Made by a program: the position numbers and the translations under genes
From: a virus
DNA length: 36,480 bases
Direction: 5' to 3' (one strand)
IMG/VR virus record: IMGVR_UViG_3300025131_000180
Coordinates: 1-36,480 of that record
Shown here: piece by piece, positions 1 through 36,480 of the stretch
Layout: every line of letters begins with the position of its first letter
Numbering within the stretch: position 1 is the stretch's first letter
Notes under the pieces: generated by a model
The model's input: only the letters and a program-made list of their open reading frames with translations
Told to the model about the DNA's origin: nothing
Databases searched by the model: none

Positions 1-2
1 CC

Positions 3-983
3 GACGCTAGAAAGTTTTCAATATCTGGGTGTTATGTGCATGATAATACCGGCGTCATAACAAACCGAATTATGGGCGATGGCGGCGCTCAGGTGGGGAC
101 TTTTTCCGGCGCTAGCGATCACGCGCTCATAGGAGAATGCAGGTTTGTGCGCAGCGAGGATCACGGCGCCGCGAACGGCGCGTCTATCTTGATCGGGGGA
201 TCCCATGTCCTCGTTCGTAACACTTTGTTTGTCGGTGGTCCGGACCCAAGGAACGGAGTATTTTTGATGCAAGGCCACTCATATACAAATACGACCGCTA
301 GTTTTGTTACGTGCGTTGCAACTAGTTCGTTCTTTTCCACATCTGGCGGCGGCTCAAAAGGCGCCATACAAATGGGGAAAGTGACCAATTGCATCGTTTC
401 GGGTGGCGCCCCCGACAATAGTGGCGCCGGCTGGATTGGTATAAAGTCTGACCATCATCAAAATAATTGTATATTTGTAGATGGCAGTTCTGGAAAGAAG
501 ATAATTGCCGCCGGCGGGGCCTCTGCGTCTTTTTCTGGTTCAGAAATATCGCAAAATCCGCTATTTGCGGACGCCTCAAATTTAGACTTTACGCTACAGG
601 CCTCTTCGCCATGTGCCACCGCCGGCACGGCACCACCCGAGGACACATTTACAGACATGCCCGAAGTGGACTTATCTGGTACCATCCGCCCGGGCAAAGA
701 TTGGACAGCATATTCCACACCAGCAGAATCAAATTTTGGCGGCGACCTCACAATAAATTTATATAGCAACGCAACTGTGCAATATAAAAGGCCCGGCACA
801 GGCGGGGATTCTATGGGAGCCTATCAGCGGGGAGGTGGCTATGCGGGCGACCTTGATAAAGTCGACCAAGTTCCATTTTCATTAGCCATAAAAGGAGCAG
901 CAGGTCTTCGTGGAAGATCCATTCCATATTGTGTCAGCAAAGGAGGTGACCCGTCTACCATAATTGAAACAGGCTCTGTTTAA
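3..983 (+). CDS. Beta-helix tail-spike/fibre-like protein, 5' end missing
   Basis: The reading frame is open to the left window edge, so the start lies outside; the first possible in-window start (GTG at 36) is probably not real. The visible part (about 326 residues) is rich in Gly, Ser, Asn and short beta-prone runs, with repeated patterns such as NTLFVGG, NCIVSGG and NNCIFVDG. These are typical of rungs of a right-handed parallel beta-helix (pectate-lyase-like fold) found in phage tail spikes and in polysaccharide-binding or -degrading proteins. The last ~90 residues lose the rung pattern and look like a separate C-terminal domain. No catalytic residues can be assigned. It could be a receptor-binding spike or a structural fibre. 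The fold is inferred from residue pattern only. Confidence 0.6.
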   Translation, partial: DARKFSISGCYVHDNTGVITNRIMGDGGAQVGTFSGASDHALIGECRFVRSEDHGAANGASILIGGSHVLVRNTLFVGGPDPRNGVFLMQGHSYTNTTASFVTCVATSSFFSTSGGGSKGAIQMGKVTNCIVSGGAPDNSGAGWIGIKSDHHQNNCIFVDGSSGKKIIAAGGASASFSGSEISQNPLFADASNLDFTLQASSPCATAGTAPPEDTFTDMPEVDLSGTIRPGKDWTAYSTPAESNFGGDLTINLYSNATVQYKRPGTGGDSMGAYQRGGGYAGDLDKVDQVPFSLAIKGAAGLRGRSIPYCVSKGGDPSTIIETGSV

Positions 984-998
984 CCGGGCTGTTTCAAT
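963..998. other. 10-bp inverted repeat around the stop codon of the spike gene
   Basis: ATTGAAACAG (963-972) pairs perfectly with CTGTTTCAAT (989-998). The 16-base loop holds the TAA stop at 981-983. No T tract follows, so this is not a standard intrinsic terminator. It may protect or process the 3' end of the upstream message. Confidence 0.5.
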
Positions 999-1006
999 GA
1001 TATAAG

Positions 1007-1016
1007 ACTATTTAAT
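1007..1016 (+). promoter_or_regulatory. ACTATTTAAT motif, candidate late promoter
   Basis: One of a family of ACTATTTA(T/A) motifs that sit between transcription units in this window. Here it starts 49 bases before the ATG at 1056 and is part of a 13-base dyad (1007-1019). A palindrome CCGCACGTGCGG (1021-1032) lies between it and the AGGAGG ribosome binding site at 1041-1046. Promoter function is inferred from position and recurrence only. Confidence 0.4.
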
Positions 1017-1055
1017 AGTGCCGCACGTGCGGTATAAATTAGGAGGAACAAATTT

Positions 1056-1286
1056 ATGGAATATTTACAAAAGGCTGGCGCAGTACTCAAAGAATTAACA
1101 GCCATGGCACTTTCAGTTTTGGCTTTAGGTGTCGTTTTACAAGTGTTATTTGGATCAAACGTTGCGTTTTTTCCAGTCGATGTAGTGGGAAATGTCGTTG
1201 CACTTACTAAATCACTAGGTAGCGAAGGCCTTGTTGGCTTGGTTGCTATATGGGTCTTGGTTTCTTTGTTTAATAGGAATCAATAG
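1056..1286 (+). CDS. Small two-helix membrane protein, possible holin
   Basis: A 76-residue protein with a strong ribosome binding site (AGGAGG, 1041-1046). It has two hydrophobic segments, roughly residues 15-40 and 57-72, separated by a short loop (NVVALTKSLGSEG). Both termini carry few charges. Size and topology fit a small phage holin or another inner-membrane protein. It heads a group of small membrane or coiled-coil genes (1056-2784) that together look like a lysis set, although no endolysin is visible here. No sequence family is recognised, so the holin idea rests on topology and neighbourhood. Confidence 0.5.
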   Translation: MEYLQKAGAVLKELTAMALSVLALGVVLQVLFGSNVAFFPVDVVGNVVALTKSLGSEGLVGLVAIWVLVSLFNRNQ

Positions 1287-1305
1287 TAAATTAGGAATTT
1301 TTGTT

Positions 1306-1327
1306 ATGAGGCGGGAAACCGCCTCGT
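1306..1327. other. GAAA-tetraloop hairpin between two small membrane genes
   Basis: GAGGCGG (1308-1314) and CCGCCTC (1319-1325) form a perfect 7-bp stem closed by a GAAA tetraloop. One wobble and one A-T pair extend it. No T tract follows, so it is more likely an mRNA stability or processing element than a terminator. It lies 27 bases before the next start. Confidence 0.6.
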
Positions 1328-1351
1328 GGCAAAGACAAATTAGGAGCTTTT

Positions 1352-1546
1352 ATGAGACAGGTATTAGATAAAACTTTAAATAAAATATTGTCGCGCAAAT
1401 TGATGGTGTGGATTACGGCCACAAGCTTTATGTTTTTGGACGTTGTACCCTTAGAATCATCAGACTGGGTAGCAATATCGTTGGCGTACATTGGCCTCGA
1501 AGGCCTAGCTGACATTGCAGCTAGATGGAAGCATGGGCCTGCATAA
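1352..1546 (+). CDS. Small membrane protein, holin-like
   Basis: A 64-residue protein with ribosome binding site AGGAG about 10 bases upstream. A basic N-terminus (residues 1-16, with several K/R) precedes one hydrophobic stretch at about 17-32 (LMVWITATSFMFLDVV), then an acidic turn and a second, weaker hydrophobic helix (about 37-55). The C-terminus is basic (ARWKHG). The pattern resembles small phage membrane proteins often annotated as holins. Its stop overlaps the next start (TAATG), which implies translational coupling. Function is not established. Confidence 0.5.
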   Translation: MRQVLDKTLNKILSRKLMVWITATSFMFLDVVPLESSDWVAISLAYIGLEGLADIAARWKHGPA

Positions 1547-1914
1547 TGAAACTTACAAAGTCGAGGTTAAAAGAACTCATTAAAGAAGTATATGACACAG
1601 AGGGCGCCCCCTCTGAAGAAACAGAAGAAGATATACAAGCTTCTCTCGAAGAGGCTTATACAAAATTACACAATGCGTTGGATGTGGCTTCTCGCCTCAA
1701 ACCAGATCTTGCTCTAGAAATTGGACCCATAGCTCACTCAGTGGGAGAGCTATTAAACGAAGAGCCCGAAGATGAACCAGAAGATGATTACGAAGAAAGT
1801 CTCAGACGAAGATACGACAAAGAAGAGGCCGCGGCCCGAAGAGAGGGCCCGTCAACCCCTTGGACACAAGAAAAGATCGCGGCCCTTTGGGACGACGATG
1901 AGGAAGATTGGTAA
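1546..1914 (+). CDS. Small acidic phage protein with an MKLTKSRLKELIKE-type N-terminus
   Basis: The start is taken as ATG 1546, overlapping the stop of the preceding gene (TAATG), rather than the in-frame ATG 21 bases upstream. This choice gives an N-terminal amphipathic motif, MKLTKSRLKELIKEV, of a kind that starts many small proteins of marine T4-like phages. The 122-residue product is very acidic: Glu/Asp-rich runs lie at about residues 19-28 and 71-85, and the C-terminus ends DDDEEDW. A middle helix (about 30-65) could form a coiled coil. No catalytic motif or membrane segment is visible. Function unknown. Confidence 0.6.
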   Translation: MKLTKSRLKELIKEVYDTEGAPSEETEEDIQASLEEAYTKLHNALDVASRLKPDLALEIGPIAHSVGELLNEEPEDEPEDDYEESLRRRYDKEEAAARREGPSTPWTQEKIAALWDDDEEDW

Positions 1915-1915
1915 A

Positions 1916-2323
1916 ATGAAATTATTAATAATTAAAAAAATTCTAAAAAAGTGTTGGGCATGGTTGAAACATAACTGGAAAGCACCATTCGTTGTGTTGT
2001 TTGCTTTATTTACATGGCTTATTTTGCGAAGAAAAAATATTGCAGAGCAAATTTTACAGATTCGAGAAGCTAGCTACAAAGCGCAAATCGATGAGATTAA
2101 TCGTCTTCACGCGGAAGAACTCAAGAAAAGAGATGAGATTTTAGAACAATACAATAAAACAGTTTCTAATTTAGAAAAAGAATTTGCTAAAAATAATAAA
2201 GAATTGGATGAAAAAAAGAAAAAATCTGTTAAAGAAATTGTTGAAAAGTATTATAATGATCCTGATACCTTAGCTATGATGATTGGTAAGAGGTTTGGAT
2301 TTAAATATACAGGGGATGAATGA
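1916..2323 (+). CDS. Membrane-anchored coiled-coil protein, possible inner-membrane spanin
   Basis: The start is ATG 1916, one base after the previous stop. A longer in-frame ORF from 1772 would overlap the upstream gene by 140 bases and is rejected. The 135-residue product has a basic N-terminus (KKILKKCW), one transmembrane helix at about residues 22-40 (ending FTWLILRR) and a long charged coiled coil (about 42-115) rich in K/E. This single N-terminal anchor plus long helix is the layout of Rz-type i-spanins. The next gene, overlapping by ATGA, encodes a secreted partner-like protein. Sequence homology to a known spanin cannot be shown by eye. Confidence 0.5.
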   Translation: MKLLIIKKILKKCWAWLKHNWKAPFVVLFALFTWLILRRKNIAEQILQIREASYKAQIDEINRLHAEELKKRDEILEQYNKTVSNLEKEFAKNNKELDEKKKKSVKEIVEKYYNDPDTLAMMIGKRFGFKYTGDE

Positions 2324-2784
2324 GATTAATAATACCGGTATTAGTTGCTATGCTGGCTTTCCCAGCGTGCTTATTTGCTGACACGCCAATAAACCCAGAG
2401 ACAGATGAAACACCAAAAGTTACTGGAATACAAAAAGGGGAAGAAGCTCCTTATAATGGTGTGCTTTTAAATACTGCAGCTGCAGCTAAAATATTTGCTG
2501 ATAAAGATTTCTCTGCGCAAGAGTGCATCATGAGAATTAACTTCGAGGTTCAGAAAGAACATCTCCGCATGCAATTGTTGTTAGACAACACAAAACTTAG
2601 CCTAGATACAATGGACAAAAAGTACACAGCAATTATTGATATTAAAAATAATGAAATCGAGAGGTTGAGCAAAGTTGCTCTTGAAAATTCAAATGATTAT
2701 TCTACTTGGTGGGCAGTTGGTGGAGTACTTGCTGGTATCGCTTTAACTATTGCCGTTGTTTACGCTGTGGAGGAAGTTAAGTAA
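2320..2784 (+). CDS. Exported coiled-coil protein with C-terminal membrane helix, possible spanin partner
   Basis: A 154-residue protein whose start overlaps the previous stop (ATGA). Residues 1-20 form a signal peptide (MRLIIPVLVAMLAFPACLFA) with a plausible signal peptidase I site (LFA before DT). The Cys at 17 could suggest a lipoprotein, but the lipobox is poor. A short motif APYNGVLLN follows at about 43-51. A helical, coiled-coil-like middle (about 70-125) leads to a C-terminal transmembrane helix (about 129-150). A protein exported and anchored at both ends could act in the periplasm during lysis, for example as a unimolecular or paired spanin. Role inferred from topology. Confidence 0.5.
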   Translation: MRLIIPVLVAMLAFPACLFADTPINPETDETPKVTGIQKGEEAPYNGVLLNTAAAAKIFADKDFSAQECIMRINFEVQKEHLRMQLLLDNTKLSLDTMDKKYTAIIDIKNNEIERLSKVALENSNDYSTWWAVGGVLAGIALTIAVVYAVEEVK

Positions 2785-3392
2785 TGGCTCGAAAGCAAAG
2801 GGGTGTCGGCGGCCTTTCTAAAGAACAGTTATATAATTTTGTAAAAGTAAAAGGATCTCAAGTAGTTACAAATTTTAATCATGATCCTGCTAAAAATGCG
2901 AATTCAGTTATATTAAGAATCGGCACGGGAGATACAGACGAAGACGCCGCAGGAAGAGTTCGATCTGGTTTTCTATATCAATTAAACAATGGCGTTTGGG
3001 AATTGCCAGATTATGCAACTGCAGCTGTTCCAACATATGAATATAGAATGTTATTAGGAATAGCGTTGGGCGCCCCTTTTGGGCAATACAATGGCACCCC
3101 TCAAGACGTTGGAATGTTAATTCAAGGAGTCACTACAACCGTTGTATTTGGTCTGCCCAGCCCAGGTCGAGCGCTGTTTGTTATGGCCAATGCCTCTTAC
3201 AAGGGGTATATGCAGATCGACCCGTCCACCTCCGCAAATAACGTAATACGATTTTGTGGATATTCTCTGGGATATGAACTTACAACCATTGATGGCTCTA
3301 CGCGGGCCCAAACTTTAGTTTTATTTCAACCGAGCGACGCATTTGCCATATATGGCACTTCCGCTGGCAGTAGTATATATCAAAACGTATAA
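2784..3392 (+). CDS. Virion-type protein with a beta-rich C-terminal module
   Basis: A 202-residue protein joined to the previous gene by TAATG. A basic N-terminus (MARKQRGVGGLSKEQLYNFVK) precedes a Gly/Thr/Ser-rich beta region without membrane segments. The motif LLGIALG followed by DVGMLIQG (about residues 90-115) closely matches LLGIAIG ... HGMLTRG near the C-terminus of the fibre gene at 11467-13506. The two proteins therefore share a C-terminal surface or decoration-type module. It is probably a minor structural or fibre-associated component. The exact location in the particle cannot be told. Confidence 0.5.
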   Translation: MARKQRGVGGLSKEQLYNFVKVKGSQVVTNFNHDPAKNANSVILRIGTGDTDEDAAGRVRSGFLYQLNNGVWELPDYATAAVPTYEYRMLLGIALGAPFGQYNGTPQDVGMLIQGVTTTVVFGLPSPGRALFVMANASYKGYMQIDPSTSANNVIRFCGYSLGYELTTIDGSTRAQTLVLFQPSDAFAIYGTSAGSSIYQNV

Positions 3393-3393
3393 C

Positions 3394-3789
3394 ATGAAAC
3401 CAAAAAACCTTAATAAAATAGCAGAAATTGAAAAAGCCATTGCAAAAAAATATGGCAAAGAAGCAGTTGCTAATCCTAAATCATTCTGGACAGATGAGAA
3501 AGAAGAAGAATACTTAGAACAGCTCAAAGAGTTTTATAAAGAGGAATATAAAAAAAAAGAACAAAAGGAGAAAGTTGAGAAAGACGGCTTTTTCCTTCCC
3601 AAGAATCTAATTACTAAGAAGAATAAAAGGAAATGCCCCGTTTGTGAAGTATTTTCTTTTGAGATCAAAGACGATCTCTATATGAACAAGTTTGAATGTT
3701 GCTTTGACTGTTATATTCAACATGTTCAAGGGTACGAAGAAAGGTGGCTAGATGGTTGGAGGCCGCTGAAAGACAAGGAGCAAAATTAA
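3394..3789 (+). CDS. Small zinc-binding (CxxC) phage protein upstream of terminase
   Basis: The start is ATG 3394, just after the previous stop; a longer ORF from 3343 overlaps the upstream gene and is rejected. The 131-residue protein has a Lys/Glu-rich helical N-terminal half (residues 1-70). A cysteine cluster follows: C81-P-V-C84, then C102-C103 and C106 (FECCFDCY), compatible with one structural zinc site. It ends with an aromatic segment (EERWLDGWRPL). Proteins of this pattern occur near packaging genes in marine T4-like phages, from general recollection. DNA-binding or assembly roles are possible. It could stand in for a small terminase only speculatively. Confidence 0.6.
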   Translation: MKPKNLNKIAEIEKAIAKKYGKEAVANPKSFWTDEKEEEYLEQLKEFYKEEYKKKEQKEKVEKDGFFLPKNLITKKNKRKCPVCEVFSFEIKDDLYMNKFECCFDCYIQHVQGYEERWLDGWRPLKDKEQN

Positions 3790-4392
3790 ATGGCAACAGT
3801 ATCTGTAAATGACATTATAAAGGGCATCGCGCAGGCAGCGGCCAATGCTTATGATGGCTCACAATATGAAAAATATGCTGCCGACGGCAAAGCGCGAAAG
3901 GTTGGCCTTAAACGTGAAGAAGGCGATGCCATTCTTGATTCGAGGGTGATGGATGGTTTTAAAATTCGCATTACTGGCCCAAAGCTCATTGTTACCTACC
4001 AAACCGAACTTTCTATTAAAGAATATCACAACTCTAAGCTTGATGAAGAAATTGAGCGCACTTATAAAGGTATTGTATCGTTTTTAAAGAAAGAGTACAA
4101 AGCAATTACTGGTAATACTTTAACTCTTAAATCAGATGGAGATGCTGATATTTTAGTACAAAACATGTCTAAGATCCGCACATGGGCTCAAGCAAAAAAA
4201 GTCTATACCATCGGAGGTGTCAAAGGTTTAGATACCGTTGGTGATAATCAACTAGAAACACCCGCAGAAAAATTAAGAACTGCAGTTGAAAAGTTCTTAG
4301 CCATTGGCAAAGACAAATATCCTGGCGCTAAAAAGCCAAGCAATGCTAAGGCACCAAAAGGTGCCAAGAAAACAAACAATGCCAAAGCGTAA
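3790..4392 (+). CDS. Conserved phage protein with Lys/Ala-rich tail
   Basis: A 200-residue protein immediately after the zinc protein and overlapping the terminase start by TAATG. The N-terminal half has mixed alpha/beta character, with a beta hairpin at about 55-75 (FKIRITGPKLIVTYQTEL). The C-terminal ~30 residues are low complexity: KPSNAKAPKGAKK and KTNNAKA, strongly basic and likely disordered. A basic tail next to the packaging motor would suit nucleic-acid contact. Position just before gp17 is where T4 has gp16 (small terminase), but no coiled-coil oligomerisation helix typical of gp16 is evident. Function unassigned. Confidence 0.55.
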   Translation: MATVSVNDIIKGIAQAAANAYDGSQYEKYAADGKARKVGLKREEGDAILDSRVMDGFKIRITGPKLIVTYQTELSIKEYHNSKLDEEIERTYKGIVSFLKKEYKAITGNTLTLKSDGDADILVQNMSKIRTWAQAKKVYTIGGVKGLDTVGDNQLETPAEKLRTAVEKFLAIGKDKYPGAKKPSNAKAPKGAKKTNNAKA

Positions 4393-5978
4393 TGAGTTAC
4401 AAATTAACAAAAAAAGAGATTTTAAAAGAAGTTCTCAAGTGCGGTAAAAATTCTCAATATTTTAATAATAACTACGCTAAGATTCCACACCCGGGCCACG
4501 GCCTCATTCCGTTTAAAACATATGACTACCAAAATGATTTGCTAGAAAATTTTAATGACCACCGATTCACAGTTGTGTTAAAGGCGCGCCAGCTTGGCAT
4601 TTCTACAATTGTTGCCGGGTATATTGCGTGGCTGCTGCTTTTCCATCGTGACAAAAATGTACTTGTGGTTGCAACCAAACTAAACACCGCAGCAAATTTG
4701 GTGCGGAAAGTGAAAGGAATTATTAAACACCTACCAACATGGCTAAAAATAGCCAACATTGATATTGATAACAAAAATTCTTTCGAATTGAGTAATGGGT
4801 CACAAGTTAAGGCGTCATCGACATCAGCCGATGCAGGACGTTCTGAATCTCTATCTCTACTTGTCATTGATGAGGCTGCCCACGTCGAAAACTTGACTGA
4901 CCTGTGGACAGCATTATATCCCACCATCTCTACTGGTGGGCGATGCATCGCTTTGTCGACACCAAATGGTGTTGGCGACTGGTTTCATGAGACATACACT
5001 AAGTCTGAGGCCGGCCAAAACGAATTTTTTCCTGTGCAGTTGATGTGGGATGTGCACCCCGATAGAGATCATGAGTGGTTTGAAACAGAGACTAAAAATA
5101 TGAGCAGAAGACAGATTGCGCAAGAGTACGAGTGTAATTTTAATACATCTGGTGAAACTGTTATAGATGGCGATGACATCCAGCGACTAAAAGCAAAAAT
5201 TCAAGAACCAAAGTATAGAACGGGCATCGATAGAAATTATTGGATCTGGGAAGAGTTCAATCAAGAAAACACTTATTTGCTTGTTGCTGATGTTTCGCGC
5301 GGCGACGGCGCCGACTTTTCTGTTTTCCACATTTTCAAGTTGGAAACCATGGAAATAATTGCTGAATACCAAGGAAAGGTAACACCAGATTTATTTTCTG
5401 AAATAGTTTATAATGCCGGCCTGGAATATGGAAATGCGATGATCGTTGTAGAAAATAATAGTGTTGGGTTTGCGGTGCTCGACAAATTAATAGAAAGATC
5501 ATATCCAAATATTTATCACTCAATCAAATCTACTCATGAATATATCGATCAATATCAAGCAGAAACAACATCAAGCGCTGTAGCTGGTTTTACGACTTCT
5601 CTAAAAACACGCCCTTTAATAATCGCCAAGTTTGAAGAATTCATAAGAAATAAACTGTTAACTATTTATTCTAAGAGGTTTATTAACGAATTAGACACTT
5701 TCATTTGGAAAAACGGAAGACCCCAAGCGCAACGAAGCTACAATGATGATTTAATTATGGCCTGTGCGATTGGGTGTTGGGTGAGAGACACAGCATTAAT
5801 TGAAAATCAGCGTGATTTAGAGTACAAAAAAGCATTTTTAAATTGTATAATGACTAATAAGACACATATAGATAGCAGAATCTCCGGCATGCAGAAAACG
5901 AGCCAAACAGCAGCGTTCGAAAAAATAGTTGATGAGAAAAAGAGAATGAAAGAATTTCTCTGGCTATTAAAAGGATAG
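4392..5978 (+). CDS. 17: Terminase large subunit (gp17-like ATPase-nuclease)
   Basis: A 528-residue packaging motor. The N-terminal ATPase has a Walker A-type loop at about residues 61-70 (KARQLGISTI; compare SRQLGKT in T4), Walker B at about 156-165 (LLVIDEAAHV) and a coupling-motif-like LSTPNG near 190. The C-terminal RNase H-fold nuclease has its acidic residues in ADVSRGDGADF (about 299-309), VVENNSVGF (about 352-360) and YNDDLIMA (about 449-456), matching the three-carboxylate pattern of the family. It pumps DNA into the prohead by docking on the portal, whose gene starts 5 bases downstream. It is somewhat shorter than T4 gp17 (610). Confidence 0.95.
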   Translation: MSYKLTKKEILKEVLKCGKNSQYFNNNYAKIPHPGHGLIPFKTYDYQNDLLENFNDHRFTVVLKARQLGISTIVAGYIAWLLLFHRDKNVLVVATKLNTAANLVRKVKGIIKHLPTWLKIANIDIDNKNSFELSNGSQVKASSTSADAGRSESLSLLVIDEAAHVENLTDLWTALYPTISTGGRCIALSTPNGVGDWFHETYTKSEAGQNEFFPVQLMWDVHPDRDHEWFETETKNMSRRQIAQEYECNFNTSGETVIDGDDIQRLKAKIQEPKYRTGIDRNYWIWEEFNQENTYLLVADVSRGDGADFSVFHIFKLETMEIIAEYQGKVTPDLFSEIVYNAGLEYGNAMIVVENNSVGFAVLDKLIERSYPNIYHSIKSTHEYIDQYQAETTSSAVAGFTTSLKTRPLIIAKFEEFIRNKLLTIYSKRFINELDTFIWKNGRPQAQRSYNDDLIMACAIGCWVRDTALIENQRDLEYKKAFLNCIMTNKTHIDSRISGMQKTSQTAAFEKIVDEKKRMKEFLWLLKG

Positions 5979-5983
5979 ATTAA

Positions 5984-7981
5984 ATGGCAACCTCCAATAA
6001 TAAAAACGATAAAAACCCACGGAATGCAAATTCTTCGCTTTATAAAAAGCTAACAAAACTTTTTTCAGGCCCCCTGGTTAATTATCGTTCGCAAAACACT
6101 AGACAACTTCGCCGGCGTCGGCTAGACAAGTATTCAAAAACTTTTAAAGATGTCTCCGGTCAAAAATTTGAAAGAGTGGGCTACAGCCCCTTCGATAACC
6201 ACTCTTCTTATATGATGGGCACCCAGTCCCGATTACAACGCTATGCGGATTTTGACCAGATGGAATATACACCTGAGATTTCCTCCGCTTTAGATATATA
6301 TGCTGACGAAATGACGACTCACACCAGCATTAAACAGGTCCTTTTAATAGATTCTAACGATGAAGAGATTAAAGGTATACTAGATACACTCTTTTTTAAC
6401 GTCTTAAACATTGGGTTTAATTTGTTTGGCTGGTGCCGCACAATGTGCAAATATGGCGATTTTTATTTGTATCTGGACATTGATTCGGAGACGGGCATAA
6501 AACAAGTAGTGGGCCTCCCCAGTCAAGAGATTGAGCGGTTAGAAGGACAAGATAAAGAAAACCCCAATTACGTACAGTATCAGTGGAATTCGGGCGGTGT
6601 CACATTCGAAAATTGGCAGGTTGGGCACTTTAGGATTCTAGGAAATGACAAATTTGCTCCTTATGGTACCTCTATTTTGGACGGTGCTCGACGAATTTGG
6701 CGCCAACTGGTGCTGCTAGAGGATGCAATGATGGCGTATCGTATTGTGCGCGCGCCCGAGAGAAGGGTATTTAAAGTAGATGTAGGCAATATTCCGCCAC
6801 AAGACGTTGAACAGTATATGCAGCGGGTTATCACCTCTATGAAACGCAATCAGGTTGTAGACGCAGATACTGGTCGCATTGATTTGCGATATAACCCAAT
6901 GAGCATTGAAGAAGATTACTTTATTCCCATGCGAGGAGGTGTGGGTACTGAGATTTCAAGCCTCCCGGGAGGAACTTACACAGGCGACATCGATGATGTT
7001 AAATATTTACGAGACAAATTATTTGCTGCATTGAAAGTTCCAGCCTCTTATCTGTCTAGGGCGGAGGGCAGCGACGAAGCCCAAGCCACACTAGCCCAAA
7101 AAGATATTCGCTTTGCTAGAACAGTGCAACGCCTTCAAAGATCTATCATTACCGAGCTAGAAAAGATTGCAATTATCCACTTGTACACTCTCGGTTTTAG
7201 GGGGGATGATTTACTATCATTTAAGGTTAAGCTTCATAATCCCTCTAAAATCGCTGAAATGCAAGAGCTTGAGACTTGGAATACTAAGTTTACTGTCGCC
7301 GCGCAGGCCGTAGAAGGAATGTTTAGCAAGCGCTGGATCGCAAGAAACCTGTTTGATTTATCAGAAGAAGAATTTTTGCGAAATCAAAGAGAATTGTTTT
7401 ATGATAGTTCTGTTTCTGCAGCTTTGGCTGCGGCCGAAGCCGGCAGCGCAGAAGCTGGCGCCATGGGTGCAGCTCCCGGCGGCGGCCTAGGCGGACTCCC
7501 CGGAGGAGAAATGGGAGGAGAGATGGGAGGAGAGATGGAGATGCCCGCCGAAGAGGCCGGCCCACCACCCGGGGCCGAAGGCGAGGCCGACGCAGAGAGC
7601 GCCCTTTTGGCAGCGCCAGGCAAAAGAGATGATGAAGCCTGGACAAAAGCGTGGGTTAGCGGCAAGAAAGATGGCTCTTATGTCACGCGTAATTCGAAGG
7701 GAAAAGCATACAGGCAAAAAGTATCCGATGGCCGCCAGCATAGCGGCCCACGCCAGCAACACATGAAAGCGCAAGGATCACATGAAGCCGCTCGCCTTCC
7801 TGCACGCCAAGTAAGAATGCTGCCGTCCGGCGCTTCCGAACTACTCGGTCTTGGAAAAGGTATTTCTGAAAATAAAGAAACTATTTATAACAGTGAAGAG
7901 CGTAAATTGCTCGAAGTCAATCAAAACATACGAGACTTAATACAAGAGTTGGAACAAAAAGACGATGCCAAAACACAATAA
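5984..7981 (+). CDS. 20: Portal protein (gp20-like) with long C-terminal extension
   Basis: A 665-residue portal protein (T4 gp20 is 524). Residues 1-500 look like a T4-type portal: SALDIYADEMTTH near 103, an SLPGG loop at about 327, and RAEGSDEAQATLAQKDIRFA near 366. The portal ring is the single-vertex docking site for terminase, prohead assembly and the neck. The last ~170 residues are unusual: an Ala/Gly/Glu/Met-rich low-complexity linker (three GGEM repeats), then a basic segment and a final helix (LLEVNQNIRDLIQELEQ). The stop overlaps the next start by 17 bases. Confidence 0.93.
   Translation: MATSNNKNDKNPRNANSSLYKKLTKLFSGPLVNYRSQNTRQLRRRRLDKYSKTFKDVSGQKFERVGYSPFDNHSSYMMGTQSRLQRYADFDQMEYTPEISSALDIYADEMTTHTSIKQVLLIDSNDEEIKGILDTLFFNVLNIGFNLFGWCRTMCKYGDFYLYLDIDSETGIKQVVGLPSQEIERLEGQDKENPNYVQYQWNSGGVTFENWQVGHFRILGNDKFAPYGTSILDGARRIWRQLVLLEDAMMAYRIVRAPERRVFKVDVGNIPPQDVEQYMQRVITSMKRNQVVDADTGRIDLRYNPMSIEEDYFIPMRGGVGTEISSLPGGTYTGDIDDVKYLRDKLFAALKVPASYLSRAEGSDEAQATLAQKDIRFARTVQRLQRSIITELEKIAIIHLYTLGFRGDDLLSFKVKLHNPSKIAEMQELETWNTKFTVAAQAVEGMFSKRWIARNLFDLSEEEFLRNQRELFYDSSVSAALAAAEAGSAEAGAMGAAPGGGLGGLPGGEMGGEMGGEMEMPAEEAGPPPGAEGEADAESALLAAPGKRDDEAWTKAWVSGKKDGSYVTRNSKGKAYRQKVSDGRQHSGPRQQHMKAQGSHEAARLPARQVRMLPSGASELLGLGKGISENKETIYNSEERKLLEVNQNIRDLIQELEQKDDAKTQ
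7502..7537 (+). repeat. Three 12-bp tandem repeats encoding GGEM
   Basis: Three consecutive copies of GGAGGAGARATG lie inside the portal gene and encode (GGEM)x3. The repeats are nearly identical at the DNA level, so copy number may vary by slippage while keeping the reading frame. Confidence 0.85.
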
Positions 7982-8786
7982 AAAAAGAAACAGCGCCCTT
8001 CTTTACGAGATGCTTGTGAGAGAGGCGGTTAAACAATCAATTAATAAAAACAAAGAACAACGAGATAAAATAATTTCTACTTTAAAGTCTGGGTTTGGGA
8101 ATAGCACTGAGATGGGCAAAGAGTTGGGGCTATTTAAAAATCTGCTGGAAACTAAGGGGTTGTCTCCGCGCACGGCTGAAAAACTTATTCAAGAGACTAA
8201 AAAAGAATATAAAAGACTTGATACAAAAAAAATATTTAACGAGCAAAGCAAATTAATTAAAAAAATAAACAAAGAAATATCAAAAGGAGTCTTCTCTAAC
8301 TTTGTTCCTAACTATAGAAACATAGCAGTCCTATCGCAGATATTTGGCGAAGACATAAGCGTCAAGCGACGTGTTATTTTAGAAGAAAGCGTTTTAGAGT
8401 TTATATCTTCTGGCGCGCCCCCAAACAAAAAAACAAAGACCCCTAGCACAGGCCTTGTTGTAAGCAAGTTTATTGAAAAATTCAATGCACGCTACAACGA
8501 CACACTTCTAGAGGGTCAAAAAGCACTGCTCAACAAATTTATTCTTTCTTTTTTAGATTCCGGTGCTGATTTTAAAATATATTTAAATGAAGAAATTGAA
8601 AATTTAAAGAAAAAAGTTAATAACTCTTTTAGTCTAGGTGAACTTAAAGAAGACGAGTCCTTGGCCGCAAGAATGAAAGAAGTTAAAACACTGCTGGAAA
8701 CTTCTAACCAGAGGCCGGTAGACAAAGAATTTTTGCAACAAATTTTAAAAATACAAACTTTAGTTAAAGAGATCGAATCACAATGA
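7965..8786 (+). CDS. Conserved T4-like head-module protein between portal and protease
   Basis: A 273-residue, Lys-rich, largely helical protein that starts inside the portal 3' end and shares ATGA with the next gene. The N-terminal motif NSALLYEMLVREAVKQS and the segment GLFKNLLETKGLSPRTAEKLI resemble conserved uncharacterised proteins that marine T4-like phages encode between gp20 and gp21. A segment ESLAARMKEV (about 228-237) resembles DPLAARMKAL at the C-terminus of the scaffold (14425-15666). No catalytic motif or membrane helix is visible. A role in head assembly is inferred from position. Confidence 0.65.
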   Translation: MPKHNKKRNSALLYEMLVREAVKQSINKNKEQRDKIISTLKSGFGNSTEMGKELGLFKNLLETKGLSPRTAEKLIQETKKEYKRLDTKKIFNEQSKLIKKINKEISKGVFSNFVPNYRNIAVLSQIFGEDISVKRRVILEESVLEFISSGAPPNKKTKTPSTGLVVSKFIEKFNARYNDTLLEGQKALLNKFILSFLDSGADFKIYLNEEIENLKKKVNNSFSLGELKEDESLAARMKEVKTLLETSNQRPVDKEFLQQILKIQTLVKEIESQ

Positions 8787-9319
8787 CCATTAAAGTAACA
8801 CTTGAGAATCCTGTCGACGCAAGAATAAAGCTACAAGCGCGCCGCACACTAGATGGTAATATATTAATTTTAGACCACCCGGATATTGATATTGTTTTGT
8901 CCCCTAAAAATAAAAAAGTTCTTGCACTTTCTAAAAAACAATATGGTGATCACATTTATGCTACTCAATCGCGTTTATTCGATCATCTTATGCGCCATGG
9001 CGTTGTCGACCCCGGCAGCGTTCACGGAGGGAATGTTTATGGCTCCTTAGAGGGGATAATTTTAGAGTCTACTGAATCTAATAAAGCTGATTCAATCCAA
9101 ATGACTTTATATTCAGTGGTTAATTTTCTATTAACAGAAAAGCCCCATTATGATGCAGTTAAAAGATATGAAATGGATTTCGATAAAGAGCTTCTAGACC
9201 CAAAAGATGAAGATTCCACAGATCTGGGTGAAATACCTCATAAAAAGCGCCAGGGCACAATAACGCAGTATGCTGGCATAAACACTGCCTCCGGTTTATA
9301 TGGAATGTATCAAGAATAA
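8783..9319 (+). CDS. Conserved head-module protein, function unknown
   Basis: A 178-residue protein translationally coupled to the upstream gene (ATGA overlap). The N-terminal ~60 residues are beta-rich, with alternating hydrophobic strands (NILILDHPDIDIVL). The middle is mixed, and the C-terminus is polar and probably flexible (PHKKRQGTITQYAG). No membrane segment, cysteine pair or enzyme motif is seen. Its place between portal and prohead protease, with no promoter-like gap, argues for a role in capsid assembly. Family not recognised with certainty. Confidence 0.55.
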   Translation: MTIKVTLENPVDARIKLQARRTLDGNILILDHPDIDIVLSPKNKKVLALSKKQYGDHIYATQSRLFDHLMRHGVVDPGSVHGGNVYGSLEGIILESTESNKADSIQMTLYSVVNFLLTEKPHYDAVKRYEMDFDKELLDPKDEDSTDLGEIPHKKRQGTITQYAGINTASGLYGMYQE

Positions 9320-9328
9320 GAGGTGTAA

Positions 9329-9658
9329 ATGGGATTAATCTACTTTATTTTAGCAGCCTATGGCCTAACTCAAATTTTAATTTTCGGTTCAATTTTTAAT
9401 AAGATACGCCCCTCAAAAAGCTGGTTGTATGGTTTTGGAAAGCTATTCCACTGCCCTCTATGTATGGGTTTTTGGGCGGGCCTTTTTTTGTTTGGGATTA
9501 ATGGACACACAGAACTATTTACTTTTGAGTACGAAATAGCTAATGCCCTTATCTTAGGGTGCTTGGCTTCGGGGACCACCTATTTAATGGGGGTTCTGGT
9601 TAACGACTTTGGGTTTAAAATAACCCATAAAAATGAAGGAGAATGTAATCATGATTAA
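9329..9658 (+). CDS. DUF1360-like small membrane protein
   Basis: A 109-residue protein with ribosome binding site AAGAGG about 7 bases upstream. Three hydrophobic segments are seen: about residues 2-20, 42-56 and 70-90. The segment between the first two contains the FHCPLCMGFWAG motif (about 40-51), which I associate with the DUF1360 family of small membrane proteins, including phage members. The paired cysteines may bind metal. A polar, Cys/His-containing tail follows (GECNHD). A membrane protein inside a head operon is unexpected. It may alter the host envelope rather than form part of the virion. Function unknown. Confidence 0.6.
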   Translation: MGLIYFILAAYGLTQILIFGSIFNKIRPSKSWLYGFGKLFHCPLCMGFWAGLFLFGINGHTELFTFEYEIANALILGCLASGTTYLMGVLVNDFGFKITHKNEGECNHD

Positions 9659-9743
9659 GAAAAAATGGATGTTACGGCCCGTCGCCCACTGCTGTGGCGG
9701 CTCTAGACTCACGCGGGTGGTGCCCGCAAAAGAGGGAAAATAA
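9651..9743 (+). CDS. 30-residue microprotein
   Basis: The start ATG 9651 overlaps the end of the DUF1360-like gene. An AAGGAG ribosome binding site lies about 10 bases upstream (near 9635-9640), and the stop TAA directly abuts the protease start at 9744. The product is basic, begins MIKKKWMLRPVAHCCGG and ends VVPAKEGK, with adjacent cysteines. The good binding site and exact fit between two genes support a real gene. Alternatively, the segment could simply couple translation into the protease. Confidence 0.5.
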   Translation: MIKKKWMLRPVAHCCGGSRLTRVVPAKEGK

Positions 9744-10346
9744 ATGCAAAAAGTACTTTTACGAGAATTTTACCAACTAAAATGCGACGACCGCGGTTGT
9801 CAAGATCTTTTAACTGAGTCTGAAAAGAAACAGGTTAGTGGCGGTGCGCTCATTTTTCCAGCAAAGTTGCAGGAGTCGGATGCTGTCAATGGTAATGGCC
9901 GCGTCTATCCTCACAAGGTGTTAATGCGGGAAGTTAAAAACTATATGAAACTAGTCAGCGAGGGTCGCGCCCTTGGAGAGTGCGATCATCCCGACGAAAG
10001 CGTAATCAACCTCAGAAATGCTTCACACATGGTAAATAGGCTTTGGTGGGATGGCAAAAACCTTCTTGGCACTATCAAAGTTTTAAGCACGCCTTCGGGA
10101 AATATTTTGAGAGGGCTTTATGAAAGCGGCGTAAAGTTTGGATTTTCTTCCCGCGCGTTAGGCTCCCTAAAAGAAGATAAGGGATCTAAAATAGTGCAAG
10201 AAGATCTTCAATTAATTTGTTTCGATGCAGTTTCTGAGCCGTCTGCTCCTGGCGCATATGTTATGCGCGAGAGCATTGAAAGAAACTTGAATCAAATCTT
10301 TACAAAGGGCGATAGAATTAATCGCATCTTAAACGATATATTATAA
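9744..10346 (+). CDS. 21: Prohead core protease (gp21-like)
   Basis: A 200-residue serine protease of the herpes-assemblin/T4 gp21 type (T4 gp21 is 212 residues). Visible signatures are the N-terminal strand ALIFPAKLQESDAVNGNGRVYP (residues 35-56), the histidine motif LGECDHPD with His82, and the serine motif KFGFSSRALGS with Ser135/136. A further conserved segment is DLQLICFDAVSEPSAPGA. The family cleaves scaffold and capsid proteins after Glu in (L/I)xE sites and then itself. Likely substrates are the scaffold (14425) and major capsid protein (15682). Confidence 0.93.
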   Translation: MQKVLLREFYQLKCDDRGCQDLLTESEKKQVSGGALIFPAKLQESDAVNGNGRVYPHKVLMREVKNYMKLVSEGRALGECDHPDESVINLRNASHMVNRLWWDGKNLLGTIKVLSTPSGNILRGLYESGVKFGFSSRALGSLKEDKGSKIVQEDLQLICFDAVSEPSAPGAYVMRESIERNLNQIFTKGDRINRILNDIL

Positions 10347-10356
10347 AGAGAACAAA

Positions 10357-10791
10357 ATGAAAAAAACAGAACTAAAAGCTATTCTCAAACCATTAATCAA
10401 ACAATGTGTCAAAGAAACCCTTCTAGAGGAGGGGGTGCTTTCAAGCGTCGTAGCAGAAGTAGTCAAGGGGGTGTCACCCGGATTGGTAGAAAACAGGCAG
10501 ACACAAGACAATTCTAATCATGCAGTCCGGCTTGAGCAACAAAGGCGCCACGTAGAAGAAGAGAGATACCAAAGATTAAAAGAACAGAAAAGAAAAGTTC
10601 TTGATGCGACCGGCTTTGGTAGTGAAATATTTGAAGGCGTAAAGCCCTTGACAGAAGGGGGATCACCCGAAAGTGGCCCAAGCCGTGGCCCGCTCGCGGG
10701 CACTGACCCTGGCGATTCCGGTGTCGACATATCTGGGATCATGGCGCTCGGCGGCAATAAGTGGAAAACCTTATTTAAGGGGGAAAATTAA
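10357..10791 (+). CDS. Small head-module protein with helical N-terminus
   Basis: A 144-residue protein with an AGAG-type ribosome binding site. The N-terminal helix (MKKTELKAILKPLIKQCVKE) resembles the amphipathic starts common in these phages. Residues 50-85 form a charged, coiled-coil-like segment. About 100-125 is Gly/Ser/Pro-rich and disordered. The C-terminus has GVDISGIMALGGNKWKTLF, a compact hydrophobic tail. Position directly after the protease and before the capsid genes suggests a minor prohead or core protein. The next gene starts on the base after its stop. No enzymatic motif. Confidence 0.6.
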   Translation: MKKTELKAILKPLIKQCVKETLLEEGVLSSVVAEVVKGVSPGLVENRQTQDNSNHAVRLEQQRRHVEEERYQRLKEQKRKVLDATGFGSEIFEGVKPLTEGGSPESGPSRGPLAGTDPGDSGVDISGIMALGGNKWKTLFKGEN

Positions 10792-11019
10792 ATGGCCACA
10801 AGACCCATCAATGTAGAAGTGGAACCGAGATACGAAAACGAAAATATAGAAAGAATGGTCCGCAGATTTACGAAGAAATGTAAAAAAGAACGAATCATCG
10901 AAAACTTTAGGGAGCGCACAAGATACGAAAAACCTTCAGTTAAACGGAAGAAAGAGAAAGCGCGCCGCAAAAAAGTTTTAGAGAAGTTAAGAATCGAAAG
11001 AGAAAAGAAATTAAACTAA
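10792..11019 (+). CDS. rpsU: Ribosomal protein bS21 homologue encoded by the phage
   Basis: A 75-residue, extremely basic protein (family usually 65-75). It shows the bS21 layout: an N-terminal strand, then NIERMVRRFTKKCKKERII (residues 18-36, matching the 'ALRRFKR.CEK.G' helix), then the hallmark RTRYEKPSVKRKKEKARRK (about 42-60) and a basic C-terminal helix. In the bacterial ribosome bS21 sits on the 30S platform near the anti-Shine-Dalgarno end of 16S rRNA. Phage copies are known and are thought to compete with the host protein and favour phage messages. It starts on the base after the upstream stop, so it is co-expressed with head genes. Confidence 0.85.
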   Translation: MATRPINVEVEPRYENENIERMVRRFTKKCKKERIIENFRERTRYEKPSVKRKKEKARRKKVLEKLRIEREKKLN

Positions 11020-11028
11020 CTATTTAAT
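11019..11028 (+). promoter_or_regulatory. ACTATTTAAT motif, candidate late promoter
   Basis: Begins at the last base of the bS21 stop, in the short gap before the AAGGAG site of the gene at 11045. Same motif as at 1007, 17686, 17886, 20657 and 32759. It could start a transcript for the capsid-surface genes. Function inferred. Confidence 0.4.
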
Positions 11029-11044
11029 AAGAAGGAGAATTAAA

Positions 11045-11452
11045 ATGTTTTACCCAGGCGGAAGTGTCGGGCTAAGAAATGTAGGCTCGTACCAGATTTC
11101 AGGACATCCATTTATAACAGGATCCACGCTAGGAACAGGCCAAGAAGCTTGTATCAAATTCCCACAAGTAACAAGAGACTTTACAGTGATTAACTCTGGC
11201 TCAACTGATACCGGCCCAGTTTTGAGAGTACACTTTAATTCAACTTCATCCGGCTACGTTGTCGACAACCATCATTATGTTACATTAGAGAGCGACGATC
11301 AGAGTTACACTTTTCATCATAAATGTAAAGAGATTTATATTACATGCGCCGAGCAGGGCGGCGCCGATAACGGCTTCGAAGTGATCGCCAACCTAACGAA
11401 CATTGATGCCGGTCACATGTATGAGCTAACCGGCGCCGGACTAACCGATTAA
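11045..11452 (+). CDS. Probable capsid-associated structural protein
   Basis: A 135-residue protein with a strong AAGGAG ribosome binding site. It is Gly/Thr/Ser-rich and beta-rich with no membrane helix. The start (MFYPGGSVGLRNVGSYQISGHPFITGS) is typical of small virion proteins. A conserved-looking segment YVTLESDDQSYTFHHKCKEI occupies about 79-98. Its two closest neighbours downstream are a fibre protein and a LamG-domain protein, all preceding scaffold and capsid genes, so it may be a head decoration or adaptor protein that holds them. Enzyme motifs are absent. Role inferred from context. Confidence 0.55.
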   Translation: MFYPGGSVGLRNVGSYQISGHPFITGSTLGTGQEACIKFPQVTRDFTVINSGSTDTGPVLRVHFNSTSSGYVVDNHHYVTLESDDQSYTFHHKCKEIYITCAEQGGADNGFEVIANLTNIDAGHMYELTGAGLTD

Positions 11453-11466
11453 GGAAAAGTATTGTA

Positions 11467-13506
11467 ATGTCAGATTTTTCAGCAGGCGACAAAACAACTA
11501 AGGGAAACACGAGAGCCGCCGGTAGCGCTACTACCACTCATCAATTTACAGGAAGTGTTTATATAGAAGGCCTTTTCTCGGCTTCTTTGGGAATCTCAGC
11601 CAGCACTTTTGTGGGCGACGGCGCCGGCCTCACGAATCTTCCAGGGGGCGGAGGAGGAGGCGGAATATCCTGGGATGGTTCTACCACCAATGGTGTTGCA
11701 ACGTACAAAGATGGTGATGAAGCAACAGTCGAATCGAACCTAACATTCAATGGAGCCAACAATCGATTAACAGTTACCGGTACCGTTATACAAAGCGGCA
11801 GCACCGTGACCTTTAACGTGCCCGAAGACACAGTAGACGCATTTGTAATCTCTGGTTCAACTGGTGGTTACAATCCCACTGCGGGTTTTATGAATGTCGA
11901 TACAACCAACAAGTGGGTACAATTCGGCAGCGGTATAAACATACCTACAGACAAAGCTGTTAATTTTGGCCCGGGCACCCAAGGCGGCGGCGATGCAACA
12001 ATTAAATACAACGGATATAATTTGGTTATTTCGGGCGCGCTAGGAGGAAGCGAAACCCACATATCAGGAAATACGATTTTTGCGCAAAACGTTGATATGA
12101 AGTCCGACGTCTTCATGACCGGCACTCTTAACCATACCGGGTCTTATAAGCTGAGTGGCGCCCTCACAATAACAGGGGTAGAAGCGGCGCCAATGTTGGT
12201 ATTAGACGACACAGACGCTTCCGCTCAAATTGGCCGCGCCCACGTTGGCTATGTCGGCAGCTCTGATTTTGCAGCATTTGCACACCAGGATAATGCCGAC
12301 ACCTCCAACTATTGTATAAGTCAGCGATACACCGGTCAAACCGATATCAACACCAGGGCCGGCACAAACATGACTTTCAGGTATGCGTCGGCTACTAGAA
12401 TGCAATTAGACCAAAACGGCGGTTTTTCGATTGGATCCAATTACGCTCCTGCTGAATACAAACTCGACGTGTCTGGCTCAACAAGAATTGGTACCGATCC
12501 GTACAATGGAAGCCACAAGCTTTTTGTCACAGGGGGGATCATTCAAACAGGGAGTACTGCTTTATTCCACGTAGCTAACGGCCAAGTGGACGCCTTTGTA
12601 ATTTCGGGTTCCGCCGGCGGATTTAATCCATCTCAAGGCTTGATGAACGTCGATACGAATGCACAATGGGTACGATTTGGTGGCGGTATAAATATTCCTA
12701 CAAACTGGGGTGTTAATTTTGGAGTGGGTGACGGACAAGGTAACGGCACCGGTGGTAAAATTCAGTATAATGGAGGCAACTTAGAAATTTCTGGTGCGCA
12801 TAATTCTACGTCGATTATTTCCGGAAGTGTTAATTTTGGCTACGATACACCAACTTTTACAATTGATGCTGACAACGGCGCAATATCAGCCAAGTGCGAC
12901 GCCGGCGGAAGCTCAGGGTTCACAGTTGCCGGCCCCACCGCGTTGACGGGCTCGGAACAATATACTGTCCTCAAAGTTGAAGCCGCCGGTAAAACTGTAG
13001 CTAACGGAAATCCCGCCCTCGTTGTCGACTCCAATGGAGTCGGAGTCGGCGTGGGCTCCCCCAAAGTAGCGCTTGATGTTGCCTGGGATCCAACATACCT
13101 GTCCAATAACGAGGGAGGCGGAGAAAGAGTTTTCTTTGGCACGTGCTCAGGACCAACGGTCGCCGGCGCGCTTTATTATTTAAATTCGCAAGGTGGATGG
13201 GAGAGCGCCTCTGCCCATGGAACAGGGTCGGGCAACAATACATTGCTAGGGATCGCCATTGGTACCGGACCCGACACACACGGAATGCTGACTCGCGGCT
13301 GGTTTAATGTGGGTACTTATTATAAGGAAGGTTTTGTTACTGGTTCGGCTGTATATATTCAGTCTGGCACTGTTGGCAACACAGGCTACATGAGCGGCGC
13401 AGCCCCAACTGCGGCTGATAGTTATGTGCGCATTGTTGGGTATGCTTCCACACAAAGCGACGTTATCTACTTCAACCCCGGAACTAACTGGGTCGAGCTG
13501 AGCTAA
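11467..13506 (+). CDS. Repeat-containing fibre protein in the head operon
   Basis: A 679-residue Gly/Ser/Thr-rich protein. The N-terminal motif TFVGDGAGLTNLPGG (residues 46-60) is common in trimeric phage fibres. Two ~100-residue repeats (residues 107-205 and 358-457) share QSGST/QTGST, VDAFVISGS, MNVDT and GINIPT. Between them lies a segment with the SGSTRIGT pattern of fibre proteins. The C-terminal ~110 residues contain LLGIAIG ... HGMLTRG, also seen in the protein at 2784-3392. Location between prohead protease and capsid genes suggests a head fibre, but a tail fibre cannot be excluded. Confidence 0.65.
   Translation: MSDFSAGDKTTKGNTRAAGSATTTHQFTGSVYIEGLFSASLGISASTFVGDGAGLTNLPGGGGGGGISWDGSTTNGVATYKDGDEATVESNLTFNGANNRLTVTGTVIQSGSTVTFNVPEDTVDAFVISGSTGGYNPTAGFMNVDTTNKWVQFGSGINIPTDKAVNFGPGTQGGGDATIKYNGYNLVISGALGGSETHISGNTIFAQNVDMKSDVFMTGTLNHTGSYKLSGALTITGVEAAPMLVLDDTDASAQIGRAHVGYVGSSDFAAFAHQDNADTSNYCISQRYTGQTDINTRAGTNMTFRYASATRMQLDQNGGFSIGSNYAPAEYKLDVSGSTRIGTDPYNGSHKLFVTGGIIQTGSTALFHVANGQVDAFVISGSAGGFNPSQGLMNVDTNAQWVRFGGGINIPTNWGVNFGVGDGQGNGTGGKIQYNGGNLEISGAHNSTSIISGSVNFGYDTPTFTIDADNGAISAKCDAGGSSGFTVAGPTALTGSEQYTVLKVEAAGKTVANGNPALVVDSNGVGVGVGSPKVALDVAWDPTYLSNNEGGGERVFFGTCSGPTVAGALYYLNSQGGWESASAHGTGSGNNTLLGIAIGTGPDTHGMLTRGWFNVGTYYKEGFVTGSAVYIQSGTVGNTGYMSGAAPTAADSYVRIVGYASTQSDVIYFNPGTNWVELS
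11785..12081 (+). repeat. Fibre-domain repeat, copy A
   Basis: Encodes residues 107-205 of the fibre protein and aligns along its whole length with copy B at 12538-12837. The shared stretches VDAFVISGS, MNVDT, GINIPT and VNFG suggest an ancient intragenic duplication, because the DNA copies have diverged. Confidence 0.8.
12538..12837 (+). repeat. Fibre-domain repeat, copy B
   Basis: Encodes residues 358-457 of the fibre protein and is the partner of copy A (11785-12081). Confidence 0.8.
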
Positions 13507-13509
13507 GCC

Positions 13510-14349
13510 ATGGCCCTCGGTACTTCAAAGCCAGTTTGTTATTATCAATTCGAGAACAACGCATATGATGATTCTAATGCTGGTAATACCATGGATGGTA
13601 CTCTTGTTGCCGGCGGCTCTTTCTCCACTGCCGAGAAAGTGCGCGGCTCCTATTCCTTTTTAAATTCAGATTCTGGCGGCACCGGCTGTATTCACTCTTG
13701 CGGCGCAGTTGGGGACATGGCCTTCTTCTGGACCGGCGTCTGGACCATCTCTTTCTGGGTAAAACGCTCAGACACTGCGACACAATATGCACTGGGTACT
13801 CAAACATCGAGCGGAGTCGGCAAATATGGATTTGCTCTTAAAATAACGAACAGCCAGCTGGGCTTCCTTATATACCCGGGCACTAGCGGAACTTGGGTAT
13901 ACAGCGACACCGGATTCGGCGGCGAGACGGGCGACACAAGCGCCTGGCATCACCTTGTTGTGACTTCCGACGCCACGACTATACGTTTTTACGGCGATGG
14001 CTCCGAACACGGATCCGGCAACACCAGCTATACCACTTGGCCCGGTGCAACAGATATGCAATTCAAATTAATGCTTGGTTCGATGCCATATGGCTCCAAC
14101 ACCGGCCCATGGGGCGCCAATTATCTAGGCTATATGGATGAAGTTTCTCTCTGGGACGCAACAGCTACAGCCGATGAGGTAGCTAGCCTTTATAATAGCG
14201 GAGCAGGGCTGGATTTAAGCGACGGCCTCGGTGGAGGAGGCGGACTGCCCTCGGGCCTTAAAGACGTTGGCGGAGTTTCCGGAGACAGCGTAAAAACTGT
14301 GGGGGGAATATCCGCCGCAAGCATCAAAAATATTATGGGTATTAGTTAA
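13510..14349 (+). CDS. LamG/concanavalin-fold protein, probable capsid-surface binder
   Basis: A 279-residue protein starting 4 bases after the fibre gene. Residues 1-235 match the Laminin-G-3/concanavalin-like jelly roll: CYYQFENNAYDDS at the start, TISFWVKRSD near 79, WHHLVVTSDATTIRFYGDG near 146, and the closing LGYMDEVSLWDATATADEVA near 207. These domains commonly bind glycans or cell-surface proteins. A poly-Gly linker (about 240-245) leads to a tail with two similar units (LKDVGGVSGDSVK, KTVGGISAASIK) that may anchor it. In a head operon it recalls adhesive head-decoration proteins such as Hoc. Binding target unknown. Confidence 0.75.
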   Translation: MALGTSKPVCYYQFENNAYDDSNAGNTMDGTLVAGGSFSTAEKVRGSYSFLNSDSGGTGCIHSCGAVGDMAFFWTGVWTISFWVKRSDTATQYALGTQTSSGVGKYGFALKITNSQLGFLIYPGTSGTWVYSDTGFGGETGDTSAWHHLVVTSDATTIRFYGDGSEHGSGNTSYTTWPGATDMQFKLMLGSMPYGSNTGPWGANYLGYMDEVSLWDATATADEVASLYNSGAGLDLSDGLGGGGGLPSGLKDVGGVSGDSVKTVGGISAASIKNIMGIS

Positions 14350-14381
14350 TCAATTAATAAGGGAATTTTATAAACAAAGAA

Positions 14382-14390
14382 ACTACTTAT
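14382..14390 (+). promoter_or_regulatory. Degenerate ACTACTTAT motif before the scaffold gene
   Basis: Differs by one base from ACTATTTAT and lies in the 75-base gap before the scaffold gene. It is 35 or more bases from the start, further than most copies, so it is less convincing than the others. Confidence 0.25.
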
Positions 14391-14424
14391 TGTGATGAGA
14401 TACCTGTAACGAAGGAGAAGATTT

Positions 14425-15666
14425 ATGTCTAGCATGCTTGAAGAAGCCATTATTGATGCCCAGGCTTTAAAAGAGGCGGCTCAAAAAAGCGCCGAAGAGA
14501 AAATTATTGAACATTTTTCAAAGGATATCAAGGAGGCTGTTGATATAATCTTAGAGCAAGATGCCATGGCAATCAACGCGCCCGGGTATGCTGCGACCAT
14601 GGCGCCCACTCAAACGTATGTCCCCCAAGAAACATCTGTGATGTCCGTTCCGGCCAACCAATCTTTGGTTGATCTTGAAGCAGAGGGCGAAGATGTACAT
14701 GAGGGCGAATCGATTGTAAAACAAGCTCCTTACGCAGCCACCACTTCCGACAGGGACATTGTTAGTATCGATTTGGATAAGTTAGAAGAGGCAATTAGCC
14801 ATAGTTTACAAGAAGATACAAGCGTACCGAGCGTTCTTGATGAGAGTTTTGAAGTTGATGATATTTTGTTAGAAGAAGACGAAGACATAATAGAAGAATA
14901 TGGCGCCGCCTATGATCGTGACGAATGCGAGAAGGGTGAAATTTGGAATGAAACGACCAGAAAGTGCGTACCCGACAAAGACGCTAGCGGAATGACCATG
15001 GAAGAGAATCTTAATCTCGAAGAAATGATCCGCAGCATTTTAGCGGAAGAAGGCCCACTCCAAGAAGAATTCGTAGAAAAAACCGCCGAAGAAAGAAAAG
15101 AAGAGAAGAAAGCTGCAGCTAAGAAACGGGGCGCGCCATATCAACCGGCAGCCAAAAAGTATTGCGAAGATTATCCAATTAATAGACGGCCAGATGGGTG
15201 CTCTCCGGAGGAGGAGCGCTTTGAATCAGGCCCGGCGTCTCTTATACAACCAGCTAAAATTAACGAACACAAACAATTAAATAATAAAGTAAAACTTTTA
15301 GAACAAAAATTAAATAAATACCAAGAAGTTTTCCCTCAATTAAAAGAAAAATTGGAGGAAAGTAATCTTCAAAATGCAAGATTACATTATCAAAACCGCG
15401 TTTTAAATAGCGCCTCGTTGAATGAGCGGCAAAAAGACAGACTTGTCGAGACTATTTCGAAAGCGAATACCGTTGAAGAAGCAAAAATTATATATGAAAC
15501 TCTTCAGAGTGCAGTGGGAGCCAGCGCTACTACTAAGCGTCGTCCAAAATCACTGAACGAAGTTGTGACAAAAAGCTCTTCGGCCTTTATGCCTCGTAAA
15601 GAGGAAAAGAGGGTTGACCCCCTCGCGGCGAGAATGAAAGCTCTCGCTGGAATAACTGATAAATAA
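14425..15666 (+). CDS. 22: Prohead core scaffold (gp22-like)
   Basis: A 413-residue, strongly acidic, helical protein with an AAGGAG ribosome binding site. The N-terminal motif MLEEAIIDAQALKEAAQKSAEEKI and the conserved C-terminal coiled coil (about residues 285-375, QLNNKVKLLEQKLNKYQEVF onward), ending DPLAARMKALAGI, are typical of T4-like scaffolds placed just before gp23. The scaffold shapes the prohead and is degraded by the gp21 protease. Unusual is a central insertion with paired cysteines: ECEKGEIWNETTRKCVP (about 168-184) and YCEDYPINRRPDGC (about 246-259). It is longer than T4 gp22 (269). Confidence 0.85.
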   Translation: MSSMLEEAIIDAQALKEAAQKSAEEKIIEHFSKDIKEAVDIILEQDAMAINAPGYAATMAPTQTYVPQETSVMSVPANQSLVDLEAEGEDVHEGESIVKQAPYAATTSDRDIVSIDLDKLEEAISHSLQEDTSVPSVLDESFEVDDILLEEDEDIIEEYGAAYDRDECEKGEIWNETTRKCVPDKDASGMTMEENLNLEEMIRSILAEEGPLQEEFVEKTAEERKEEKKAAAKKRGAPYQPAAKKYCEDYPINRRPDGCSPEEERFESGPASLIQPAKINEHKQLNNKVKLLEQKLNKYQEVFPQLKEKLEESNLQNARLHYQNRVLNSASLNERQKDRLVETISKANTVEEAKIIYETLQSAVGASATTKRRPKSLNEVVTKSSSAFMPRKEEKRVDPLAARMKALAGITDK

Positions 15667-15681
15667 AGGAGGAAAGAAAAA

Positions 15682-17559
15682 ATGTCAGTACTTCAAAAAT
15701 TAACAGAAGGGATTGTTAATCGCGATCTCAAAAAGGAAGGCGCTGCACTGCTCGACAAATGGGGTAGAACAGGTCTTCTTGAAGGCCTTGGTAACGAAGG
15801 CGGCAAGCACAACATGGCTCGCCTGCTTGAAAACCAAGCCAAGGAGCTTCTTCGTGAAGCTTCAACAATGTCCGGTGGAGATGTCGAAGGTTTTGCAGCC
15901 GTCGCGTTCCCCATCGTACGCCGAGTTTTCGGTGGTCTCGTTGCTAACGAACTGGTCTCAGTTCAACCAATGAGCCTTCCATCGGGACTTATTTTCTTTA
16001 TGGATTTCACATTTAGTGATGCCGGCATGACCGGTACCGGCCCACAACATCGTCTTGGTTCGTTAGCCAATACTTCATTGTATGGTGGCGGCCGAGTTGG
16101 CCAAGAGCTAACTGGTGGTGTCGACCTTTCGGGCTTGAATCTCGAACGCAGTTTTTATAGCTTGAACAATGGCTATTCGTCTCCAACTGGAACGCTGCAG
16201 AACGGGATCACCATTGTGGCTTCCGGAACATGGGGAGACGGTACGGCACAGGTGCCCGCAGGCACCGGTGGCGATGGTCTTACGACCTTAACTGTGGCCG
16301 AAATCAATCGGATTCTCCAATTCGACCCATCTCTTGTTTCTGGTAACGTTGGTGCCCTAGGTTCGGGTACCGGTGCAACAGGAACTGGTTTTGCTATTGG
16401 TCACATCACTATTGCTACCACCGCAGGTGAAGACGAGAGTCAATTTAATTTTAATAACTTGGTGAGTCTTACTGTTTCTGGTACTGCGTGTAATGCCGGC
16501 GTTAATGGCTCCGGATCCTCCGGCAGATATGACGCTACGGCCAACCAGGCTAGAAGGTTAACTACGCTTTCTGGTACTGTTGCAGACAGAGTTGTATATG
16601 TCGTTGGGCTTGAAAACAACGCTGCTGGAACCGCAGTCAGTGGCGCAATGCTTGGTGCAACTAGCGAGGTGCCAATTTATTCGTTCGCGATGACCGATAA
16701 CTTTGGTGGAACTCCTGCTGCCGGAACGACTAACGCTCTCGGCGCGGTCGTTGGTAGAACTTCGTGGGACTTGGAAAATCAATCCAATATTCCCGAGATC
16801 GATTTAAAGGTCGATTCAGTGTCCGTCACGGCAATCACTAAAAAGCTGAAAGCTAAGTGGACACCAGAGCTTGGTCAGGACCTCAACGCCTACCATAACC
16901 TGGATGCTGAGGTCGAACTTACATCGATTCTCTCTGAGCAAATCGCTCTTGAAATTGATCGTGAGATCATGGAAGATCTTATTCAGGGTGCCACGGCTGG
17001 TACATATTACTGGTCTCGGTCGCCCGGCTTGTTCGTTAATCGCACAACCGGCGTCGAGGTTGGAGCCAATACCAAAGCCCCCGATTTCACGGGTACTGTT
17101 TCTGAGTGGTATGAGACTCTCATTGAAACAGTCAATGATGTGTCTGCTCAGATTCATCGTAAGACTTTGCGCGGCGGAGCTAACTTTATTGTTACTTCTC
17201 CCGAGGTTGCTAACATCCTTGAGTTCACGGCCGGATTCCGCGCAAGCGTTACTGCCGATGACAACAAAGGTGTTGCAGGCGCCGAGAAAGTTGGTAGCAT
17301 TAGTAAGAAATTTGACGTATACGTCGATCCTTACTTTAACCGCAACCTTGTCTTGGTTGGGCGTAAGGGCAATAGCTTCCTTGAAAGTGGCTATGTATAT
17401 GCACCTTATGTACCGTTGCAAGTTACTCCCACAATCTTTGGCGTGGAAGACTTCGTGCCCCGTAAGGGCGTCATGACTCGATATGCCAAGAAGATGGTTC
17501 GTCCCGATATGTACGGCTTGGTCGTCGTTCGCGGACTGCTTGGTGAGAGTGGTTCTTAA
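15682..17559 (+). CDS. 23: Major capsid protein (gp23-like)
   Basis: A 625-residue HK97-fold capsid protein (T4 gp23 is 521), with a GGAGG site 11-15 bases upstream. The N-terminal propeptide carries an LLREA sequence; cleavage by the gp21-like protease after Glu59 (LRE site) is predicted. The diagnostic segment FPIVRRVFGGLVANELVSVQ (76-95) corresponds to the MVRRAIPNLIAFD region of gp23. A Gly/Thr-rich insertion at about residues 165-340 explains the extra size. The C-terminal half has TPELGQDLNAYHNLDAE (about 394-410). Clean codon pattern and strong signals fit the most highly expressed gene; a terminator follows 30 bases after the stop. Confidence 0.95.
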   Translation: MSVLQKLTEGIVNRDLKKEGAALLDKWGRTGLLEGLGNEGGKHNMARLLENQAKELLREASTMSGGDVEGFAAVAFPIVRRVFGGLVANELVSVQPMSLPSGLIFFMDFTFSDAGMTGTGPQHRLGSLANTSLYGGGRVGQELTGGVDLSGLNLERSFYSLNNGYSSPTGTLQNGITIVASGTWGDGTAQVPAGTGGDGLTTLTVAEINRILQFDPSLVSGNVGALGSGTGATGTGFAIGHITIATTAGEDESQFNFNNLVSLTVSGTACNAGVNGSGSSGRYDATANQARRLTTLSGTVADRVVYVVGLENNAAGTAVSGAMLGATSEVPIYSFAMTDNFGGTPAAGTTNALGAVVGRTSWDLENQSNIPEIDLKVDSVSVTAITKKLKAKWTPELGQDLNAYHNLDAEVELTSILSEQIALEIDREIMEDLIQGATAGTYYWSRSPGLFVNRTTGVEVGANTKAPDFTGTVSEWYETLIETVNDVSAQIHRKTLRGGANFIVTSPEVANILEFTAGFRASVTADDNKGVAGAEKVGSISKKFDVYVDPYFNRNLVLVGRKGNSFLESGYVYAPYVPLQVTPTIFGVEDFVPRKGVMTRYAKKMVRPDMYGLVVVRGLLGESGS

Positions 17560-17588
17560 ACCATAAAATAGATTTTTAATCTGGATTG

Positions 17589-17625
17589 GCCCTCACCCCT
17601 AAAAAGGTGAGGGCTTTTTCTTTTT
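17589..17625 (+). terminator. Rho-independent terminator after the major capsid gene
   Basis: GCCCTCACC (17589-17597) pairs perfectly over 9 bp with GGTGAGGGC (17606-17614) around an 8-base loop. It is followed directly by TTTTTCTTTTT. This is the clearest terminator in the window and separates the capsid operon from the neck/tail genes. Confidence 0.93.
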
Positions 17626-17685
17626 AAAAAAGTGCAATTGCTCAATTTTTGCGGGCCCAATTTTTTGAGATTCCGAATGTTGGAA

Positions 17686-17694
17686 ACTATTTAT
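17686..17694 (+). promoter_or_regulatory. ACTATTTAT motif, candidate late promoter
   Basis: Lies after the capsid terminator and 26 bases before the ATG at 17712, immediately upstream of the AAAGGAG site. A promoter here would restart transcription after the terminator. Function inferred from position and recurrence. Confidence 0.5.
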
Positions 17695-17711
17695 TAGAAA
17701 GGAGATTTATT

Positions 17712-17849
17712 ATGGGTAAAAAATGGAAAAAACTTTGGCTGTCGAGAAAAGGGGCGGCCACCAAAAAAGTCACGGAAGAGGCCTCGGAAGAAACAAAAAC
17801 AAAGAAGGTTAAGAAGTCCCCTTTCTGGAAAAAGAAGAAAGAAAGCTAA
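17712..17849 (+). CDS. Lys-rich 45-residue protein
   Basis: The start ATG 17712 follows a strong AAAGGAG site; a longer in-frame ORF from 17649 would run through the candidate promoter and is rejected. The product is highly basic: MGKKWKKLWLSRKG, a Thr/Glu-rich centre, and PFWKKKKES at the end. The ends mirror each other (W-K-K motifs). It is flanked by two ACTATTTAT motifs, so it may be transcribed as its own unit and strongly. Such a protein could bind nucleic acid, capsid or ribosome. No family recognised. Confidence 0.6.
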   Translation: MGKKWKKLWLSRKGAATKKVTEEASEETKTKKVKKSPFWKKKKES

Positions 17850-17885
17850 TACACCTTCTCTCTGTAGCTTTTTCTGATCCCCAAA

Positions 17886-17894
17886 ACTATTTAT
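17886..17894 (+). promoter_or_regulatory. ACTATTTAT motif, candidate late promoter
   Basis: Part of the 12-base dyad ACTATTTATAGT (17886-17897), directly before the GAGGAG ribosome binding site and 27 bases before ATG 17913. It is a candidate promoter for the neck genes. Function inferred. Confidence 0.5.
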
Positions 17895-17912
17895 AGTGAG
17901 GAGATCTAATGA

Positions 17913-19217
17913 ATGGCACAACCCACCTTAAGACCAGCGTCTCAAACAAGCACAGCGGTGCTTCCATCGGCTAGCGTACCTAGCGACGTAGAAAACAATA
18001 GTGCGCTACCGTTTCAAATCTATTCAGACTCCAGCACACCATCGTCATTGTTTTCTGAATACTTTTGCTCTGGGGCGGCCGAACAGGTAGCTTACACATA
18101 TAGAAAGTTTGGTGGCGATGTATTGGACATCGAATTAACGAGCGGCAGCGTGTTTACCGCATATGAAGAAGCGATTTTAGAATATTCTTATCTTATCAAT
18201 ATTCATCAAGCAAAAAATTCACTTTCAGACTTACTGGGCGCAACAACGGGCACTTTTGATCACGAAGGTCAGATTCAGAGCGGCGAAAGCTTGTCTGGTA
18301 AAAATGTTAATCTTAAATATCCCCGTTTTGAATTCGCATACGCTCGAAGAGTGGGTTACGGTGTCTCGACGGAAGCCGGCTTCGGCGGAGAAACAACAAT
18401 TTACTCAGCCTCTTTTAGCGGTACCGCTGGACAACAAGATTTTGATTTACAACAGATCGTATCTTCTTCAGCAGCCACTAATTCCTCCATGCAATTTTAT
18501 GGCAAAGTTGGCGACAAGAGGATTAACGTTACAAAAGTGTATTATAAATCACCTCAAGCCATGTGGCGGTTTTACGGATATTATGGCGGCTTAAATACAG
18601 TTGGAGATTTGTCTAGTTACGGACAGTGGACAGACGATTCAACCTTTCAGATAATTCCGGCATGGCAAAACAAAGCACAAGCTATGGCTTTCGAAGATGC
18701 TATTTACACAAGAAACTCTCACTATTCATATGAGATAAAGAATAACAAAATAAGAATATTTCCCAATATTGTTAATACTAGCCCGCACCAGTTTTTTATG
18801 GAGTTTTTCGTAGATTCCGACCCATGGGACGCCGGAGACGTGTCTGGACGAGGCGGAGGCGCCCCAATCCAAGGGATAAATAACATGAATACGCTTCCTT
18901 TCGAAAATCTTCCTTATGATAACATTAATGCAATTGGAAAACAGTGGATTCGTAGGTTTGCCCTGTCGCTTTCTAAGGGAATACTGGGCGCCATAAGAAG
19001 TAAATTTGGAACGATACCGATTCCTGGAGATTCTGTAACTTTAGATGGGAAAGACTTAGTTACACAAGCTCAAACCGAACAAAAAGATTTGAGAGAAGAA
19101 TTAAAGACGATCTTAGACGAGCTAACATATGCCAAATTAGTGGAAAACGATGCCAAGCTCTCAGATAGTGTCAACACCATTGAGAAATACGTTCCTCTCA
19201 AGGTATTTGTGGGGTAA
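17913..19217 (+). CDS. 13: Neck protein, gp13-like
   Basis: A 434-residue protein with the GAGGAG binding site 9-14 bases upstream. The C-terminal part resembles T4-type neck protein gp13 of marine phages: FALSLSKGILGAIRSKFGTI (about 350-369), then PIPGDSVTLDGKDLVTQA and a long helix with KDLREELKTILDELTYAKL. The N-terminal region has a conserved-looking SPL-type segment (FGGDVLDIELTSGSVFTAYE, about 70-89). Gp13 helps close the filled head and join it to the tail. At 434 residues it is longer than T4 gp13 (309), with extra material in the Gly/Ser-rich middle. The next genes are also neck or tail-completion components. Confidence 0.7.
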   Translation: MAQPTLRPASQTSTAVLPSASVPSDVENNSALPFQIYSDSSTPSSLFSEYFCSGAAEQVAYTYRKFGGDVLDIELTSGSVFTAYEEAILEYSYLINIHQAKNSLSDLLGATTGTFDHEGQIQSGESLSGKNVNLKYPRFEFAYARRVGYGVSTEAGFGGETTIYSASFSGTAGQQDFDLQQIVSSSAATNSSMQFYGKVGDKRINVTKVYYKSPQAMWRFYGYYGGLNTVGDLSSYGQWTDDSTFQIIPAWQNKAQAMAFEDAIYTRNSHYSYEIKNNKIRIFPNIVNTSPHQFFMEFFVDSDPWDAGDVSGRGGGAPIQGINNMNTLPFENLPYDNINAIGKQWIRRFALSLSKGILGAIRSKFGTIPIPGDSVTLDGKDLVTQAQTEQKDLREELKTILDELTYAKLVENDAKLSDSVNTIEKYVPLKVFVG

Positions 19218-19223
19218 CATGAG

Positions 19224-19730
19224 ATGCCACTAGATAAAAATAAATGGTCTCAGCCTGCGGCACCGCCACCTCCTCTATTCTTGGGGAAAAAAGAGCGCGA
19301 TCTTGTAAAACAAGTAAACGATGAATTAATAGAACGCGTTATAGGGCAAGAACTCATTTATTATCCCATTAGTATAAAAAACACTAATTTTCATTCTTTA
19401 TACGGAGAGGCCATAGAAAAGAATTTTCTAGCACCAGTTAAGGTTAACGCGCTGGTCACGTGGGAAGGATATACCACCACCATATCAAATTTAGGAATTG
19501 ATAAGAGGCTGACAATTATAGTCAAATTTCACAGACGACGCCTAGTAGAAGATCAAGACCTATATGTACGTGAGGGCGATTTTGTTTTATATGGCCAAGA
19601 TCATTTTGAAATTTTAACCCTTAATTACCCAAAACAAATATTTGGGCAAGCGTGGGCTGGCTGGGAGAGAGTTTTTGAAATTGAGGCAAAATGCGTAAAA
19701 GCAAGAGAGGGAACATTCGATGCCTCCTGA
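19224..19730 (+). CDS. Putative head-tail connector (neck) protein
   Basis: A 168-residue protein 6 bases after the gp13-like gene, overlapping the next gene by 11 bases. It starts with a flexible Pro-rich segment (SQPAAPPPPLFLGKKE), then a helix (RDLVKQVNDELIERVIGQ, about 25-42). A beta-barrel-like domain follows with ITIKNTNF-type strands and VREGDFVLYGQDHFEIL (about 116-132). The latter pattern is common in head-tail joining or closure proteins. In T4 order gp14 comes after gp13, but direct resemblance to T4 gp14 is not evident. It is most likely a neck component. Confidence 0.6.
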   Translation: MPLDKNKWSQPAAPPPPLFLGKKERDLVKQVNDELIERVIGQELIYYPISIKNTNFHSLYGEAIEKNFLAPVKVNALVTWEGYTTTISNLGIDKRLTIIVKFHRRRLVEDQDLYVREGDFVLYGQDHFEILTLNYPKQIFGQAWAGWERVFEIEAKCVKAREGTFDAS

Positions 19731-20625
19731 TGACTATTCATACACCGGCATTGAAAACGCTAACGATGTCCTCAAAGATATATCGATAGAGCCGTCGGAT
19801 TTGGAAACAATTGATTTTGCTTTTTATGACTTCATTAATGAAAAAATGGATATTCGTACTAAAACGAATAAAGGGTGGAAAAAAGTACCGATTATTTGGT
19901 CATCGCCCGAAAGAGCATTTTTTACAAAGGAGAAAAAAGAACTTTATGATTTAGATGGCACCTTAATTTACCCAATTATAAGTATTGAGAGAGCAGCCAT
20001 TAATAAAGACTTGACCAAGAAGGGTAAATATTACGGCGCAGCCCCATTCATGATTGGGCCAAATCGAGGCGGAAGAATCATGGTTGGACGAAGAATCGTC
20101 CAGGACAAAACAAATAATTTCTCTGTTGCAGATAACAGAAAAAAATTTGGTAGCGTTAATCGCTCCCCAGGAAGACAATCCTACTATCCGAAGGTTGGAA
20201 AGAAAAATAAAAAGATTGTAACAGAAACCTTATACATACCGCAGCCTGTTTATGTAGATATTAAATATGATATTGTCTTGAATTCAAACTATCAACAACA
20301 AATGAATCAAATGCTGCAGCCATTTACAACTCTCGGTGGGCATATCAACTCTTTTATCATCGAGCGCGCCGGCCACTCGTATGAAGTGTTTATGAAAACA
20401 ATAGCCCAGGAAACTAATCTTGCGCAATATAAAGACGAAGAGAGAAACTATAAAACAAAAATTAGCTTTGATGTACTTGGTTATGTTATTGGAGAGGGCG
20501 AAAATCAAAAACGACCCAAGATCATTAAACGCGAAAACGCAGTAGAAGTTAAGATACCCCGGGAGCGCGTAATCATGGGGGATACACAACAATTTGACCC
20601 CAATAGTGATTTTTATAGAGATTAG
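19720..20625 (+). CDS. 15: Tail completion/sheath stabiliser, gp15-like
   Basis: A 301-residue protein. Three segments parallel T4 gp15: KGWKKVPIIWSSPERAFFTK (about 53-72), followed by the strand LIYPIISIERAAI (about 85-97); VDIKYDIVLNSNYQQQMNQM (about 176-195), which leads into LQPF; and KISFDVLGYVIGEG (about 246-259). Gp15 forms the hexameric ring that caps the tail and stabilises sheath and tube next to the neck. Location between neck genes and sheath supports this. A basic loop (about 130-165) has no T4 counterpart that I can see. The match is by pattern, not alignment. Confidence 0.7.
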   Translation: MPPDDYSYTGIENANDVLKDISIEPSDLETIDFAFYDFINEKMDIRTKTNKGWKKVPIIWSSPERAFFTKEKKELYDLDGTLIYPIISIERAAINKDLTKKGKYYGAAPFMIGPNRGGRIMVGRRIVQDKTNNFSVADNRKKFGSVNRSPGRQSYYPKVGKKNKKIVTETLYIPQPVYVDIKYDIVLNSNYQQQMNQMLQPFTTLGGHINSFIIERAGHSYEVFMKTIAQETNLAQYKDEERNYKTKISFDVLGYVIGEGENQKRPKIIKRENAVEVKIPRERVIMGDTQQFDPNSDFYRD

Positions 20626-20656
20626 AATCTTAAAAAGGTTTTTGCCCTGTTATATT

Positions 20657-20665
20657 ACTATTTAT
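20657..20665 (+). promoter_or_regulatory. ACTATTTAT motif, candidate late promoter for the sheath
   Basis: Lies in the 78-base gap before the tail sheath gene, 47 bases from its ATG. No other signal is seen in the gap apart from the AGAGGAG ribosome binding site near 20687-20693. Confidence 0.45.
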
Positions 20666-20703
20666 TAAAGAAAAAGCATGTTCGCCAGAGGAGAAATTAG
20701 GTC

Positions 20704-23700
20704 ATGTCATATAGAAAGTTTAAGTTTATATCTCCAGGAATTTTTATCAAGGAGATTGATAATTCACAGCTGCCTAAGCAGCCAAGAGACGTAGGTCCTG
20801 CTATAATTGGACGATTGGCCCAAGGGCCCGCCCTCAAACCTGTGCAGGTCAACTCCTTTGTAGAATTTATTGACATTTTTGGTAACCCGATTCCCGGTGG
20901 CCAGGGTGGCGACATCTGGAGAAATGGAAATTTTACAGCGCCTACTTATGCGGCATATGCTGCGCAAGCGTGGCTTCGAAATAACTCCCCAGCCACAATG
21001 GTTAGACTGTTGGGACAGACCCACAAAGACGCCGTTAGTAAGTCCGGCTACGCTGGATGGTCAACTGAAAATGAAGTGGCCACGACGGCCGTAGGCACTA
21101 ACGGCGGCGCGTACGGTCTTTTTGTTTGCGAAGGGGCGGCGCCCGTGAGCGCTTCGGCCAGACATGCAAACGCCTGGACAACAGGAAGTATTTCGGGAAC
21201 TCTTGCGGCCATATGGTATCTCCAAAACGGGGCCATCGCTTTGTCTGGCCAAACAGTTGATGAATCCGCGGCAAACTTCGAGAAAAGCTATGCTGGGTTT
21301 CATAGAGCGGTGGAGGCCGGCCCAACATTTAAAGTTGTGATCCAGGATGGGGGAGGCTCAACTTCAGTAGACAGTTCGTTTGACTTTAGCCCGGATTCTC
21401 CGCGGTATATCAGAAAGGTATTTAATACAGATCCCACTTTGACCAACGACCAGCTAGCTTCGGATGCTTCGTCTTCTTACTGGCTTGGAGAGTCCTTCGA
21501 GGGGAACTTGAAATCCTTTAACGGAACAGACGGCGCCGGTACCCCACTCGGCGTTTCTGGTTCTCTTGCAAGTTCTTGCTACGGGATTATTTTAAGATTA
21601 GCAACTCCGGACGGGACTACAAATGATGGCGGCGATTTCCGCATGGGCCCAACCAAAAGCCCAACAGGGCAATTTGCTAAAACCGGCTGGTATATTTCAC
21701 AAGATATCGGTGGCGCCACGGGCTCTTACTACCCGGGCAACATGCAAAAGCTGTTCCGCCTTGCTGCACGCGAACTTGGCGAAGAAACACAACGTAAGGT
21801 CAAAATTTCTATTCAAGATCTTCGAGCGTCTAACAATCCATCTATCAATCCCTACGGTTCATTTACCGTGGCAATTCGAGACATAAAGGATAATGACGTC
21901 GCGCCAAACATATTAGAACAATATAACAACTGTAACTTAAACCCAGCTTCTGAAAACTACGTGGCCAGAAGACTTGGCAATAGATTTGAACAATGGGACG
22001 ACACTGATCGTCGTTACCGCAGTTACGGAGATTTTCCCAATATTTCTGATTATGTATACGTAGTAATGGATGAAGATGTTGATCGCGCCGCCACCACTGC
22101 CGAATACTTACCTTTCGGTGTTTATGGACCGCCACGATACTTAGGTTTTGCCGTATCAGGCTCCAAAAGCACATTGGGCGCCGACGCGGTATCATACGCC
22201 ATTTCAGGTGGAGTAATGTCCGTTCCAGACGTCGGATCCGGGATTTTTGTACAATCTGGCACAACTAACCCCATTAACACAGGGTATTACGGCACGATCA
22301 GTGCTTCGGCAAACGAGGGGATGGTTGTTTGTTCGAAATATGAATTCCCCAGCTTATATTTACGCTGCAGCTCTTCGAAGGGCGCTTTCTCTGATCCTAA
22401 AGATGCCTATTTTGGTGTTGACACTAACTATGGCTCAAACAGCACGTTTGATTCTAGCGTTTATGATGTTTTGAGAACGAAATGTGAGGATGTCAATGGC
22501 CACGATGCCGTCGCCGGTATCACTGAAGCTTCGTGGATCTTCTCTCTTGATGAGGTGAGAAATGTAAATATTACTTCTGATGGAGACGCAGATAGTTATG
22601 GCCCCAATGCGGTTTATGAAAGTGGCTCGCGAGTAGCCGGAACATCATATACTGCACACACCGCCTCTGGCCTCTTGTCGACACCGGATGTTCGAGGGCC
22701 CCAGACCGCTTCTTACTTAAATGTTATCGACACAGATAATGGAGGTAAATCTGCCGGCTGGGATCGCTTTACAACACTCTTACACGGCGGCGCAGACGGA
22801 GTTGATATTACCGAGAAAGACCCTTTTAATAACAGAGTCTTGGAAACTGATAGTATTAGCCAGCTAAATAATGCAGAATATAATTCTGTTAACGTGGCCA
22901 TCGATTGTTTGCGCGACTCAGAAGTTGTCGAATTTAATTTGGTAACAATGCCAGGCGTTACGAACAATAACCTTAATACAAAACTGGTTGAGACGTGTGA
23001 ACAAAGAGCCGACGCCTTGGCCATTATTGACCTTAAGGGTGGATACACGCCGGCGGCGCAAACGAGCGCCACGAGGCAAAACCGAAAGGGCGATATAGAT
23101 ACTCTTATTAAGAATAAGAAAAATACGTTGAAGATTGATAGCAGCTACGGCTGTGCATACTATCCTTGGGTCCAGATTCGCGACACGATTAATGGCGCAA
23201 CAATTTGGGCGCCCCCCTCAGTGGCCGCACTCGGCGCCATGGCCTATGGCGAAGCGACGTCTCAACTATGGTTTGCTCCTGCTGGATTCACACGCGGCGG
23301 CCTGAGCGCAAATCGCGCAGCGGGTATCCCAGTGGTTGGGGTGGAACAACGTCTCACATCTAGGGAGCGAGACAGGCTTTATGAGCAAAACATTAATCCA
23401 ATCGCTTCGTTCCCGGCAGAAGGAATTGTGATATTCGGACAAAAAACTCTACAGATGACGCCATCGGCACTCGATAGAATCAATGTTCGACGCCTTGTTC
23501 TCTTCTTGAAGAAACAAATTACACGATTTGCCGCAACAATATTGTTTGATCAAAATGTTCAGGTAACGTGGAATAGGTTTAAATCAAAAGTTAACCCCTT
23601 CCTTAGCGACGTTAAGGCCGGCCTCGGAATCGTAGAATACAAGTTGGTTCTAGATGAGACCACTACAACTCCAGATCTCATCGATAGAAACATTATGTAT

Positions 23701-23790
23701 GCGAAGTTGTATATAAAACCAGCAAGGGCAATCGAATATATTGCAATCGATTTTATTATTACGGACTCGGGAGCATCTTTTGAGGACTAA
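20704..23790 (+). CDS. 18: Tail sheath protein (gp18-like), enlarged
   Basis: A 1028-residue contractile sheath protein (T4 gp18 is 659). The N-terminus (YRKFKFISPGIFIKEIDNSQ, residues 3-22, then RDVGPAIIGRLAQGPA) and the C-terminal domain (INVRRLVLFLKKQITRFAAT, about 919-938, then QVTWNRF and YIAIDFIIT) are hallmark sheath segments. The C-terminal half also has AIIDLKGGYTP and WAPPSVAALGAMA. The extra ~370 residues fall in the middle, probably protruding domains on the outer surface rich in Gly/Ser. The sheath contracts to drive the tube through the host envelope. Confidence 0.93.
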   Translation: MSYRKFKFISPGIFIKEIDNSQLPKQPRDVGPAIIGRLAQGPALKPVQVNSFVEFIDIFGNPIPGGQGGDIWRNGNFTAPTYAAYAAQAWLRNNSPATMVRLLGQTHKDAVSKSGYAGWSTENEVATTAVGTNGGAYGLFVCEGAAPVSASARHANAWTTGSISGTLAAIWYLQNGAIALSGQTVDESAANFEKSYAGFHRAVEAGPTFKVVIQDGGGSTSVDSSFDFSPDSPRYIRKVFNTDPTLTNDQLASDASSSYWLGESFEGNLKSFNGTDGAGTPLGVSGSLASSCYGIILRLATPDGTTNDGGDFRMGPTKSPTGQFAKTGWYISQDIGGATGSYYPGNMQKLFRLAARELGEETQRKVKISIQDLRASNNPSINPYGSFTVAIRDIKDNDVAPNILEQYNNCNLNPASENYVARRLGNRFEQWDDTDRRYRSYGDFPNISDYVYVVMDEDVDRAATTAEYLPFGVYGPPRYLGFAVSGSKSTLGADAVSYAISGGVMSVPDVGSGIFVQSGTTNPINTGYYGTISASANEGMVVCSKYEFPSLYLRCSSSKGAFSDPKDAYFGVDTNYGSNSTFDSSVYDVLRTKCEDVNGHDAVAGITEASWIFSLDEVRNVNITSDGDADSYGPNAVYESGSRVAGTSYTAHTASGLLSTPDVRGPQTASYLNVIDTDNGGKSAGWDRFTTLLHGGADGVDITEKDPFNNRVLETDSISQLNNAEYNSVNVAIDCLRDSEVVEFNLVTMPGVTNNNLNTKLVETCEQRADALAIIDLKGGYTPAAQTSATRQNRKGDIDTLIKNKKNTLKIDSSYGCAYYPWVQIRDTINGATIWAPPSVAALGAMAYGEATSQLWFAPAGFTRGGLSANRAAGIPVVGVEQRLTSRERDRLYEQNINPIASFPAEGIVIFGQKTLQMTPSALDRINVRRLVLFLKKQITRFAATILFDQNVQVTWNRFKSKVNPFLSDVKAGLGIVEYKLVLDETTTTPDLIDRNIMYAKLYIKPARAIEYIAIDFIITDSGASFED

Positions 23791-23803
23791 AAATTTAATT
23801 TAA

Positions 23804-23821
23804 CTCTATTTACTAATAGAG
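23804..23821. other. Perfect 7-bp hairpin between sheath and tube genes
   Basis: CTCTATT (23804-23810) pairs with AATAGAG (23815-23821) around a TACT loop. The left arm overlaps a TCTATTTAC sequence like the candidate promoter motif. No T tract follows, so it is not a typical terminator. It may tune sheath-to-tube expression. Confidence 0.5.
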
Positions 23822-23843
23822 GATAAAAAGGAGATATTAAAAA

Positions 23844-24458
23844 ATGGCCGACAAGACCAATTTCTGGAGTTCGACAACAATTGATCCAAAGCGATCTTTT
23901 CGCTGGGTATTGGTATTTGATCATATTCCCACATACGTTATTACAAAGGTAGGGAAGCCGAACTTTAGCGTGACACCGGTTAAACACAATTATATCGCTC
24001 ACGAATTTAAATATCCCGGCCGAGTAACCTGGGAAGATGTTCAAGTAACATTGGTCGACCCCGTATATCCAGACGCTTCTGCAAAAATTGTCAAAATGTT
24101 GCAGGCTTCCGGTTATGCTATTCCTGGCACTGAAGCAGATGCATCGATTTCTATGACAAAGAAAGATTCAAACCTTGCTGTAGGAGTTCCATCAATCGCG
24201 CAGCTAGACGGAAAGGGTCAGCAAATTGAACGCTGGACCTTACATAACGCTTGGCTTTCAAAGGCCGACTTTGGCGCGCTAGACTACGCCACCGAGGATA
24301 TGTTGAATGTGCAATTAACTTTTACATATGATTGGGCCGAATACGAAGGCGGTGGCACCCCCGAAGAGCCCGTCCCAGTTCCCATCATGACAAACGAACA
24401 GCCACAGGCCGCAACTATTCAAAAATACAAAGAAGAAATGGGAGCTACTAATACGTAG
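23844..24458 (+). CDS. 19: Tail tube protein (gp19-like)
   Basis: A 204-residue protein with an AAGGAG ribosome binding site. It opens with FWSSTTIDPKRSFRWVLVFD (about 6-25), a typical tube protein start, then THVITK-type strands, KYPGRVTWEDVQVTLVDPVYPD (about 60-81) and a closing beta strand LNVQLTFTYDWAEYE. It is slightly longer than T4 gp19 (163), with a Pro-rich C-terminal tail. Hexamers stack to form the inner tube through which DNA passes. A related protein is encoded immediately downstream. Confidence 0.85.
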   Translation: MADKTNFWSSTTIDPKRSFRWVLVFDHIPTYVITKVGKPNFSVTPVKHNYIAHEFKYPGRVTWEDVQVTLVDPVYPDASAKIVKMLQASGYAIPGTEADASISMTKKDSNLAVGVPSIAQLDGKGQQIERWTLHNAWLSKADFGALDYATEDMLNVQLTFTYDWAEYEGGGTPEEPVPVPIMTNEQPQAATIQKYKEEMGATNT

Positions 24459-24469
24459 GTACAAGAAAG

Positions 24470-25207
24470 ATGGCTGAACGCGACATATTTTCTCCCGGAA
24501 TTTGGCAATTTTGGAGCAACTCCAATGTAAGACCAAAAAGAAATTTCGAAGCTATGTTGTTGTTTGGCGACTTAATGTTCGGGGGAGCAGATCTCGACTC
24601 CTTTCCCCCATATATGGTTAAAAGCTTCAGCCGGCCGGGATACGACAGTATCGAGACACAAATCGGTGAGTACCAATTAGATTCTGGCGACTATGCTAAA
24701 ATAGATTATCCAACACAAGGCTTTAAAACAAAACCCCTGAAAGTCACCTTGGCGGATGTAAACGTGTTTGGTACACAAGGTGCAGATACAGCGGGCCACA
24801 TTCAAGCGGCGTTATCCATGATGCAGAAGACGTGGAAATTCGAAGAAACTGCTATGGGCCATCGAGAGGGCGCCGACAATGAAAATTATAATCGGCTTAT
24901 TGATGGCTATATAGAGGGAAGCCCTCAAATTATTACAATTCTTGAATTGGATGGCCATGGCGGCGCAAATGGCGAGTGGAGTATTTATAAGCCAGTTTTA
25001 ACATCTGTGGGCTTTTCTGATATTAATTATGATAGTGAGAATATAGCCACAGTAGATTTAACTTTTGCGTATAAAAATTTTAAATTTACGCAAGGTTGGA
25101 GTGAGAGACAGCTTCAGCGCCGGTTAGATGCCGCAGCAGCAGGCGCAGGTAATAATCTTAGTAGTTGGGAAAACAAAGGCTCAAGATGGCTTGTTCGCGG
25201 TTACTAA
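24470..25207 (+). CDS. Second tail tube-like protein
   Basis: A 245-residue paralogue of the preceding tube protein. The start IWQFWSNSNVRPKRNFEAML (about 8-27) matches FWSSTTIDPKRSFRWVL, and PTQGFKTKPLKVTLADVNVF (about 78-97) and ATVDLTFAYKNFKF (about 193-206) match the tube's strands. A longer central insertion and an Ala-rich C-terminal helix (QLQRRLDAAAAG) distinguish it. It could be a second tube subunit, a tube initiator at the baseplate, or a terminator. The 11-base gap to the first tube gene suggests joint expression. Confidence 0.7.
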   Translation: MAERDIFSPGIWQFWSNSNVRPKRNFEAMLLFGDLMFGGADLDSFPPYMVKSFSRPGYDSIETQIGEYQLDSGDYAKIDYPTQGFKTKPLKVTLADVNVFGTQGADTAGHIQAALSMMQKTWKFEETAMGHREGADNENYNRLIDGYIEGSPQIITILELDGHGGANGEWSIYKPVLTSVGFSDINYDSENIATVDLTFAYKNFKFTQGWSERQLQRRLDAAAAGAGNNLSSWENKGSRWLVRGY

Positions 25208-25246
25208 AATTTAAAAGATTTAACTAGAAAACAAAACGAGGTAAAA

Positions 25247-26116
25247 ATGAGTGCAAGATCAAATGAAAATAGACTTGGGGCACCCCCCACGCCAACCGAA
25301 GTAGATACGGGCTTTAAACAACCAAGCATGGAAGGTGATAGTTTAAAGTTCATAACGCCCACAGAATTTGCTGAACTTCCTAGCAAAGGGCACTTCTACC
25401 CCCCCGATCATCCCCTCTTTAAGCAAGAGGTTGTAGAAATCAAACATATGACCACAAAAGAAGAAGATATTTTAACTTCTGTGGCGTTGCTGAAGAAAGG
25501 GCTGGCTTTAGATAGGATGCTCGAAAGCATCATAGTAGATAAAAGAATAAAAACGGATAATTTGCTCGTGGGGGACAAAAACGCACTGCTCGTCGCTGCT
25601 AGAGCCCATGGGTATGGCGCCGCATATGAAACTGCAATTACATGTCCAAGGTGCGATGCAACTCAAGATTATTCTTTCGATTTAAGCGCTTTGAAAATAC
25701 AATTTCCTTCTGACGAGTTTATGGCAGAACACGAAATTAAAAGAACAGAAGTTGGCACCTTTTTGATCCCACTTCCCAAAACACAGTACACAATTGAAGT
25801 CCGGTTTTTGACAGGAAGAGACGAAAAGAAAATCCTGGAAGCGCAAGCACACAAAAAGAAAATGAATTTTCCGGAAACCCCAGCCAGTGACTTTTTGAGG
25901 CTTGTAATTGTTTCAGTTAATGATATAAAAAACGCAACATCCCTCAATGATTTTATAAATACGTTACCTGCGCTGCATAGTCGTTATATAAAAAGGATGT
26001 ACGAAAAATTAATACCTTCTCTTGATATGAATCACTCTTTTAGTTGCTCGGTATGCACCTACGAGGGGGCCCTGGAGGTCCCCCTCACCGCTGACTTTTT
26101 TTGGTCTATCTCTTGA
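25247..26116 (+). CDS. 26: gp26-like baseplate hub/assembly protein (zero-frame product)
   Basis: A 289-residue protein. Conserved-looking segments are PTEFAELPSKGHFYPPDHPL (about 38-57), VEIKHMTTKEEDILTS (63-78) and KGLALDRMLESIIVDK (84-99). Two cysteine pairs, C133-P-R-C136 and C267-S-V-C270, form a probable zinc ribbon that folds the ends together; T4 gp26 also has a CxxC. The protein lies between tube and tape measure genes, the classic place of tail assembly chaperones. Its stop (TGA 26114) comes 11 bases after a T7 run from which a +1 or -2 shift would add about 62 residues (see the next entries). Confidence 0.75.
   Translation: MSARSNENRLGAPPTPTEVDTGFKQPSMEGDSLKFITPTEFAELPSKGHFYPPDHPLFKQEVVEIKHMTTKEEDILTSVALLKKGLALDRMLESIIVDKRIKTDNLLVGDKNALLVAARAHGYGAAYETAITCPRCDATQDYSFDLSALKIQFPSDEFMAEHEIKRTEVGTFLIPLPKTQYTIEVRFLTGRDEKKILEAQAHKKKMNFPETPASDFLRLVIVSVNDIKNATSLNDFINTLPALHSRYIKRMYEKLIPSLDMNHSFSCSVCTYEGALEVPLTADFFWSIS
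26063..26086 (+). promoter_or_regulatory. Strong hairpin just upstream of the T7 slip run
   Basis: GAGGGGG (26063-26069) pairs perfectly with CCCCCTC (26080-26086). The 10-base loop can add two more pairs around TGGA and contains GGAGG, a sequence able to pair with the 16S rRNA end. The hairpin lies in the coding region, 9 bases before TTTTTTT (26096-26102). It may stimulate frameshifting; this role is inferred. Confidence 0.6.
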
Positions 26117-26291
26117 ATACATAGAACAAGTATATGAGCAGTTCTTTTTGATGAAGTATCATGGTAATTGGAGCTTAACTGAAGCCTACAACCTTCCAGT
26201 TGGCCTACGCAAGTGGTTTTTTGAGAGACTTGTGAAACAAAAAGAAGATGAAGCCGAGGCCCACAACTCTGCGCACCGCTCAAGAAGATAG
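26103..26291 (+). CDS. Frameshift-encoded C-terminal extension (gp51/tail-chaperone-like)
   Basis: The +1 frame is open from 26031 to the TAG at 26289-26291 and has no ATG until 26151. Yet its sequence looks coding from the T run on: GLSLEYIEQVYEQFFLMKYH, then WSLTEAYNLPVGLRKWFFER and a charged tail. This pattern resembles the gp51-type or chaperone C-terminal segments of T4-like phages. Slipping at TTT TTT T gives perfect re-pairing of tRNA-Phe in either +1 or -2 direction. A +1 shift would yield a fusion of about 347 residues. A sequencing error in the T run would look the same, and independent start at ATG 26151 is possible but would cut a helix. Confidence 0.65.
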   Translation, partial: GLSLEYIEQVYEQFFLMKYHGNWSLTEAYNLPVGLRKWFFERLVKQKEDEAEAHNSAHRSRR

Positions 26292-26348
26292 TTAAAAATA
26301 AAGCCCTCAACTAATTATAATAGAGCATTTTTATAAAAAGGGCATCAC

Positions 26349-28514
26349 ATGGCACTCACACCAGACCAAGCGAAACAATTATCAGAAATCATGGCTGCTT
26401 TAAATAAGTCTGGCATCCAACTGCAAGAAACGTTAAAGCAGAACCTAGAAATACTTTTAAAACAAGGCACTCAATTAAAAGAAAATTCAGAAATCGCACA
26501 TCGTACGGCCTTATCTATGGCGCAAGGCAAAGACGCGACTGTAGCTACTAACGAGGCGCTTGCAGCATCGCTTGATTCGCGAATGCTGAGCTTGGACTAC
26601 GATCAGAAAGCACTACTCAACGCCGAAGCAACAAGAGACGCATTAATAACGGTACATAACACGCTCAAGGAAAAAAATTCTACTGAGGCCCGGGCGCTAG
26701 AGAACCTGATCAGACAATCCGAAGAACAGGTTAGAATCAACAAACAAACAACCGCAAGGAATGAGAGCACTAAAGATTTTAGCAAATTACAACTTGCCGC
26801 CGGCGCAGGCGTGGCGTTGTTGGCCGGCGCCGCCGGCGGAAGGTTCCTAAGAGCTGGAAAGGCCACCAAGACGGCTAAAGCAGGCAAAACAGCAGCAAAG
26901 GGAAAGGGCGCCCTCGGCGAGATCGGCAAGGTCTTAGGCATCACCACCGGGGCCAAGTACGCCGCAGATGCAGTCGGAGGCATGGCCAGCACCTGGCAGC
27001 AATGGGTCGGGCAAGCCAAGCAGGCCAACGAAGAAATTAACACGGGCCAAACAGCCCTAGCTTCATTTATGGGGCAAGTTAAGGATACTGACGCGTCCGT
27101 GCGCACTGCCACAACGGCCATCAACTCGGCCGGAATACAAACAGCTACTTTTGGTCAACGATTAATTCAAACCCAAGAAGAGCTGGCGCATCTTGGCGTT
27201 ACGGGCGCCCATGTCACTGGCGCCTACAAGGACATGATCGCCGAATCACGCACTTTGGGCACTCTCATGGGGCGCCTTAGCGGTAGAAATGATGTCCAGG
27301 CCGATTCGTTGGTCAAACTGGCCCTTCAGTTTAAAAGCGCGGGACTGACTACTAAAACTTTTGCTCAAGGTCTAGACATTTTAGGCAAGGGGTATAGAGT
27401 GAACAATCTAACAGCACAGTCGGAAGGGCTAGCCGAAGAGATCGTAGGGATCGCCGCTGCAACTGGCCAGGCAACAGATGCAGTCGGCCAGCAGTTCAAG
27501 GGGGCAATGGAAAGTTTAGCCGCCTATTCACTCCCACGTGCTAAACGAATATTCCGTGAATTGTCCGTCACTGTCGCAGAAACAGGAGTGGGAATGGAGA
27601 AGCTCCTGGCCGTCGCAGAGGGATTCGATACTTTAGATTCAGCCGCTTCTAAGGTTGGTAATTTAAATGCAATGTTGGGCGGCCCATATTTGAATACTTT
27701 AGATATGGTTAACGCTACCGAAGAAGACCGGATTGCGATGATAAGGGAGGCAGTCGAGGCTAGCGGTGAAAGTTTTGATTCAATGGATAGGTTTAAAAAG
27801 AAAGCAATTGCAAAACAATTGGGCGTTAGTGTGATGGAAGCTCGCAAGTTGCTAAGCGCAGATCAAGACATCATTGAGGCGAAAACTGCAGCTGCCCAAG
27901 ATACAATGGCCACGTCCGAAGAAATGTTCGATCAATCAAAGAAAAGCCAAGGCTTAGCAGCAAAAAATGCAGTTGCAATAAAGGACCAACTCGCCGCCGC
28001 CCAGAAATCGGCATTCCTGGTCACTAACGCTTACGAGCACATTGCGACCGCCGGCCGCAAGGTTAATGACCTTGTATTCAAGCTGGGCGAACAGGCAGAG
28101 GGACACATAGGTAAGTACGTCGCGGGCATGACTATAGAAACTGCGGCCGTATATCAAAAAGCCATAAACCAGGCGAAGCAGGGCGACATATCGTTTGCTC
28201 AAATTTTGACGCTTATGACTAGGGACGCTCAAATTGGTGCTAGAACGGTCGCTGGAATGGCCACCGGTCGATATGACAATCTGAAAGATCCGGAGACGCT
28301 AGAACAACAAGAGAAGCGCCAGAGGGGCGCCCAAGGAAGAATCCCAGCCACAGAGACAACGGTAAATCCTGCCGTTGAGGCAATAAAGCAGATTTTGGGT
28401 GGAGAAGGAGGCCTCACGGCAAGAATAGAGAATACTATAATGTTAGATGGTAGCGTTATAGCAAAACAGATTGATGAGAGAGTGAATTTAAAAATAAGAG
28501 AAGGCGTTAGATAG
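26349..28514 (+). CDS. Tape measure protein (gp29-like position)
   Basis: A 721-residue, Ala/Gln/Lys-rich, mostly helical protein directly after the frameshift region. The N-terminal ~145 residues are a long coiled-coil-like helix. A Gly/Ala-rich hydrophobic segment follows at about 152-168, then a basic Ala/Lys stretch. The middle carries LDTLDSAASKVGNLNAMLGG (about 427-446) and VNATEEDRIAMIREAVEASG, characteristic of tape measure proteins of marine myophages. By the usual 0.15 nm per residue rule the tail would be about 108 nm (T4: 590 residues, about 100 nm). That is an inference, since termini may not span. Confidence 0.82.
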   Translation: MALTPDQAKQLSEIMAALNKSGIQLQETLKQNLEILLKQGTQLKENSEIAHRTALSMAQGKDATVATNEALAASLDSRMLSLDYDQKALLNAEATRDALITVHNTLKEKNSTEARALENLIRQSEEQVRINKQTTARNESTKDFSKLQLAAGAGVALLAGAAGGRFLRAGKATKTAKAGKTAAKGKGALGEIGKVLGITTGAKYAADAVGGMASTWQQWVGQAKQANEEINTGQTALASFMGQVKDTDASVRTATTAINSAGIQTATFGQRLIQTQEELAHLGVTGAHVTGAYKDMIAESRTLGTLMGRLSGRNDVQADSLVKLALQFKSAGLTTKTFAQGLDILGKGYRVNNLTAQSEGLAEEIVGIAAATGQATDAVGQQFKGAMESLAAYSLPRAKRIFRELSVTVAETGVGMEKLLAVAEGFDTLDSAASKVGNLNAMLGGPYLNTLDMVNATEEDRIAMIREAVEASGESFDSMDRFKKKAIAKQLGVSVMEARKLLSADQDIIEAKTAAAQDTMATSEEMFDQSKKSQGLAAKNAVAIKDQLAAAQKSAFLVTNAYEHIATAGRKVNDLVFKLGEQAEGHIGKYVAGMTIETAAVYQKAINQAKQGDISFAQILTLMTRDAQIGARTVAGMATGRYDNLKDPETLEQQEKRQRGAQGRIPATETTVNPAVEAIKQILGGEGGLTARIENTIMLDGSVIAKQIDERVNLKIREGVR

Positions 28515-28525
28515 GAGCAAAAAGA

Positions 28526-29455
28526 ATGGGAACACCAGTATCAAGATTTAAAGAGTCATATAAAACATTTTCATTTGAGCCCCTCCACGTTAAATTACGA
28601 CGTACGGCGGCCAATAGCAAAGACATAACAATCCCAGTCGAGGACCTCACCATCGACCAGAACTTCACCCCAGATTATGACCAGCAGCACGCATACGGAC
28701 GGATGGACCCCATCCCGATATATAAGAAAACGGGGAGAACATTATCTATTACCTTCGCATGCCGAGCGCACCATGTTATTGATGGCGCCGGCGGCGTAGT
28801 TAATAATATTCGTAATATAAATTTACTAACACAGCTTTTATACCCTTCCTACTTTAAAACAGGCTATACCATAGATAACGATCCTGTTGCCGTCTTAGGG
28901 GCACCCCCATTTTTTAGAATAAAGTATGGAAACTACGTTGGAAGTTATTCTCCTACGGGAGAACTTGGCGGCCCCCTCGTCCAAGGATTAACTGGCTATA
29001 TCACCACTTTTAGCCAAAGGTTGGGCACAATCGCCAAAAACGTTGCTTTTGGAAAGCAAGGAGGGGACAACACATATCGCGCGCTCCCACGAGAAATCAA
29101 AGTTAGTTTTACTTTCACTGTTATTCACGACCAGCTTGTGGGCTGGCACGACGGACAATTTAGCCCATGGGGCTATGGAAACAATTTTCCATACAATGCC
29201 GGTGAATTTGGTGAGCTAGGGTCCGATGCGCGCATCCCCCCAGTTTCCCCACCGGAAAATACGGCAGGACTTGCGAATTCCGCCGGCGGGGGGCCCACCA
29301 ACAAAGAGGAAAGAGAGGCAGCTCCTCATGGGGTACCTCAAACAGTAATGAACGCCCAGGCGGACAACATTCTAGGCGCCCAGGCCGGCGCCCCGCGTTC
29401 CACGCTGCAGTATACAGTCCCAACGGCACCAGACTTAACAAAAGGAGATCGATAG
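28526..29455 (+). CDS. Baseplate tube-associated protein (gp48/gp54-like)
   Basis: A 309-residue protein with an AGGAG site. It opens like a tube-fold protein (YKTFSFEPLHVKLRRTAANS, about 11-30). The segment YGRMDPIPIYKKTGRTLSIT (about 57-76) is a conserved pattern of baseplate tube or initiator proteins. Another beta region closes at about 195-210 (EIKVSFTFTVIHDQ). The C-terminal ~80 residues are Pro/Gly/Ala-rich and probably flexible. In T4, gp48 and gp54 cap the baseplate and start tube growth. Position after the tape measure and before the hub is consistent. Exact equivalence is not shown. Confidence 0.6.
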   Translation: MGTPVSRFKESYKTFSFEPLHVKLRRTAANSKDITIPVEDLTIDQNFTPDYDQQHAYGRMDPIPIYKKTGRTLSITFACRAHHVIDGAGGVVNNIRNINLLTQLLYPSYFKTGYTIDNDPVAVLGAPPFFRIKYGNYVGSYSPTGELGGPLVQGLTGYITTFSQRLGTIAKNVAFGKQGGDNTYRALPREIKVSFTFTVIHDQLVGWHDGQFSPWGYGNNFPYNAGEFGELGSDARIPPVSPPENTAGLANSAGGGPTNKEEREAAPHGVPQTVMNAQADNILGAQAGAPRSTLQYTVPTAPDLTKGDR

Positions 29456-29800
29456 ATGGCTTTTAATTTTTCACGCTATACGGGCAGAGAGGTTCTAAAA
29501 AACGGCTCAGCACAATATGCAGAGCAACTTGCTAGTAGAAGTTTAAGTTTTATAAGACATTTTGTGACACCTGCCATTGGATATCCTTCGAACGAAATTT
29601 TGGCAAAGTTAGATATTGAAAACGAAATTTGGGGAGTTGGAAGTAGATTTTATAAAATTGCAGCAAAACACTACGGCGACCCCTCCTTATGGTGGATCAT
29701 TCCTTGGTTTAATAAACTGCCGCTAGAAACTGATTATGAAGCAGGCGAAGTGGTGCTTATCCCAAAGCCTTTACATGTTGTTTTGGGCTTTTTTGAGTAG
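29456..29800 (+). CDS. LysM-like baseplate protein (gp53-like)
   Basis: A 114-residue protein whose ATG follows the previous stop directly, with AAGGAG in the preceding codons. The C-terminal half contains SRFYKIAAKHYGDPSLWWII (about 62-81), then a short turn and AGEVVLIPKPLHVVL (about 97-111). This is the LysM-like fold: a helix-rich YGDPxLWW motif and a closing VxIP strand. Such small proteins bridge hub and wedge or bind tube proteins in phage baseplates and injection machines. T4 gp53 (196) has a comparable YGNPQLYW motif. Cell-wall binding is less likely given the context. Confidence 0.65.
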   Translation: MAFNFSRYTGREVLKNGSAQYAEQLASRSLSFIRHFVTPAIGYPSNEILAKLDIENEIWGVGSRFYKIAAKHYGDPSLWWIIPWFNKLPLETDYEAGEVVLIPKPLHVVLGFFE

Positions 29801-29809
29801 AAAAGATAA

Positions 29810-32731
29810 ATGGAAACAAACCAAAAAGACTTTAAAGCGGCGCGCCAGTTACAAGACGCTAATCTAAAAAAATCCTGGTATAAACAAGCGTTTTTAATGA
29901 ATTATATGTATCCTCTTTGTCGACCACTAATAGACAAGCTAAACCCCAGCAAATTTATTAAAATGGTATCGCCAGGAAGTAATAATATTATAAACAGACT
30001 AACAATGTCGGACGATGTTATGACATTTTTAGAGGGCACTCCGGTGCAGTACGCTCAGTTAGTGCCACAGATAGAAGTTTATAAAATATTTATTAAAGAT
30101 AAAAAGCGAGTGTCTGAGGTACTCCTTCCCTTTCCCGCGTACACTGATTTTCAAAAAGATTGGGCTTCCGCTTCTAGCACTTTGTTAGCTGCCCCATTCC
30201 GCGGCCGAGATGTGGGTATAGAAAGCGTTGAATTGAAGATGGATGGTGTGGGTAAAAATCCTTTCGCTGCTCAAATGATGCGCGTTACATTAAAGTTAGT
30301 TTTTAATGATATAAAAACACTGTTTAGAGAGTGGACTGATAAAGACGGCCAAAGAGTTCAATATGCAGATTTAATTAGGCACTCCCCCACAGTGAGGAGC
30401 GGTGACACGAAAGCGGAGTCCGTCCCGGCCGCTTTCCAAATAAGGCTTTCGGTGGGGTGGGGCTTTAACGAAAACAACCCAATATTCACAGAGAGTCAAA
30501 GAGGAAAATTATTTGCCTCTGCGGCCAGAAACTCTAGAATGAATTTTATCGGCACTTTAAGCAAGCACGATATGACGTTTACGGAGGATGGCGCCGTAAA
30601 AATAACTGCAAGTTACGAAGGAGCCCTAGAGGCATCGATGTCGAGTGTTAATTCTGACATTTTGCAGGGTTACAGTATTGAAAATGAAAACATTAATAAG
30701 CTGAAGGCGGAACTGGCCAGAATTGAGCTAGTCGGCGGCTGGAGCGACGAAAATAAAAAGTTTTCAGGAAATGCGGGTGAATACCGTAGTCTAAAAGAAG
30801 CAAAAGCAATGGTTGATAAGCTTAAAGTCAAGAAAGCAAAAGTAGATGCGCTTGTAAAATCGGCAAAGGGCGACCAAACATATGTAGATGTTAGACCGCC
30901 GATTCAAAAGGATTACGATGCTATTATGGAAACTGGAGCTATGTCTTCTAACGCCGCTCAAGCCGCTCTCAAATCAGCGCTAGATGCAGCTGTGAAGGGG
31001 ATCTCCCTCCAGGGCGGCGGCATGGTGCAGGCCGCCGACGCGTCAATGATAAACGCAGCAGAACAAGTCATAGATGAGCAAATTCAAAAACAAAGGCACT
31101 ACGCGCAGGACTTAAAAGACCAACGAAGACAAATATTACAAGGGATACAGGCCTTGGAAGCAAACATGCGGGTACGTACATTGTTTGGGCACATAGAGCA
31201 GCTAGTAAAGAGTGACCGAGTGGCGTGGATAAACATGCATCAGAATAAGGCATTTGAAAGTTACACGGAGTATCGGGATTCGCTGCTGAAGGCGGCGAAG
31301 GCCAAGAGAGAAAATGATGAGGCCGGCCAAGAACTCGCAGAACAGGACGCGGTGGATGCTGCCCAGACGGCGCAAGTGGAGGCTCAGAGTACACAGCCTC
31401 CCGCAGACCCTCCAATTGATCTCAAGGAGTCTGTACAAAGCATGGGAGATAAATTGCAGCCCACCGGAGTAATAAAGACTTTGTGTTTTCCGGACGGCGG
31501 CAAACAAATTATCGAGACTTATAAAAAAATTGGTGGGGAGGCTAATTTGTTTTCTTCGGACCTTGACACCAAGGGCGAGAAGCTTATGTTTTTTATGCTG
31601 GGCGATTTAATAACAGCCATACTCAACAGTGGCGATTTGGGCGAAAGTTTAGAAAATCAAGTCCCTGGTTTTAGAATGATCCTGGGTAACATAGAATATG
31701 GTGCGCCTATGGCCAACAATACAGTAATGGCTTCTCTTTACTGCCTCCCAATCTCTTTAGAGGTGTTCACAAGATTTTTAGCTAAAAAAGTTGTGGGTAC
31801 GGGGCGCCCAGCATATCCCCTAATACAATTCATTCGAGATTTAGTCAAGTTTGTCGTAAAAAATGTGGGGACGCCCTCGGGCCTTAAAGCGGCCGGCAAC
31901 GCGATGGTTAACCCAACGTCCAATCGACGCTTTAAACTTAACCTTACACCATGCGCATTACCAAAAAAGTTTTTAGAAGGCGCGCCCTATGAAATAGATT
32001 TAAATGCCGGGAACAAAGAAAACTATAATGCAGCAAAAAGAATACCTATTAATAAGTTATCCAATGTATTTTTATTAACCCCCTACACAGAGAACCCTGC
32101 TAAGGCACGTGCCCTTAGTCAGTGCGCCGAACCTGAAGGCTGCGCGTACGCTCAGCCACTCAGGGACAAGGAGGAGGGGATCCCACATTTCATTGTTGGT
32201 GGCCCCCAACAAGGCATTTTAAAGAGCATTAATTTTACTGAAGAAACTGACCCAGACATGGCAATGTCTTTGATGAGAGACGCCTCAAAGGATCCGGATC
32301 TTTCCGGCCGCGGAATAATCACACCCAAAAATTTCCGGTGCCAAGTGAAGCTTGTAGGAAATCCGTATTTCTATGTAGGGCAACAATTTTATGTTAATAC
32401 TTCATTAATCAGCGCTAACAGATTTGCACCAGAGAAAATCATGAATGGGGGATACTATATGGTATTAAGCGTTGACACAACTTTATCGTCTGGACGCTGG
32501 GAAACAAATCTTACCGGCATGCTAGTCTTATCCGACATCGCCATCATCCAAGGCAGAAAGGAAAAAGCGAAGAAGCCTACGAATAAGTTTGAGTATGTCC
32601 CACCCCTAAAAAAACAAGAGATTAAAAACAATCAACAGCAAGCTGAGCAACAAAAAACAGACGCAGTAAAGGGCGTACCAACCACAAAACCGCCGCCGAC
32701 CCCTTGTGTTCCAAAGGGTCAGCAATGCTAG
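29810..32731 (+). CDS. Large baseplate hub-like structural protein
   Basis: A 973-residue protein 9 bases after the LysM gene. The N-terminal ~280 residues contain GVGKNPFAAQMMRVTLKLVF (about 145-164), followed by a segment on sheath- or hub-like beta folds. A long Ala/Gln/Lys-rich helical insert (about 290-540) includes coiled coil and low-complexity PPADPP. The C-terminal domain has GILKSINFTEETDPDMAMSL (about 803-822), a KNFRCQVKLVGNPYFYVGQQ region (about 842-861) and WETNLTGMLVLSD (about 901-913), reminiscent of hub proteins (gp27/gpD type). It is probably a trimeric hub or central spike carrier. The insert may reach into the periplasm or tube. Confidence 0.6.
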   Translation: METNQKDFKAARQLQDANLKKSWYKQAFLMNYMYPLCRPLIDKLNPSKFIKMVSPGSNNIINRLTMSDDVMTFLEGTPVQYAQLVPQIEVYKIFIKDKKRVSEVLLPFPAYTDFQKDWASASSTLLAAPFRGRDVGIESVELKMDGVGKNPFAAQMMRVTLKLVFNDIKTLFREWTDKDGQRVQYADLIRHSPTVRSGDTKAESVPAAFQIRLSVGWGFNENNPIFTESQRGKLFASAARNSRMNFIGTLSKHDMTFTEDGAVKITASYEGALEASMSSVNSDILQGYSIENENINKLKAELARIELVGGWSDENKKFSGNAGEYRSLKEAKAMVDKLKVKKAKVDALVKSAKGDQTYVDVRPPIQKDYDAIMETGAMSSNAAQAALKSALDAAVKGISLQGGGMVQAADASMINAAEQVIDEQIQKQRHYAQDLKDQRRQILQGIQALEANMRVRTLFGHIEQLVKSDRVAWINMHQNKAFESYTEYRDSLLKAAKAKRENDEAGQELAEQDAVDAAQTAQVEAQSTQPPADPPIDLKESVQSMGDKLQPTGVIKTLCFPDGGKQIIETYKKIGGEANLFSSDLDTKGEKLMFFMLGDLITAILNSGDLGESLENQVPGFRMILGNIEYGAPMANNTVMASLYCLPISLEVFTRFLAKKVVGTGRPAYPLIQFIRDLVKFVVKNVGTPSGLKAAGNAMVNPTSNRRFKLNLTPCALPKKFLEGAPYEIDLNAGNKENYNAAKRIPINKLSNVFLLTPYTENPAKARALSQCAEPEGCAYAQPLRDKEEGIPHFIVGGPQQGILKSINFTEETDPDMAMSLMRDASKDPDLSGRGIITPKNFRCQVKLVGNPYFYVGQQFYVNTSLISANRFAPEKIMNGGYYMVLSVDTTLSSGRWETNLTGMLVLSDIAIIQGRKEKAKKPTNKFEYVPPLKKQEIKNNQQQAEQQKTDAVKGVPTTKPPPTPCVPKGQQC

Positions 32732-32758
32732 AGTGAATTATTAAAAACGGCCCCGTAG

Positions 32759-32767
32759 ACTATTTAT
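32759..32767 (+). promoter_or_regulatory. ACTATTTAT motif, candidate late promoter
   Basis: Lies in the 57-base gap before the structural gene at 32789, directly before the AGGAGG ribosome binding site (about 32770-32775). Same motif as at 17686, 17886 and 20657. Function inferred. Confidence 0.5.
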
Positions 32768-32788
32768 CTAGGAGGAAACACAACACCA

Positions 32789-34249
32789 ATGGCCAACGAA
32801 ATTCTGCCACCGTACGCAAATAACTCCATTAGAAATCCGCAAATGTTTGAACAGCGGCTTTTATACCGGGAAAAGTCTTTTTCTCGTCTTCTTGACCTCA
32901 CTCCTGTGGACCTTTTATATGAAAAGCCTTTTTATGGGAAGGTTGACATATATGGCACACCCATTTATCCATCTGAAGTTAACATGACACAGATACCAGG
33001 CGACGGGATTGTTTTAGCTTTAGATTTTGTTGCGGCAGCCTTCAGGGATCTTAAAAACTTTATGGATAAGGCCCTCGCCCTCGGAGTATTCCTCGACATG
33101 TTTTCTTCTTATACACCTAAATCAGGATTAAAAAACGTACACCAAGCTTACAATGATCATTTTATTAAACATGTTTTTGAAATGTTCGCGAACGAATACC
33201 TTAATGTGCGAAGAATAAATAGAAAAATTAGAAATTTTAAAGATTTAATGCGAGAATTTTTGAATTACACTGAAATAATGTCAGATCAATTTCCAGTCAC
33301 GAAGACCGGCTTTATTGTTTCTCCGCACTGTCCGAATGCTATTAGTGGGCTTTTTATTGAGCTAGAAGATATGACCTACGGTGATGACTTGGCCAACTAT
33401 AAGCGGTTCTTTTCTGCGCCTTCTTTTAACAGATATTTAAAAACGGTTGCAAGTTTTGGGTTTTATGTAGACAAGAATGCCCCATGGAGATTGGTCGCAA
33501 ATATGGATTCACCTGCTATGACTGGCATGCCATGGAAAGGCGGCCGTGGCGAAGCAGCCAAAGCCGGCTACGGCGGCTTCGGCACCCAAGGCGCGGGTTA
33601 CATGGCGCGCTTCGGTGCTAGCTTAGAAGACAATAATGTTTTTTCTACTTATTTTTATGAAAGTGAATACTTCTCTTACGAAAGTATTAAGGCGCGCCTA
33701 TGGAATATATATATGTCTTTAATAAGCGATCCCAAAACCATGACATATGGTACAATCTATGAAACACGAAATTGTATGGGGGCAGCATATGCGCCCATCG
33801 GAGCCAACCGATTCGAGACAAGAATCAAAGAAGGGTTTAGAGAAAAAGTTTCTATTTATTTCGATGATGGCGATATCCCTCTCGACTGGCCAGCCGATAA
33901 ACCATTGCCACAGACATTTAAACAAGAATACACTGACGAAGACTTTCTACCGTTTTATCTTAAGCTAAGACTGGCGGAGAGCAATATTAAATATAAAGAA
34001 AAAGATTTCACGGCAGCCATGAAAAAGATATTTGATTTTTATAGGACTTTTGGAATTGAGGCCGCCGTCGCGCACCTGGGTTATTTGGTCAAGCAAACAA
34101 GAATTTATAAAGAAATACCTCTTGACAACAAACCCCCCTTTAAGATAAAATATTTTGGTGATTCGACGAGTTCGGGCTTGTATTCCTATATGAAACCTGC
34201 TATAATAAAAAAAGAAAAAGTGCCGGCAACTGAAAGTACTGAATATTAG
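32789..34249 (+). CDS. Virion structural protein of unknown role
   Basis: A 486-residue protein with a strong AGGAGG site and its own candidate promoter. It is rich in Phe and Tyr and is without membrane helices. Segments that stand out are RLLYREKSFSRLLDLTPVDL (about 23-42), KTGFIVSPHCPNAISGLFIE (about 172-191), and a Gly-rich loop (about 250-270) in the middle. The aromatic, internally asymmetrical sequence looks like a large beta/helical structural protein, probably of tail or baseplate. It lies at the boundary with the replication genes. I do not recognise the family; no enzyme motif was found. Confidence 0.5.
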   Translation: MANEILPPYANNSIRNPQMFEQRLLYREKSFSRLLDLTPVDLLYEKPFYGKVDIYGTPIYPSEVNMTQIPGDGIVLALDFVAAAFRDLKNFMDKALALGVFLDMFSSYTPKSGLKNVHQAYNDHFIKHVFEMFANEYLNVRRINRKIRNFKDLMREFLNYTEIMSDQFPVTKTGFIVSPHCPNAISGLFIELEDMTYGDDLANYKRFFSAPSFNRYLKTVASFGFYVDKNAPWRLVANMDSPAMTGMPWKGGRGEAAKAGYGGFGTQGAGYMARFGASLEDNNVFSTYFYESEYFSYESIKARLWNIYMSLISDPKTMTYGTIYETRNCMGAAYAPIGANRFETRIKEGFREKVSIYFDDGDIPLDWPADKPLPQTFKQEYTDEDFLPFYLKLRLAESNIKYKEKDFTAAMKKIFDFYRTFGIEAAVAHLGYLVKQTRIYKEIPLDNKPPFKIKYFGDSTSSGLYSYMKPAIIKKEKVPATESTEY

Positions 34250-34253
34250 TTAG

Positions 34254-35438
34254 ATGATTTTTCAAACATTTGATGACAAAAAGAAATGTGTAGCTATTTG
34301 TGTAAAGGGCGAAATTCACAAGAATAAGATTCCGACCTCCCTTACAGAAACGTGGGACTATTCTGAAGCGTTACGAGACAAGGACATTAAATATGCAAAA
34401 TACTACTGTGGTGGGAAAAGTTTGGATGAAGTATGTCCCGACCATTTAAGAAATGAATGGGAGAACGTGAACAGAAGTCTGAAGGCGTTTTACCGCGCAG
34501 TAAACGAAGCAAAGCTAGATCTCAATGAGCATTGTTTTTTTGATCTCGTTCCTCCATATTTTTTATTAAACTACGCGCACATCAAGGACAAAATTTGCGC
34601 TTATGTTTTTTCAAATTTTGAAAAACCACAAAATTATGAATTCATGACTAACCTCGCGAAAGTTCTAACAGAAATAAAGAATACAAAATTAAACACAGAT
34701 TTGACCCCCTTGGGTGCTCGTCGTTACGAATTTAAGGTGCGAAGATTCCTTAAAAAGATAAACACAACAGCTCCCTACATCGTGTATGACATGCAGGGGA
34801 CTAAAACTGGGCGCCTCACATCTAAATCTTTTCCAATCTTGACAATGGACAAAGAGTATAGAACTATTTTAAAACCCAACAACCAGTGGTTTTTAGAGCT
34901 AGACTATAATGCCGCGGAACTTCGCGTAATGCTTGCGCTTTTAGGAAAAAAGCAGCCCGAAGAAGACTTGCATGAGTGGAATTTGAAAAATGTATATGGA
35001 GGCACAGGTACACGAGACGAAGCAAAGAAAAGAATATTTGCGTGGCTATATAACCCAGAGTCAAAAGACCGCCTCTTAAACAAAGAATATGATCGAGACT
35101 CTGTGTTACAAAAGTACTACAATGGAAGCCAAGTGACAACCCTTTGGAACAGGACAATTGATTCTGATGATCATCACGCCCTGAATTATATTATTCAGTC
35201 AACGGCGGCTGATTTATTTCTTAGACAAATGATTAATATCTGGAAACTGCTTAGAGATAAGAAATCTCAAATTGCATTTTGCTTACATGATTCTCTTATA
35301 ATTGATTTAGCTGCGGAGGACGAAAAAATAGTACATGAGATAAAAGAAGAATTTGCAAATACCGAATTAGGCAGATTTAAAGTAAATGTTTTTGGCGGTA
35401 AAAACTTTGGCGAAATGAAAAGGATGAATGTGAGATAA
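34254..35438 (+). CDS. polA: Family A DNA polymerase, polymerase domain only
   Basis: A 394-residue protein with all family A polymerase motifs. Motif A is LELDYNAAELRVML, with Asp217. The O-helix is RDEAKKRIFAWLY with Arg254, Lys258, Phe262 and Tyr266, spaced exactly as in E. coli Pol I (754, 758, 762, 766). The segment before motif C is YIIQSTAADLFLRQM, and motif C is FCLHDSLII with His345-Asp346; Ser replaces the usual Glu. A template-binding TGRLTSK segment is near 185. No 3'-5' exonuclease motifs are visible in the first 170 residues, so proofreading is absent or supplied by another protein. Its stop overlaps the next start (TAATG). Confidence 0.85.
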   Translation: MIFQTFDDKKKCVAICVKGEIHKNKIPTSLTETWDYSEALRDKDIKYAKYYCGGKSLDEVCPDHLRNEWENVNRSLKAFYRAVNEAKLDLNEHCFFDLVPPYFLLNYAHIKDKICAYVFSNFEKPQNYEFMTNLAKVLTEIKNTKLNTDLTPLGARRYEFKVRRFLKKINTTAPYIVYDMQGTKTGRLTSKSFPILTMDKEYRTILKPNNQWFLELDYNAAELRVMLALLGKKQPEEDLHEWNLKNVYGGTGTRDEAKKRIFAWLYNPESKDRLLNKEYDRDSVLQKYYNGSQVTTLWNRTIDSDDHHALNYIIQSTAADLFLRQMINIWKLLRDKKSQIAFCLHDSLIIDLAAEDEKIVHEIKEEFANTELGRFKVNVFGGKNFGEMKRMNVR

Positions 35439-36304
35439 TGCAAACAATAATTGGACTAGGAAAGGCCGGCTGCAATATTGCCGATAAATTTTCTCAATAC
35501 CCACAATACAAGGTATACAAGATAGGCACCCACCTTAAAAAAGCAACACGCTGCTATGCTTTTCCAGAGTATGATCATCCTGAAAAGTATGAAGAAAACT
35601 GTCCAAACTTAAAAGGCTTTTTTAAAAACTTAAAAGGCGATGTGCTGGTTGCAACTAGCTGCGGTTTGATTTCGGCGGCAACCCTTAGAATCTTAGAACA
35701 AATAAAGCATAAATGTCAAATAAGCATATTATATGTCAGGCCAAATCGCACACTGCTTCCTCAACTAAAAGCGCTTAATGATAATGTTATCTTTCATGTA
35801 CTCCAGGAGTACGCGCGCAGCGCATTGCTTGAAAGAATATATTTAGTGGATAACGCAGAAGTAGACAAAATCATTGGAGATGTGCCTATCCGAGAACACT
35901 TCAACAAGTTAAATGAGTTAATTGCACATACAATTCACATGATGAACGTATTCAACAATTCAGAAGCAGAGACTAGCACGTTTGCACCGTTTGTAAACAC
36001 TGCAAGAATATCAACTTTTAGCTTATTAAATTACGAGACCGGCGAGGAGAAGCCATTTTTTGATCTTGACATCCCGCGTGAAAAACGATATTATTATGGG
36101 GTACCTGAAACAATGCTTCAAACTGATGGGACGCTATTAAAAAAGATCGAAGAACAGTTAAAAGAGCACAAACAACATGATAAAATGAAAATGAGCTATG
36201 GAATTTTTTCCACAAACTATAATGATGTCTATGCATTCGGTTTGCTAAACAGCTCAGTAGTTCAAAATAACAAGTTTAGGCTTGACAAAGAATTAAATTT
36301 ATAG
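35438..36304 (+). CDS. Divergent FtsZ/tubulin-fold protein
   Basis: A 288-residue protein coupled to the polymerase gene by TAATG. The N-terminus TIIGLGKAGCNIADKF (3-18) looks like the first nucleotide-binding loop of FtsZ/tubulin (GxGxxGxN). A segment KGDVLVATSCGLISAATLRI (66-85) is in the place of the tubulin signature loop (GGGTGSG) but keeps only part of the glycines. Then comes ILYVRP, like FtsZ's strand after that loop. The rest (about 110-288) resembles the helical and second domain only loosely. It may bind nucleotide weakly or act as a scaffold. A Rossmann-type protein is the main alternative. Confidence 0.5.
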   Translation: MQTIIGLGKAGCNIADKFSQYPQYKVYKIGTHLKKATRCYAFPEYDHPEKYEENCPNLKGFFKNLKGDVLVATSCGLISAATLRILEQIKHKCQISILYVRPNRTLLPQLKALNDNVIFHVLQEYARSALLERIYLVDNAEVDKIIGDVPIREHFNKLNELIAHTIHMMNVFNNSEAETSTFAPFVNTARISTFSLLNYETGEEKPFFDLDIPREKRYYYGVPETMLQTDGTLLKKIEEQLKEHKQHDKMKMSYGIFSTNYNDVYAFGLLNSSVVQNNKFRLDKELNL

Positions 36305-36310
36305 TATTAT
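36282..36310 (+). promoter_or_regulatory. Near-consensus sigma70 promoter
   Basis: TTGACA (36282-36287) and TATTAT (36305-36310) are separated by exactly 17 bases. The -35 box is perfect and the -10 box has one mismatch. It overlaps the end of the preceding gene and lies 63 bases before the ssDNA-binding gene. It should be read by host RNA polymerase without phage factors, in contrast to the ACTATTTAT motif. Confidence 0.8.
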
Positions 36311-36372
36311 ATAAAAATAGCGGTACAAGAGAGTTATTGTGCTGACTTTAACAAAAAAAGGAGACAAGAAAT

Positions 36373-36480
36373 ATGTCAATCAATTTAGATAAAATGCGCG
36401 CGCGCATGACCACCCTCAAAACTAAAGGGGGCGCGAATAACCGTTTTTGGCGTCCGCCAGATGGCGAATCAGTAGTCCGT
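36373..36480 (+). CDS. 32: ssDNA-binding protein (gp32-like), 3' end beyond window
   Basis: The first 36 codons are present, from ATG 36373 after a strong AAGGAG site, and the frame is open to the window edge. The start MSINLDKMRARMTTLKTKGG followed by NNRFWRPPDGESVVR resembles the N-terminal region of gp32-like proteins of marine T4-like phages: a basic cooperativity region leading into FWKP...G...IR. Position after a DNA polymerase and a strong promoter fits a replication protein needed in quantity. The evidence is a short stretch, so the call is provisional; the zinc motif would lie further downstream. Confidence 0.6.
   Translation, partial: MSINLDKMRARMTTLKTKGGANNRFWRPPDGESVVR

Follow-up and report, generated by a model that had tools for sequence, protein, structure and literature searches.

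A bS21-family ribosomal protein gene held within the head module of a large phage group

Introduction

Why would a phage carry a gene for a protein of the small ribosomal subunit among the genes that build its head, and what would the product do there? This question is raised by the stretch of viral DNA analyzed here (the window), a record of 36,480 bases with the IMG/VR class "linear" that is probably a fragment and in which a gene for ribosomal protein bS21 lies between the prohead protease gene and the capsid gene. Phage-encoded bS21 is also found in the pelagiphage HTVC008M, a marine myovirus, and it was shown that this protein stably enters E. coli 70S ribosomes (Mizuno et al., 2019; PMC6375957). 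Moreover, a survey of 900 bS21 phages reported bS21 among the TerL, portal, protease and capsid genes, usually at a distance of 2–4 genes from the prohead protease (n = 310) and capsid genes, and described late transcription (Chen et al., 2022; PMC9723584).

Identity of the bS21 Gene

The reading frame at 10792–11019 (+ strand) encodes a bS21-family protein. It is uninterrupted over 75 amino acids, several stops are present on the opposite strand in the same register, and the product is basic (28 lysine and arginine vs. 13 acidic residues; pI 10.6). The original prediction had assigned the 75-residue product to bS21 and proposed a profile search as a check; PF01165 matches with 49.5 bits (E = 3.6e-13), above its curated cut-off of 27 bits, in agreement with the PHROG family "ribosomal protein S21" (E = 8.8e-8) and with a PDB sequence search in which the best 33 matches are all bS21. 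The same profile matches 21 of 21 diverse relatives. An AlphaFold model is fairly confident (mean pLDDT 84) with helices at residues 19–32, 35–43 and 48–74, and a Foldseek search with this model returned bS21 of the E. coli 30S subunit at the top (probability 0.95, TM 0.56–0.62), the modest E value of 0.08 being expected for a short helical chain. Furthermore, the median pairwise dN/dS of 0.066 (66 pairs from 12 close relatives) shows that the coding is real and under strong purifying selection.

Across 103 phage members the K-P-S/T motif is retained (K in 100%, P in 95% and S in 97%), and F26, K47, P48 and S49 are nearly invariant in the group. The first helix differs from cellular bS21, with methionine or leucine replacing alanine at position 22, lysine at position 31 and arginine or lysine replacing glycine at position 34. 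In the phages of Chen et al. (2022; PMC9723584) the divergence of bS21 likewise lies mostly in the N-terminal helix.

Gene Order and Expression Signals in the Window

The order of the genes matches the head and tail module of a T4-like myovirus. On the + strand, the terminase large subunit (4392–5978; phrog_2), the portal protein (5984–7981; PF07230, E = 4.7e-79) and a prohead protease of the T4 gp21 type (Peptidase S77; 9744–10346; PF03420, E = 3.9e-29; phrog_207, E = 1.1e-48) are followed by g144 (10357–10791), the conserved partner gene of bS21, then by bS21 itself and by g135 (11045–11452), which encodes a conserved small protein without a family match in Pfam or PHROG and lies downstream of bS21 in many relatives. 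Large late genes come next, then, also on the + strand, a gene for an acidic scaffold-like protein (14425–15666; pI 4.7) in the position of T4 gp22 directly upstream of the capsid gene, the major capsid protein Gp23 (15682–17559; PF07068, E = 2.6e-71; phrog_138), and the tail sheath and tube genes. Within the window, neither tRNAs nor Rfam RNAs were found.

The stop codon of g144 (TAA, 10789–10791) directly abuts the ATG of bS21 at 10792, exactly as had been predicted, and a Shine-Dalgarno (SD) sequence, AAGGGGG, is placed within the end of g144 (10772–10791). Since bS21 abuts g144, the two genes are probably translated by coupled initiation. The claim that many late genes carry strong AGGAG sites, of interest because bS21 works close to the anti-SD sequence, is borne out as well: a pairing energy of −6 kcal/mol or better was obtained for 20 of 34 starts (59%) vs. 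12% of 198 internal ATGs (p = 2e-9), and the two strongest SD sites of the window belong to the capsid gene (−11.6 kcal/mol) and to bS21 (−11.2 kcal/mol).

Co-expression of bS21 with the head genes, which had also been proposed, draws support from the gene order, the tight spacing and a terminator-like site. In a consensus scan, a hairpin with a T tract at 17588–17625 (10-bp stem, 7 G-C; TTTTCTTTTT), located after the capsid gene, was the strongest + strand terminator-like site within 4000–18500, although their total number is no higher than expected by chance, and the same scan gave no comparable + strand site between protease and capsid. A single message from protease to capsid fits this placement. 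However, there is no recognizable T4-type late promoter upstream of bS21; exact + strand copies of the T4-type motif TATAAATA occur only within genes, at 12687 and 25954, and were rejected as candidates. The number of Sigma-70-like promoters in the window is not above chance.

A separate observation concerns an unannotated mini-frame at 9651–9743 (+; MIKKKWMLRPVAHCCGGSRLTRVVPAKEGK), which has a strong SD site and whose stop abuts the ATG of the protease gene. In 77 distinct relatives a mini-frame is present, mostly of 18–45 amino acids from stop to stop, with the pattern K/R-W-x-L-Q-P-V-R-R/H-C-C-x-G-S and often ending after GS. The search pattern included P, V, CC, G and S, and the conserved W (76/77), L (72/77), Q (63/77) and R (64/77) lie outside it. 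The relatives use varied synonymous codons, and in 51 of the 77 a hairpin of the type GCGGG..CCCGC comes right after the mini-frame; the region in the window folds no better than shuffled sequences. Searches of phage records and Rfam gave no clear match. One possibility is that the mini-frame encodes a leader peptide of the head operon, or one of the arrest type.

Conservation of the Arrangement

With bS21 and the protease as queries, more than 150 loci were gathered; they were annotated by iterated profile search and include 106 distinct bS21 frames, 100 of them with g144 on the same contig. As the loci were picked by similarity to this bS21 or protease, the following counts describe this group and not phages generally. 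In 94 of the 100 distinct loci the start of bS21 lies at −8 to +36 nt relative to the stop of g144, individual gaps possibly being off due to start codons chosen by rule, and in 51 of 51 loci having all three genes bS21 lies between protease and capsid. No bS21 on the minus strand was found in the analyzed loci, which were oriented by their match and have the protease on the + strand too. The spacing between protease and g144 exceeds 500 nt in 29 of 94 loci due to insertion of other genes, with g144 and bS21 usually still paired. Moreover, bS21 is correlated in its pairwise distances with g144 (rho 0.50), portal (0.48) and g273 (0.56), all permutation maxima being ≤0.13, which argues that bS21 mostly travelled with the head module. 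The arrangement is old and strongly conserved throughout a large phage group.

Exceptions exist. In three loci (L125, L127 and L129) g144 and bS21 are 0.6–3.8 kb apart, and in one locus (L091) g144 and the head block are kept but bS21 is missing, which shows that this gene can be lost. More distant relatives (L069–L089, L093 and L095), with proteases about 40–50% identical, have neither g144 nor bS21.

Comparison With Known Systems

The window resembles the Bacteroidetes phages of Chen et al. (2022; PMC9723584), which are large phages with bS21 within the TerL/portal/protease/MCP region and with a conserved neighbor gene whose history tracks bS21. There are also clear differences. In those phages bS21 is encoded on the strand opposite to the head genes and the region does not form a single operon, whereas in the window bS21 is on the same strand and abuts g144. 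Their hosts are SD-poor Bacteroidetes, whereas the window phage has strong SD sites. Finally, they keep an aromatic residue at the position of Tyr54 of Flavobacterium johnsoniae, and such a residue serves to block the anti-SD in Bacteroidota bS21. The window has Lys61 at this position, and an aromatic residue or histidine occurs in only 3 of 103 phage members, the column having been placed via the bS21 of a Flavobacteriaceae MAG (L179) and not via F. johnsoniae itself.

A similar order was found in the cultured Microcystis phage Mel-JY01 (PP395634), in which TerL, portal, prohead protease, a hypothetical gene, RpsU and, further downstream, capsid lie on one strand. Its annotated RpsU matches PF01165 with 45.1 bits, but it is only 38% identical to the window bS21 over 50 residues and the neighboring gene is not recognizably g144. 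Judged by its long branch in the tree described below, the Mel-JY01 bS21 may be of separate origin and the slot may have been filled independently. Another candidate, gp069 of Flavobacterium phage immuto (75 amino acids, directly after the protease), was rejected as an unannotated bS21, as it has no PF01165 match. The original prediction placed bS21 correctly within the capsid assembly genes; the protease gene lies upstream and the scaffold-like and capsid genes downstream. The novelty it implied finds no support in view of Mel-JY01 and of Chen et al. (2022; PMC9723584), where both the head-gene neighborhood and the idea of late ribosome modification had largely been published.

Origin of the Phage bS21

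In a maximum-likelihood tree of phage bS21s and cellular bS21s from two phyla plus a few others, the latter sampled by similarity to the window bS21, the phage sequences form one branch (support 100/97) apart from nearly all sampled cellular sequences. One long-branch row from a Woesebacteria MAG falls inside this branch, and the Mel-JY01 protein is outside of it on a long branch among cellular sequences. Many forks are unresolved because the alignment has only 78 columns. The phylogeny, suggested as a means of finding the host lineage, singled out no cellular lineage as the source. A single genome scan gave no well-supported cellular neighbor; the nearest matches (L099, L102 and L103) are MAG contigs labeled Acidiferrobacteraceae, Flavobacteriaceae and Woesebacteria. 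Since the protease-g144-bS21 block is present on each of them, these contigs probably come from phages and were binned with bacterial sequences; the respective genomes hold separate bS21 copies too. The strong use of SD sites argues against a Bacteroidetes host.

These data bear on the possibility that bS21 is an ordinary auxiliary gene, recently captured from a host, which lies among head genes by chance and has no special timing. Many moves of bS21 between hosts and phages have been argued for (Mizuno et al., 2019; PMC6375957), and the position of the Mel-JY01 protein among cellular sequences would fit such an event. However, the common branch of the group's bS21s, their fixed position and distances that track those of the head genes make this explanation unlikely.

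The Partner Gene g144 and Protease-Type Sites

The head protease of phage T4 cleaves after L/I-x-E (PMC9026906). In 104 distinct members g144 has 2.9 times the shuffled expectation of such sites, and for the stricter pattern [LI]xE[GAS] 1.99 vs. 0.47 per protein. Group-wide, the protease, the scaffold-like protein (18.4 vs. 9.4 L/I-x-E sites per protein; 70 members) and the capsid protein also have about twice the shuffled number or more, and the portal and g434 show no comparable excess. In bS21 the enrichment of L/I-x-E is mild (1.33 vs. 0.90; 1.5 times) and [LI]xE[GAS] is not in excess (0.07 vs. 0.08). The measure is not clean, since TerL (1.4 times) and g273 (2.1 times) are raised as well. 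Moreover, not all packaged phage proteins are cut, so that the contrast between g144, which resembles a processed core protein, and bS21, which has no such resemblance, is suggestive and not decisive. No match to g144 was found in Pfam, PHROG or phage records; it has a conserved N-terminal helix (KP..K.C..E...EEG.LS) and a C-terminal D.GVDIS...W motif, and its model consists of long helices but is too poor for a structural comparison (pTM 0.23). Its product is likely a prohead core protein.

The pairing with a gene that looks like a prohead protease substrate opens another explanation, namely that bS21, a basic and helical protein made with g144, has become part of the head core or a packaged protein: it would be incorporated into the prohead and might be injected with the DNA, reaching ribosomes at the very onset of infection. 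The tight and conserved pairing would fit, as would the N-terminal helix unlike that of cellular bS21, and in T4 internal proteins of this core are packaged and later ejected (PMC9026906). On the other hand, bS21 lacks the site excess of g144, protease, scaffold-like and capsid proteins, retains its entire domain and the KPS motif, and is separated from g144 or absent in the exceptional loci described above. In addition, an apparent g144-bS21 fusion in L103 is due to a two-base indel in an A-run, the near-identical contig L175 having two separate genes. We therefore regard recruitment as a head-core protein as quite improbable. A combined version, in which bS21 enters the prohead together with g144, is injected along with the DNA, and so modifies host ribosomes both at the onset of infection and in its late phase, is more doubtful still. 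A search of the available literature for bS21 in virion proteomes gave no result. Independently of this, L175 has frames resembling GIY-YIG homing endonucleases by eye only (3169–3975 and 5189–5908; YVITNSIDGKVYIGS / YQIRNLINGKAYIGS), which flank its g144-bS21 block.

Proposed Role of the Phage bS21

The explanation we favor, with a probability of roughly 0.7, is that synthesis of the phage bS21 keeps pace with that of the head proteins, and that the protein takes the place of host bS21 on the 30S subunit or supplements it. Production together with the head proteins would follow from the abutment with g144 and a single protease-to-capsid message, and expression would be late in infection if it resembles that of the phages of Chen et al. 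(2022; PMC9723584). The protein would then enter host ribosomes, as suggested by the work of Mizuno et al. (2019; PMC6375957), and published work on other phages suggests that initiation might thereby be biased towards phage messages. Strong SD sites together with a bS21 that has no anti-SD-blocking aromatic residue suggest that the likeliest effect would be on ordinary SD-dependent initiation and not the anti-SD block proposed for Bacteroidota phages. Any benefit is putative, as ribosomes with the pelagiphage bS21 gave only about 5% of the normal protein output in vitro in E. coli (PMC6375957). The original idea of late ribosome modification appears reasonable in the light of this analysis. 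A main function off the ribosome, e.g., as an RNA-binding regulator of head mRNAs, is very improbable, for although bS21 is reported in the OLE ribonucleoprotein complex of Bacillota (PMC12054373), nothing points to a specific RNA target and the window has no Rfam match.

Implications

Beyond the published work, the analysis shows how widespread and how tight the arrangement is in an SD-using group that lacks two features of the clades described by Chen et al. (2022), and it adds the partner gene g144 and a bS21 with no aromatic anti-SD residue. A large phage group distinct from the published Bacteroidetes clades has long kept bS21 in its head module, where it is tied to a gene whose product resembles a prohead core protein. 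With closely spaced genes on the same strand and SD-using messages, this group would offer a cleaner test bed for the question whether a phage bS21 favors SD-bearing late messages.

Follow-up and report, generated by a model that had tools for sequence, protein, structure and literature searches.

The DNA analysed here, called the window, is a viral stretch of 36,480 nucleotides (IMG/VR record IMGVR_UViG_3300025131_000180). Its plus strand carries, at positions 25247–26116, a zero-frame open reading frame of 289 amino acids, which very probably encodes the short form (TAC-N) of a tail assembly chaperone (TAC) of the T4 gp26 type. The protein matches PF12322 with an E-value of 6.6e-16 (score 59.1 against a cut-off of 24.5), confirming the gp26-like identity given in a preliminary description of this DNA; it also matches phrog_150 and contains zinc-finger-like CxxC pairs. 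It ends in ...LTAD-FFW-SIS, encoded by the codons GAC TTT TTT TGG TCT ATC TCT TGA. The T7 run at 26096–26102, read in the zero frame, is part of the putative slip site TTT TTT TGG (26096–26104, plus strand), and the TGA stop codon (26114–26116, plus strand) begins 18 bases downstream of the first T in this run; across 120 distinct sites this distance is 12–36 bases, mostly 15–18. The +1-frame extension (TAC-C, 26103–26291, plus strand) comprises 62 amino acids and a stop codon at 26289–26291, while the −1 frame at the slip site closes at once. These coordinates bear out the earlier description, in which the zero frame ends 11 bases after the T7 run and the +1 frame stays open for 62 codons past it. 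Two more T7 runs are found on the plus strand of the window, at 9483 and 34535. Searching the window for Rfam families and tRNAs returned nothing.

The extension is followed by an open reading frame of 721 amino acids (26349–28514, plus strand), presumed from its position to be the tape measure gene, as it sits where the annotated tape measure genes of Flavobacterium phage immuto and Listeria phage LIS04 sit. On this basis the place just before the tape measure gene, as first described, is supported. The product had no family match in the same searches that typed the zero-frame protein. The two adjacent genes at 23844–24458 and 24470–25207 both match tail tube families (phrog_4542), and the phage may therefore have two tube-type proteins.

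TAC-N and the extension were modelled as two separate parts. The AlphaFold2 (AF2) model of the zero-frame protein has a pLDDT of 84, and its top VIA match is the HK97 tail assembly chaperone (PDB code 2ob9), a weak match with a Z-score of 5.8, the next being 4.2. This match, with an rmsd of 5.9 over 86 residues and 8% identity, is below the level for safe fold identity, and Foldseek gives an E-value of 1.6 to the tail assembly chaperone fold; at the level of models, the HK97 match is weak but fitting. The extension is modelled as a compact three-helix domain (pLDDT 89.5), whose first helix starts four residues past the junction, so that initiation at internal TTG or ATG codons would cut the domain. 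Comparison of this model with the PDB gave no match, which is uninformative by itself. The domain DUF6760 (PF20546) scores 15.9 bits for the window, below the curated cut-off of 27, and 7 of 18 members match it weakly, with a best E-value of 6e-4.

Searches of Bacteroidota genomes with DUF6760 gave three matches. On contig 54 of the Bacteroidota genome G072 (L244:647–1194), a small zinc-finger protein with no PF12322 match is encoded after sheath-like and tube-like genes, and a DUF6760 domain comes directly behind it in the −1 frame, at a GGGGGGA stretch and with no canonical start codon. This single example resembles a contractile injection system, one in which frameshifting may also occur.

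Conservation of the extension and of the slip site

Relatives were collected from IMG/VR, MAG contigs and GenBank phages: the window protein retrieved 54 from IMG/VR, and broader profile searches contributed another 88 loci, with some overlap. The sets used below are 142 loci with a complete 3′ end, 120 distinct sites and 89 non-redundant sites.

The extension lies in the +1 frame in 141 of the 142 complete loci. The lone exception is LR756511, where it lies in another frame and has its own ATG. In this 595 kb phage (L004:3263–3420) a long zero-frame tail follows FFFP and the extension in the other frame has TAATGG, so it is probably a separate gene or a different kind of coupling. In 314 close pairs, the pN/pS ratio of the extension is 0.18 in the +1 frame, as opposed to 1.1 and 1.9 when it is read one or two bases off, and the extension is under purifying selection in the +1 frame only.

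The slip region of the 120 distinct sites is TTTTTTTGG in 105, TTTCTTTGG in 7, TTCTTTTGG in 6, and TTTTTTTAC and TTTTTTTTC in one each. The slip codon, taken as the second codon of the final Phe-Phe or Phe-Leu pair, reads TTT in 133, CTT in 7 and CTA in one of 141 loci; TTC makes up 21% of the Phe codons elsewhere in the gene, yet never occurs at this position. The conserved YTT-T permits re-pairing of the tRNA on UUU after a +1 step. In the phages LIS04, GXN1 and SP-15 (L005, L006 and L007) the extension is also in the +1 frame, but the Phe-Phe codons have no TGG after them, and the candidate slip codons are TTT with C or A as the next base, or a CC-CGA step; the extension of GXN1 is longer.

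The frame change falls on a homopolymer in a metagenomic contig, where an error of sequencing or assembly might be suspected. The same site is present in 120 distinct sequences, some of them without a long run, and the +1 frame, the slip codons and the coding selection are conserved among relatives, so that such an error, including a T6 run misread as T7, is excluded with near certainty. The T run itself, the conservation of which had been put up for comparison in the preliminary description, is kept at most sites and is shortened to T4 or T3 (TTCTTTTGG, TTTCTTTGG) at 13 of 120, with the frame relation unchanged. These 13 sites without a long homopolymer also make slippage of RNA polymerase, for which a stretch of seven identical bases might otherwise speak, an extremely improbable way of shifting the frame of the mRNA.

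Start codons and elements upstream of the slip site

A different way of expressing the extension would be as a small overlapping gene, with GGAGG as its own ribosome-binding site and a start about 15 nt before the junction, or with a non-canonical start. GGAGG stands about 9 nt ahead of the −15 codon; in 21 of 120 sites this codon is ATG or GTG. In T4, an internal product, 26′, is annotated for gene 26 and uses a non-AUG start. Against this reading, the −15 codon is not conserved and is represented by 30 different codons in the 120 sites, and GGAGG also occurs at −28 to −31, where the spacing is unfit for initiation. No ATG, GTG or TTG is present between the preceding +1 stop and position +42 in 26 of the 89 non-redundant sites; a start with a Shine-Dalgarno-like motif is found in 19 of the 89 and none such in 70, and one relative (L012) lacks any start codon from −75 to +102. 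The frame and the slip codons are conserved even at sites without a canonical start. In the window, the first ATG, GTG or TTG after the preceding +1 stop is the TTG at 26148, inside the conserved segment, in agreement with the original observation that the frame has no start until within that segment.

Judged from these sequences, independent initiation fails as a general rule, and we consider it very unlikely to be the route used. The 21 relatives with ATG or GTG at −15, placed to suit GGAGG, may have both routes. Two annotated genes begin at an internal ATG, the “baseplate hub assembly catalyst” of cyanophage S-RIM8 (45 amino acids; L152:3232–3369) and SP15_046 of SP-15 (39 amino acids; L007:3258–3377); both look like truncated parts of extensions that are reached by frameshifting.

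The Shine-Dalgarno-like GGAGG at 26074–26078 (plus strand), 17 nt before the T run, is a candidate pause or frameshift stimulator. Of the 89 non-redundant sites 66 contain it, where synonymous codon resampling leads one to expect a mean of 13.7 (maximum 23). Among the 120 distinct sites, 77 have it in exactly the same place (22 nt before the first T), 17 elsewhere upstream, and in 26 it is absent. It overlaps a Glu-Val pair, and the codon choice goes far past the need of the protein; the Val codon before the Glu-Val pair as GAG is GTG in 19 of 20, as compared to 17% of Val codons elsewhere. The Shine-Dalgarno motif is spaced 3 nt from the slip site in RF2 (+1) and about 10 nt in dnaX (−1). The 20 nt between GGAGG and the slip codon of the window fit neither of them.

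GGAGG lies in the loop of a 7-bp hairpin at 26063–26086 (plus strand; arms 26063–26069 and 26080–26086), 9 bases before the run. The preliminary description pointed to this hairpin, which is indeed present in the window; it is lineage-specific, being complete in 15 of 120 sites, with a few compensatory changes there, and absent in most others. As a general element it is unsupported, since only GGAGG is widespread. As a shared stimulator it was rejected, its pairing score being 436 against a shuffled maximum of 438. A second stem, TCCGC/GCGGA, which occupies the 17 nt immediately upstream of the T run, is complete in 33 of 120 sites (L040-type relatives), and stem and T7 run together look like an intrinsic terminator; with 361 against 360 in shuffled sequences it shows no clear excess and was likewise rejected as a shared stimulator. 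No conserved 3′ stimulator was seen, the mean z of RNA structure downstream of the sites being near 0.

Proposed mechanism and direction of the slip

The support provided by sequence comparison consists of the conserved frame relation, the conservation of the slip site and of GGAGG, the coding selection and the missing start codons. The conservation of frame, slip codons and coding among relatives upholds the programmed frameshift initially proposed. It is highly probable that this is a TAC gene whose zero frame encodes TAC-N and in which a programmed +1 frameshift on UUU_UUU_UGG gives a 347-amino-acid product, TAC-NC, with the predicted junction peptide TADFFGLSLEYIEQVYEQ. We infer slippage in vivo, its +1 mechanism and efficiency, as well as the chaperone function of the products.

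In the proposed mechanism most ribosomes would end at the zero-frame stop and yield the 289-amino-acid TAC-N, while a minority would pause with tRNA-Phe on UUU in the P site and UGG in the A site. The P-site tRNA would then slip one base forward, from UUU at 26099–26101 to UUU at 26100–26102, to be followed by GGU, and the slipped ribosomes would yield the 347-amino-acid TAC-NC, with the three-helix domain as its C-terminal TAC-C. If lambda gpG/gpGT is taken as the model, the tape measure protein would be coated by both forms and TAC-C would recruit tail tube subunits. The +1 step replaces the A-site codon TGG (11 per 1000 in the window) by GGT or GGC (18 and 36 per 1000, respectively), and the lower frequency of UGG is consistent with what PMC10885494 gives as the condition for slipping forward.

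The frames could also be bridged by a −2 slip, the shift that the preliminary description ascribed to the tail chaperones of Mu. Perfect re-pairing after −2 is possible on T7, and in known −1 cases an upstream Shine-Dalgarno motif at a longer spacing pulls ribosomes backward. However, six of the 120 distinct sites read TTC TTT TGG, where a −2 slip would place tRNA-Phe on UCU, while +1 keeps it on UUU. Seven sites read TTT CTT TGG, which recalls the CUU to UUU step of the RF2 +1 frameshift, and there −2 to UUC is also possible. Because −2 would lead to UCU at these six sites, the +1 slip is preferred, and −2 is regarded as very improbable; of the two re-pairings of tRNA-Phe first proposed, +1 would stay on UUU at all TTT sites. 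A +1 slip with UUU in the P site and UGG in the A site is favoured because re-pairing on UUU applies to both TTT and CTT sites.

The window and its clade do not share the −1 arrangement at an X_XXY_YYZ site; their extension lies in +1. The +1 arrangement is also found in Rhodothermus phage RM378, Flavobacterium phage immuto, Microcystis phage Mel-JY01 and the SP-15/LIS04/GXN1 group, whereas a comparable extension lies in −1 at T_TTT_TTC in cyanophage S-RIM8, Aeromonas phage 65.2, phage SRB7757 and Agrobacterium phage Atu_ph07. In the cyanophage type, U_UUU_UUC with the extension in −1 is found in 73 of 73 distinct sites.

The window-type and cyanophage-type extensions are related by hhalign with an E-value of 5e-8, and the latter matches the C-terminus of T4 gp51 with an E-value of 4e-11; reversed controls of these comparisons were negative. 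The direct comparison of the window type with T4 gp51 is weak (probability 3), and the gp51-like character attributed earlier to the extension is supported by way of the cyanophage extension. T4 gp51 is a PF12322 paralogue of gp26 with a C-terminal addition and is encoded apart, on the other strand, in line with the statement that T4 has gp26 and gp51 as separate genes.

A tree built from the zero-frame protein places every +1 row on one side (97/88) and groups the −1 rows of the cyanophage type with the T4 rows on the other (100/98). Atu_ph07, a −1 row whose branch is long, joins the +1 side at its base. Distributing the four labels over this tree takes four changes, one above the minimum, which suggests that the direction changed about once, with no polarity assigned. 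One account of the family, which we hold to be evenly balanced between right and wrong, is that the same Phe-Phe pair serves opposite shifts, −1 on U_UUU_UUC in the cyanophage branch and +1 on UUU_UUU_UGG in the large branch of the window, and that the T4 type dropped frameshifting through gene duplication. The +1 branch would use a GGAGG placed some 20 nt ahead of the slip codon, at a spacing unlike that of known bacterial stimulators.

Comparison with known systems

In many T4-like phages the gp51-type part is annotated as a tiny gene or missed. Sequence comparison strongly suggests that, across the large clade, this part is joined to the gp26-type product by a +1 frameshift; pipelines for annotation, like structural studies of T4-type tails, should hence seek a long and a short chaperone. 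Since the homologous extension is reached by −1 in the cyanophage type, the family is a natural experiment on the change of frameshift direction and also on the effect of a far-upstream Shine-Dalgarno motif on +1 slipping.

Frameshifted TAC genes are classical, lambda being an example. As in lambda gpG/gpGT, the gene of the window precedes the tape measure gene (presumed here) and would have a short and a long product with a shared N-terminus, the C-terminal domain lies in the other frame, and a stop follows soon after the slip site. Unlike lambda, which shifts by −1, the gene of the window would shift by +1 at UUU_UUU_UGG, and its family is PF12322. The best structural match of the TAC-N model, albeit weak, is to HK97, which is a siphovirus.

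Frameshifted TAC genes were reviewed in PMC5009743, still with the words “except T4”. The link between gp26 and gp51, presented as new in the preliminary description, is sound but is prior art, because Vladimirov et al. (2022), as described in the papers citing it, is credited with T4-like phages that have separate short and longer TAC genes (PMC10885494) and with poly-T “−1” signals in the TAC-N genes of T4-like phages (PMC12846349). The T4-like TAC genes, as reported there, share with the window the gp26-type TAC-N, the poly-T slip site and the TAC-C extension, T4 itself having the separate genes 26 and 51; the poly-T signals are called −1 (PMC12846349), unlike the +1 of the window clade. 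No +1 TAC in a clade this large was found in the literature consulted, in which Vladimirov et al. (2022) is represented by the papers citing it, and the fixation of the +1 direction throughout a large clade may be new.

The TAC gene of the haloarchaeal myovirus HSTV-2 has a frameshift reported as very likely +1 (PMC5009743), the direction proposed here, but HSTV-2 is an archaeal virus. In RF2 (prfB) and in the +1 frameshift of Listeria phage PSA, as proposed for the window, the P-site tRNA slips +1 next to a slow A-site codon. These systems differ from the window in their slip codons, and RF2 also in the much shorter distance of its Shine-Dalgarno motif; the CTT TGG variants found among the relatives of the window recall the CUU_UGA of RF2.
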